DNA from: Metallyticus violacea
Taxonomy: Eukaryota; Arthropoda; Insecta; Mantodea; Metallyticidae
Direction of reading: 5' to 3'
NCBI GenBank assembly: GCA_030762175.1
Contig: CM060831.1
Coordinates: forward strand, 95,251,501 to 95,315,500
DNA length: 64,000 nt
This document shows positions 1 to 64,000 of this stretch, piece by piece. Position 1 is the first letter of the stretch. Every line of letters starts with the position of its first letter. The notes under the pieces are model-generated. The model searched no databases, was not told where the DNA came from, and saw only the letters and a program-made list of their open reading frames with translations. A program made the position numbers and the translations under genes.

Positions 1-540
1 AGTTTGCATGTAACAGAATGTTAGTATTTAACTGCATCCTTAACTCACGTTTAGGAGCGAGGATGGGAAGCAGAAATAAAAGTGCTGAATTTAATCCCGG
101 TCAAGGAATTGCATAAAATTCATAGGATCATCAGCAATTACAATAAGGTTATGAAAACTCTTAAAAAGTTAGAAAAAGTCTGTATACGTGGTGCATATTC
201 TAATTAAACTAACGCAGATAAAGTTCCGAGAGTTAATGATTTAACCACTAGTGAATGTGGACAGTTTCAAATGCTAAAAGACTATCTGAATCGGTCAAGC
301 CTTTTCCTAGAGCCTTAGTGTGTTAAAAAGTCTCTAGTCTTAATCTGAGTTCATCACTGCACATTAACGTAAAACTAGTGTTTTTACATAAAGATACTCT
401 GTTTGAGCTCGCCAGTCATATACACTAGTGTACAACCTTTCATTTTTCATAATATCACTTTAGTCAAAAAAAGTCACTTTTCTAATGATAATTTCAATTA
501 ACAGTATTTTTTGAATACGTATAAGCTGTTCTGATAAAAT
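1..540. other. No recognisable feature
   Basis: AT-rich sequence with no long open frame, repeat or splice-bounded exon that I can support. Confidence 0.5.
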
Positions 541-1010
541 ACAGTGTGACCGAAAAGTCATTGTGCAGTTTGAACAGTCACACAAAAACAATGGAACGAG
601 AAAGAAATGTGAAACCTTCACCAAATGAAAGAAAATCTCTTCAAGTTTGCATACCTATTCAGTGCAATTCGATGTGGCTTCCTTTTGTTGCCCTGCGCAC
701 AACTAAATGTGGACCTATTAATTTTATCATGCATTTGGTGACACCAGACTCTCCTTAGGGGTGTCATGTTCATATTCAACGTAGGCATGAGGATTTTCAT
801 AAATCCGTATCCTGATGTCATGGCGATAAAATGACCATACGCATGCAAAGTGATCTCATCAATAAACACAATCTTCTGTAAGACTTGTCTATCTTGTCAA
901 GCATTTACAACAAACTCGTATCGTTTTGATCAGTTGGGCGGATAGCGTGTAACAACTACATTTTGTAACATCTTAACTAAATGAAGTGATTCGCTTCACT
1001 GTTTTGTTGC
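541..1010 (-). pseudogene. Decayed DDE transposase fragment
   Basis: Read on the minus strand, this stretch gives pieces in two frames that match a transposase type common in arthropod genomes. One frame reads KIVFIDEITLHAYGHF, which fits the family pattern V-F-x-D-E-x-T-F-H around the first catalytic Asp. The shifted frame reads NPHAYVEYEHDTPK, which fits the conserved segment that follows. The frame changes between the two and several stops are present, so it is dead. The start CAGTGTGACCGAAAAGTCA near 543 could be a terminal-repeat remnant, but I could not find a convincing partner at the other end. The assignment is from recognised motifs, not an alignment. Confidence 0.5.
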
Positions 1011-2985
1011 GTAATTACCTGCGCGTGCACATAATTGAAATTTATTCTTCAGAAACTCTTTGCAATACTCTTCAATGTATCATAGGTTTCATCCTTTGGT
1101 TTCGTTTAGTTATTATAAGTGTTAAAAACTGTATCATAACTTTACAGATACCGTGTATAATACATTTTTTTCTATATTGCAAAATATTGTTGTGCTAACT
1201 TAACCTCAAAACTTTGGCTAGTAAAATACTACCGCTTTAGTTGACCTGTTCATACATAAACTATTTCACCTCTCTCTCCTGCTTGCGTGTTTAACTCTCG
1301 ACAGTAATACCAACGTCTTGCAAGTACATGGAGTTACTTTACTGTAATATCATTGCATATGGCAATAAAATTACTTTATATTCATTTTCTAAAACGGGTA
1401 AAAAAAACTGGAAAAGTTTACTAGTTCCAGATCGGTAGACCAATATAAACAAAAAATGCTGCCTTATGGTGGCAAAAAAAGTATAAAAGTACATGAAATG
1501 TTCCAAGCTTTACAATCACCAAAGCATTAACTAGATGCTTTATGAACATCTTGCAAATGAACATGTTTTTCTATTAAAGTCTAAGTTCAAAAGGGATAAA
1601 TTGATATTCTAAAACAAGTTATAATGCTATATATGGGTTTTATACCTAACAAGAACCATTATGATGGTAAAGGTAGTGGATTTCATATAATGTAACATTG
1701 TACTATATAGTAAGGACACAAAGTGGCATACCCCTTTGGAAGGCTTTAGCTTTAAATCAGGTTTCATGGCATTGATCATGGTCAAACAAGGAATGCCAAA
1801 TTCTGTAAAAGTTTTTTGAGTGGATTTTAGGGGATAGTTTTACACTGATGGCTCAACAGCATGACATGTTTCCTTCCTTGTTGTCATTGGGATAAAGTAT
1901 ATTGTTCTATGGTATTTAATTATAAACTTCCACAACTTTGTTTAAAGTTCCATTCAAATAAAATGGCATGAACAGAAATCATTTATGCAAGAAATCATCA
2001 AATGTATTTCTTGGATACCTATAGTTTTTCCTGTGATAATGAAATCTTTCAAGACTGAAAGTGCAAAGTGTACACAAACTACTGAGCTATAACATTTTTA
2101 TATTGGGGTTATATATTTATTTGGCAGTCTCACCCATATGAGTTTGCACAATAGCAAAAAATTAAAGATTATACATTAAAAAAATATTACAATTTGAAAA
2201 TTTGTTCAACTAGTACTTTGAACCAATGCAGATAAACATCCCACATCTTTAAATGTGTGCTACCCAACTGTGAGGAGAAGCTGACTGCTTCAGCAGTCAG
2301 ATGATTACCTTATTTTTAAATTATATTTATTAATTTTTGCAGTATTCTTGCTGAATGGGTTAAAAAAATACCATTTCTCTCAAAACATATTCTATAAGAT
2401 GTTTTTGATGGGATATCAAATGATTTGAGTGGGTGAGCATTAATTCTCAACAATGCCCAGTTTTCAAAAATATAAGCAATTTTATTTTCTATATCCCTAA
2501 TGTTCACTAACTGTAAGGGTTACATGGAATACTCAATCTCATTATGTAATACATTTTCATGTAATTTTCCCCACATACTCTTCATGGATAGCCTAATGAT
2601 TTCCCAGGATAAATTTAGATTACCTTGGCTCATTCCCTTACGGCACTAATCTATAACTTTTAAAAAGTTCTTTCTTTCTTTGTTATCTATTTAATTTATA
2701 ATGCTCCAATCAAATCACAGGCAAAGATGATAAATTTATACTAGTCTCTCAGAATATTAGCCACACATTTTTATATTATCACTACAAACTTAAGACTGAG
2801 AATTCAAAGAGCAACTCTTTTTTTTTTATCTTGTAAATAATAAAGAAAATCTTGTGAAGCACCAATCATTAGAAACAGTTGCATTTGCCAAGTTAGAAGC
2901 ATGACATTTAAATCTCTAAGAGTGCCTGTACAATCAAAATCAGCATTCAATTGTTGCACTTTTTATCTACCAAGAAGATTATTAA
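1011..2985. other. Long AT-rich stretch without genes
   Basis: No exon, ORF of note, tRNA-like box or repeat family recognised. It may contain the missing first exon of the + strand gene at 3509, but no candidate with a start codon and a donor in the required phase stood out. Confidence 0.5.
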
Positions 2986-2987
2986 AA

Positions 2988-3410
2988 GTTGAAAGAGGAA
3001 AGCCTATAATTCCTATAAATTGAAAAATTGACTTAGAAATATGAAATGAGAATGCTTTTGTAATCTTGAGAAATAGTGTTTAACATTTTATCATTTTATT
3101 TACTTTCACAGAGCATAATTTTTACAACTAAATGTCTGAAAACATGAATTCATATATCTCTTTTAGACTTAAATAAGAAAGTACATTTTAGATACAACAG
3201 TTGAGAAAGGTAAGCTATAATTCCTGTAGATTGAAAATTTTACTTAGAAATATGAAATCAGAATGCCTTTGCAACCTTCAGAAATAGTGTTTCACATTTT
3301 ATCACTTTCGTTTTACTTTCACAAAGCATAATCTTACAACTAAATGTCTGCAAACATATGAATTCATATTTTAGACTTAAATAATAAAGTGCATTTAAGA
3401 TGCAATAGCT
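2988..3410. repeat. Two-copy tandem duplication, period about 211 bp
   Basis: The block containing ACTTAGAAATATGAAAT at 3031 recurs at 3242 with the same order of words around it, including the CATTTTATCA and CTAAATGTCTG segments. The copies differ by many substitutions and short indels, so the duplication is not recent. It ends about 100 bp upstream of the exon at 3509. Confidence 0.8.
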
Positions 3411-3508
3411 ATCAAATTATCGCTAGCAATTAATTTAAAATTATGCATAATTATTATAATTTGATGTATTAATCTAAAAGTGTCTTATATTTAAACTTTC
3501 ATTTGCAG

Positions 3509-3643
3509 ATCACATCTTGTGTTTGCTTTCCTGCTATTAGCAATTTTGGTGTTAGATGGAACACTAGGGGAATATCATAGATCAAACAAGAAAAAATATG
3601 AGAAGAAAAATTACAAACCCCACAAAACTGAAAAACATTCCAG
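3509..3643 (+). CDS. Internal exon encoding a signal peptide (secreted Lys/Glu-rich protein, part 1)
   Basis: The exon is bounded by the acceptor TTCATTTGCAG and the donor GTAAGA. The only open frame starts with the last base of a split codon and reads SHLVFAFLLLAILVLDGT and then LGEYHRSNKKKYEKKNYK. The run VFAFLLLAILVL followed by small residues is a typical signal-peptide core, so the product probably enters the secretory route. The exon ends with two bases of a codon (AG), and the exon at 10174 supplies the third, continuing the frame without a stop. No ATG lies inside the exon, so the initiator is in an upstream exon that I did not find. The encoded tail is strongly basic. I do not recognise the protein family. 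Confidence 0.7.
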
Positions 3644-3789
3644 GTAAGAAAATGGTTTTTATTGGTGCTAAATATCCTTTTCTGATATTTTTAAAATATT
3701 AGTAAAAGGCTTCATTTTTATCAAAAGAGGTATCAATAAATCTTTGCATGGGAAATTAAACCTTGCAACTCTGAAAAACAAAATTCTAT

Positions 3790-4020
3790 AGGGACCTAAT
3801 CCATAGTCTGTGGTAGCATTTGTAATGACTAATCCAGAGGTCTTGGATTTGATTCCTGTCTTGGTAATTTTTTTTTCCTTGCCCTCAGAAGGTGAATGCC
3901 AAGATAGTTTAAGATGCCAAGGACTTCAAGCTCATTTGTACCATCATTAATTCATTTCACTCCAACATTTACACAATTCACATCCGATGTATAGATGTAA
4001 CAAGAAGACTAATGCAGTCA
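3790..4020 (+). repeat. Degenerate tRNA-derived SINE-like segment
   Basis: TAGTCTGTGGTAGCAT resembles an A box, and GGATTTGATTCC about 35 bases later resembles a B box. A T-rich stretch follows. This is a weak, decayed match and its 3' boundary is arbitrary. It lies in the intron between the two + strand exons. Confidence 0.4.
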
Positions 4021-4106
4021 AAGCTACAATAAATAACACATTAAGTATATAAGGTAATTTAAAACTTATGCGCCATAAGACAACTTGGTTATTAGTGTAG
4101 ATGCTG

Positions 4107-4406
4107 AAAAAGGAAAGAAAATTGTATGAAATAAGTAATTTTAAATCTTGTACTTAAATGTTACAATGTAAAATTCAAGCTAATTATAGCAATTATCGAA
4201 AAATAAAAAGATGATTGAAGGGTACTGTTAATAGTCTGCTGGAAAATAGAAATAATAAAAGGAAAGAAAATTGTATGAAATAAGTAGTTTTAAATCTTGT
4301 ACTTAAATGTTACTATGCAAGATTCAGGCTAATTATAGCAATTATTGAAAAATAAAAAGATGATTGAAAGGTACTGATAATAGTCTGCTTGAAAACACAA
4401 ATAATA
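4107..4406. repeat. Two-copy tandem duplication, period 150 bp
   Basis: AAAAGGAAAGAAAATTGTAT at 4107 recurs at 4257, and the following 140 bases repeat with few differences, including the AATAAAAAGATGATTGAA word. The high identity suggests a fairly young duplication inside the intron. Confidence 0.85.
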
Positions 4407-4689
4407 AACTTGATAATCACACAGTCACAATGGCAAATTTAAACTTTAAATCACTTGAACTGCCATGTACTATAATTGCTCCACTTGCATTACATATTAC
4501 CACCAATTCTCCTGTTTCCTTTTTCAGTATTTGTATTAATAACTGAGTTACTCTGTGGCAACTTTTGAATCATCCTGTACATAGAAACCAGGTTTTTCAG
4601 TACTAGGACTGGATAAAAATTAGTGACAATAGTAGCAGCATGCAGCAGTTGCATCCTTGTCACTCATAGGTTTATGTATATCCAATACT

Positions 4690-5270
4690 GGAATGTTCAA
4701 TGAACTTCAGCAGCGAGTGATGACATTGTTCAGTTAATCATTACTGCAATGCCTTGATGTAGAGGTAGATAATGCAAGTACTCTGACAATATGTTTTCAA
4801 AACTGGTACAATGTTCATGGATCAAAATTGAAGTTGCAAGAGGTCATGATGCTCAAGATTGTTATCATGGTCAATGTGAAACATGTGTGATGCAACATTG
4901 CCATATTGCACAATGGCAAGATGGGTGAAAGTGTTTTGTGCAGGCAGACACAATGTTCAGGATGACACCAAACTGACAACCACACAATTCAACTTTTTGC
5001 ATCCCTATTGGACGTTGATACTGATGGACTAGGTATGAATTAGTCCTCTTATGTCAATTGAACTGGGAGATACTCTCCATATTGGATTGATATGAGCCCA
5101 TTCAACTACAATCTCTTTGCAAAAACCAAAGAATCATCAATTCTGTAGGGCAGTCACTTCAGGACATTAACAGAGATGGATACACTAATGAATACGGCGC
5201 CTTCTACATATGTGGTAGAAGGTCGTAAACATGGCAGGAGATTAAAGGAGATTTAAGGAATGCATGTTAC
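4690..5270 (+). pseudogene. Internally deleted mariner-like transposase remnant
   Basis: At about 4890-5025 the + strand reads CTMARWVKVFCAGRHNVQDD, matching the conserved W-V-K-x-F-x-x-G-R-x-x-V-x-D-D segment at the N-terminal DNA-binding region of mariner-like transposases. At about 5095-5175 it reads SPFNYNLFAKTKE and then, after a frame change, QSLQDINRDGYTNEYGAF, which fits the C-terminal end of the same protein class. The catalytic core between them is missing, so this is a deleted, non-functional copy of about 0.6 kb. Terminal repeats were not identified. Confidence 0.55.
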
Positions 5271-5299
5271 TTCCCTCTGATAATAAAGCCCTCTAGACA

Positions 5300-7440
5300 T
5301 TATAGCACTATTACCATTACTTTATATCCAAACTATGCATTTATAAGGAATTACTGATATGATGCAAGGAAAGTCTTCTCCTTAATGATGCTGTATATAA
5401 TTTTCTTCTACTGTTTCATTTTTTAATGAACTTAAATATTGTTTCTTCACTACCAACTGGAAAAGCATCTACAAGGTTTTTAATTAAAAAAATTGGCTAG
5501 AGCAATATTACAGTACCAACAATTCTGAAGAGACAGTATTGCTATTGCATATCTTGTTTGAAAACCATATAAAAATTAAAACACTTCAATATTAGACATT
5601 TAGATAAAAATTAACATATGTAAAATATTATTTCTATGATGAAAAAATATCTTTACATGAAAATTCAGACTGAAATTAGGATGTTCATATTGATGAGATA
5701 TACCATAGAGCCAATTTAGCTTAGTCAAAATAACTTCTAACCACATTTTGAAGTTCTCGGTTACTGCTTTGTTACTCCCCCCCCCCCAAAAAAAACACTA
5801 ATTTTCTTTGATAATTTCTTCTATTCTTTTCAGTATTAACATAAAATTTCATTTCTAAATCTTGGCTGAACACTTAGCAGTTTTAATTATAAATTAGCAA
5901 TGAAGATTTCATTTTTAAATCTTACTAACATGCCCACATGGTTTCTCTGAGCAAATGTGTGGCAAACCATCATAAAAGGCATGACAATTGCATAGTATTA
6001 TGGATTTAAGTCTTTCCCAAATATATGTACATACTTCCATGTTGACAGTTTTGACACTAAGGTTTCTGGATTGTTTTGCTTGATCATTGCTCTTCAGAAG
6101 TGGTTTCCAATCATCCTTATAATGAAGTTTAAAATCTATTAGGATTAGGATTATTAGGACCATTGGAATTATATTGAAGACATATGAGGTCTGTCACAGT
6201 GGAATCATTTAACTCTAAGGCTGATAGATGAAAAAAGAAAGTTTATTATGTGCTCTGAAGAAAGTATATCAAGGCATAAAATCTCAAAAGTTTCTGGGTA
6301 CCTCAGAGCTGTGGCACATACTTTCACGTAGCCTGCAGGGGTGAAAATTTGTTCTTAATTTTTCTTTTGATAGTCAAATGCATGGAATCACATTTCATCT
6401 TATTGTGGTCTTTTTTCAAAAACTTTTGGGCAATTGTAATATTCTTCCTAATAGTTAGTTTAACGACTGCATTGGCATAGAACTGCATAGAATTATTATT
6501 CTGGTGTGTACAGCCTTCTCCATGCCATATAATCATTTTTGCAACTGAATATAATACACAATGAAACTATCAAATTCATCTAATTTAGAATTCCATCTGA
6601 TTCACTGTATAAAAAACAGTATTATCATTTGAATGAAAATTGTTGAATATATGCACTTTCAATTTTTGTTTTGCAGACCTTTAGGAAAGGAGACAGCAAA
6701 ATAGCACCCTCTCACATGCTACCACCACACAATTGCCATACATAACTATGTCATAGACAATAAGAACTGGTCTTTGATACAGTAGATGCTTGGATGCAAG
6801 AGTTCTAGATAAGCAAACTTAACACTAATAAATCTGTGTTTTGACAGGTATAATATAAATTTTTGTGCATCCATTCCTGTCAGCCTCTTTTATTATGTAG
6901 TTGATCTTTCCTAAAAATATGTTGGCTGAATTTTTATGGACATGTTAGAGGTTACTGGATGCATGTTGAGGGTTACACCATACTTTGGCAAGATAATTGA
7001 GGACTCTTAAGTAAGCTCTTCTGTTAACTGTCTCTTCTAGTTCATTATGATCAAAAAAATGTGATTATGTGTAGCTAAAAGCAGACTTTAGCAATATTTC
7101 CCTGTTCTTTCACCCATCTCATTGTACTGCTCCAAACTGTATGGAGTTTGACTCTTAAATGCAAGTATATTCAGTATGATAGACTGCAAAACAGTGAAAT
7201 AATGAGCCTGTAACTTTTCACATTTATTAATGACATAATGCAGACTGTTATGACTGTCAACTATTTTAGACCAACTGTTTCTTTAGTAAACACAAGATAC
7301 ACTTGACGTTACAAGCAGGGCTGAAAGTACTAGTACCTTCATGCTGCTGGTACAACTTACTCGTACCCTTATCTGTGCTCTTAGTGCAACTCTTGCTACT
7401 ATGCACACAAACTTATGCTTGCCTCCTTTTCATGAATATA
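5300..7440. other. Intronic AT-rich stretch
   Basis: No convincing gene or repeat. It contains a C12/A8 homopolymer near 5776 and one possible cryptic exon at 6677-6704, listed separately. Confidence 0.5.
6677..6704 (+). other. Possible cryptic terminal exon of the + strand gene
   Basis: The site TTTTTGTTTTGCAG just before 6677 is a good acceptor. If joined to the exon ending at 3643, the frame would read PLGKETAK and then a TAG stop at 6702-6704, giving a short secreted peptide. This rests only on a splice-site match and a compatible phase and may be chance. Confidence 0.2.
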
Positions 7441-7457
7441 CATGGATAGGGGTGGAT

Positions 7458-7820
7458 AAATCACTGTAATGAGGACATTGCTAGGTTGGTAAAATATTGT
7501 AACGGTGGGAAATCTCCTCTCATAGAAATTCGCAATTAATTCATTTACACACATGTTAACCTAGCCTGTTGGCTAACATGAATAAAACCTAGAAACCAGT
7601 GGACCCAGTGGTTTAGAGAGTAAATCACTGTAATGAGGGCATTGCTAGGAGGGTAAAATATTGTAATAGTGGGAAATTTTCTCTTATAGGAATTTGTAAT
7701 TTATTCATTCATACATACACTAACCTAATTTGTCAGCTAAACTGGGTAAATCCTAGAAGTTGATGGATCCAGGGGTTTACTGAGTAAATCATTGTAACTG
7801 TGGCAAATTTCCTTCAGCTC
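7458..7820. repeat. Tandem repeat, period 164 bp, about 2.2 copies
   Basis: AAATCACTGTAATGAGG starts at 7458 and again at 7622, and a partial third unit starts at 7786. Units one and two are clearly similar over their full length but diverged. The array abuts a tRNA-like sequence on the minus strand at 7838-7919, so it may be the duplicated body of a SINE. Confidence 0.8.
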
Positions 7821-7837
7821 CGGTGGAAAAAAAATGC

Positions 7838-7919
7838 ATGGGGATGATAGGATTCGAACCCACTATCTTCACAACTGTAGCATTATGCTCTAACCACCTG
7901 AGCTATTGCACCATTGCTC
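7838..7919 (-). repeat. tRNA-derived head, probably of a SINE
   Basis: The minus strand contains TAGCTCAGGTGGTTAGAGCA (A box and D arm) and GGGTTCGAATCC (B box), both close to consensus. The acceptor strands do not pair and the anticodon arm is poor, so it is not called as a functional tRNA. On its own strand it is followed by a short A/T tract and then the 164-bp repeat units. Confidence 0.6.
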
Positions 7920-8020
7920 ATGATGCATTATTATCTAGCTATAACTGTACAAATCGTTTCCTTTGGCTCTCTTTGCTGTGCTTGTATCAAGTGTTGCACC
8001 AGCAGCATAGGTAACTTAAG

Positions 8021-8344
8021 TCACAGGTACAGCAGCATATGGCACTAGTGCTTTCAGTCCTGCTTGTAAAGAAAAGTATAAGATACTGCCAGAAAAATAG
8101 TTTATTTTGCACTTCCTGCAAGTCATTACATTTTTGATACATTCCCTTTTCCTAAAAACTAGAATAAAAAGGGGGAAAAAATGTTTCATGACCTGGCCAT
8201 GTGGCAATGTTTAAGTTCTAAGCTTACCATCTTTGAATAGACTATGGTCCATAGAAAATCTCTTATGTCCAACAATTTCTAATTTTAACAGATACAACCA
8301 TATAAATGCACAATTGTATTTAGCATCTTTGTTCTATACATTAT
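8021..8344. other. No recognisable feature
   Basis: AT-rich intronic sequence between two SINE-like copies; nothing supported. Confidence 0.4.
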
Positions 8345-8690
8345 AATAATCCCTAAGCTCGACAGTCCCAGAGGGCCTAGGCTTATGGCATGATCACTAC
8401 AACTTCCATCTCCATCTTGCAACATCATGGACAGAGTGTAGCATTGTGGCAAAACATGCAATCAACACACTGCACCATGCTGGTTGCTACCATGTGGCCT
8501 TCTTAGGTTGGGGATGCTACCTTTTCATCAGGTAGTTACCCAATTATCATCATAAGGCTGGATGGACCCTGTTGCAGACTTTGCTAACTTAGAACATTGC
8601 TAAGCAGTAACTGGGGATAAAGTTTGGGACCTTCCAGCCAGCTGTTAACAATACTAATCACTAGACCAAGGATGTGGTAGTTGTATATAT
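8345..8690 (-). repeat. tRNA-derived SINE, family 1
   Basis: The minus strand begins TCCTTGGTCTAGTGATTAG, an A box like that of the copy at 58436. It shares with that copy the body words for 'GTCCATCCAGCC', a block near 'CCTGATG' and a later 'GATGGAGAT' block. The B box is degenerate. The two copies are diverged but collinear over more than 300 bases. Confidence 0.6.
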
Positions 8691-9430
8691 TGGTCAAGTA
8701 ATATTTAGTTTATAATTTTACTATTGTATATTAAATATGCTGACTTGTAATAAGGTGAAGAATTTCATAACTGCTTAATATTTTATAATTTTCTACTGTT
8801 TCTGCCTTTCCAAGGATTCAGTTTATCCTATTTCGCATCTAAGGTATTTTATTCTTTAAATTGATCCATCTGTTCTCGGCCATCTTCCATTTGGTTTGTA
8901 AAGAAAAGCTTGCTCTGGTAGTCTGTCAGGTGACATCTTTACAGAAAATAAGTATTGTGCCTTTTCTTTTTGATACACCCTTCCTTGTAAGGAAAGATGC
9001 AAATATATGCAGAGCCTGGTAATGAACAATACTGAAAAGTTCATAAAAATATATTACTAAGACACTAGTGGTTTCTGCTGGAGAAATTTTTCTTTAAAAT
9101 GATGTATAAATTTTTTTATAACTGTACTCTTAAGCTATAGTTTAAACTATGAATCATCACTACAAATGGTTATGGGAGTTAGCCTATGCTATTCATCTTT
9201 ACAGTTGGTTATATACCATTTTATTTTGTAATTGGTCAGTCAACCTAAGTTTCAACAATTCATAAATTTGTGGATGATTTAACACAAATTGATAATTTTT
9301 GTTTTATAAAAGTTTAGTGTCCTGCCAACTTCCAAGGTGCTTTAAGATTGACATGCTGCCCATTTGGGGACAAAATTAGTAAATACAGCCATGTAACAAA
9401 AATTTAAAATGGGGATTAAAACATGCTCTC
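8691..9430. other. No recognisable feature
   Basis: AT-rich intronic sequence; short ORFs here have no splice context or known motif. Confidence 0.4.
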
Positions 9431-9440
9431 TAGCCACAAA

Positions 9441-9727
9441 ATCACCGCCATGGCTGGCCGAGGTTGTTAAGGTGTGGACTCATGAGCGGGAGGTCTGCAG
9501 TTTGAATCCCACCAAGACCGTTCTCCCTGACTGAGGTTTTTTCCAGGTTTTCCTTAGTCCTCATAAATGGCGCATGCCGGGGAGGTACCCTAAACTTAGG
9601 CTTGGAACAATTCCTTCCTTAAAAATAAATCCTTTCCCAATATATCATTTCATCTCCTATATCATCAGTGTCCATCGCCTGTGGTGCCTCTATAGCAAAA
9701 ACAGGCGTTAAACCTCATTCATTTTTT
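9441..9727 (+). repeat. tRNA-derived SINE, family 2, with target duplication
   Basis: The head has TGGCCGAGGTTGTTAAGG, an A box like that of serine tRNAs, and a B-box-like GTTTGAATCC. The body ends in CGCCTGTGGTGCCTCTATAG followed by ACAGGCG, which can fold into a hairpin, and then a T-rich tail. TAGCCACAAA occurs directly on both sides (9431-9440 and 9728-9737) as a 10-bp target duplication. A 3' fragment of the same family lies at 46028-46092. Confidence 0.8.
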
Positions 9728-9737
9728 TAGCCACAAA

Positions 9738-10173
9738 GAACTACATAAGGAAATGTGCTGAACATAATTTGCTAATGTTTCTTTCATGTCTTCTGAATAT
9801 CTGTATACACAAGTGAAATTCTCATAATTATGCACTAAGGTATTCTTAGAGTAGGTCCTGAGTTTACTTACAAATAGGTTTCTGTTACTTTTGCTTTTGC
9901 TTAAAAAAGTGATTAGGTCTTGATGTGTTGCATGATATAGTGCAGAAGCACCACAAATTGATCTACTTGTAACATAGCAGCCATATGAATTTTAAAAAGA
10001 CAACTATAATAATAAAAGATAGGAAATTGATGGAGTAGTTTTTTGAGCAGAGAGAGGGTGAACTGAAAATCCATAATGCTCCTTGGCAGGCTTTGGTATC
10101 TAATGTATCTGCTTTAACAGAAGCATGTTAAATAATCAAAGATAATAATTACACCATTATTTTTTAATTTCAG
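9738..10173. other. Intron end, no other feature
   Basis: AT-rich intron ending in the acceptor TTTTTTAATTTCAG at 10173. Nothing else recognised. Confidence 0.5.
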
Positions 10174-10942
10174 GAAAACCAGAGACCTTCAAAATGAAAT
10201 GGATCATTCAGAGCAGGAAGTTTTAAATGGTGAAGCAGAATTAAATTCAAGATCCAAAGAGGATGAAGAGAAAACAAAGCAACATTACAGAAATGCTGAT
10301 TACAGCAAGGCTTATGTGGAAAAGAAAGAAGTAAACAAACGAAAAGGAGAAGATAAGAAAGTAAAAGATGGATCAAAGTATAAAAAAGAACTGAATGAAG
10401 AAATAGCGCCATCAAAGAATAAAGCTACTAAGAAGCAAGATAAACATTCCAAGGTAGAATTGCAAAAAGAGGAAGAAACCTCCAAAGAAAAGAGCACAAT
10501 GAAGAAGCCTTCTAAGGCAACACAAAAAAAGAAATATGTGATAATAGAAGAAGTGCCTATTGAAGATGAAGCAAAACAAAACAAGGGAATAAAGAGTAAA
10601 AGCACAGCAGAAAATCAAAGAACTGTGCGGTACTTAGTTGAGGAAGAAATAGAGTTAGTTGAAGAGGAGCAAGAACAAGAACAAATAGAGGAATATGAAA
10701 CAACAAAATGCTTCAGAGAATGTGATGAACAAAGCACATTAAGAAGAAAAGTTAGAGAGACTGTCAAAAAATGCACCCCATCTTGCGATGAACTGCAAGC
10801 AGATGCATCATTTGCAACATCAAGGGAAGTGAGTAAAAGACAATCTTCTTCTATTATACAGCAAGAAGCACCTGAAGATAATACACTGGATACTGAAGAG
10901 GAAGAAGAAGACATTGCAGAAAATGAAAAGTGCTATTATTAA
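10174..10942 (+). CDS. Last exon of a secreted Lys/Glu-rich protein
   Basis: The acceptor is TTTAATTTCAG. The first base completes the split codon from 3643, and the frame then runs about 255 codons to TAA at 10940-10942. The product is low-complexity and highly charged: a lysine/glutamate-rich first two thirds, an acidic stretch rich in E and Q (around VEEEQEQEQIEEYE), then a cysteine-containing tail with CFREC, KKCTPSC and a final KCYY. About five cysteines in the last third could form disulfides in an exported protein. Hydrophobic segments are lacking apart from the signal peptide in the previous exon. Antisense ORFs here are shadows of its coding bias. I do not recognise the family; it may be a lineage-specific secreted or matrix protein. 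The ATG at 10199 is internal and need not be a start. Confidence 0.75.
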
Positions 10943-11371
10943 TAAGTAACAAACAAAAAACAAAACACTTAATTTTTAAACTGGAAAGTAATTAATGAAA
11001 TATGAACATTAAATTTAAAAGAACTTAGTGCCAATATCTAGACTATAATATATTTTTTGCTTCAATTCAAATAACTATGGTTACAGAGATAAAGGCAGTG
11101 GTTAAAAAAATATCCAATTTAGTATTAGAGATTCCTTTGCAATTTGTATCTTTGTAAAAACCTTAACACCACATTTGGAATTGCTATTTCCACCAAAAAA
11201 ATGCAGGGGCAGAATAATCTTGGTGAAAACTAAAGCATTTGTTTTAATTTGCTTTTTCAAAAACTGGTTTAAGGTTTATAAATATCTTTGAAAGACTTAA
11301 GCTGTAATGTGCTTTTGTTTTATATTTTCATTTTTTTTTTTTAATGTCTTTTATCTGCAATGAATAATAAA
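10943..11371 (+). other. Probable 3' UTR with polyadenylation signal
   Basis: The stop at 10940-10942 is followed by AT-rich sequence, and AATAAA occurs at 11366-11371. This is a plausible end for the secreted-protein transcript, but AATAAA is frequent in DNA this AT-rich. Confidence 0.4.
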
Positions 11372-11399
11372 CAAATTACATCTGAAGACACTAATTTCT

Positions 11400-12737
11400 T
11401 CTGTAATTTATATTTGAGATCCTAGCTAATTTTCTTGTATGAAAATAGAGATTTTTGTAACAAATCAGAGGCTTTGTACTCTTTAGTAAAACAAACATGT
11501 ATAGCAAAGATACCATCAGATAGTCGTAAAATGGGTTCACAGGTATAGCTTATACAAGTTCATGATTACACAGGCTTTCACTGCACGAGTCAAAATTCCT
11601 ATATCAATTTGTTTTATTCAGTCATTAATTTGAAAGGTTGGAGAAATAATGCTTCTGTTAATGTGAATTATAATTCAAGCTTAAAGTTAACAGTGATGGT
11701 GGATTACAGTGTGGTACTGTGAATCTTAACCATAGTCTTCTTTTCAAAGAATCATATGCACATTATGTGTAAAAATATAGGGATTTACAGTTGCTCAAAA
11801 CTAAAGCATGCTAGTAAATGGGTGCCTATATACAATGCAATGATTTACTTAAATATGGAACTTCATTAGTAGGTTAGCTGAAAGTAATAGGCATATATTC
11901 TCAAATTACAAAGAATTTATGTTAAGAATTAGCATTGAGATAGTAGCTAAAGATTTAATTTACAGCAATGATAGAACATATGTTGTTCATAGCCTAAGCA
12001 ATATAAGCATTAAGCAAACCTTAAAAGAAAGTTTGCATATATATCCATGTAGTATATTCTGCTGGAGGAAGAAGAAGAATAAAAAGGTACTTAATTTAAA
12101 ATATCCATAAATTTGTAAAAGAAGTAAATCTCCTTAAAAAAAACAAGAAAAAGTGTACACAAAATTGCAGCAAGTGAAACTATAGTTTCCATACAAACAT
12201 AAAAGATGTTATGTTAGTCTTATTGCATTTAATTTAAAAATGTTTTTGTTTTTTTTCATGAAAGATATTCTAAATTACTAAGGGTCTATAATGAACTTAT
12301 TTTACTGCAAAGACTTATTAAATATTTAAATTAACTTTTTATAAATGTTACCCTTTGCTTCTTCAAAATGTCCTTTCATTCCTTAATATTCAGTATGTGC
12401 AAGCAATTGGAAAGCTAATAATTAATTCTATAATTTAAAAAATATTTCTGAATGAAAGCATTTTTTCCCATACAATTTAAGAGTAAAAATTTTCAACAAT
12501 AGATATTAGAGATGCTTGAAACTAATTATGTGCTCTCAATGGAATTACTTCTCTATCAAAGCCCAGCACATTTAATAGTATCTAATTTTTTATACAAATA
12601 AAGCCAGTTCAACACTTGGCACAAGTTGTTTTTTATTCTCATCTTTTAAAATTCTTCCCTGTTGAAGATAGCCTGTTTTAAATACTATCTTACTGCATAC
12701 AAGGTATATCATATTTTGTATAACATATATGAACACT
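11400..12737. other. No recognisable feature
   Basis: AT-rich sequence; the ORF near 11919 has no splice or family support. Confidence 0.45.
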
Positions 12738-13036
12738 TTTTTTGATGTGGTTTATTTCAAGAAACTCTTTTAACATTTCGGTCATTAGTGTCCCATTGAA
12801 TTCAGGGCATGAAACAACCGACAAATTTTGTCAGAGGCCCCTTTTTTTCTGGCTTGAAGTTTTTTATCATGCTGTTAATGTATGACATGGGATCTAGGCT
12901 TTACTTCCCTTCTGAAGGAAGCCATACTTAGGATTTTATGCCCAAAAAAATCAATCAGTCCTGACCAAGATTGAACCTGTGATCTTGCGTCTAGGAGGGA
13001 AGTATGGTTACCACTACACCACCAGGAATGACAGGT
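12738..13036 (-). repeat. tRNA-derived SINE, family 3
   Basis: Minus-strand copy of the family best preserved at 47516 and 60665. The tRNA-like head is at the high-coordinate end (B-box-like GGTTCAATCTTGG on the minus strand) and the body matches the other copies, including the complement of CCTAAGTATGGCTTCCTT. The 8-bp repeat TGAACACT flanks it at 12730-12737 and 13037-13044. It is more diverged than the other two. Confidence 0.85.
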
Positions 13037-13044
13037 TGAACACT

Positions 13045-14464
13045 GTGGTAACTGCACAATTTAGCTAGTAGAGAGCATTCACAGTATATCAAATTCAGTG
13101 GCAATTTGGATTTTTCAACATTTTCATCAATCCTTGCAGTTTAAGGATCTGTTAGTTATAGTCTGCTTACATTTGATCTATTTCATTATAAAGCACTACA
13201 GTTCTATTTACATTTACTGAAAAAAAAAATAGCTAAAATAATCCTGTTACCAGTTAATGAGCTAAGTATCTGTAGGCTTAATACCAGTTTACCCCCAAGA
13301 GAATAAAAGGGGAACCTGTACTGGGAAACTGAAATTTCCTCCATAAATTATGATTTATACTGAATTATCAATTGAGCAGTGGAATTGTTAAAAAAAATTA
13401 TGCATTAAAAATTGTACATTTATGGAAACTATTTCTTATTTACTATATTATGTTTATTATTTTTCTAACCAAAAATATTAAATGAATAACGTGAAAGTTA
13501 TTATTTATAATAAAAGAGCTCATTGTCAGGTATATAAACCCACACATATTCTTGCTATCTCACCCCCTCACTCACTTAGATGCTTTTAATAAATAGAATT
13601 TTTTTTTTATGCACATACCCATTTATTCAATTTCTATGCTCATTTGAAGGAGTTGGTTAATGGATTTGTTTTTTAATAAGAGGAAATCACATTGTTTTTT
13701 CCATGGCTCCGTATGTGCAAGAGCACAAATTCTGGTTTCAAGCCAGTAAAACTAAATACAAAAAATAATAGATTTCCTTATAGAAGCATTTTATTTTCTA
13801 CAGTTTATTCAGTTTCTGATAAATTCATTTAAAGAATTTTCTTGATTCATTTTATTCAAAACTCCTATACAAATGATCACTGCCATTTAGAAAATGAATA
13901 AAGTAAAGAAATCTATAATTGGAAGCTATGTATTTTTATTTCATATCCACAGTAACTATGTGTAATAAAAGAGAGGAAAAAAAATTACAGCAAAATAATG
14001 TTTATTAAAATACACAAAAGCTCAACAAAATCTACAGAAATATTACTCTGCATATTCTGCAAGCTTAAAAATACAGTAGCGTTTTATGACAATTCCTCTT
14101 TTTATTGCCAGTATAAAATATGTGATTATGCATAAGTCATCCAGAAAATTTGAAAGTCAAAATTGGACATCAAAGCTTTAAAAAAAAATATATATGTATT
14201 TTTTTAATTTATATCACTGCAAGCAATAGCTATTATACTAAAGAAAGATATCTTGTTTGCAGAATATATTTTTTAAAGCTGTTGTTACAATATGTTGTGC
14301 TATGACAAAATTAAATGAAATGAGAATTAGTTTCTATTTTCTGTGTTGCATTGTACTTATTGCATCATACCATCAATGAAACAATCAGTTTTTTGGAATG
14401 AAATAAAAGTTATTGTTCAAGTACACATACATGCATGAATTATATACAATTTTGTGTTACTTAC
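13045..14464. other. Intron of the CUB gene, no other feature
   Basis: AT-rich sequence downstream, on the minus strand, of the CUB exon. I looked for a following CUB half-exon and found none. Confidence 0.5.
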
Positions 14465-14683
14465 GTGTTTCATTCATTGAAAATGAATCATAGACTGAAA
14501 CGTGACCAAAGCCTGTGCAGTTTGGAGTTACTGGAGTGTGTAGACGGTCAAACCAAAGAGTGAGGAAGTGATCTTCTGGACCTACCAATTTCCAGGTGCA
14601 GTTGGCATTATTAGGATAATAGCCTGGATAGCTGGGTGATGTAATAATGCCATTTCTGCTCCTTATTGTGCCTCCACAGGTAG
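14465..14683 (-). CDS. CUB-domain exon (first half of a CUB module), cubilin-like gene
   Basis: Minus-strand exon bounded by the acceptor CTTATTTTAG and the donor GTAAGT. It reads TCGGTIRSRNGIITSPSYPG, then YYPNNANCTWKLVGPEDHF, LTLWFDRLHTPV and so on to VSVYDSFSMNET. This is the classic first half of a CUB domain: C-G-G, G-x-I-x-S-P-x-Y-P, N-C-x-W, then alternating hydrophobic strands. NCT occurs twice and NET once as possible N-glycosylation sites, as expected for an extracellular module. Both ends of the exon are phase 1, common for CUB exons. It joins the exon at 49598-49773 across a 34.9-kb intron: G plus CT makes an Ala codon. CUB modules bind ligands outside the cell; tandem CUBs suggest a cubilin-like receptor, but the rest of the protein is outside the window. 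Confidence 0.85.
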
Positions 14684-16402
14684 CTAAAATAAGCAGTAAT
14701 TATGTCTATTAAATTGTACTAAATTAGAAACTGTTTCACTTTCATGAGTATATGAGGTTTGGAAGAATGAAGCCAAAATTCAAAATCATAATTTAAATAG
14801 AACTATAGCTTTTCTAATGTCACACCTAATTAACTGTTGGGCTGATTTATAGCATATGGTATTGTGTATCTCCCATCTGACACTTAACTTTTATTAGAAA
14901 CTGAGAATTATGCCAGTATATTCCTCAAAAGTCACACGAATAAAGCATTTTGATTGATATTTTTAACTGTACTTGGGGGTTAATTAGAAATTGTTCTTTA
15001 TTGAAGGCTGTTTTCCATGAATGGTGAATTTAAAGTTAATGTGCAGTCATATGTGACATGTGCGTGCGTTTGCATTTTTCTCCTCTATATAATTCTAAAA
15101 TCTTTGATCTGGATTAACTTTTCAATAGGTACAGATAAATGTTACAAGCTACTGCAAAATTTTAACAATCCAACCCCTTCCTCCTGCACTCTCTTTCAAT
15201 ACAAGAAAAATCAATATTCTGCTTAAAGTATTTCATTCAATCTGAACCAATAGCAGATTGATTTTGCAGCAATACAGCAATTTTATCTGAATGGCGTATC
15301 TCTTGCTTTTCCCTAAGAGAGTGGAAATTCCATCTCAATGAAATTTTGTCTGGGGATTGTTTGGGAAGTGACATTAGTTTTTTGAAGTTTGCACTAACAC
15401 CTCTGATTTCAAAATCTTAACTGAATATGCTATGGCACAAAACAGTTTTGAAATACAAAACACATGAGTAATTCTGTGATTGACTGCTGCAGATGAAAAT
15501 TTGCATTAAACCTGCTCATATATACATTTCTAGAAAGCAAATGTTAAATGGATTGATCACATTTTTGGATACACAGAAGTATGCTTAGTCTTCTCATGAA
15601 TGTTTCTTCTGCTGCAAGGTATCAAGAAGTTCTTGAGATGTAGGCTCTGATTTCCCATCCCTAGTTTTAAGCAAATGCAGTTTCAGATGTCACAATGATA
15701 AAGCCCAAGTCACTCAGGGTTCAAAAATATTATCATAAAAATCTATGTTTTTGTATATGGTCAATATAATAGGTTGCTCCAAAGTAGGCAGACTAAAGCA
15801 TTTGTACATTTACTAGAAACAGAAAAAAAAAATTACCCTATAGCATTAGATTAAAATATTTCTCACATTTCCAGTGTATATAAATAATCTACTTAGATTT
15901 ACAAAAGAAGGAAAATGTATGAATTCATAGAATATATGTTGCTAAGTATAATTATCTCATTCCACAAATATCAACATTTTCATTACAGAGAGAGAAAAGC
16001 AAAAGAACCTAAGTGACCAATTGACTCACTATATGTAAAGCTAAAGTAAATGGCCTACGTATTTTCTGTTACAATCAACTATAATTCTTCCACCAGGACT
16101 GGGCCCCTGGGTTACAACAGCAATATATCAATAACTTTTTACTTCTGATGTTTGTAATTTACCCATTTATTTCGTTACTTGATGAAAAAGATTTATAAAA
16201 AAAATCAAAAGGTAAAAATGAATCTTTTGAAGATGTTTTGAATTGTTTTAGTTTTAACAGGGAGGCTGATAATCTTGAGATTTTTACAAGATTCTCTAGA
16301 ATATTCTGTAAGACACAAATATATTAAATTGCAGCATATTCAGTTAGTATATATAGCATTACTTGAAGTGCAGATTGGAACTTGTACAATGAAGCAAATC
16401 AT
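14684..16402. other. Intron of the CUB gene, no other feature
   Basis: AT-rich sequence with no recognised repeat or exon. Confidence 0.5.
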
Positions 16403-16611
16403 ATAATTAAGATTATGACTGAATTGAACTACACACTCCTACTGGTTCCACTTGTTATAATTGGAACATGTTTTGCAGATCATCATTCTCATTCTTGACC
16501 GTTAACTGAGAATGTCAAAGATAGTCTGAGAAACATGTTCTAATTATAAATAAGTAAATGAGGCCAATAAGAGAGTGTAGTTCACTCAGTCATACAATAA
16601 TCTTAAATATA
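16403..16611. repeat. Foldback (MITE-like) element
   Basis: The left arm, with GAACTACACACTCCTACTGG and then GGAACATGTTTTGCAGA, is an imperfect inverted copy of the right arm, which carries the complements of GAACTACACTCTCTTATTGG and AGAACATGTTTCTCAGA. The arms are about 95 bases around a short centre. One-arm relatives occur at 18081 and 59531. There is no coding capacity. Confidence 0.7.
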
Positions 16612-18080
16612 TTGTATTATTACCTGTGTACTAATTGGATTACATTGAAATGCCCAGAATATAATTATATAGAGACAATGAGGCACTTAAAACTGCCACC
16701 TCAAATGTCTCTTATACTACTGATATAAAGCTGCTTTGGCTAGATTTAAAGAGACATAGATGCCCACAATTCTAGCCTTAGTGAATTAATGTTGATCAGA
16801 AAAAAATTACCCTTTTCAGCCCACAATTACGCTTTTTAATGGATCAATAGCTATAAATGCAGAAGAAATTAAACTAAAGAAAATTAGAATGATAATGACA
16901 TTTATTATCTGTTTCTAATGCACTAGTTTATGAGTAATCAATTAAAAAAAGCAAGTGAATAGTAATAAGATAATGAAATAAGGATTTTTAACCTTTTCTC
17001 AGACTTATGTTTCCTTTCAAAGCTGGTCCAATCTTCATATTTGACACCTTTTAATATTTTTGAAGGATGTAGACTAAAGTATGTGTCAACAGTATCAAAA
17101 GACATGCAGCATCATATGCTGTGTTGTACTTATGAGTTCAACAATTTATGCATCAAAGATTGGAGGCTAGTGTTGCAGTGGATGGTCATTATTTTAATCA
17201 TCTAAGAACCAGAAGCATTCCCTAGACTTAAGATAAGAGAATAAGGTAGCTTCAGATACAATGAACAGAAATGAAACTATTTCCTCAAAATCTATATATT
17301 TTTTAATAGTGATGTTACCATAAATCCAAAATAATGGTTATCCTAGCATATACTGATTATTAGGAATTTGACTCTGTATGCTAATGAGATATATTTTTTA
17401 GGGAATTTTATAAAAACAAATAATTTTTATTTATTTCCTTGATGGATTGTAACATATTGTTTGGAATTGTTATGGTGTGAGCTTCTAGAAGACAGTAGAG
17501 AAGAAAGGAGGAAACAAGTAAAAGTAGGAATGGAAGAAGGAGTGTGTTGTCTTAGCCCCCCATCAAGATGCCTAGTATGCAGTTTTGATTAGATCCTTTA
17601 AGAAGGAATAGAAAATGTGACCTTACACTTTGAGAAGCTCAAGAACTTCTCATATTACAGAAGAAACACATCTCGTGAGAGCCTCTCAAGACTAAGCATG
17701 CTTCTGACTCTTGCAGTACACTGAAAGCAATTACATGCTTTGACGTCTCGACCAACCTGAGGAGTTTGGAGGTGCTTTGGCCTTCTATATATACTGTATA
17801 GATGGGTGTATGTACATGTGGGAAGAAAGATGGAGTTAATCTAGTCAACCCACTTTGATCATTTCAATTAAGCCTGAGTCTTTGCTTTATTTTGAATGGG
17901 AAAGATCTACACCCTTGTGCGCGTAATGTATTGAATTTCATTGTATTTCTAGTGCACATTGGTGGCTAACAAAAGAAGATTATGATCCTATGAGTTTCAG
18001 AGAAATACCAGAAAATAAAGTGCATTATAATATTTATTTTTAACTTGAAATGGTAATAAGAGCTTTTTATAGTGCTAATC
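16612..18080. other. Intron of the CUB gene, no other feature
   Basis: AT-rich sequence; nothing supported. Confidence 0.45.
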
Positions 18081-18195
18081 ACATAATTAAGATCAATGTA
18101 TGATTGAATCAAATGACACACTCTTATTGGCTCCACTTACTTGATTAAATTTAGTACATGTTTCACAGACAATCGTCTGCATCAGTAGCTAACTT
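18081..18195. repeat. Single arm of the foldback family
   Basis: ATGATTGAATC, ACACTCTTATTGGCTCCACT and GTACATGTTTCACAGAC line up with one arm of the hairpin at 16403-16611. No inverted partner is adjacent. Confidence 0.55.
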
Positions 18196-18507
18196 TCAAC
18201 TGCTGGATATTCATTATGCTTTCAGAATCTATATTCTGCTCTGGTGGAGGTGTATTCTCACCTACAATGTTCTTAATTATAATATTTATTTTCTATGTAT
18301 TAGTTTTGCAAGCAAAAATTCATTGAACATGATGCAACATTTGAAGAGCCATAAGATATGTCAATGCAACCAAACATCAGCTAATTGGAAATAATATTTC
18401 TGTTATTTCTGAAAAGGGTTTTGTTCTATTTAATTTTGTTTTGCAAATAAGTAATTATGTTAATACCATATTATTTAGAGTTTTTACTGGGACCTGAAAT
18501 TTTTTAC

Positions 18508-18519
18508 CTTAAATTAAGG
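18508..18519. repeat. Left copy of 12-bp flanking duplication
   Basis: CTTAAATTAAGG; its partner at 43872-43883 is CTTAAATTGAGG. The pair brackets the whole 25.35-kb composite insertion and is best read as a target-site duplication with one later mismatch. Confidence 0.55.
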
Positions 18520-18665
18520 CTTATAACTAGAAGTTTCTTCCGGACTTGCAGGCCGTGGTCTGTTGGAGCTACGGAGTCCAAACTTTTCATCCCCACCTGC
18601 AGAGGACATCTTCAGTGTCACGGTCTGTGTCTTCTGGGCGAAGGTCCTGGCACGACTGAAATGCT
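18520..18665 (+). mobile_element. Penelope-like element terminal segment, left arm part 1
   Basis: CTTATAACTAGAAGTTTCTT starts a segment that is the inverted copy of 43700-43850: it shares GGTCTGTTGGAGCTA, GAGTCCAAAC and GCGAAGGTCCTGGCACGACT with that copy. The right copy is joined to a GIY-YIG frame, which identifies the element as Penelope-like. This arm is interrupted at 18665 by an ORF1-only retroelement and resumes at 20835. Confidence 0.75.
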
Positions 18666-18986
18666 TTTTTTTTTTTTTTTTTTTACTACATGATATTAAA
18701 GGAGAATTTGGGAAGTGTGGGGATTAGAGGAATTTACTTGAGGTACCGCTTTAAGCACCCTCGTAAGTATGAGAGGTTTGCAAGCTTCCTGCCAGTGGCC
18801 GGGAGCGGTCTCATAGAGTTGGGTGCGGGAGGAAGTCATGGCCGAGGCCCTGGCTACTCCCCCGGGGAAATGTGGTGTATTTGGGGGGTTTGAAAAGTTG
18901 CTGTCTTTAATCATTCATTTAATTATTGTTAGCTCTGACAAGCTTTTTGTTTTGTTTGGCGCTCTGACGAGCGTATGGTGGCAGCT

Positions 18987-19520
18987 TTATTTGCGCTGGT
19001 TTGTCCTAGATGCCGGAGTGTTTTCAAAGTGTGTGTTACGGTGCGTTTGTGTAAGTTGCTGTATGCTGGCGTGGATTGCTTTGTGTGTTCTGTTCATGTC
19101 CATGAGGTGGTTGTTGATTTGCGCGAAGTATTTGAGGCTGTATGTTCTCATTTCTGTGAAGCCCTCTTCTAGGCGGTCTAGGCGTATGGATAGTAATTCT
19201 AGAGATGTTAGTTTTTCCTTTAGCTCGTTGTAGTGCCGTTGTGCAAGATCTGTGATGGTGGCTATGGCTGCTGGTATGGATTGGCGGAGGAATGTGTGCT
19301 GGTCGTCGAGGCGCTGAGTCAGGGCGTCACGACTGCTGCGCATCAGCCCTGCTTGGTTGTGGAGCTTCTCTGCCAGTACAGATTCTGGGCAGTGTTGCTG
19401 GTTATTACTCTGAGTGATGGCTTCGTGTAAGGACGAGATGGCCGCTTCCAGTAGGCTGCTGCGAGTGGCAACAGCTTCCAGGGCTGTCGCCTGCTGGTGA
19501 ACTAAGGTGGTTAGTTTGAG
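18987..19520 (-). pseudogene. Coiled-coil continuation of ORF1, frameshifted
   Basis: After the ORF1 stop near 19511 a second minus-strand frame, open from about 19520 to 18987, reads ILKLTTLVHQQATALEAV and continues to LTSLELLSIRLDRLEEGFTE, LKYFAQINNHLMDMNRT and beyond. The spacing of leucines and other hydrophobics suggests a helical coiled coil of roughly 175 residues. It lies one frame away from ORF1, so a single indel near 19530 probably split an originally longer protein. A coiled coil after the zinc knuckles is unusual, since in many LINE ORF1 proteins it comes first. Confidence 0.5.
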
Positions 19521-20794
19521 TATGTGGTCTTGATGTGATGAGTTGACTCAGGTGACGGAAGTTGAGATGGGTTCTCTGGCGTGTGTGCTGCTTCGGTGTC
19601 CATTAGTGCAGTTACTGTAGTTACTGTGCGCCTCTTTGAAGGTTTCTGTGTGTGCGGTTTTGAAGATTGGCTGCCTATGACCTTGCTGTTGAGAATGAGT
19701 CCGCGTTGGAGGGGGCATGATGCTTGGCCGGTGAAGTGCTTTGTCCCTCCGCAAGAGGCACAAAACCTTCGCCGACTTGTCAGGTCATGCGCTGTGCATT
19801 CCGATGTAAGCGACGATGAACCGCAGTAGTGGCAGCGTGGTTGCTCGCTGCAGGCCTGTTCGTTGTGTCCGTAGGCACAGCAGCGCCTGCACGGAGCGTT
19901 TTGGCGGCGGTGGCTGGCTTCGAGTGTGAGGCGTTGTGGGCCAATTTTAATGCCGGTTGTGATGGCCGCCTCGCACTCTTCCGATTCAAGAAAGTTGATT
20001 CGGACCAGGGGTGTCGGGCCTCGGTATGAGTAGATGCGCGTTGCGAAGTGTGCTGAAGGCCATAGCCGCTGAGCAGTTCTCAGGATGTATGATGAGGCGA
20101 TGCTCCGGGGGACCCCACGGAGCACCGCGCTGGTTGGTGCAGCTGGGTTATGTTGTGTCTCTTCCGGTTGTGCTCGGTTCATGTTTGGCGCTGATGGTGG
20201 CGAGTGTGCAGGTAAAGTGCTGAGTCTTAAAGAGGAGTCGTCCGAGAAAGTGACTGTTCGCTTTCGTGGGCTGTCCTGCAGCTGCGCAAGTTTCTCCGTG
20301 AGCGTGGCGACTTGTGCAGGGCCCCGAGTTGGTGGTGAGGCGACTGGTGGAGACTGGAAGTTTACTGTATTTTCAGGGACTTCCTCTTCTTCTTCTGCTG
20401 GGGGACCCTGCTGCCAGAATTTTCCCTGAAGGAATTGTGATGGGTCAGCAGGGCCCCAGGTGACTGGAGTTGTGAGTTGAGATGCCTGGATGTCTACAGT
20501 GCTGAGCGAGTGTTCTGGAGCGAGTGCGGCGGCAGGTGCTGTGCTGGTAGCGGCCAATGTTGGCTTTGCAGCGCCGGGTGCTGGCTTAGATGAGGCGGCG
20601 CGAGTGGTGCGGCTTGGCTGGTTTGTAGCGAGTGGAGGGGATAGCTGGCTTCGCTCTGTTGGTGCGGCAGGCGGTGGAGTGGCGGGACGAGGTGGCTGCT
20701 CTGAAGCTTCTGCGCTGGTTAGACTGGCTGCGCTTGAGGGCCGAGTGCTGGGAAGTCTGGCAGAGCTAGTCTTCTTTTTCTTGCCTGGTGCCAT
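19511..20794 (-). CDS. Gag-like ORF1 protein with zinc knuckles, 427 codons
   Basis: The frame is open from ATG at 20794 to TAA at 19511. The first 200 residues are rich in Pro, Ala, Ser and Thr and start MAPGKKKKTSS. A folded region follows around residues 220-290 (VLRGVPRSIASSYILRTAQ onward), matching the position of the RRM-like or PRE_C2HC-like segment of LINE ORF1 proteins. Three knuckles come next: CRRCCAYGHNEQAC (C-x2-C-x4-H-x4-C), CHYCGSSSLTSEC and CASCGGTKHFTGQASC. Such proteins bind the element RNA. The frame is intact, but the protein is probably truncated by a frameshift before its coiled-coil tail. GC content is far above that of the surrounding intron. Confidence 0.75.
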   Translation of the reverse strand: MAPGKKKKTSSARLPSTRPSSAASLTSAEASEQPPRPATPPPAAPTERSQLSPPLATNQPSRTTRAASSKPAPGAAKPTLAATSTAPAAALAPEHSLSTVDIQASQLTTPVTWGPADPSQFLQGKFWQQGPPAEEEEEVPENTVNFQSPPVASPPTRGPAQVATLTEKLAQLQDSPRKRTVTFSDDSSLRLSTLPAHSPPSAPNMNRAQPEETQHNPAAPTSAVLRGVPRSIASSYILRTAQRLWPSAHFATRIYSYRGPTPLVRINFLESEECEAAITTGIKIGPQRLTLEASHRRQNAPCRRCCAYGHNEQACSEQPRCHYCGSSSLTSECTAHDLTSRRRFCASCGGTKHFTGQASCPLQRGLILNSKVIGSQSSKPHTQKPSKRRTVTTVTALMDTEAAHTPENPSQLPSPESTHHIKTTYSN

Positions 20795-20834
20795 CCTGGG
20801 TCCTTCCTCGGCGCTGTCCGTGTCGCTACAGCTT

Positions 20835-20992
20835 CGACTGAAATGCTAGCTGGAGGTGTTATATTTATATACGGGCTGCTCGAAGGGAATTGGTTCGGCT
20901 GGAGCAGGGAGTGTGTACTCGGAGGGCAGGGCATCTCCGCTCTGATCGGTGATTGGTTCGCGTGAATTTTGCGAGTGTGGGCTTGTTTTACA
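20835..20992 (+). mobile_element. Penelope-like terminal segment, left arm part 2
   Basis: After the second copy of the 13-bp duplication the PLE arm resumes with GCTGGAGGTGTTATATTTA. Its start matches the inverted right copy (GCTGGAGATGTTACATTTA), after which the two diverge: the right copy becomes coding, this one non-coding. It runs into the first Jockey element near 20993; the boundary is approximate. Confidence 0.55.
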
Positions 20993-21419
20993 TGCTCTAA
21001 TATTGATTGCCAGGTTTTGCTCCTAGTGGGGCGCGGCGCGGCGCGGGCGGCTAGTGAGCATATCGTTTTCGGCCCTACTTCTGAGGTTCAATCCTGGCTT
21101 AAAGCTTGTGTTCTATACCAGCATCGAGCTCACCCAGGAGGGTGTATCTCTAAATGTCTGTTCATTGGCTAACTCTACTATTCTTACTGCGTAGAAGCAG
21201 CACAAGCAACAGGTGGGCGCGCTCGATCGCGTCCGCCACGGCGTAGTTCCCGTGTAGAAAGCAATTTTTGTGTTTGCACAACACAACATTTTATCTTCAC
21301 ACCTTCACTTCACAACTACACCAGCAACAAAAAAGGTTAGTAGCCGACTGTGCACAGTTCCTACCAGCGCGCTTTTTCCATTTAAAACATTTCCCAGAGC
21401 TACCACCTACTCACACAAA

Positions 21420-23158
21420 ATGAGTGATTCTAAGGCCTAAACAAGCCAAATCCCATCTACTTCAGCAGAGAAGGAGCTAAGACCAGCCTCTGGCCTCTCA
21501 AGAAAGAAAAGGTCTACCAGACTACGAAAAGCTGGTGGTAGGACCTCTTCGACTAGTGCTACCAAGGAAACGGGGGAGAGCCTTTCTTGCGAAAGGTCTC
21601 CAATACGTTTAGGCAAAAACCAAGTGAACTCAGACTCCACTACCGACGGTGACGCTTCACTCACCGACTTTTCTGTTCATTCAGAGAAAACATCCGTCTT
21701 CTCTGTCCACTCCTCCTATATGGAGGAGGAAGACAGCTCATCGGGTCTAGCTTCAGACGCTGACGAAGCTGAATTTCGTGTAGTTACTGGCAAGAGGAAG
21801 CGACGCTCTCGCCCTCAGCCATTAAATGCAGGCCCCAGCACATCTGGACAGCTAACTAAACTATCGTCCGCAACGTCCTCCAATTATTGTGGATTCTTTC
21901 CTGGGGGTGACGGGCTTCCTCAAGGAAGTCATGCCCACCCTTATGGGGAAATGCAAAGTAATCAGGAAAGGCAATACATACAGGTTTCAAGCGCGATGTG
22001 CGGAGGACCATCAACGCTTGCTGACCTCTCTTAAAAAGAGGGGAATCCAACACTTCTCCTTTGCCTTGAACAAAACTAAGGATGTGAGGCGCATCATCAG
22101 AGGGCTTCCCTTGGACACTCCAGTGGAGGATATCGATGCAGATCTCCGACGCCAGGGCGTAATACCCAAAGTTGTGAAGCAGTTGTCGAAAGCCGCTCCA
22201 GAGGGACGAATCACCATTCCCCTGTTCTTAATCATCGTGGGGCGAGCAGATGACCCTCAACTCAAGGTAGACAAGATCCAAGGGATTTGCTACCTTAGAG
22301 TAAAAATTGAGATCTCCCGACGCCCTGGCGGCCCCGCTCAGTGCCACCGCTGCCTGGGTTTCAACCACGCCAGTTATTTCTGCGACAGGAACCCTCGCTG
22401 CCTCAGGTGCGGTGGCCCTCATCCCCATGAGGTCTGCTCGAGATCTACCACGGAGACTCCTACATGCGCCAACTGCAAAGGGGAACACGTTGCCTGCTAT
22501 GGTCGATGCCCAGTGAGGCTAAGGATAATGACATCCTCCAGAAGGGAGCACCAAGAGGGCTCCGCTACTGGCAGAGACGCGCCTTCTGCTCTAGCTAGCA
22601 ACATCGGCAGAACTCCTACTGCAGCCCAACCAACCACAGTGCAGGATACATCCCCCATCACAACTACCACGCCGCAGACATCATATGCAGTAACGACGCA
22701 AAAGCAGCCCACTGACAGGCGAACTCACACCGAGGCCAAAATACAACAGGCACCCACTGAAACCACAGCCAGAACCAACCAACCAACCAACCAACCAGTA
22801 CCAGACTCCTCTCCGAAACCACAGAGGCGGAGGACTTCTCGGCGGGCGGCACCGGCTGGGAGGGAGACGGCTCCTGCTGTCTCCCCCCCCCCCCGTAGAG
22901 GTTACCCGGGAGAGACCGACGTCCTCTGGGCCTACCTCATCCAACCCAAAACCAAATAACCCTATCCAACAGGATGGCAATGCCCTGGAGCTGCTGCAGT
23001 GGCTGTCAAACTTTGGGCACTTAAGGCAAGCGGCTGCAGGAGCTTTGCATTCGCTTCCCAAACGCTCCCGACCCCTCCAGCAAAGTGTTGATAGCCTTTG
23101 AAGCCGTCGTCCTATTATTCAACGGAAGCCCAACAGCCAAAATGGGGAGCGGAATTAG
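21420..23158 (+). pseudogene. Jockey ORF1 (gag-like), broken, A copy 1
   Basis: ATG at 21420 is followed by a TAA at codon 7, where the third unit has CAA (Gln). An acidic, Ser-rich N-terminal region (SDFSVHSEKTS type, MEEEDSSSGLASDADEA) follows, then a basic patch GKRKRRSRPQ. A deletion of about 37 bases near 21885 relative to copy 3 shifts the frame. The next open frame (21889-22959) carries the conserved VTGFLKEVMPTLMGKCKVIR, RRIIRGLPLDTPVEDI and LFLIIVGRADDPQLKVDKI segments, which fit a PRE_C2HC-type region. Knuckles follow: CHRCLGFNHASYFC, CLRCGGPHPHEVC and CANCKGEHVACYGRC. The C-terminus is Pro/Thr/Gln-rich with an (ACCA)n run and a C10 run, then shifts frame again. ORF1 proteins bind the element RNA. 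Confidence 0.8.
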
Positions 23159-25911
23159 GTCTCGTACTTCGTTCCGATTCGCATTTGGAATGCGAACGGC
23201 CTGATGGACCGTGCGTACAAACTCCAACACTTTGCTTTCCGGTACGCACTAGACGCCATACTACACAGCGAGACGTATCTCCATCAGTACAACCACTTCC
23301 GTTTCCCGGGCTACAACTGCCTGAGAACGGATCGTGGTGCCCCAGGAGGAGGCACAGCGATAGTGATCAGGAGGAACGTGGTCCACCGACCTATCCAGAT
23401 CCCCCCACTTCAAACCTTGGAGGCCACGGCTGCATTCGCAGAACTTGACGGCACGGAGGTTCTGCTAACATCTGCATACCACTCTCCTTCCAGAGCATTC
23501 ATGGAAGCCGACTACCAATCCATTCTTGCCCTACATCCAATGTTATTCTGGCTGGTGATTTCAATGCCAAACATTCACGATGGCATTGCACTCAACGTGC
23601 AGATACCAGAGGCAACGCAATCACTCGCTTGATAGATTAGGACCCACAACTACGAGTACAGGGTCCCTGGCAACCCACTCACCATCCGCTTAGTAGAGCA
23701 CAATCATCTGTCATCGATTTTGCGATCATCAAACATTTCCCACACCATCTCACCCTCTCATCGATCAACGCATTACATTCCGACCATAACCCCGTGTTGG
23801 CAGAGATCAATACAAGGGTTGCCAGCTACGATGTCGCGGGTCTAATCCGCGAAATCGATTGGAAAATCGTCAAGGACTACTCAACACTATCATTCCCCCC
23901 AAACCCCAAAATCACCGACATCCCATCCCTAGAGACCGCAGTCTCATCCTTCTCCCATACGGTAACACGAGTGACTCACAGCCTCACGATCCATACCTCC
24001 CACCCGCGCACCCAGACGTCCTCCCGCTAAACCTCGAACTCCTCATTCACCGATCATGGGCAGCCCGCAGACTATTTCAACGTCATACCACATCATCGAA
24101 GACTCTGGAGGCGCTTGCGCCTCGAGGTCCGTGCCCGCCTAAGCGAGCATAGAAAGCTCGCCTGGGAGGACACCATGGCTAGACAGAACCTTGCTGATGG
24201 CGAAGTGTGGAGGATCGCCAAAAACCTCCGTGGACAACGAGTTCACACTTCCCATCCTATCCATGGCACCAGAGGCCTGGCCTACCAACCCCAAGCAATA
24301 GCAAATGCTTTTGCTGACTACCTGGAACAGCTTTTCAGCCCTAGAGAGGACCCTCAGGACGACAGCTTTTCAAGCCAAGTTCGTCGAGACGTTCGTCGTT
24401 ACCATCGACGACCGCCAGACGACACGGACGATAACATTGCCATCTTCCATCCCACAAAAGTCCAGGGCGAACTTCTGCGCCTCCATCCCAAAAAGGCTGC
24501 TGGGCCTGACGGGCTGACACCCCTCATGCTCCGCAACCTTCCTTTCAAAACTGTGCTCTTTGTTACCAAGGTTTTCAACATGTGCATCAGTTTGGGCCAC
24601 TTCCCACGAGAGTGGAGAGAGGCCAGAGTGATATGCATCTTGAAGCCGGGCAAAGACCCATGCAGTTACTGCTCCATAAGCCTCCTTTCAACCCTATCGA
24701 AAGTCTTCCAAATACTTTTACTGACCCTATAATACTTCTTAGGCTTTCACGGCCGGTGTTGTCATTAAAACAATTAAATTCTCCCGGGCTCTTTTGCCGC
24801 GGGCTGACCCGCTTGTCACCCTACTGGGTAACATTCAAGTCATACCTCCACATCAATTTGGCTTTCGTCCTGGGCGTTCTACTACCCAACAGCTGCTGAG
24901 GGTGGTGGAGGCTGCAGCCCTGGGTTTTCAGGACAAGGCTTTCACCGCCGCAGTTTCTCTGGATGTAGAAAAGACCTTCTCTACCACCTGGCACGCCGGG
25001 CTCTTACACAAACTACTCTCCCTTGGGCTTCCACACCAATACACACAGCTACTACACACAAACATCAAACACCGAACTTTCACTGTAATGGTGGCGGGAA
25101 ACAGTTCCACACTAAGATACGCGGCCGAGTTCCAGAAGGCTCTGTCCTCCCACCAATCTTATTCAACATTTACATGGCAGACTTTCCCCACACACCAGAC
25201 GTCAACATAGCACAGTATGCAGACGACGTCTTGGTACAAAACAGACAGACACATAGGCAGAGCCGTAATACCCATACAAAGATTACTACACCTAATCGAA
25301 AGGTGGAGTAGGCTTTGGAGAATGTCAATCAATCCGACAAAAAGCCACGCCATCATATTTACTAAACGCCGCATTCCCGCAAACTGCCCAACACTCACCT
25401 TCAACAGACAAAGGATACAGTGGAGGGATTCCCCTTACTTATTTGGGAGTTCAGCTAGATAAGAGGTTAATTTTCGGGAAGCACATTGCCGGAATTGCCC
25501 ACAGGGCCCAGGGAGCAATTGCTCAACTGAACCCAGTGTTCGGTTCAAAGGCAATGCCCGTCCATTTGAAAATTAACCTCTTCAAGGCTCTGATCATCCC
25601 CCTCATGTTGTACGCTTGCGAGATCTGCGGTATGGCTGCCGACAGTTGGCTGGCACTCATTCAAAGGGTACATAATAAAGGACTTGGCGCCATTTATTCT
25701 CTATACCGAAGCTTCCCGACCAGACTACTGCACGAAATCTCCTCCCTGCCATATATAGAGGATGAAATTAGGCGCTGGTCCAGGAAATTTTACCGCACTT
25801 TTTCCATACCACGAAAGTGCCCTCGTCCGTTCCTTGGGCAACTACAGCTGTCAGGGTAATTTAACACCTAAATTCATGGTGCCACGCTTGACTTGCGGGC
25901 ACCTTGGATAA
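23142..25911 (+). pseudogene. Jockey ORF2 (endonuclease-reverse transcriptase), broken, A copy 1
   Basis: ATG at 23142 overlaps the ORF1 stop by 17 nt. One base is missing in the FWNANG motif of the apurinic-type endonuclease, and another frame continues with SETYLHQYNHF, LRTDRGAPGGGTAI and AYHSPSRAF. The reverse transcriptase has KKAAGPDGLTPLMLRN, FPREWREARVICILKPGKDP, HQFGFRPGRSTTQQ, the motif A-like SLDVEKTFSTTW and a YADD box at 25215-25226. The C-terminal region has AHRAQGAIAQLNPVFGSKAM and ALIIPLMLYACEI. No RNase H domain is seen, as in Jockey elements. Several frameshifts and a 76-bp insertion at 24728 break the frame, so no full protein is possible. The end GHLG-stop is shared by all four units. 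Confidence 0.85.
24728..24803 (+). mobile_element. 76-bp Penelope-like fragment inserted in ORF2
   Basis: The segment contains GCTTTCACGGCCGGTGT and TCTCCCGGGCTCTTTTGCCG, words typical of PLE terminal sequence; GCTTTCACGGCC also occurs, inverted, at the right end of the composite (about 43850-43864). CTGACCC lies on both sides (24721-24727 and 24804-24810). Removing the insert and one copy restores the sequence seen in the third unit. Confidence 0.7.
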
Positions 25912-26649
25912 CAATAGCTTTAATCGCTACTACTGAAATTACTGATCAATTTTAACAATAGCACTTATCAAAATACACTACATTTCAACAGCAATATGGG
26001 CATGCTAAAAACCACAGAGGCTTTTAGAACATGCCTATATTAGCGAAAACGCCTGGACACTGGATCCACTCCTTTTGTCAGGAGAAGTGGTAACACTATC
26101 TCCAAATACATTTTTACCTCTACCCCACCAACAACCTACATCCCTCATCCAACCCTGTGGTTAAGCCCACGTGGGTAGGAACATAGTAACTGTACACTGG
26201 CTGGTTACTAGCCCAGCCTGCCACTTTTCGTCTGCGTCTGCTGCTCCTAGTGATGCGCGGCGGTGCTTGGTTAGTGAGCGGTTCGTTTTCAACGCAATTT
26301 CTGAGGCTGGGACGCGAATCCTTTCCTACTGCACCATTGAGCTCATCCAGGAGGGTGTGTCTGATTTCTAAGCGTGTTATTAGTCGACAGCAGAAATAAT
26401 GCTGCGTAGTTTTCTTATCTACAGCAACAGGTGGTCCCGCTCGTTCACGTCCACCACGCAGCAGCCCACAAGGAACTAAACTTTGTGTTTCTTCACCACA
26501 CTATTTACATCATTTTCTGCTCTTCTGGACACCACAGCAACACAAAACAAGGTTAGTGCTGAACTGTGTTAGGAGAGTAGTGCACTGCACATCAGCTGTG
26601 CAGTGTACAGTGCCTATTCTGCGTTTTATATTGATTTTTATTCCTTACC

Positions 26650-28076
26650 ATGAATCCCAGTGCAGTAGAAAGCACTGCTGTTGCGGCAGTTTCTGGCAAC
26701 CAGAGCTCCGAAAAGGTCTCAACTTCAACAGTTCAGCTGGAAAGCCAACCAAGGATACAAACGCTACCACTAGTAGCAATTCTTCTTCTCCTGTCGCCAT
26801 ATTCCACCTATTATCGTGTATTCGTTTCAGGGTGTGACTGGCTTCCTCAAGAAAGTAATGCCAACCCTGATACCCGAATGCAAGGTAATTCGGAAAAGTA
26901 ATTCCTACAGGTTTTAGGCTAGGTGTGCCGAGGATCATTAGAGGCTGCTTAGCAATCTCAAGAGGCGTGGGATTCAACATTTCTCCTTTGCCGTTGATAA
27001 AGCTCGCGAAATCCGGCGCATCATCAGAGGACTGCCAGTGGATACTCCGGTGGGAGACATCGCTGACGACCTCCAACGCCAGGGTGTAAAACCCAAATTA
27101 GTGAAACAATTTAACAAGGCCCGCTCAAGGTGAAAACCCTTCGTTGAGAATCCCCATCCTCCTCTTTTTGGCAATAGTTGTGCGGGCCGATGACCCTGAG
27201 GTAGGGATAGACAAACTATCGTCATTATGCTACCTCAGCATAAAGGTCCAAACTCCCCGACGCCCTGGCGGCCCCGCACAATGCCACCGCTGCTTGCGCT
27301 TTAATCATTCGAGTGAGTTCTGCTCCCGGAACCCTCGATGCCTCAAATGCGGTGGCCCCCCTCCCCGCGAGGCTGCCAATGAGCTCGCACGGAGATCCCC
27401 ACTTGCGCAAATTGCAAGGGAGATCACGTGGTCTGCTTCTGTCGATACCCTACAAGGTTACGTATGATCAGCAACACCGGCAACCGCCGGAACAATTCAG
27501 GTGGAAACCCTGCATCTACTGCTCCCACACCACCGCCTGTTGTAACAGCGATGAGCACCTCCAAAGCACCGCCAGTGGCAGTGCGACCAGCAAGCGCCAC
27601 TACAACCACCAAGGCCACAATAAACGGCGATAACTCCTACTCTGCAATTGCGCAAGAACTGCCCTCTGATGCTCGACGGATGAAGCGAGCAATGACACAG
27701 GTTCTCCAGTAAAACTGCCATCAACACCCACAGCTCCAACCAACCCAGCTCCCAAGCCTCAGAGGCAGCGCCGCCTTCCAAGGAAGACTCCAACTGCTGA
27801 AGGCCAGAGTGCCACTCCTCAGCAGAGGGAAACCAAAGAGACCGGTCGTCTCCGAGGTCCTCCCTCACAACTCCCCAATCCCAACAGTGGGAAAGCACCT
27901 TAGCCTTGCTCCAATGACTGTCACAATTGTGGCCGACATATGGTAGGAAGTTACAGGAGCCCCTCGTCCGTTTCCGCCTAGCACCTGACTCCAACAGCAA
28001 GATGATGATAGTCTTTGAGGCCATCGCCCATCTTGTCGACAGCAACCAGGCGACCCAGAATGGTGAACGAAACTAG
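26650..28076 (+). pseudogene. Jockey ORF1, broken, B copy 2
   Basis: The N-terminus MNPSAVESTAVAAVSGNQSS matches unit four. About 350 bases are then missing between GTTCAGCTGG and AAAGCCAACC, removing the acidic region and the KRKRRSRP patch. The remainder is scattered over frames: RRIIRGLPVDTPVGDIADDL-type sequence, LAIVVRADDPEVGIDKLSSL, and knuckles CHRCLRFNHSSEFC and CLKCGGP. The ORF1 stop at 28074-28076 (CGAAACTAG) overlaps the ORF2 start. It is not functional. Confidence 0.8.
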
Positions 28077-30764
28077 GTCTCGTACCTCCTTCCGGTTCGC
28101 ATTTTGGAACGCTAATGGTCTTGCCGATAAGAGGGACGAGCTACGTCATTTTGCAGTCCAGTCTGCCCTAGAGGCCATTTGGGTCAGCAAGACGCTATTC
28201 CATTAAAACTCCAACTCCCGTCTTCCGGGCTACCCTTGCCTCCGACTGACCGAGGTGCCCCTGGCGGCGGCACAGCGATCTACATCCGGAGAAATGTAGT
28301 CCACCGCCCTATCCAGATCCCGCAACTACAAGCCTTAGAGGCCGCAGCTGTTTCTGTGGAACTTGGTGGCATGGAGGTACTGATAGTATCTGCAAACCAC
28401 TCCCCATCCAGAGCCTTTGTGGTGGCTGACTACCAATCCCTCCTTGCCCTACGCCCCAGTATCATCCCTGCGGGTGATTTCAATGCCAAACATTCTCGTT
28501 GACATTGCACTCACCGCGCGGATACTAGAGGCAAAGAAATTGTTCGCTTAATCGATCGAGACCCCCTGCCCAGATTACAGGGTTCCCGGCAACCCACACA
28601 TCATCCGTACAGTGGAGGACAGCCATCTGTCATCGACTTTACGATTCTCAAGCACACCACACACCGTCTCACCCTCACATCAATCAACGCACTTCATTCC
28701 GATCATAACCCCGTGTTGGCCGAAATCAACACCAGGATTGCCAATCAAGATGTCGCAGGGCTACACCGCGAGATCGACTGGAAAAGCGTTAAACTAAGCC
28801 TCGGCACTATCATCCCTCCCAACCCCAAAATCATTGACATCCATTCCCTAGAGACCGCAGTCTCATCCTTCTCCGTGACAGTCACCAAAGTCACCCTAAG
28901 TCTCAATATCCAAGCCTCGTCTCCCCTGCATCCAGATGTCATTCCTCTTGACCTTGAGCTCCTCATCCGCCCCTCCTGGGCCGCCTGCAGACTCTATCAG
29001 CGTCACCGCACGCCACATCACCGAGCTCTGTTAAGGACCTTGCGCCGCCATGTTAGCGCCCGCCTTCATGAACACAAAAAGCTTGCGTGGGAGGACAATA
29101 TGGCAAGACAGAACTTGATCGATGGCGATGTGTGGAAGATTGCTAAGAACCTCCGTGGCCAAAGAGACAGAACCTCCCGACCAATCCATGGCTCCCGAGG
29201 CCTCGTGTATGATCCTCACGCCAAACTCAATGCCCTCGCTGACTATCTGGAACGTCCCCTAAAGCTTAGAGACGACCCCCAGGACGACATCTTCTCAAGT
29301 CAGGTTCGTCGCGACGTTCGTCGATATCTTCGAAGGCTGCCGGATGAAGATGACTTACGGATTCCCATCTTTCACCCCCGTGAAGTCCAGGGCGCAATCC
29401 AGCGTCTCAAAATCCAAAAGGCTGCCGGGCCTTATGGGCTAACGCCCCTCATGCTCCGCAACCTTCCTTTCAAGGCTGTGCTCTTTGTCACAAGAGTCTT
29501 CAATATGTGCATTAGCCTGAGCCACTTTCCACGAGAGTGGAGGGAGGTACGGGTGATATGCATACTGAAACCAGGCAAAGACCCAACCCACCCCTCCAGC
29601 TACCGATCAATCAGTCTGCTTTATACACTCTCAAAAGTGTCTGAGAGATTACTTCTTGCCCGATTGCTTCCTTTACTGGGAAATATTCAAGCCATCCTTC
29701 CTCAGTAATTCGGTTTCCGTCTTGGGCATTCTACTGTCCAATAGCTGCTGAGGATTGTGGAGGCCTCAGCCCTGGGCTTCCAGGAGTGGGCCTTCACCCC
29801 AGCAGTGTCTTTGGGTGTAGAAAAGGCCTTCTCGACGACCTGGAACGCCGGGCTCCTATATAAACTCATTCACCTGGAGCTTACCAAACACTACATACGT
29901 ATTATACACTCATACCTCAAACATCGCACTTTCAAATTACCGGTGGCGGGAAACAATTCAACACTAAGACCAATATGCGGCGGAGTCCCCGAAGGTTCTG
30001 TTCTATCCCCATTTCTGTTCAACATTTACATATCAGACATTCCCCACGCAGCAGACGTCAACATTGCTCAATACGCAAATGACGTCCTGCTATACAAAAC
30101 AAATAGAAAGAGAAACAGAGCCATCATTCCCATACAAAGACTGCTACACCTAATCGAAAGGTGGTGTAGGCGTTGGCGAATGTCAATCACCCGGCAAAGA
30201 CCCATGCCATAATCTTCACTAAACGCCGCGTGCCCGCAAACTCACACTCTGACATACAGACAGCAAAGGATAGGGTGGAAAAATTCCATAGCCAACCAGG
30301 GTGTGCAACTGGATAAAGGTCTAACCTTCAGGGAACACATAGGCCGGACTGCTCACAGGGCACAGGGAGCTATTGCTCAACTGTTCCCTATGCTCAGTTC
30401 CAAGGCTATGCCAGTTCACCTGAAATTGCACTTTTTCAAAGCCCTGGTCATCCCTATCATGCTATACGCCTGTGAAATCTGGGACATGGCAGCTGACAGT
30501 TGGCTCGCACTTCTGCAAAGAGTACAGAATAAAGGTCTAAAGACCATTTATTCTGTATATCGACACTTTCCAGTCAGGCTACTCCATTACAGTTCTTCCC
30601 TCCCATGTATTGAGAATGAAATTATGCGCCGGGCCACAAAATTTTACGCCAAATTACCTTTTCATGAGAGTGCTCTCGTTCGTTCACTCGGCAGCTATTC
30701 CTGTAGTGATAGGCCTAAGCTAAAATTCAAGGTGTCAGGCCGAGCGTGTGGCCACCTTGGATAA
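28060..30764 (+). pseudogene. Jockey ORF2, broken, B copy 2
   Basis: It starts MVNETRSRTSFRFAFWNANG with an intact endonuclease N-terminus, then stops near 28206 because of TAA and a frame change. The frame from 28713 to 29708 is the longest intact part: connector, then AGPYGLTPLMLRNLPF (family AGPDGL), HFPREWREVRVICILKPGKD and SSYRSISLLYTLSKVSERLL. TAA at 29706-29708 replaces the CAC/CAT of HQFGF. Motif A reads SLGVEKAF, with Gly (codon at 29814) in place of the catalytic Asp, and the YADD box is YAND at 30072-30083. Even an unbroken protein would thus lack two catalytic aspartates. Confidence 0.85.
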
Positions 30765-31419
30765 CAAAGGGGCATAACCTTAACAACAGGATAACATTCC
30801 AAAATCCCAACATACCTATAACAGGAATAACAACGTGAAAAATAAAGTAGCGGTATTCCCATGATGCTCACAAGCTAAAAACAGCTAAACCACCCTACAA
30901 CCTTCTTCCCATCTCTGCGGTTAAACCCAACACAGGGTAGGTACGCAGCATCTACACACAGGCTGAGCACTAACCTCAGCCTGCCAGTTTTCTTCGGCTT
31001 CTGCACCTAGTGAGTGTAGCGGGATGCGGCGTGAGTTAGTGAGCGTTAGTGAGTGTATCGTTTTCAACCCCACTTCGGGGGTTGGATCCCAGCATGGAAG
31101 CTCGGTTTCTATTCCAGCTTTGAGCTCAACCTGGAGGATGTATCTGCTTTACCTGTGTTAATTGCCTAAAGGCACAATTCTAACTGCGGAGAAGCAACTA
31201 CATGTGGGCGCGCTCGTTAACGTCACCACGGCGTAGTTCGCACGAGGACAAGCAACTTTTGTGTTTGTACAACACCATATTTCCATCATCTACTCGTCAC
31301 TTCTTCACATTGCAGCCACACCAGCAACAAGAAAGGTTAGTAACCGACTGTGCACAATTCCTACCAGCGCACATTTTCCACTTAATACACACTTCAGAAC
31401 TACCACCAACTCACATAAA

Positions 31420-33179
31420 ATGAATGATTCTAGAGCCCAAACAAGCCAAATTCCATCAACTTCCCCAGAGAAGGAGCTAAGACCTCTCTGGCATCTCGAG
31501 AAAGAAAAGGACTACTAGACCACGTAAAGCTGGTGGTAAGTTCTTTTCCAAAAGCATTATCAAGGAAAGAGGGGAGCCTTTCACACAAAAGGTCTCCTAT
31601 CCGTTTAGGCCAAAACCAAGGGAATTCAGACTCCACTACTGACGGTAGGCTTCACTCGCCGACTTTTCCATCCACTCAGAGAAAACTTCCGTCTTCTCGT
31701 CCTCCTATATGGAGGAGGAGGATAGCTCTTCAGGAATAGCTTCAGACGCTGAAGTATCCGAATTTCGAGTAGTAACTGGCAAGAAGAAGCGGCGTTCTCG
31801 CCCTCAACTACTGAGGGTAGGCTCCAGCACATCTGGACAGTCAACTAATCCAACATCCGCAACGGGTCAAAACCCTAACGGAAATACCAGGAGGCACATA
31901 CCTCCGATTATTGTGGACTCTTTCCAGGGGGTGACAAGATTTCTCAAGGAAGTCATGCCCACCCTTATGGGGGAATGTAGAGTTATTCGCAAAGGGAATA
32001 CTTACAGATTTCAAGCGCGATGTGTGGAGGACCATCAGCTATTGCTGACCTCTCTTAAAAAGAGCGGCATTCAACGCTTCATTTTCACCTTAGATAAAGC
32101 TAAGGGTGTGAGGCGCATTATCAGAGGGCTTCCCTTGGACTCTCCGGTGGGAGATATCGAGGCAGATCTCCGACGCCAGGGGTAACACCCAAGGTCGTTA
32201 AACAGCTGTCGAAATCCGTTCCAGAGGGACAACCTCTACAAGGAATTCCCACCCCCTCTTCTTAATCTTCGTGGAGCGAGCAGAGGACCCGGAAATCAAG
32301 GTAGACAAGATCCTAGCGACCTGCTACCTAAGAATGAAAATTGGGATCTCCCGCCGCCCTGGCGGCCCCGCTAGGTGCCATCCCTGCCTGGGATTTAACC
32401 ACGCTAGCCATTTCTGCGAGAGGAACGCCCGCTGCCTCAGGTGCGGTGGCCCTCAACCCGCTATTACTGCCCGTGAATCTTCCACGGAGACTCCCATCTA
32501 CGCCAACTGCAAAGGGGAACACGTTGCCTGTTACGACCGATGTCCAGTGAGGCTGAGGGTGATGGCAAACTCCAGAAGGGAGCATCAAGATGGTTCTGCA
32601 CCTGGCAGAGACGTACCTTCTGCTCCAGCTATTAACATCGCCAGAACACCCACCGCAGCCAAACCTACAATAGCGCAGGCAACAACCCCCAGTACAACAA
32701 CCACTCCACAGATATTTTATGCAGTAACGGCGCAAAAGCAGCCCACTGATAAGCGACCTCCCACCGGAGCCAAAACACAGCAGAAACCCATACAAACTGC
32801 TGCCCGAAAAAACCGACCAGCACTAGCCTCCTCTCCAAATCCACAGATGCGGAGGACTTCTCAGCGGGCCGCACCGGCTGGGAGGGAAACGGCTCCTGCT
32901 GTTTCCCCCCAGTGGAAAGTGCTCGGGAGAGGCCGACGACCAGAACCACCTCGACCTCACCCACCCAGAACCAACAAATTCCATCCAGCCGGGTGCAAAT
33001 GCCCTGGAGCTGCTACAGTGGCTGTCAAAAATTTGGCAGACTTATGGCAGCGGCTGCAGGAGCTTTGCACTCATTTCCTAAACGCTCCTGACCCCTTCAG
33101 GGAAATGCTGGTAGCCTTTGTGGCCATCGCCCTATTTTACAACGGAAGCTCAGCAACCCAAAATGGGGAGCGGAATTAG
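31420..33179 (+). pseudogene. Jockey ORF1, broken, A copy 3
   Basis: It starts MNDSRAQTSQIPSTSPEKEL, then loses two bases near 31486 and shifts frame. The frame 31709-32185 has MEEEDSSSGIASDAEVSEF, GKKKRRSRPQLL, the stretch missing in copy 1, VTRFLKEVMPTLMGECRVIR and RRIIRGLPLDSPVGDIEADL. Another shift follows, then 32271-33179 has VERAEDPEIKVDKILATCYL, knuckle CHPCLGFNHASHFC (second zinc ligand kept), CLRCGGPQP, CANCKGEHVACY-type sequence with YANCK (first Cys lost), a low-complexity stretch and the end ATQNGERN-stop. This is the most complete ORF1 in the array. Confidence 0.8.
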
Positions 33180-35187
33180 GTCTCGTACCTCGTTCCGTTT
33201 CGCATTTTGGAATGCGAACGGCCCGGTGGATCGTGGGGCCGAACTCCAAAACTTTGCTTCCCGGTACGCACTAGACGCCATACTAGTCAGCGAGACGTAT
33301 CTCCATCAGTATAACCACTTCCGTCTTCAGGGCTACAACTGCCTGAGAACAGATCGTGATGCCCCGGGAGGAGGCATAGCGATAATGATCAGGAGGAACG
33401 TGGTCCATCGCCCAATCCGGATCCCACCACTTCAAACCATGGAGGCCAAGGCTGCAATTATAGAACGCGCAGTCACGGAGGTTCTGCCAATATCTGCATA
33501 CCACTCTCCCTCCAGAGCATTCGTGGAAGCCGACTTCCAATCCATCCTCCCCCTACGTCCAAGTGTCATTTTGGCCGGTGACTTCAATGCCAAACATGCA
33601 CGTTGGCATTGCATCAAAGAGCAGATGTCAGAGGCAACGTATTCACTCGCTTGATAGATCAGGACCCACAACTACGAGATAAGGGTCCCTGGCAACCCAT
33701 TCACGATCCGCTTAGATGAGAACAACCATCTGTCATCGACTTTGCGATCATCAACCACTTCCCGTCACCATCTCACCCTCACATTGATCAACGCATTACA
33801 TTCCGATCATAACCCCATGTGGGAAGAGATCAACACAAGGGTTGCCAGCCAGGATGTCCCGGTTTTAATGCGTGAAAACGATTGGCAAAGCGTTTAGGAC
33901 TACCTAAACACTGTCATTTCCCTTAATCCAAAAATTATCGACATCTCCATAGAGACTGCAGTCTCATGCTTCTCCCACGCGGTAACACGAGTAGCTCACA
34001 GCCTCACGAACCACCACGCCCCACCCCCACACCCAGACATCCTCCCGCTAAACCTGGAACTCCTCATCCGCCGATCATGGGCAGGCCGCAGATTATTTCG
34101 TCACCGCACGCCACATCATCGAAGGCTCTGGAGGCGCTTGCGCCTCGAGGTCCGTGCCCGCCTGCGCGCATAGAAGGCTCGCCTGGGTGGACACCATGGT
34201 TAAAGAGAACCTTGCTGACGGCGATTTTTGCAGGATCGCCAAACCCTCCGTGGACGAGTTCAGACTTCCCATCCTATCAATGGCACCAGAGACCTGGCCT
34301 ACGAATCCCAAGCCAAAGCAAATGCTTTTGCCCACTACTTGGAACAGCTTTTCAGGCCTAGAGAAGACCCCCAGAACGACAGCTTTTCAAGCCAAGTTCA
34401 TCGAAACATTTGTCGGTACTTCCGACGACCGCCAGATGACACGGACGATAACATTCTCATTTTCCATCCCACAGAACTCCAGGGCGCACTACTGCGCCTC
34501 CATCCCAAAAGGGCTGATGGCCCTGACGGGTTGACACCACTCATTACCCGTAACCTTCATTTCAAAGCTGTGCTCTTTGTTACCAAGGTTTTCAACATGT
34601 GCATTAGCTTGGGCCACTTCCCACGACAGTGGAGAGAGGCCCGAGTGATATGCATCTTGAAGCCGGGCAAAGACCCAGTCCATTCATCAAGTTACCGCTC
34701 CATCAGCTTCCTTTCGACCCTATCGAAAGTATTCGAAAGACTCTGGTCCGCTTGACACCCCTACTGGGTAACATTCAAGCCATTCCTCCATACAATTGAC
34801 TTTCGTCCTGGGGACTCTACTACCCAACTGCTGCTGAGGGTGGTGAAGGCTGCAGCCCTGGGTTTTGAGGACAATGCATTCACCTTCACGGTTTCTCTGG
34901 ATGTGGAAAAGGCCTTCTCTACCACCTGGCACGCCGAGCTCCTACACAAACTAGTCTCCCTTGGGTTTCCACGCCGATACATACGAGGTCTCTTCACAAA
35001 GTATCGCGAATTATGAATTTCCGCGGGCTAGGTATATTCGATTTTCGATTGTTTGTGCCGTTATGTTGGTACTCATGTCCCTCACTTATGTTGATAAGCT
35101 CGGCCATTTCGAATGTTCAGTTAATTATTGACAGCTTTTTGATTGCACGTGTGTTAGCTCGTCTTCGATTCTTGCCTATTCCAAAAA

Positions 35188-36339
35188 ATGCAACAAAGAA
35201 TGTGTAACAAATTTTGTGTGAAAAACAAAATTAAGTGCGCGGATGCATTCCAAATGTTGACTGTGGCATATGGTGAAGCTACCTTGGACCAAAGCAACGA
35301 TTATCGGTGGTACAAAATGTTCTCAGAGGGTCGAGAAGTTGTGAACGACGAAGAGCGTCCCGGACGCCCGAGTTCGTCAACAACCGACGAAAACATTGAA
35401 GTGAAGAAAATAGTATTGGCCAATCGTAGAATCACCATTAGAGAAGTTGCTGAGGCTCGTGCCAATCGATTTTTATCAATGATTTGGGCATGAGACTGGT
35501 CGCCACCAAATTCGTACCAAAGTTGTTCAATTTCGACCAAAAACACCATCGCATTAACGTTGCTAAGCTGCTGTTGAACTCTGTCCGCGACGACCCAAAT
35601 TTGCTCCAGAGGGTCATAACTGGTGACGAATCATGCGTTTATGGTTATGACGTGGAAGTTAAAGCTCAATCATCCCAATGGATGCTGCCACACGAGCCAA
35701 GACCGAAAAAGCACGCCAAGTTCGGTCGAATGTGAAGGATTTCCTTACAGTTTTCTGCGATTGCAGGGGCGTGGTGCATCATGAGTTCTTGCCACAGGAT
35801 AGAACGGTCAATAAGGAATATTGCCTGCAAGTTGTCTGCAATTTGCGCGAAGGAATTCGCCAGAAACGCTCGGATTTGTGGAAGTACAAAAATTGGTTTT
35901 TGCACCATGATAACGCCCCTGCTTACAGTTTTCTTCGATTGCAGGGGCGTGGTGCATCATGAGTTCTTGCCACAGCATAGAACGGTCAATAAGGAATATT
36001 CCCTGCAAGTTATCTGCAATTTGCGCGAAGCAATTCGCCAGAAACGCTCGGATTTGTGGAAGTACAAAAATTGGCTTTTGCACCACGATAACGCCCCTGC
36101 TCACATATCGTTGCTTGTGCCCGAATTTTTGGGCAAAAATACCAAACTTATGATGCCGCAGCCACCGTACTTCCCAGACCTGGCCCCCTGTGACTTTTTT
36201 GTTCCCAAAACTGCAGATGCCCATGAAAGGACGACGCTACGCCACGATTAAGGAGATAAAGACGGCATCGAAGGAGGAGCTGAACAAGATCACAAAAAAA
36301 CGATTTTTAAAGTGCTTCGAGGATTGGAAAAAACGCTAA
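35188..36339 (+). pseudogene. mariner transposase, broken
   Basis: The N-terminal part reads MCNKFCVKNKIKCADAFQML, MFSEGREVVNDEERPGRPSS and TTDENIEVKKIVLANRRITI, the DNA-binding region of mariner transposases. About 30 residues after REVAE are missing. Then comes KFVPKLFNFDQKHHRINVAK and the first catalytic segment ITGDESCVYGYD (usual form GDETWVYGYD, so Trp is lost). A second catalytic Asp lies in HHDNAPAH, and the third in PDLAPCDFF. The end KCFEDWKKR-stop is at 36339. The deletion, frameshifts and a 178-bp duplication of the core make it inactive. The D-x-x...D(34)D layout marks the mariner family. Confidence 0.85.
35744..36100. repeat. 178-bp tandem duplication inside the mariner transposase
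   Basis: CTTACAGTTTTCT at 35744 recurs at 35922 (CTTACAGTTTTCT), and the sequence to about 35921 repeats to 36100 with only a handful of differences, including GATTGCAGGGGCGTGGTGCA. 178 is not a multiple of three, so the copy shifts the frame. Confidence 0.9.
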
Positions 36340-38003
36340 CACAAGTGTATAATATCTGGTGGAGATTACTTTGAAAGGACAAAATGGAAATTCATGAATA
36401 AATTCTTTTTGAAAAAAAACACAGAATTCGCGATACTTTTTGAGCAGATCTCGTAAAGCTACTACACACATACATCAATCACCGAAGTTTCACTGTAATG
36501 GTGGCGGGAAACACCTCCACACTAAGACAGATACGCGGCCTAGTTCCAGAAGGTTCTGTTCTCTCACCAATCCTATTTAACATTTACATGGCAGACTTTC
36601 CTCACACACCAGACGTCAACATAACACAATATGCACACGAAGTCCTGGTATACAAAACCAACAGACACATGAGCAGATCCGTAATACTCATATAAAGACT
36701 GTTTCACCTAATCGAAAGGTGGAGCAGGCGTTGGAGAATGTCAATCAATCGGACAAAAAGCCACGCCATCATATTTACTAAACGCCGCATTCCCGCAAAC
36801 TGCCCAACACTAACCTTCAACAGGCAAAGGATACAGTGGAAGAATTCCCTCCCTTATCTGGGAGTACAGCTTGATAAGGGGTTACCTTTCAAGGAACACA
36901 TCGCCGGAATTGCCCACAGGGCCCAGGGAGCTATTGCTCAACTGAGTCCTCTGTTCGGTTCGAAAGTGACGCCCGTTCGTTTGAAACTTAACCTATTCAA
37001 AACTCTGATCATCCCCCTCACGTTGTACGCTTGCGAGATCTGGGGTATGGCAGCCGACAGTTGGCTGTCACTCATTCAAAGGGCACAGAATAGAGGACTT
37101 CGCGCCATTTATTCTGTATACAGATACTTCCCGACCAGACTACTACATGAAACCTCCTCCCTTCCATATGCAGAGGATGAAATTTGGCGCCGGGCAAAGA
37201 AATTTTACCGTACTTTACCACACCACGAAAGTGCCCTCGTTCGTTCCTTGGGCCACTACCGCTGCCAGGGTAGGTTAAAGCTTAAATTCAAGGTGCCACG
37301 CTTAGCTTGCGGGCATCTTGGATGACAATAGCTTTAACCCCTACAACTGAAATTACTGAGTAATTTCAGCGAATGCACTTTTAAAATACACAACCATTCA
37401 GCAGCAATATATGCATGCTAAAAACCTACAGAGGCTTTTAGAACATGCCTACATTAGCGTAAAATCTGGACACTGGATCCACTCCTTTTGTCGGGAGAAG
37501 TGGTAAGACTATCCCCAAACATCATAATACCTCCACCTCACAAACTACCTACATCCTTCATTCAACCCTATGGTTAAGGCCACACGCAGGTAGGAACATA
37601 GAAACTGTATTTCGTCTGCGTCTACCAGGTTTTGTTCCTAGTGAGCGTATCGTTTTTGGCTACACTTCGGAGGTTGGCGCGCGACTCATTTCTTACCCGA
37701 GCGTTGAGCTCTCCTCAGTGGGTGTGTCTGATTTTACGAGTGTTTATTGGACAACAGTAAAAATTTAACTGCGTAGTAACAACAGCAGCAACAGGTGGTC
37801 ACGCTCGTTCGCGTCCGCCACAGCGCAGCTCGAGCGAAACCAGCCCATTTTGTGCTTCTTCAGGAACATATTTTCACAATTTTGTTCACATCTGAGCATC
37901 ATACCACCACCAAACAGGTTAGTGCTCAACTGTGTGTGGAGCACATCAGCTGTGCAGTTCACAGTACCTATTTCTGTGTTTACAAGCTAAAATTCACCAC
38001 ACC

Positions 38004-40132
38004 ATGAATCCCAGTGCAAATAAAAGCAATATTTTTGCGGGAGTTTCTGGCAGCCAGAGCTCCGCAGAGGCCTCAATTTCCACCGAGAAGGTGAAAAGAC
38101 ACCAGTCTGGCCCCAACAAGAAACGAAAACCTCGCCGACCACGTCATCTAGACGTGAGGAAACCCCCAAAGCTGCCTTGAGCAAGGATGACAGCCCCTCG
38201 CGGGAACGATCTCCTCTGCGTGTAGGCAAAAAGCCGGAAACCAACTCTGGCAACAGTAGTGAGGAATTGCTCACTGATTATTCATCATATTCTGAGAAGA
38301 CTTCTATCTCCTCTGTCCATTCCTCCTATATGGAGGGAGACGACAGTTCGTCCACCCTAGCTTCTGAAGCCGACGACGCTGATTTCCAAGTTGTAGCCGG
38401 CAAGAGAAAGCGGCGATCCCGTCCTCATTTTGAGGCATATGGCTCCAGTCCAGTAAGAAAGCCAACCATTTCAGCAGGCGCTACCACTAGTAGCAATTCT
38501 TCATTTAGACCTAGAAGCTATTTCACCGATTATCGTGAATTCCTTTCAGGATGTTACTGGCTTCCTCAAGGAAGTAATGTTGTCCCTGATTGCGGAATGC
38601 AAGATAATTCGGAAGGGCAACACTTACAGATTTCAGGCAAGGTGTGCTGAGGACCACCATAGGCTGCTTAGCAACCTCAAGAGGAGAGGGGTTCAACACA
38701 TTTCCTTTGCCGTCGATAAAGCACGCGACATCCGGCGCATCATTAGAGGACTGCCAGTGGACACTCCGGTGGGAAACATCGCTGACGACCTCCAACGCCA
38801 CGGCGTACATCCCAAACTAGTGAAACAACTATCAAAACCCGGTCAAGGCGAAAACCCTTCGGAGAGAATTCCCATCCCTTCTTCTTGATGATATGTGGTT
38901 GAGATCTCTCTCGATTCCAGAGGCGTTACCTTATAGGAACACAGAGATCTGTGTCGTCCAGTCGTTTTTTGCATTTAGGACGGTACCTAGAGTCTAAACC
39001 CTCCAGCCGTTCGGCCGCAGACGATTGCGTCGCCCAAGCGCGCTAGGGCTGCCAGTGGACACTTCGAGTGGGAGACATCGCACACGACCTCCAATGCCAG
39101 GACATACATCCCAAACTAGTGAAACAACTATCAAAGTCCGGTCAAGCCGAAACCTTCGGCGAGAATTTACATCCCCTCTTCTTGCTGATAAAGGCGAAAA
39201 CCCTTCGGCGAGAATTCCCATGCCCTCTTCTTGGTGATAGCTGAGCGGGCCGACGACTCTGAGGTGGCGATAGACAAATTATCGTCATTATGCTACCTCA
39301 GCATAAAGGTCCAAACTCCCCGAGGCCCTGGCGGCCGCGCTCAATGCCACCGCTGTTTGGGCTTCAATCACTCGAGTGAGTTCTGTTGCCGGAACCCTCG
39401 ATGCCTCAGATGCGGTGCCCCCATCTCCGCGAGGCCTGTCAACGAGCTCCCACAGAGAAGCCCAATTGCGCAAATTGCAAAGGAGATCACGTGGTCTGCT
39501 ACGGAAGGTGCCTAACAAGGATACGCATAATCAACACCTGCAACCGCAGGATTCATCCAGGTGGAAACCCTGCGTCTACTGCTCCCATGCCACCGCCTGC
39601 AGTAGCAGCGACGAGCACCTCCACGGCACCGCCCGTGGCAGCGCGACCTTTAAGCGCCACTTCAACCATCAAGGCCACAACCAATAGCGACAACTGCTCT
39701 TCTGCAATTGCGCAAGGACAGCCCTCTGATGCTTGATGGATGACGCGAGCAAGGACACAGGCCCCACCTGCAAAACCGACATCATCAGCTCCACCCTAAC
39801 CAGCTCCCATGCTTCAGAAACAGCGCCGCCCTCCCAGGAGAACTCCAGCTGCTGAGGGGCAGAGTGCCACTCCTCAGCAGAGGGAAACCCAGGAGACGAG
39901 ATCGCCTCCAAGATCCTCCCCCATCACTCTCCAATCCCAACAGTGCGAAAGCACCTTGGACTTGCTCCAATGGCTGTCACAATTGTGGCAGACATATGGT
40001 AGGAAATTACAGGAGCTTCTCGTCCGTTTACGCCAAGCACCAGACTCCTCCAGCAAGATGATGATAGTCTTCGAGGCTATCGCCCTTCCTGTCTACAACA
40101 CTCAGGCGACCCAGAATGGCGAACGGAACTAG
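38004..40132 (+). pseudogene. Jockey ORF1, broken, B copy 4, with internal duplication
   Basis: It starts MNPSANKSNIFAGVSGSQSS, stops at 38180, and continues in other frames with SYMEGDDSSSTLASEADDAD, GKRKRRSRPHFE, VTGFLKEVMLSLIAECKIIR and RRIIRGLPVDTPVGNIADDL. After 38887 about 155 bases of unrelated sequence are followed by a repeated copy (39045-39236) of the preceding 38750-38887 segment, with the word AACCCTTCGGCGAGAATT now present three times in variant forms. The frame then resumes with VIAERADDSEVAIDKLSSLC and knuckles CHRCLGFNHSSEFCC and CLRCG, ending TQNGERN-stop. It is not functional. Confidence 0.8.
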
Positions 40133-42795
40133 GTCTGGTACCTCGTTCCGGTTCGCATTTTGGAACGCCAATGGTCTTGCCGACAAGAGGTACGAGCTAC
40201 ATTATTTTGCTGCCCGGTTTACCCTGGACGCCATATTAGTCAGCGAGACGCATTTCCTTCAATATTCCATCTTCCGTCTTCCGGGCTACACTTGCCTCCG
40301 GACTGACTGAGGTGCTACTGGCGGCACAGCGATCTTCATCCGGAGAAATGCAGTCCACCGCCCAATCCAGATCCCGTAACTTCAAACGCTAGAGGACGCA
40401 GCTGTCTTTGTGGAACATGGTGGCACGGAGGTACTGTTAGTATCTGCAAACCACTCCCCATCCAGAGCCTTCGTGGTGGCTGACTACCAGTCCCTCCTCG
40501 CCCTACATCCCAGTGTCGTCCTCGCGGGAGATTTCAATGCAAAACATCCTCGTTGGCATTGCACTCACCCCGCGGATACTAGAAGCAAAGCAATTGTTCG
40601 CTTAATCGATCAGGACCCTCAGCTCAGAGTACAGGGTCCCTGGCAACTCACCCATCATCCGTATAGTGGAGGACAGTCATGGACTTTACGATTCTCAAGC
40701 ACTTCACACACCATATCACCCTCACATCAATCAACGCACTTCATTCCGATCACAACCCCATGTTGGCCGAAATCAACACCAGGATTGCCAGCCATGATGT
40801 CGCAGGTCTAAACCGCGAGATCGACTGGAAAAGCGTAAAGGAATGCCTCGGCACTATCATTCCTACCAACCCCAAAATTACAGACATCCATACCCTAGAG
40901 ATCGCAGTCTCATTCTTCTCCCTGACAGTCACCAAAGTTACCCATAGTCTCACCATCCATATCTCCCCTCCTCTTCACCCAGATGTCATCCCTCTAGACC
41001 TCGAGCTCCTCATCCGTCGCTCCTGGGCTGCCCGCAGACTCTACCAGCGTCACCGCACGCCACATCACCGAGTTCTGTTAAGGACCTTGCGACGCCAAAT
41101 TATTGTCCGCCTCCGCGAGCACAAGAATCTCGCGTGGGAGGACACTATGGCAAGACAGAATTTGATCAATGGCGACGTGTGGAGGATAGCTAAGAACCTC
41201 CGTGACCAAAGAGACAAAGCCTCCCGACCAATTCATGGCACCCGAGGCCTCGTGTATGATCCTCACGCCAAAGCCAATGCTCTCGCTGATTATCTGGAAC
41301 GTCTTTTCAGGCCTATAGACGACCCCCCAGGACGATATCTTTTCAAGTCAGGTTCGTCGCAATGTCCATCTATATCTTCGACGGTCGCCGGATGAAGATG
41401 ACCTAAGGATTCACATCTTTCACCCTCTCGAAGTCCAGGGCGCAATCCAGCGTCTCAAACCCAAAAAGGCTGCCGGACCTGATGGGCTAACCCCCCTCAT
41501 GCTCCGCAACCTTCCTTTCAAGGCTGTGCTCTTTGTCACAAAAGTCTTCAATTTGTGCATCAGCCTGATCCACTTTCAACGAGAGTGGAGGGAGGCACGG
41601 GTGATATGCATATTGAAACCAGGCAAAGACCCAACCCACCCCTCCAGCTACCGATCAATCAGTGTCTCCCTTCTACACTCTCAAAAGTATTTGAGAGATT
41701 ACTTCTTGCCCGAATGCTTCCCTTGCTGGGAAACATTCAAGTCATCCCCCCTCACCAATTCGGTTTCAGTCCTGGGCACTCTACTACCCAAAAGCTGCTG
41801 AGGATTGTGGAGACCTCAGCCCTGGGGTTCCAGGAGAGATCCTTCACCCCAGCGGTATCTTTGGATGCAGAAAAGGCCTTCTCGACGACCTGGCATGCCG
41901 GACTCCTATATAAACTCATTCACCTGGAGCTTCCCAAAACTACATATATCTAATACACACATACCTCAAGCATCGCACTTTCAAAGTAGCGGCGATGGGC
42001 AACACTAAGACCGATACGCGGCGGAGTCCCCGAAGGATATGTTCTATCCCCAATTCTGTTTAACATACACATGTCAGTCTTTCCCCACGCAGCAGACGTT
42101 AACACTGCACAATATGCAGATGACGTCCTGCTATACAAAACAAATAGAAACATAAACAGAGCCATCATTCCCATACAAAGACTACTATAACTAATCGAAA
42201 GGTGGTGTAGGCGTTGGCGAATGTCAACCAACCCGGCAAAGAGCAACGCCATAATTTTCACTAAACGCCGCTTGCCCGCAAACTTCCCCACTCTGACATA
42301 TAGACAGCAAAGGATAGAGTGGAAAAATTCCATAGCCTACCTGGGTGTGCAACTAGATAAAGGTCTAACCTTCAGGGAACACATAGCCGGGACTTCTCAC
42401 AGGGCACAGGGAGCAATTGCTCAACTGTTCCCTATGCTTAGTTCCAAGGCAATGCCAGTTCACCTGAAATTACACCTTTTCAAAGCCCTGGTCATTCCTG
42501 TGTGCTATACGCCTGTGAAATCTGGCACATGGCAGTTGACAGTTGGCTCGCACTTTTGCAAAGGGTACAGAACAAAGGACTCAGGACCATTTATTTTGTA
42601 TATCGATGCTTACTTCAGAACAGTTCTTCCCTACCATATATCGAGGATGAAATTAGACGCTGGGCCACAACATTTTACGCCAAATTACCCTTTCATGAGA
42701 GCACTCTCGTTCGGTCACTCGGCAGCTATTCCTGTAGCAATAGGCCTAAGCCCAAATTCAAGGTGCCACGCCTAGCGTGTGGCTACCTTGGATAA
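40116..42795 (+). pseudogene. Jockey ORF2, broken, B copy 4
   Basis: MANGTRSGTSFRFAFWNANG starts at 40116, with SETHFLQYSIFRLPGYTCLR following before a TGA near 40310. The frame then continues in pieces: LLVSANHSPSRAFVVADYQS, VVLAGDFNAKHPRWHC, the connector 40679-41395, and KKAAGPDGL, MLRNLPFKAVLFVTKVFN and HFQREWREARVICILKPGKD. Motif A is SLDAEKAFSTTW and the active-site box is an intact YADD at 42113-42124. The thumb and C-terminal region has GVQLDKGLTFREHIAGTSHR. It ends GYLG-stop at 42795. Its catalytic boxes are the best preserved of the B copies, but frameshifts disable it. Confidence 0.85.
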
Positions 42796-43051
42796 CAAAG
42801 GGGCATAACCTAGCAACAGGAAAAACATTCCAACTCCCCAGCAAAGCAACAACAATTAGCAGAAAAACTAAGTAGCGGTATGCCCATGCTGTTCACAAAA
42901 TAAGTGAACAACATGTGCATATCAAGCAAACTCCAAGGATGTCATATCCGCCTGCTACAACAAGGATAAGCTTTTACTGCACAATCCTTCCACCCCACAT
43001 CCAAAACAGCAGAACCACCCTACAACCCCCATTCCTTCTCTGCGGTTAAAC

Positions 43052-43741
43052 CTAACACAGGGTAGGTACACAGCATCCACACACAGGCTGAGCACTAACC
43101 TCAGCCTGCTGCTTGTAGATTTCTATTGCTTCGCGTTGTAATCTAGCGCGGTAGTATGGTATTGAACAGAGAACAGATGTTTCATTATATTGGATAGTGT
43201 GTTCTCCGTCTGCCCACAGTGCATGTTCTGCCAACGCGGACTTGTCCGGATGGCTCAGACGGCAGCATCTCTTGTGTTGGGAGATCCGTGTGTTGACGCT
43301 ACGTTGAGTGGTAACTATGTATACTGCACCGCAGGAACAAGGAATGCGGTAGACGCCGGCCGAAACGAGCGGGTCCCTAGGGTCTTTGGTCGAGTGTAGC
43401 AAAGTATTGATTTGTCTGGTAGGCTTGAAAATGGTTTTGAAGTTGTGGCGTTTGAGTAGGCGTCCAATTCTGTCATTGACCTTGTACGGCAGGAAAGCAA
43501 TGCCATTGCTCCTGGGCGAATCATGTATGGTCGGGTGGTGTGTGGGTGGGCGTATCGCTCTGCGTACTTCTTGTGCTGTGTAACCATTTGAAGATAAATC
43601 CCGTTCCAGATGCCGGAATTCCTGTTGCAAAGAGTCAGGCTCGCGGATGCGAGTAGCGGGGTCAGTGAGGGTCTTTAAATGTAACATCTCCAGCTGGCAT
43701 TTCAGTCGTGCCAGGACCTTCGCCCAGAAGACTCAGACCGC
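43052..43741 (-). pseudogene. Penelope-like GIY-YIG endonuclease region, truncated
   Basis: The minus-strand frame reads VLARLKCQLEMLHLKTLTDP, then the linker NGYTAQEVRRAI and IAFLPYKVNDRIGRLLKRHN. The GIY-YIG domain follows: GVYRIPCSCGAVYIVTTQRS, NTRISQHKRCC, SALAEHALWADGEHTI and REAIEIYKQ. This is the nuclease domain typical of Penelope-like elements. The YIG glycine is replaced by Val (YIV), while the Arg and the REAIEI Glu are kept. No reverse transcriptase precedes it; upstream on this strand is the terminal segment at 43698-43871. After EIYKQ, near 43110, the frame reads into the 3' UTR of the adjacent Jockey element (QAEVSAQPV...), so its natural C-terminus is gone. Confidence 0.8.
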
Positions 43742-43871
43742 GCCATTGAAGATGTCCTCCGTAGGTGGGGATGAAACGTTTGGACTCCTTAGCTCCAACA
43801 GACCATGGCCTCCAAGCCAGGAAGAAACTTCTAGTTATAAGTCTAACTCAGGCCGTGAAAGCTTCCGACTA
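43698..43871 (-). mobile_element. Penelope-like terminal segment, right arm
   Basis: On the minus strand this begins TAGTCGGAAGCTTTCACGGC and matches the left arm (18520 onward) from CTTATAACTAGAAGTTTCTT to GACTGAAATGC. It extends about 30 bases further out than the left arm, so the left arm is shortened. It abuts the 12-bp flanking repeat at 43872. Confidence 0.75.
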
Positions 43872-43883
43872 CTTAAATTGAGG
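43872..43883. repeat. Right copy of 12-bp flanking duplication
   Basis: CTTAAATTGAGG, matching CTTAAATTAAGG at 18508-18519 with one mismatch. It marks the right edge of the composite insertion. Confidence 0.55.
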
Positions 43884-44114
43884 GTTCAGTAAAATGCATG
43901 CATTTTCTATAAATCTTTATCTGCACTAACATAAATAGTACCAACATTCATAATTTACATGACAACAATAACAGATGACGGGTATGTACCCTATATATGC
44001 ACTGCAGTTACATACCTTTTTCTATATTATAAGTACTGCAGTCCGTGATTATAATTTCTAAGAATTTATACTATAACCTGAAAACATCCAAAAAATAAAT
44101 ATTTACATATTGAC
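43884..44114. other. Intron of the CUB gene, no other feature
   Basis: AT-rich sequence resumes abruptly after the GC-rich composite. Nothing recognised. Confidence 0.4.
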
Positions 44115-44486
44115 CGCAACACAAGAGTCATTTGGCCTACTTACATATTTACACAACTTCCATTCCACCAATTTTTAAAAATAATCAAAGATGGTAGTTT
44201 GCTTTTTAGCACATTTACATTTTAATTTCAAAATGTTCATTTCTATAGCTCTCTATAACAGAGTTGTACACTTCAAATGATGAGATAAATATCCTAAGAA
44301 CGCAACACAAGAGTCATTTGGCATACTTACATATTTACACAACTTCCATTCCACCTAATTTTTAAAAATAATCAAAGATGGTAGTTTGCTTTTTAGCACA
44401 TTTACATTTTAATTTCAAAATGTTCATTTCTATAGCTCTCTATAACAGAGTTGTACACTTCAAATGATGAGATAAATCTCCTAAGA
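44115..44486. repeat. Two-copy tandem duplication, period 186 bp, nearly identical
   Basis: CGCAACACAAGAGTCATTTG at 44115 recurs at 44301, and the following 180 bases repeat with only a few differences (for example GGCCTAC versus GGCATAC, one inserted T). The high identity means a recent event. It lies just beyond the 3' side of the Tigger remnant and may involve its end. Confidence 0.9.
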
Positions 44487-44499
44487 ATGCCTGACAAAA

Positions 44500-45960
44500 G
44501 CTTCACTGAATGTTGGTGGTTTAACTTCATCACATCTTCATGCTTCATTTGGTCTTTTCAGGAGCATCCCTAATACATGTAATCATCATAATACACAAAT
44601 TCATCAAAAGTGATGGGCTTATCACTAGATACCTGTACCCAATCACACAAGTCTACTCCTTCCACTTCACACTCTCCATTAATATTCATCCCATTAAACC
44701 CAGCCTTATGAAAGCAATTTGAGATTAATTCGTTGATTACTACTTGCTTTCCAAGCTCCTGCTGACACATGTATTGCTTGCAGGATTATTGTTTAATCAA
44801 TAAATGCAAGTGCTTTAAGAACAAGAGCTTTGCAATATTTACTTTCCAAGATGTGAATAATTCCTAGATCCATGAACTGGAGTTTGCTTGTGCAATGCAA
44901 AGGAAAGAAATGCATTTTTACATTCTGGAGATGTGCAAAGTCTGCTGGATGAGCTGGGCACATGGCCATGAAGAGAAGAGCTTTCCTGTTTCTTGCATTC
45001 CATTCGTGCATCAAAAGTTTGCAAGAACTGTTTGAATAAATCAGAGGTCATCCAAGTAATTTTGATGCAGTAATATCTGGATGGCAGCATAGCATGTTCT
45101 TAAAGCATCGCGGCTTTTGAAATTTGCTGATCACAATAGAATCCAATTTATCACTGCCATCTGCATTGCTGCATAAGAGAACAGTAATTTTCTGCTAGCT
45201 CATTCACTCTCCATGATAGGATTCTCCTTTAACACTCAAGGTTTTACAGGGCATAAATTGATAAAACAAGCCAAGATGCCTCATGGTTTGAAGCCTTGCA
45301 AAAGTAATTGCTCCAGTTCTTTCAACAATGTAACATTTACTTCACTAACTGGCCTGAAAATAATTCCATACTATTTCTTGAACCTATCTAGCCAAACATT
45401 TGATGCTTTGAAGTCTGTAAGCCCAAGTTTCCTTGACATCACAGATGCCCTCATTTTTATTAGTGCCCCACTGATCAGAACATTTTTTTATTTCTTTCTT
45501 TTGAATTTTTCTTATCACAGAAGTCTTGCATCTACATATGTTTTCAGCACCAGCTCCAGTGAACCACTCGATTTCATTTCTTCGTAATATGATTTATTAA
45601 AATATTTTCTCTTTTTTGCTTGGGAACTGCACTGTATTTTCTGGTCAGGAATCTTCTTGTGTTAATTCACGCTACACCCTTTGATAGACCATCAAGCAGC
45701 ATCACTAATAACACTATTGTGCTAAAGTGCAAACAAAGCCTGCCTAATGCATAGAAAAAAGCGACATTGATTTGAGAAGTAGACATTTTTGCTTCATCGG
45801 TCCACGATCTAAGATATTCGAGAACATTTCCCACTGTGATGGCCACGCTAGGCTAAGGTCACATTTTCTTACACTAAATGCAAATTTGACAACAGTGCAA
45901 ATTACGCTAAAATGAATATTGCTCTTATTATTTTCGGTACTAAAATTTTCTTGTGTTAAG
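44500..45960 (-). pseudogene. Tigger/pogo-type transposase, decayed
   Basis: The minus strand reads, in order: a CENP-B-like helix-turn-helix piece (SRKLGLTDFKASNVWLDRFK, RPVSEVNVTLLKELEQLL), then GLFYQFMPCKTLSVKGE, QKITVLLCSNADGSDKLDSI, KITWMTSDLFKQFLQTFDAR, NARNRKALLFMAMCPAHPAD and HLQNVKMHFFPLHCTSKLQF followed by MDLGIIHILESKY. This order and these motifs are those of Tigger-like DDE transposases; the D of the usual LLLxDNCPAHP core is changed (FMAMCPAHP). An acidic C-terminal FDEFVYYDD follows near 44590. Several stops and frameshifts break it. The + strand ORF at 45213 is a shadow. Terminal repeats were not securely identified. Confidence 0.8.
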
Positions 45961-46027
45961 TGCGGGTTTATGCTTAAATGAGGTTATGCAAAATCGATAT
46001 GTCAGGGAATATGATATTTCTAATACA

Positions 46028-46092
46028 AATACCGCCTGTGGTGCCTCAGTAGTAAAAACAGGCATTAAACACTACTCAAAAAAAAAAAAAAT
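46028..46092 (+). repeat. 3' fragment of SINE family 2
   Basis: CGCCTGTGGTGCCTCAGTAG and ACAGGCATTAAAC, ending in an A run, match the tail of the full copy at 9441-9727. The head is missing (5' truncated). Confidence 0.7.
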
Positions 46093-47105
46093 GTCCAATA
46101 CAATGTTCCACACACAGATTTACCAAAATTGCAAATCCTGTATACAGCTCAAGGGGGCTGCATTAAGAGAGTAATGTTTAAAGCACATTGAGATTCGCAC
46201 ATGTGCACAAAACTATTCGCTTTCACTTGAGAAGGATTATGAGTTTCCTGAGGTTTTGGCTGGCTGCAGGCCTCAAGACTAAAGCAAGATGAATTCCCAT
46301 CCCTACCATTAAGTCAAAAATTATATTATTGCCCCCCCACCCCACCACACACACACACATATCACAAACTCTAAAGCCTGCTGGAATATTCCAGAAATGA
46401 GCCCTTACATAAACCTAAATGATGCCAATCTTTGTACTGTTTAGTTTAGTAGCAACTTCAGAGCAGTGAACAATAAATATATAAAATAGTATGTCATTTC
46501 GAGGTTGCAAAAATAATCCAAATCATTTTTGTTACCTTTGTGGTTAAGTACATGGCAGTGAAGCAGAGATGGAATATAACACAGTGGATAAATGGTAAAA
46601 GTATATTATCTTTGGTAAAAAAAAACACCAGCCACTGCTGATTTTGTTCTTGCAAGGTGCAGGGATATAATAATAAAAACAAAATAGACATTACATATCC
46701 AGTTGTCAATAAATTATTCTGTCCACTCCTGATGGGACTGATGTACCAATAACTTTTTCACAGGAAACCTTGAAAACTGTCAAAAAGCAATTCTGAAGGT
46801 AAAAATGAAAGGAGTGATAAAGACTTCCAGCTTGAAGCCTATTTCATGGAACCTTAGTTGATTACTTAGAGTGAGCTGAGTGATCTAGTGAGAGATCTAG
46901 GTCTTTCAAAAGTTTTAGCTGAGAGTTTAGGAACCAGACTTCAAGAAGAAATTTTCTCAATGAAAATGCATCATTCTACTGGTGCAGACACCAATAACAG
47001 GAATTTACTCATTTTTCTAAAGAAGATGCTCTTGTGTATTGCAGCAATATTGCTGAGGGGATGATAAAGTTTGAACTTCAAAACATGACTGAACTGAATA
47101 GAATT
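46093..47105. other. Intron of the CUB gene, simple repeat only
   Basis: Contains a C-rich and (CA)n tract at about 46331-46362. Nothing else recognised. Confidence 0.45.
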
Positions 47106-47109
47106 TGTT

Positions 47110-47348
47110 GATTTGGTTCATTTACAATGCTCTTTCACATCTATGGTCATCAGCATCTCATCAATTCAGGGAATGAAAAGACCCATAAATTTTGCTCAGA
47201 GACCTATTCTTTCAGGCTTGAGGTTCTTTTACATGCTTTAAATCTATGAACAGGACCCAAGGCTTTACTTTCCTTCTAAAATAAAGTCATCTTTAGGATT
47301 TTTGTGCCCAAAAAAATCTATTGACTCCGGCCAACAATTGAATGGAGA
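47110..47348 (-). repeat. SINE family 3, head-truncated
   Basis: The complement matches the body and 3' part of the copy at 47516, including the AATTTTGCTCAGAG and GCCCAAAAAAATC segments, but it ends at about 47348 before the tRNA-like head. Confidence 0.75.
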
Positions 47349-47515
47349 CTTAATCAAAGTGAAGTTTAAAAGTTCTCCTCTTTCATAATTGAAATATTTT
47401 TGGTTCACACATTCTATCATTCTTAAGTAGCCATATGGATTCTCTTATATTGTTGTTATTGCACATCAGTATTAAGAACTCAAGTGGCAAGTATACAATG
47501 TTATCTATGTTGTTG

Positions 47516-47811
47516 TCGGTCCAGGTGGTGTAGTGGTTACCATACTTGCCTCCTAAACCCAAGATCGCGGGTTCGAACCCGGCCAGGACCGATGGATTTT
47601 TCGGGGTGTAAAAATCCTAAGTATGGCTTCCTTCGGAAGGGAATTAAAGCCGTGGGTCCCGTGTCGTACATTTACGGCACGAAAAAGAACCTCAAGCCTG
47701 AAAGAGTGGCCTCTGAGCAAAATTTGTCGGCCGTTTCACGCCCTGAGTTGAATGGGGCGCTGATGACCTGAGCTGTTAAAGACCGTCCATAAATAAATCA
47801 ATTAAAAAAAA
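47516..47811 (+). repeat. SINE family 3, well-preserved copy
   Basis: The head has GTGGTGTAGTGGTTACCATA (A box) and GCGGGTTCGAACCCGGCC (B box), close to a functional tRNA promoter. The body follows with GTATGGCTTCCTTCGGAAGG and ends in ATAAATAAATCAATTAAAAA. The 13-bp ATCTATGTTGTTG flanks it at 47503-47515 and 47812-47824. The good match to the tRNA consensus suggests the family was active recently. Confidence 0.9.
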
Positions 47812-47824
47812 ATCTATGTTGTTG

Positions 47825-49597
47825 GGTCAACAATCTGGCTGCATTAAATTACCCATGATTTATTTGTTAGTGGGACAGCAGGGTATGAGATCAGCACTAG
47901 ATTCAGAAAGACCACTGCAAGAGCATTTGGCTGCTGGTTCCAGGAACACTATGCAAAAGCTTCATCTGTTCTTCACAAGTTATTCTATCACTATCAAACT
48001 TGAGTTAATGAAATAGTCTATAGAGTATTAAACAAAGAGGTGCCTCTTTTAAGTATGTTTGTGACAAATTTCTAGCTCTCTCAGAAGCAAACCTGAAAAA
48101 TGGCATATTTAATGGTTCTAATTTCAGAAAACTCATGTTTAATAGCACATTTGAATCTATGATAAACACAAAAGATAATACAGTGTGATAAACAGATACA
48201 AAAATCATTACAATATTTCTTGGCAGCAAGAAGTCTCCATATTATAAAGATGCTGTGGTAAAAATTAAGAAACTTGACTACAAAAGAGTCTTACAATCAC
48301 ACCTTGACTAATTTCTGGGCATAAAATTAGGGTGCCTTCCTGCCATCTGCCATTGATGAGGATTGAAGAAAAACTGAAAAAAACTTCCATCACAGAATAT
48401 AGTTCTGTTAGAATTTAAACTGTAGAACTTCCATTTTTGAGACCTTCTCTTAGCAATTGGCTACCTATGTCAATGAAAAATGAAAAATGAAATAATTCCA
48501 AAGTTATTAAAATCTTGAATGCAATTGCTGACTCAGTATAAGAAAATATTATTTATCATAATTAAGCATAAGAACTATTTAATAAATAGCTTTGAATTAT
48601 GGATCAGAATCACATCCAGTTATAAAATAATTCTTACAATGATGTTAACTAGTAGCCTGAACCAAAGAACTAGAATACTTGAGTTGTGCTTTGGAATCAA
48701 ATCTCTTTCAAGAGATTCACCTCTGAGGTCTCCAGGGTAGGAGCTCAGAGGAGAAAAGATTTTGGTTTGTGGCAGAGCAGGAGATGATAGCTTAATATTA
48801 GACACAACATAGTGAGTGGAATATGTATGGGTTGAGTAATGGCCATAACCTCAAATTTTTCCTATCTGACTCTCACATAAAATCCTTGCCAACACATGTG
48901 CTTAGTGAGGAAACCACTTTCAAATACATCATTCTTTTCAAGAAAGTTAGTGGAATTGAGATTTCTTTGCTTAAATGCACAAAAACTATTGAAATGTGTG
49001 TTTTTGACAGAAGCCTTGCGTTAGACTGAGGTTTGAAATCAGTTCAGGTAGAAAAAAATTGTCACAGCGAGTACTTGAACAAGTGATCTTTAGCTTACCA
49101 TCTGCCCTGCTTGACTATAGCCACAAATCTTCTCCATTTGAGTATATAATACCTTGGAGACTTCTAAGGTTATCTCATTGCAGAAGTCTCTAAGGTTTTG
49201 TGTCCATTGTTAACAATAAAGTTTGTGCAACAAGATAATTTTATAGAACCTTGCAAAAAAAAAAAAAAAAAAATGAAAGCTCCTAATTGGAAAGATATGG
49301 GAAAAATGATAAATATCAGCATCCTCAATAGCCACTAGCAACCATCTAACCGAACAGATTACCTTAGAGGTCTACAGGGTGCAACATAACTAAACAGGGG
49401 AGGTTCACAGTTATGGTTTGGCAGAACAGCTCAGAGGGTAAGTACATCAGAATAATAAGCTGATGATGTAGTTTCAGTCTTGGTTGTATCCTTGAATATT
49501 TATCTGACTCCTGATTCCTAATAGAAATTATTGTTAATAATTCCCCATGCAACTGTACCAAAAAGAAAATGCTGTCTACATTTCCAAGGTTGCTTAC
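47825..49597. other. Intron of the CUB gene, no firm feature
   Basis: AT-rich. There is an A run at about 49256-49273 and a weak tRNA-like pattern near 49420-49500 (CAGCTCAGAGGGTAAG), not strong enough to call. Confidence 0.4.
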
Positions 49598-49773
49598 CTA
49601 TAGTAACCACAGCTTTGAAGCCATTTTTAGGATCTGTAACATCTGTGAAGAACCTTACATATAGCATGTTGCCAGAAGAATACTGTGAGCTGGGTGTGTG
49701 TGCACAGTACCTTCCAATTAACTTGGAACTGATGGTACCACCATCTCGTAACTCTACAAATTCTTCTGCACAG
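49598..49773 (-). CDS. CUB-domain exon (second half of a CUB module), cubilin-like gene
   Basis: Minus-strand exon between the acceptor CATTCTTTTCCAG and the donor GTAAGC. It reads CAEEFVELRDGGTISSKLIG, RYCAHTPSSQYSSGNMLYVR and FFTDVTDPKNGFKAVVTI. This matches the second half of CUB domains: C-x-x-x-(Y/F)-V-E-x-R-D-G, L-I-G-x-Y-C, S-S-G-N-x-L-x-V-x-F, G-F-K-A. The first base completes a codon from an upstream exon, and the last base (G) joins CT of the exon at 14683, so the next module starts with TCGG. The upstream exon, which should hold the first half of this CUB, must lie to the right; I searched to 64000 and did not find it. One of two visible exons of a large gene. Confidence 0.85.
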
Positions 49774-51960
49774 CTGGAAAAGAATGGTCATGATTAAAAA
49801 CATTATGAAATGTTTTGAATAGTGGGAATTTTCATAGTGAAATATATAATTTAACAATTATTATTGAGGAAAACATCAAATTTCACTTCCACTATGGAAC
49901 CATGTTTCAACAGCCTTTGAAACATGCCCAAGTGAGCGGAACAAAATTAGTGAAATATGAGTGATTTTCTCAATAATAATTTGTTATATTATTATGAAAC
50001 ATATTGATTAAATTCTGTTCACACAATAGTATTAAATGAATAGTTGTAGCAAATTATTCTGGATAATCATTCTCTTTTCTTTATTAAGTGTATTATATGC
50101 TTGCAAAATTATAAAATTAATTTATACACCATTTGCAGTCCCATGGAATAGTCTTTGTTTTTTTGTCAACTTGTATCGTTATTAACTGCTAAAGGTAATC
50201 TTCATTAAGTCAACACTTTATAGCTGTCATCCAGCTCTTTAGTAAAGAAAAAAGCAATAGCTAATGTTTATAATTTTTTTTATTTGAACACCTATGAAGT
50301 TTGACCCAAAAAATTACACATTTATGTTATTTCTGTTAAAATTTTACATTTTTCATCCAAGTGTCACTAAAATAAAAATTTCATTTGAAGGAAAAATCAC
50401 TCTTACACAAAAGAAAAACAAGATATGTTGACATATAATAAGAAAAAAAGCACTGAAAACTGACAAAAGATGTGACATTTAAATATATATCGCTCTTGTG
50501 TGTTTTATGAACCAGTTTTTAGTGTTTATTCTTTGTTATTTTTCAACAGCTTATTTTTAACTCTCTGTGTGTGTGCACATATATGCCTTCCTGATGAATG
50601 TATTGATATTATGGTTTTTATTCCATGAATCTCTTACATTTTAGTTTTGATAACTTCCATCAATTTGAAAATCTTAGGCCCCCTAATTAAATATTAATCA
50701 ACATTAGCTAGAACCATAACACATTGATAAATTATACTGGGAACCCTTAATAATTTTAATGTAAGAAATGGTTACATTATAAATAGTAATATGGATTTCT
50801 ATATAAGTAATATGGATAGTTATGTCCCCATATTTTATGCATCAGAATATACAGGGCTTTGATGTAAAAACCATCCTGCTTGTAGGGGAAAGAGTGGGGA
50901 GTGCTGCTCACAGCTGATGCAATTCAGTGCACCTAGTGTTGGGATAGTTTTTATGGAAAACCCTATATGTATTCCAAACTCTGTCTCACTCTCAGAGGCA
51001 GCACTACTATAAGAGGGTTTTCTAAGAGGATTTCAGGTGTTAATATAGCAGGTGCCTTGTACATTTTCACCATATTAGCTTGGAATGAACTGATCATTAC
51101 TGAACTAGAAAGTGAGTGCAATACATTATCTAGTTTGTTTAATTACTCTACCAATGAATGGCCCTAGAGTACCTTATGCCATGCTATTGAAGAAAAAGTG
51201 CTGACATTTTAGGTCATTGTATTGAATAAGAACAGAATAAGCTGATTTTTTAATTTATAAGCTTTACATTTTTTTAAAAAGTTGTAGTAGCAACAAAATA
51301 CAAAAAAAAAGTAAATGAATAATGAAGAATTGACATGAATAGTTGCAGATCTCCTTAATTAAGCTTAATGTCTAATGCAATAATTTTGAAATTTTGACAA
51401 TTTCCTAGAGCAGTTAGGTGACATTGAGGAAGAGAATGGGTTGTTTTTGAATAAATTGATGTTTCTGTACACACAGATTTTGATATAGATGAATTTCTTG
51501 ATCAATGCTTATCAATCAGGTAAAAATATATAATACAGGAAATTTGCGACTCTCTAAAGCACTCACAAGCAGCATGATGTGAATATTACCAAAAGAAAGA
51601 CCTCATGGCTTGGAACTGTAGTAAAGAAATTTAATGATTTCTTATACTTAAGAGGAAAAACAAAATAATAATAGTAGTGCTGATTTTTTAGTAATTACCA
51701 TCTATTGGCATTTAAAGCTTATCTATTCCCTTAATGACATATCTTTGCTAGGTACCTGAGAACATCATTCCATTACGGCAATTCATATTCAGGAAAGCAC
51801 AACTACTGCTCCAGTAATCTTTTATGCAATCCAAAATAAAATAATCAAGGGAGTGGTTGGAGGTGATGATAATTATGTGGTATCTTTTAAATTATGAAAA
51901 TGTAACTCTTTCCTAGTTGTATGAACTTACACTCTTGAAGCTATTAACAGTAAAGTACCA
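49774..51960. other. Intron of the CUB gene, no firm feature
   Basis: AT-rich. A short imperfect foldback with CATGTTTCAACAGCCTTTGA lies at about 49870-49965. Nothing else recognised. Confidence 0.45.
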
Positions 51961-51963
51961 AAA

Positions 51964-53008
51964 TAATGTTGATATAGAGTTGGTTTGGTGACATTTATAC
52001 TTCATTTACTTGATTTTAATTGAATATGTTCTGGGAACATTTGTTCCCATCAGCAGAAATACAACTGCAGAGACGGTCAGAGAAATTTATATCATATAAC
52101 CAATGATGGTGACTTGAAGTTCATAACGTGGCTTTTATTTCTGATGATGAAAAATTTTAATGTTATTAGTTCCAAAGATTTGCAAGTGTGTTTCAATAAT
52201 TTTGTTTTATTATCAATTTCATGGTTTTCTGACCAAAAGTGGGCTGCCACTGCCGATTTCTCTATCTGTTGTAACAGATATTTTTTAAATATTTTTTGGT
52301 ATGGGTTTCCAATTTTTGTTTTTACGATGTACTGATCACAGTCTTAGCAATAGAAGGTATAGGATCTTTACAGGAAAGTTATAATAAGAAGTTTTTAATG
52401 CTGTGGATGTTTTGAAGAGTGAAAACTATGATCTGTTTTTTTAAAATTTATTGAATATTCTAGGGCAGTATATAAATGTTTTATCTTTTTTTATTTGTTA
52501 TAGCAAACTCGAGTCTTTGACATCTTTTTTTCTTTTAAACTTTTTAATCACTTTACATTTTCATGTAAAAATCCTACATTTCTGACAGAAAGTCTGAAAA
52601 ATTGCAGACTGTGATCAGATATATACATATTTGAAAAACAAAAAGAAATTTGGAAACCTGTACTAAACAACATTTCAAAATTTTCCATTATAAACAGACA
52701 GAGAAATTGATAATGGCAGCCCACTTTTGGTCAGAAAACCATGAAATTGATAAAAAAATAAAATTATGCAAACACAATTGAAAACCTTTGGAAATGACTT
52801 GGGAAAAAATTTACATAAAAAATAAAACTTATGTCATGAACTTCAAGAAACCATCGTTAGATATATGAAATAAATTTCTCTGACCAACTGCAAAGTATCT
52901 TCTATTGGTCTTCTGCTGATGATGCAAGCAAATATTTCTGAAACGTTTCCATTTAAAAACCAAGTTACTGAAGTATAAGTGTCGCCAAACCAACTATATA
53001 TCAACATT
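51964..53008. repeat. Long inverted repeat, arms about 390-410 bp
   Basis: The left arm (about 51964-52350) and right arm (about 52598-53008) are inverted copies. The left arm has GTTGATATAGAGTTGGTTTG, TCAATTTCATGGTTTTCTGA and CCAAAAGTGGGCTGCCA, and the right arm holds the complements (ATATAGTTGGTTTGGCGACA etc.). The spacer is about 250 bases. Identity is uneven but high in the middle. This could be a foldback transposon or an old inverted duplication; no protein is encoded. Confidence 0.8.
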
Positions 53009-53189
53009 ACATTCCTAGCTATTAGAAATTCAGTTATCTGTTATTATGGTTTCTCACTTTTTAATTGAAAGAAAATCTTATGAAGTTTTATTTTTTTAAA
53101 ATGAATAGAAGAAAATGTTTTTTCATATCCCTTGAGTGTATCATTCTTCTTCCTAAGCTTTCCATAGGGGAGGCTTACTATTCATAGCA

Positions 53190-53880
53190 GATTTCATTTT
53201 ATGCTCTTTGCATAACTGACATAGAAAATAAATTTCCATACTTTTGTACAGACAGAAAACCAGGGTGGTCATGGGGCTGTTGAAGTGTCTTCTGTTCCAA
53301 CTTATTTCCTCATTAACTTCCAATTTAATCCTTCTGCCACAATTATAAGATTTCTGTGATGGGTATGGTGGGCAACCAAAGCAGTCACGTTACCCATGTG
53401 CTTTTATGGTGACTTTTGAAACATTTTCCTCCACAAATAAAGAACATTTCAATATTTTTTCCAGTCAGGGGGCATTTATCTCTCCCCATAGATAGAATGT
53501 TTGGAGATAGAGAAAAAGGATTCTGAAAGATGTTTGAAATAAAAACACTAGAAGAATACCATGAAATTTATGGGAAAAGTAGACATTATCCATTTATTGG
53601 GTAAAGATTGGACTGTTTGAATTTTAAATATTTATCTAAAGAGCCGATAAGTTAGATGGCATTAGGAATATGAAGAGGATCATGTTAAAGAAATCAGAAA
53701 AGGCAGGAAAGGTAATGTTGCTGTAAAAAGGAAAGTACTTAAAGATTAGATGATTGTTCTAAAAAATTCCAATCAATTTTGAAAAGGGGACATTCAGTGC
53801 AAAAATTTTTAGATATAGTTACTGTGACATTGATGCCCAAGATTGAACTTGGAAAAGGAATAATGTAGACAAATAACTGA
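53190..53880 (+). pseudogene. Possible transposase-like fragment, decayed
   Basis: The + strand frame at about 53455-53650 reads FFPVRGHLSLPIDRMFGDRE, then after a stop KTLEEYHEIYGKS. I recall a family of arthropod transposon-derived proteins with the pattern G-H-S-x-L-P-x-D-R-x-F-G followed by a Y-E-I segment, and this looks like a worn copy. Stops are frequent. This is a low-certainty recognition. Confidence 0.35.
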
Positions 53881-54031
53881 AGCACAGATTTTGTTACAAT
53901 TGGAGAAGCCTAGACTCACTGAATGTTTATCTTGGTGTCATTGATCAGACAGTACAAAATACTGATGAAGATAATGACCATGTTAAATATTGTACTTATG
54001 AAGCTGTTGACAATGGAGTGGTAATATATCC

Positions 54032-54121
54032 TAAACTTAGGTATTCATTTTTTAAACCAAACTCTACTTACTTTTATGTAAGTAAGTGGAGTTTGGTGTA
54101 AAAAATGAATACCTAAGTTTA
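54032..54121. repeat. Near-perfect hairpin, 41-bp arms
   Basis: TAAACTTAGGTATTCATTTT and onward to CTACTTACT is followed, after a loop of about 8 bases, by its reverse complement with only two mismatches, ending at 54121. The stem is AT-rich and has no coding capacity. Confidence 0.95.
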
Positions 54122-55070
54122 AAATGATCATGTTGTTTATGAGGACATCACATATGATTGCCTTGAACAGGAAGAAGAACTGGGAATGATGTAGAATAAC
54201 TGCCCTCTTAAGATACCATTAAAAGTGGTTAAATTATAAAATTTGCACTTAAAAGTGCTGTGCAGACATTAAAAACTCCATATGTTCGATGCAAAGGCAA
54301 CTTGTCCAAATAATTTTTGGGGATTGTACCCACACATTATTATATATATTTTTTTAATCTTACAACCTTGTAAGGCCTTGATCTTGAAAGTTATTTTTTT
54401 ATTTTTGTTTATTCTTTTTAATTTGGTTGCTGTGCATTTTTCTGATTCCTGAAAGGTTCACATTTAGGACAAGCTGCTTTTTGAAACAATGTTCTTTATC
54501 TGTATGCCACTATGATTAAACACTTTTTAAAAAAACCTGAATTAAATACTTAAGCTATTGTTATTAAAATAAGGAATATGAAATTGAATAAAGGAGGAGG
54601 AGATTAAAGAGTAGTTAATGTATAACATGATAAATTTCTAAAATAAATTTATATAGTATGCAGGGGTGGAAATGATTTCTGCCAATGAAAAACAGAAGTA
54701 AAAGAAAAGTGCCACAGTGTGTATTATAGGGTGATGTGGATGGTTTCCCATTGTAAAAATTTACTTGTAAAACATGAGGTCTCCCTTATCAAAGAATAGG
54801 AACAAACAGTGGTTAAATAACTGAATGTAAACACACTACTATAGCTTTTTCATTATACTATAAAAATAATAATTAATACATATGTAACTTAAAATAGTAT
54901 ATAAAATACATCTTCTTCATTATGCAATTAATAAGTGAATAAACTACGTTTTCAGTTAACATTTCAAACATATCAATGAAATCCCAGTTCTGCAATGAAA
55001 ATGAAATTTTTAATATCTAATACAAATGTTCTCTTTATTCAAATGCAAGTTCCTATGAGTATAGTGCTTG
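54122..55070. other. No recognisable feature
   Basis: AT-rich sequence; nothing supported. Confidence 0.45.
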
Positions 55071-55072
55071 TA

Positions 55073-56337
55073 CTAGGGTAGGTTCATAAGTTTCCGGCCT
55101 CACCGATAAGAATTATCGCCCTTACAAAACCTTATCTGGTATTCATACCTTATCTGTTAAGTAAATAATTGCAGATGTAAGTTCTGCTCTGTTGTGTTCA
55201 GTTATTCAGATATAGTTGCATAAAGAAGGCTATGTGTAGAAGATTGTGACATGTTCAAAATGGAGTATCCAGCTGCTATTAAGTTCTTCACATTTTAGGA
55301 ACTGACTTGCTCCAAATGAAATTAAACAGCAATTGGATAGTGTACGTGGTGAAGCATCCCCCTCATATTCTACTGTAAAACAATGGGCCAAATTTTTTCA
55401 AATCTGTTGAGAAAGCATTGAAGACGAAAGAGCATGCAGGGTTGGCACTTGGAGGTGCTCACTCCTGAAAACATCGTTCTTGTGGAAGGAGAAATTATGG
55501 AAGACCAGTGGCTCAAAGTTACAGAAAAAGCAGCAAGATTGAGCCTTTTTAAAACAACAGTGCTTCCAATTATTCATGAACATTTAAACATGAATAAGGT
55601 TAATGCCTAAGACTTCTTTCCTCAGTCCAAAAGCAGCAATGAGCCATCTGTTGTCAGACATTTTTGGAGCTCTGCCGTGACAATGAGAGAGAAGTTCTAC
55701 AAACCATTATTGCAGGAGATGAAACTATGGTCCTCTACTATGATCGCTTGTCCAAAAGAGAATCAGTGGAGAGGTGTAAACCGCCTCTAAAGGCCAAGAT
55801 TACTCGGTTAACCAAGAAGATTATGGCCACAATCTTTTGGGACTGTAAAGGAATACTCTTCATTGACTTTAAGGAGGGGAACACCACAGTAAATGGGGAG
55901 TACTATGCTGGCCTATTGCACAGACTACATGTCTATCAAAAAGAAAAGGTGAGGAAAGCTGAGTGGTGCTGGTGCCTTCTTCAAGACAATGTGCCTATGC
56001 ACACAACTCTTGTTGCAAAGGAAGCTGTGAAGAATTGTAGCTTTAAGGAGATTGACCATTATACAGCCCAGATCTATCTCCCAGTGACTATTTCCTGTTC
56101 GCAAAACTCAAGAAGGACCTTCCAGGAAGGAAATTAAAGTGTGATGAAGAAGTGATGGATGCTGTTTATGCCCTTTTGTAGAATAAGACTTCTGACTATT
56201 TGGGGGGGGGGGATTAAAATGTTAATTCAAAGATATGAGAATTGTATTGCAATAAAGGGTATGTACATGGAAAAGTGAAATATAGTTTTTGTCTTTATCA
56301 TACCTAGAAAGATCAGAAATTTATGGACCTACCCTCG
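55073..56337 (+). mobile_element. mariner-like transposon, second copy
   Basis: CTAGGGTAGGTTCATAAGTT at 55073 and, on the minus strand, CGAGGGTAGGTCCATAAATT ending at 56337 form inverted ends of about 25 bases. TA precedes the left end; the right flank is CA, a likely mutated TA. The length of 1,265 bp is normal for a mariner. The transposase frame inside is broken. Confidence 0.8.
55255..56190 (+). pseudogene. mariner-like transposase, broken
   Basis: Pieces in several frames: YPAAIKFFTF at the N-terminus, QLDSVRGEASPSYSTVKQWA for the helix-turn-helix region, and then the longest open part 55664-56137 with TIIAGDETMVLYYD (first catalytic Asp; usual form GDETW), KIMATIFWDCKGILFIDF, TTVNGEYYAGLL and CLLQDNVPMHTT (second catalytic Asp). 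The third acidic motif is lost in a frame change at PVTISCSQ. Stops at the start and near 55290 confirm it is dead. This lineage differs from the mariner at 34984. Confidence 0.8.
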
Positions 56338-56389
56338 CACATATGACAACACACTCATCGTTTACTACAAAGTTTTTGAGCTCATGATT

Positions 56390-56472
56390 TTATTGTATAT
56401 TATTATTATTAGCAATAGTAATAATAGTAGAATTAATATACTATAGTAAGCAACAATAATAGTAGAATTAAC

Positions 56473-56508
<36 letters not shown>

Positions 56509-56510
56509 GT
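56390..56510. repeat. AAT-type microsatellite
   Basis: Imperfect ATT/AAT units from 56390, ending in a pure run of ATA units at about 56471-56507. Confidence 0.95.
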
Positions 56511-57330
56511 TATTCCTAGTAAACTATTCTGCATTATATTCTTATATGCTCTTTTTAAGTCTGTTCAATGCCAGTCACTTCTATTAGATTGTTTACTTAA
56601 CTAATGTCATATCAGAATAACATTCTTTTATCTGTTGACCTGTACAGGGGTCAGAGCACTGGAAGGGGTTCAGGAGTAAGAGACAATGATAGAGATATAT
56701 TACTAATGCATTAGAGCTGAATCTGAAATACTGCACAGTAAGAATGGCTGTCTCTTAGTAGTTTGTGAAAGTAAAGGAAACACATATTTCTATCCAGCAC
56801 TAAAACCATTTGATGAATTGCAGAACTATTAACAAATTAGTATCATAACATTTTATTAGGTAAGCTAAATGCTAATAAATTTTTGATTAGTTTAAAAGTG
56901 TATCATAATTTTAAAAATATGGTTTAATAAAATTTTAAAAACAACTTTCATCATGCAGTAACCTGATCTTACAATCTAATTTTCATAGAAGTTAAAAATG
57001 ATTATGCAGTGGTATGATAAAATATAGATTTATTAGTTTTTGTAGTTTTGGTATATTATACCAAAAAATAATTCTAACCTAGCTTTGTAACATTTGTTAT
57101 TTATTTATAAATGAATTTAATAATTAATATTAAGTTATATGTTTTAAAGTTACAACCAATATTATAAAATTTTTGATGCAATTCAATAAATTATCTGTAG
57201 CCTGTATGACACCCATCTTCATTGACATTAACACAGTTTTACAGTATTCTTGTGTCTTCCTAAGCATGGTAAATCTTCCTTACCAGATTTGGTTTGATAC
57301 TATATGTTACCATGAAAGTTTTAATACAAG
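56511..57330. other. No recognisable feature
   Basis: AT-rich sequence; nothing supported. Confidence 0.45.
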
Positions 57331-57334
57331 TTGT

Positions 57335-59430
57335 TTGGTTGGTTGGTAGTGGTCATTGGGAATGCTGATGTTTATCATTTTTTCCCTAGCTTCCCAATAA
57401 AGAGCTTCCAAATTATTTTTCATTTGTTTGTTGCTATCAAGTTGGCTGCATTTCAGCAGATGTTCTTTGTTTAAGATAGTATTCACATCCTTATATGATG
57501 GGCAATAGCTGTAGTTGACTTATTTCATCCTGAAGAGATGTTTTGACAGGTAATCGTGCCCCAATAATTAAGCAGAATTGGCAACTTCAATTTTTCTTGG
57601 TTTTCAATAACAACTTTTGAAAGTATTTAGAGCTTCATGCGGTTTTCCTTTAAAATTTTGTTGGATATTTTATTTTACTTGTTCAGTTATTAATCATTTT
57701 ATGAGTTTCAATTTAGAGGGAAGTTTAGTTCAAAAGGTGGTTTTAATTTTATGGTGGCTCTTTTTTTAGCTAAAGTTTCAGCAATCTCATTCATCTTTAA
57801 TCACACATGGCTCAGGATCCATTGTAAACTATTGCTATATTTCTGATCTGAATTATAGGGATATAGTTTTATTTCATTTATAATAATATAGGTTGGTGGG
57901 TGACTGTAATTCATTATACTTTGTAGTGCTGCTTTAGAGTCACTTAAGAAACAATTCTTTTATTTATGTTAGGTCTCTATACAGTAGATTTTGTAAAGCT
58001 GCTCTAATGGCCATCATTTCACCATCAAAATTGTTAGCATACTGTCCCAAAGGTGTATATTGAGAGAATTCTTCACAGTATATTCCAAAGCTTGCTTCTC
58101 CATTTTTAAGAGATCCATTTGTATATACTCTACACCATGTATCAGTTAGATAATAGTTGTTTAGTATATTAAGTGCTATCAGTCTTAATACTTCAGATAG
58201 GTTGTTCTTCTTGGAGACCAATGTATCCAGATTTAGTTTCACACTAATATCTATATAATGCAAAGGATCAGTTGGTATAATGATAGGTTTAGTGCTTATT
58301 TTTAAAATTTTGTCTAAATCTTCTTTGTGTGTATAATTTTTGAAAGTCTGTTGTGCTTTTAATCATTGTGTGCTCTCCATTTATTCCTATGTTGATTACA
58401 TATTAATTTCTTTCCCTGTATTGCCATTTTAATGACCACCTCTTTGGTCTAGTGAATAGCATTGCTGACTGCTGACTGGGAGGCCCGAGTTTGATTTCCA
58501 GTACCTGCTTAGGAATTTATGTAAGATATAGAGGTCTAGAACAGGTCCATCCAGCCTCGTGAGGACAAATTATTGGGAAACAGCCTGATGGAGAGTTGGC
58601 ATCTTCAATCAGGAATGCCTCATGATAGGCAACCGGCAGGATGCCGGCATGCTGATCACATGCCCTCCTGCAATAATTAATGCCCTCTATCAATGAAATC
58701 GTAAGATGGAGATAGAGGAATTCGAGGTTGCTGTTACAGGCCAAGGCTCACCCCGGGTTGTAGTGCCAAGAGAGAAGAAGGATTGTCATTTTATATCTAG
58801 CTCTATTTAATTGGAAGGTTGTTAATCATGCTCTGCATTGCAGCAATTGGTGCTGTTTTTATGGCTCCTCTTATTATTCTTAAGGACCTAGATTGTATCC
58901 AATTAGTTTTAAGTTGTTTTTTTTATTGTGGACATAATCTGACTTCCATACAGCAGATTGGGCTTTAAGTATCTTTTGTACATGTCATTAAGGAAATCTT
59001 TAGATCCTCACTATTTGACGCCTGTTAGTCTTCTTAATATGTTGTTCTTCTTATTCACTTTCTTACTTATATTGTCAATCTATTCAGAGAAGAAAGTTTT
59101 TTGTCAAATATTATACCAAGATATTTAGTTTGTTCTTTCTCTTGTAGTTCATTACTAATTTTAAGTTGTAAATAATCTGTGATGTATTGAAGACTGAAAA
59201 GCTAGAAAATTGTCTTGTTAGTGTTTATTTCCACATTGTTGGTGGATGCCCGTTTTTCCATGCTATTGATAATTTTCTACATTTTATTTTCTTGTGTTTT
59301 GTAATGTTGTTTATTCTACTTATATTTTTGGCTAGTCCATATGGCAATGTCATCTGCAAACAAACCCATATTTACCTTTGGGAAGTCAGCTATTATTTTG
59401 GACAGGAGACAGCGCCTTAAGGAAAGTCTA
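57335..59430 (-). pseudogene. LINE remnant: reverse transcriptase and RNase H
   Basis: The minus strand, read from 59430 down, gives the active-site segment GLFADDIAIW (family FADD), then EQTKYLGIIFDKKLSS, then SRSLRIIRGAIKTAPIAAM. After the SINE insert comes LTDTWCRVYTNGSLKNGEAS and FGIYCEEFSQYTPLGQYANN, an RNase H domain (family TDGS; here TNGS, so one catalytic Asp is Asn), then QWILSHVCLKMNEIAETLAK, its last motif. A C-terminal tail follows to about 57335 (EALYWEARGKMINI). RNase H after the reverse transcriptase is seen in I-type and related LINE clades and differs from the Jockey array. Many stops make it dead. Confidence 0.75.
58430..58780 (+). repeat. tRNA-derived SINE, family 1, inside the LINE
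   Basis: TTGGTCTAGTGAATAGCATT (A box) and GGCCCGAGTTTGATTTCC (B box) lead a body with GGTCCATCCAGCCTCGTGAG and CAACCGGCAGGATGCCGGCA. Imperfect ATTGCCATTTTA and ATTGTCATTTTA flank it (about 58419 and 58783), so it inserted into the LINE remnant. Same family as 8345-8690. Confidence 0.8.
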
Positions 59431-59530
59431 CTTTAGTTGTGTGCCATTAAGAGAAGACATTATTCCATTTTACAGCTTAGCTTTGTGATAATAGATCCAT
59501 GAACCACCTAAAGCATGATTCCACTTAATT

Positions 59531-59635
59531 TATGTTATTGTATGATTTAGTTGCACTACACACTCTTAATGCTTCACTTACTTGTCATAATATACAGAAC
59601 CGGTTTGGTGAACATTTCCTTCTCATCATCAGACA
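59531..59635. repeat. Single arm of the foldback family
   Basis: TGTATGATTTAGTTGCACTA, CACACTCTTAATGCTTCACT and CTTCTCATCATCAGACAGG align with an arm of the hairpin at 16403-16611. Confidence 0.5.
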
Positions 59636-59639
59636 GGCT

Positions 59640-60109
59640 AAAATTCATATTCAGTTGAAGATGGGGGGTTTTATTTTTTCACTACTCATTGCAAGCAGAA
59701 GCCTTAGTATTTTTCAATGAGTAACTGATCTGGTTCATATTTGAACATTATTGAAACTTATTCTGAACCTAGTATGTTTATGTATAATTCAATCAGTGAT
59801 TGGAAAAGGGAAGAAAGTCCACCAATTTTAGAACTAATTATAATAAAATTTGTTTATTGATCCATTCGAATTAATCACCAATTTTATTCAAATAGCTTAA
59901 TTCTAAATTTTGGAATGCATCACAAAATTATACTAACAAAACTTCAAGTCTATTATAAATTTCAAATCTATCTTCTTTATCTTATCTTACTTGTACTTTA
60001 AACTAAAAATTTTGTTTCTGTGTATTGTTAGTAAACTTTTTATAACTGTTTATTCTGGTGTCTCCATTTTGGCAGAAAAATGTCCACATGTTTTTGAGTT
60101 GAGAAGTCA
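59640..60109. other. No recognisable feature
   Basis: AT-rich sequence between repeats. Confidence 0.4.
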
Positions 60110-63080
60110 GAAGAAGCTGCAGGAATTCAGACATAGAGTGTACTCTGCATAAGGTAAGAAAGAGGGAGAAGGTTGGGTCTGTGAGGCTGGGGTTTTGGAA
60201 CTGCGAAGGCTTGAAAAGGAGTTTGTCACTGGGCTTTATCAGTTCATTGATTGGTAAGGTACATATATTAGCTGTAGTTGAAACATGGTTAGAGGTTGGA
60301 GAGGATATAAGAATGATAGATTTTGAATTTCTGGGAACAAATTGACTCGAGAAGGAATACCAAGGGGAAAGCATCTAGTGGTTTAGGGTTATTATAAAGA
60401 AAAGGATGGAAGGGTCAGATCAAAGAATGGAGATCTAAGATGGAAGGGGTAATCTGGGTGGTGTGGGTGAAGTTAGCATTACGTATAGGGATAGTTTATA
60501 ACCCACCCAGAAATTCCCGGTTTCACAACCCAGACCTCTTCTAGTACTTAGGTAATGAGATAGAAGAAATTAGAGAGAAATTTTCTATGGTAGAATTTTT
60601 ATTACTACGAGACTTTAATGCAAGAAATGGGAATTTTCCAGTGAAAGATTGGGGTACATCAGATTTTTTTTTTGATTGATTTATTTATGGACGCTCTTTA
60701 ACATCTCTGGTCATCAGCATTCCATTCAACTCAGGGCATGAAGTGGCCAACAAATTTTGCTCAGGGGCCTCTCTTTCAGGCTTGAGGTTCTTTTTTATGC
60801 CATAAATGTATGACACGGGACTCATGGCTTTACTTCCCTTCCAAAGGAAGCCATACTTAGGATATTTATGCCCAAAAAAATCCATCGGTCCTGGCCGGGT
60901 TCGAACCCGCGATCTTAGGTGTAGGAGGCAAGTATGGTAACCACTACACCACCAGGACCAACGTACATCAGATAATTTAGCTTAGAGTAAGATAAGAGCA
61001 ATGTCACAAGGAGCAGTAAAGACAAAATAATAAATGAAGAAGGTATGTAATTGTTCAGTTTTGTGAGTATTTTAGGGGGATGATTAGGTTGGCCAGTTCA
61101 TGTTTGCCAGTGCAAGTGGTCAAAGTGTTTTGGACCTTGCAGTATGTGGTTGAGTCTTTAGGCTCAGTGACAAACTTTAAAGTGATGAATCTAGTTAGTA
61201 ATAGCCCTTATTTTCCCCTAGTGGTGGAGTGGAAGGGCAAATTAAATGTTATAAAGAAGATTTTAGACTCAAATAAGGAGGAACTGGGTGGGAAAGTGGA
61301 CAAAATACATGGAATCAGGCCCAGGCTGAGAAGTTTTATTCACTTATGAATTCTGTAATGTTAAGATTGTGCATTTATGGAATTAATTTGTACATTGAAT
61401 TAGACAAGGGTGAAGATGCACTAAGTTTATAAATAGGTAGGTAATAGGATGCTCACAAGGATAGGAATAAATGCAAAAACTAAAATGATTGGTTTCATTA
61501 TGAATGTAGGCAAATGAGAAGTTTAGATGCTTTAGTAAAGTGGAGAGAAATGCTCAAGAGGAGGATAGAGTAAGATTGATGCAGTTGAGGGTTTTGTACA
61601 AAAGATGATTAGACTGGAAGAAAGATTAATGGGGGAAAAAAGGCCTTATAAATACAAACAAAGATTACATTGGGGATGGCACTACAAATATGGAAAATTA
61701 TAAGAAAATGTACAAAAGCCAGATGGGGAAGAACATCAATTGTACCAGAGCAATGGGTGGAGTATTGTAAAGGTTTATTGAATTTAAAGACTCTGAGATG
61801 AGGGCTGGAATTAGGAATTAGAATTAAGACACAATGAGGTGCTGACAGAGAGATTTCATGTGAACAGGTGTTCAATCAGGTTTGGAAGGGGAAGAGGAAT
61901 GAGACAGTTGGTAAAGATGGATTGCTGGTAGAAATTCTCCACAATTGGTGCAAGAAGCAAAGTCAAACAGTGTTTGGCTGAATTATTAAATTCAATTAAA
62001 TGGACCAAGAGGATACTCAAGAACTGGTGTATGGCTACTATACACCCTATAAATAAGGGTAAAGGTTCTATTGTTAAACCAGAAAGTTACTGAGGTGACA
62101 GCTCCTCTGTCAAATTTTGACAAGGTTTTTGCAGGGATTTTAACTGATACAGAATACTCTAATCTCCCAATTTCAAACAGGGTTTAGGAAAGGTCAAAGA
62201 ACTGCTGATAATGTATTTGATATTAAAACAATGATAGATAAATGCTTAGCAAACAAACGGGGTGATTATAAGCAGTATTTTTCACCTAGAGAAGGCATAT
62301 GACAGAATTAACAGAGAGGTGTGTTATGATATAAATTATGGCATATAGGGATGAGCAAGGAGATGGTTGTGTTGCTGAAGGAGCTTTACATAGGTAATAT
62401 ATTTTGTGTTAGCTGTGGAGAAGGTTATGCGACCAAGGAAGTAACTCAGGCTTAGGCAAGGGTGTAAGTTGAATTCAATTCTTTTCAATTTATTTGTAGA
62501 TGACATAATGATAGTTTTACAGCAAGTAAATATTCAAAAACCAATATTAAATAAGTTGGAAATCTCGGACTTGCTTTACGCCGATGATTTAATAGTTGCA
62601 TCCATCTCAGTAATAGGATTAAGACATGTATTATCAGAGATTATGAGATACTGTAAAGAATGGGACCTCAAAGAAAATAAGGAGAAGACTAAAATAATGG
62701 TATTTAAAAAGAGAAATAAGTTGAGGAGGGATGAAAAGTGGCATATGGCCAGATACAGATTGTGAATGAATTTTCTTATTTAGATGGATTTGAGCTCTTC
62801 TGATCAATGAATGAAACAGAAGAAATTTGCGCTAACCAAGGGTTTATTATCTGTGAAGTTAATAAAGAAATGCATGCTTGTTGTGGTCAAGCTGACAGTA
62901 AATTGGTTGGAAAGATTATATAGGCCATTGACTGAGTCTAAGTGGGCATATGGTATTGAAATATGGGGGAATAGAAGAAAGCTGGAAATGGAGAGATAGA
63001 GGTAGTACTTAGTACATTTTGTAAGATTGTGTTGGGAGTCCCACAAAATGGTGCAAATGCTGGAGCACATTGTCATGATT
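60110..63080 (+). pseudogene. LINE remnant: endonuclease and reverse transcriptase
   Basis: At 60160-60360 the + strand reads VRLGFWNCEGLKRSLSLGFI and HILAVVETWLEVGEDI, the start of an apurinic-type endonuclease with Asn and Glu motifs. At about 60600 it reads LLLRDFNARNGNFP, the D-F-N-A segment, which is split by a SINE at 60665. The reverse transcriptase follows at 62160-62750: FQTGFRKGQRTADN, FVDDIMIVLQQ, then LEISDLLYADDLIVASISV with an intact YADD and EWDLKENKEKTKIMVFKKRN. Further downstream come GIEIWG-type and KIVLGVPQNGANA sequences. Many stops and shifts make it dead. The clade is unclear to me; it differs from the Jockey array. Confidence 0.7.
60665..60962 (-). repeat. SINE family 3, with target duplication, inside the LINE
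   Basis: The minus-strand head is GTGGTGTAGTGGTTACCATA with B box GCGGGTTCGAACCCGGCC, and the A-tail appears as the T run at 60665. GTACATCAGAT flanks it at 60654-60664 and 60963-60973. It interrupts the endonuclease region of the LINE and is very close in sequence to the copy at 47516. Confidence 0.9.
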
Positions 63081-63089
63081 ACACAGTTG

Positions 63090-64000
63090 GGTTTGTCCCG
63101 ATTCTAGTTTACTTAATACTAAGTTCATTTTTCTCAATATATCCTGTTTCATTCCATATGACTGTGAAAATGCAGTTTTGACCAATCATGGTTTTATGTC
63201 TTAGGTAGATTAAAAGTAAAACTACTTAAAATCATGTTAATACATTAAAAACACTTTTGATGTTCCACTCTTAAAATGTTTAAAACTAAAACTGGGAAAT
63301 GTTTCGTGAGACCTTGCTCACAATGTCAACCATAGAACGAATGATGAATCAAACTGTGTTGGAGATGTAAGTGACTGTGGCTGCTTAACAGACCACCTTT
63401 AATCTATCTAAGATTTTACAATTGTTTCAATGTGTGAATTTCTAGAATGTTTTTAGTGTTCAATTTCCAAAACTGAAACAACTTCAACAGTCATACAGTA
63501 GAGATTGCCTCCTGTTCTTCTTCACTTGCATCAGTTTTCTAAGGTCAATTAAGTGATATGGTACAGTAGCTACTAACAAACTGTCATTTGCTGTTACATA
63601 TGATTGAATCTGTGATGCATCCTATGTCACCACTTTCTTTCTGATTACATACAGTCAGTACTTCACTTCAGCTTTCTTTTACAGTTCTTGATTTATTTTC
63701 ATTTTATCAATCCTCATACATAAAACAAGCAATGTTTCAATTCATTTTAAGACATTCAAAAATATTATACAGTTTAAAAATATGTTCTTAAAAGCACTAA
63801 AAATGCAAAGCAAACAGAAAGCATGTTTAATTGCTGTGTATTCTAAAATATTTTTACTGCAGGTCTATCATCCAGAGGCAAAAAGAAAGAATGCTTCCTG
63901 CTTTAGTGGTTGAAAGAGATCCCACATAATGGTGAAAAAGGTAAAGTTTTGGTCCTTTTCCTAGTTAAGCATGGCATTAGGTGAATGTAATTAACAAATG
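63090..64000. other. No recognisable feature
   Basis: AT-rich sequence; no CUB exon, repeat or other gene recognised. Confidence 0.45.

Follow-up and report, generated by a model that had tools for sequence, protein, structure and literature searches.

The window, a 64,000-nucleotide stretch of Metallyticus violacea contig CM060831.1, contains a GC-rich block (approximately 20993-43110) in which its four retrotransposon units are found. Self-comparison and alignment show four collinear Jockey-like units on the plus strand, arranged head to tail in the order A-B-A-B as the sequence-only reading had proposed, namely U1 (A subfamily, 21023-26241), U2 (B subfamily, 26247-31004), U3 (A subfamily, 31007-37623) and U4 (B subfamily, 37638-43109). 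The pairing of U1 with U3 and of U2 with U4 is also borne out by pairwise divergence in the alignment of the four units, with identities of 84.7% (0.847) and 84.9% (0.849) respectively, versus 0.661-0.682 across the four A-B pairs.

The four units are themselves decayed, and every lesion reported earlier is present. U1 has a stop at codon 7 of ORF1 (read by eye), a gap of 37 columns in the four-unit alignment and a GTCTGC-type tail. U2 has a TTCGGC-type tail and a deletion in ORF1 which spans 370 alignment columns (first given as 350 bp). U3 is shorter by 2 bp near 31486 (seen by eye) and is split by a mariner-type element (34984-36453, plus strand) possessing a Transposase_1 domain, inverted ends and a TA duplication, with an inner 178-bp tandem duplication of its own (35744-36105). 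U4 carries an internal 147-bp duplication (38747-38893 and 39045-39190, 86.5% identity by self-comparison) and has lost its 3′ tail; judged by eye against an empty site, its 3′ junction has lost ~20 bp from the end of the unit along with ~50 bp of the adjoining PLE flank. The mariner-type insert, this damaged junction, the flanking element and its target words had all been overlooked. There is also a short insert found in U1 only (approximately 24735-24810, an alignment gap in the others), which by eye is like part of the flanking element's terminal repeat as seen in the flank of another locus (L034).

The array interrupts a minus-strand Penelope-like element (PLE), within whose RT/GIY-YIG ORF it lies antisense and not far from the end. 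Self-comparison identified an outer terminal repeat copy ("pLTR") of 148 bp (18517-18664) with an inverted partner of 91% identity (43697-43844), and this pair frames the whole array together with its PLE flanks; the same repeat lies beside PLE flanks in L036, L063/L079, L068 and L076. To the left of the target is the PLE 3′ flank (20835-21009, minus strand), with counterparts left of units in L028, L036, L040, L061/L067, L063/L079, L068, L073, L076 and L090. On the right side the PLE occupies 43110-43844, and includes coding sequence for the GIY-YIG endonuclease end (43110-43732, minus strand) in which ~50 bp adjoining the target have been lost. The 207 aa encoded by 43112-43732 (minus strand) are 47% identical to protein P0165, which has the Pfam GIY-YIG domain, and 34% identical to P0187, which has RT plus GIY-YIG in Pfam; the PLE copies of the window and of L029 gave no Pfam GIY-YIG match themselves. 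RVT_1 was found in the PLE ORF of a related copy, L044, and its RT piece used as a query retrieved 2796 proteins at E ≤ 0.001. Among the 120 best of these, most possess RVT_1 and four possess GIY-YIG (P0098, P0135, P0165, P0187). The flank is assigned to a PLE because of this GIY-YIG-type match and the RT of the related copy, an RT fused to a GIY-YIG endonuclease being the arrangement that characterises Penelope-like elements. A hammerhead ribozyme in the PLE terminal repeats was suspected by eye, but Rfam matched none in ten loci and window positions 17000-46000, and none is proposed.

Within the PLE there is a further, separate LINE-like insert (18665-20834, minus strand), which ends in poly(A) and has a target duplication of 12 bp, CGACTGAAATGC. 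Its sole ORF, of 427 aa, is cysteine-rich, has no RT part and matches no Pfam family. Relatives of this insert adjoin A or B units in L032, L048, L053 and L055. Directly beyond the PLE lies a 187-bp tandem duplication (44115-44487, 98%), while a dispersed 300-bp repeat occurs at 12737-13033, 47514-47810 and 60667-60957; this may be a SINE headed by a tRNA-like part, and ARAGORN detects no tRNA; a tRNA-derived SINE in the flanks is accordingly rejected.

The left target duplication of the array is the word CCAGGTTTTGCTC (21010-21022, plus strand), located by word search. With both strands searched at no more than one mismatch, just one other match exists in the window, this being the full-length word CCAGGTTTTGTTC retained at the U3/U4 joint (37625-37637, plus strand). 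The U1/U2 joint (26242-26246, plus strand) retains only 5 bp, the remnant TGCTC, and the U2/U3 joint (31005-31006, plus strand) only 2 bp. The target word also stands between units in L040, L073, L076 and L079, and in a shortened form in L110.

The earlier label of Jockey-type elements in two subfamilies is a fair one, since their RT clusters with proteins that bear the names jockey, X-element and BS, which we take to denote the Jockey clade. In a protein tree of 26 sequences (A, B and 24 of 70 search matches) A and B together are sister (94/94) to a group of 15, of which 13 are spider proteins with these names, and they sit on a long separate stem; the tree has automatic labels in place of a curated reference set, and few outgroups. 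Open pieces of sister copies show Exo_endo_phos (the APE endonuclease) and RVT_1 above cut-off, whereas PRE_C2HC was found at E 0.003-0.006, under its curated cut-off. No RNase H was seen in a 346-aa piece of B that begins inside the RT and reaches the stop of ORF2. Most A and B tails are GTCTGC- or TTCGGC-like, and a poly(A) run was found at none of 78 junctions (39 A and 39 B ends).

These ends come from a survey of the 2.32 Gb genome with the 3′ regions of A and B, for each of which 40 candidates were scored and the best-scoring rows 2-40 kept, the window's own being removed and some stretches fetched additionally. Each end was classed by its next 140 bases, with both strands compared. Of the A ends, 17/39 lie at the PLE site and 5/39 are followed by a unit in the same orientation; the rest lead into the PLE terminal repeat (1/39), a relative of the minus-strand LINE (1/39) or unclassified sequence (15/39). 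The PLE site accounts for 5/39 B ends, plus one ~55 bp upstream of it (L096), while ten run into a same-orientation unit, one into an inverted unit, two into the terminal repeat, one into a second target, two into a LINE relative and 17 into unclassified sequence. The figures describe those relatives of U1 and of U2 that scored best rather than random draws, and give the share of A and B ends at the PLE site and not the share of PLE sites occupied. They leave out secondary rows (three in the A search, 27 in the B search); L031, L040 and L093 were favoured by queries which crossed the window's own joints, the near-identical neighbours L023/L024 may count once, and some loci are shared (L032/L055/L055a, L037/L103, L051/L051b, L099/L116). 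The PLE assignment of L028 is a word match only, and the tail of L108, one of the B-list loci, is A-like. Because 15/39 A and 17/39 B ends lie in unclassified sequence, the PLE site is a preference and not a rule, modest in B and weaker there than in A. With 17/39 A and 5-6/39 B ends at the site, this differs from strict R1/R2-type specificity, where nearly all copies are at one target.

The insertions at the PLE site are all in one orientation, and comparison of both strands at the 39 A and 39 B ends revealed no junction with a PLE match in reverse. Measured on the uninserted site of L036, the PLE matches of 13/29 A loci, aligned on the plus strand only, have starts in the range -6 to +13 relative to the target word CCAGG.., with L019 inserted ~25-30 bp upstream of this common point. 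In the PLE frame the site lies just after ..EALKLS, where a related PLE protein reads ..ETLKINRT. L019, L030 and L035, three A loci to which a script gave the label PLE1, belong with L117 to a second, diverged PLE subfamily. The 5′ truncation points at the site differ among L019, L028, L029, L030, L034, L035 and L036, and because of this and of the use of two PLE subfamilies the insertions are separate events; a composite of PLE and A element spreading as one unit is also rejected, the differing truncation points making it unlikely. Both flanks of L036 fit a target duplication of at least 9 bp (left ..GATGCCAGGTTTTG, right CAGGTTTTGCTC), as do those of L012/L067 with 8 bp and one mismatch (left ..GATGCCAGGTTT, right CCAGATTTTGCTC). 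No clear duplication was seen in L030 and L035, and most of the target word is absent from L011, L013, L023/L024 and L051b. In L028, L029 and L034 the left flank differs from a simple PLE left side, and these loci have therefore been rearranged.

The array of the window very probably arose by repeated, target-biased insertion at a PLE site that was regenerated each time. Target-primed reverse transcription after an endonuclease cut is standard for non-LTR retrotransposons. The APE-type endonuclease of the A/B family, or its target complex, would favour the short stretch surrounding GATGC|CAGGTTTTGCTCAG, close to where the PLE ORF ends, and reverse transcription primed there would add a copy and duplicate roughly 8-13 bp. 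A usable target would then persist on the 5′ side, where the next copy, A or B, could insert, and repetition would produce a head-to-tail array extending 5′-ward. Later decay, with the mariner in U3, the deletions and the loss of the right target half, would have led to the present form. The pattern of insertion is shown, and both the endonuclease preference and the regrowth at a regenerated site are inferred from it.

A bias towards the PLE region might instead reflect a hot spot without any sequence preference of the endonuclease, arising through chromatin, through cruciforms in palindromic PLE copies or through selection against copies elsewhere. Palindromic PLE copies do exist (L029, L036), each arm of which contains the endonuclease region, and L036 has one target filled and one empty. 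A second palindromic repeat (T2) gathers A/B arrays as well (L017, L020, L037), and places in the PLE other than the main site are used, namely the terminal repeats (L053, L100, L118) and the point ~55 bp upstream (L096). Yet PLE1 junctions fall within ~20 bp and share one orientation, the diverged PLE is hit at the homologous place as well, and a hot spot of this kind is thought unlikely, if well worth keeping in mind.

A 5′-side search listed 45 matches and yielded 25 loci, which after removal of two self matches and one overlapping duplicate left 22. The PLE site lies directly left of the unit in three of these (L067, L068, L090; in L068 with the PLE flank partly missing), a same-orientation unit in eight (L070, L072, L073, L076, L077, L079, L082, L085) and neither in ten. 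In the remaining locus, L069, the target word was observed left of an A unit near position 1450, with non-PLE sequence beyond it which looks like another element's tail, as if that element too had used the site. The order PLE, truncated unit, target word, next unit is found in L073, L076, L079 and L040, and the arrays of L044 and L051 end in the PLE site. The A-B joints that the sequence-only reading suggested looking for do occur elsewhere in the genome, along with A-A, B-B and B-A, and the alternation in the window is unremarkable. Linkage of units by template switching or RNA recombination within one reverse-transcription event would suit the near-zero sequence at the U1/U2 and U2/U3 joints and the direct joints of L043, L052 and L055, and could be the source of single joints. 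As an account of the array it is improbable, given the target words between units at U3/U4 and in L040, L073, L076 and L079 and a U1 branch length unlike that of its neighbour.

The branch lengths come from a maximum-likelihood tree of 25 copies over ~1.1 kb of ORF2, copies with fewer than 900 aligned bases being excluded. U1 groups with L010-L015 and U3 falls in an older A group with L016/L017/L028/L030, the split between the two having a support of 99 and many inner A branches being weakly supported. U2 groups with L041/L046/L048, while U4 lies outside the nine-copy group containing U2 (support 99), so that neither U1 and U3 nor U2 and U4 are sisters. Identities across eight A and seven B copies agree: U1 is 93-95% identical to six A copies (L010-L015) versus 87% to U3, U3 is nearest to L017 (0.90) and L016 (0.89), and U2 is nearest to L002 (0.90) versus 0.86 for U4. 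An ORF1 search with U2 placed U4 below eight other copies and tied with a ninth. Because the tree groups them with different genomic copies, none of the four units derives from local duplication of another. The four units, which stem from different branches of the two subfamilies, are shown by this to have inserted separately, at the same site of a single PLE copy.

Repeated insertion, one of the two routes offered earlier, was thus right in kind; its driver appears to be a common PLE target rather than homing of each type on the other's end. The other route, an A-B dimer formed once and then duplicated by unequal exchange or segmental duplication, would fit the ABAB order and the similar divergences of the two pairs (0.847, 0.849). 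It is ruled out by the genomic copies nearer to U1, U2 and U3 than their presumed partners and by the non-sister tree, with the unlike target remnants at U1/U2 and U3/U4 (5 and 13 bp) also against it, and is given hardly any probability. Assembly artefact is similarly far-fetched: contiguity is taken from the assembly alone, but the contig is 172 Mb long, the units differ by at least 15%, making collapse or misjoining unlikely, and comparable joints occur at many loci.

The terminal branches are 0.057 for U4, 0.057 for U3, 0.050 for U2 and 0.032 for U1, with an error of ~0.006 by our own rough estimate over ~1100 sites, which separates only U1 from the others. U1, at the 5′ end of the array, roughly looks the youngest, as would be expected if the target is renewed there, and the proposed 5′-ward order is based on these branch lengths that set apart U1 only. 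It had been suggested that the array formed before most of its decay, which is doubtful, as the bulk of the changes is confined to single units and U1 seems younger. Nor is the parallel drawn with telomeric arrays supported, as the window lies mid-contig, at 95.25-95.32 Mb of the 172 Mb, and not at a chromosome end as a telomeric array would.

The best-known targets of non-LTR retrotransposons are rDNA, telomeres, small RNA genes and microsatellites, with MoTeR and TRAS/SART as examples of telomere-targeted arrays. To our knowledge, there are few cases of such elements aimed at other mobile elements. One is Tx1L of Xenopus, a non-LTR retrotransposon which inserts in Tx1D, a DNA transposon. The two systems are alike in having a retrotransposon at a fixed site in another mobile element; they differ in that A and B are Jockey-like, have a Penelope-like retroelement as target and form arrays. 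One article includes other transposable elements among the known targets of non-LTR retrotransposons and cites a paper on the Tx1L endonuclease (PMC8869645). Among the titles and abstract openings listed from the open-licence literature, none mentions a Jockey-like element with a PLE as its target, and this is weak evidence that the case is new. HeT-A/TART/TAHRE, Hebe and G2/Jockey-3 share the RT affinity of A and B, but are tied to chromosome regions, whereas the A/B bias is towards a short sequence in a dispersed retroelement. Hebe is a subtelomeric jockey-clade element forming a head-to-tail chain with other retroelements, and has a poly(A) tail in contrast to the mostly hexamer-type tails of A and B (PMC2861651); G2/Jockey-3 appears to favour centromeric DNA (PMC13269885). 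Zepp of the alga Coccomyxa also forms clusters of nested copies of one element, described as one per chromosome and probably centromeric (PMC3446292), as opposed to the A/B arrays at many loci, among which the place on the chromosome was looked at for the window's array alone.

It is tentatively proposed, at somewhat under an even chance, that this Jockey-like lineage may be a specialised parasite of a parasite, whose endonuclease would recognise conserved sequence towards the 3′ end of Penelope-like ORFs across diverged PLE subfamilies and for which PLE copies would act as renewable landing pads. If so, each landing would restore the target and stack further copies, and the head-to-tail arrays that result would be dispersed and lie outside telomeres and rDNA. 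The case links two retroelement classes, explains arrays by simple target regeneration and provides natural replicates, with many insertions at one site and at least one empty site alongside, as well as a sequence on which an APE endonuclease from beyond the usual site-specific clades can be tested.

Other surroundings of A and B units deserve mention. T2, which resembles PLE ends by eye only, has duplications between the units of its arrays in L020 and L037. In L037 an A unit lies 5′ of a B unit with a 10-bp duplication resembling B's 5′ edge, and A seemingly landed later, on the 5′ side of B, in agreement with renewal of the target at the 5′ end. By eye, a stretch of TATATATA is found ~25 bp before the insertion point in L020 and L037, and also in L026. 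L012 has an inverted, 3′-truncated B piece within the RT part of its PLE. The 3′ ends of L021 (A) and L092 (B) share, by eye, the flank CTCTGAGGAAAACTGGC, perhaps a third common target.
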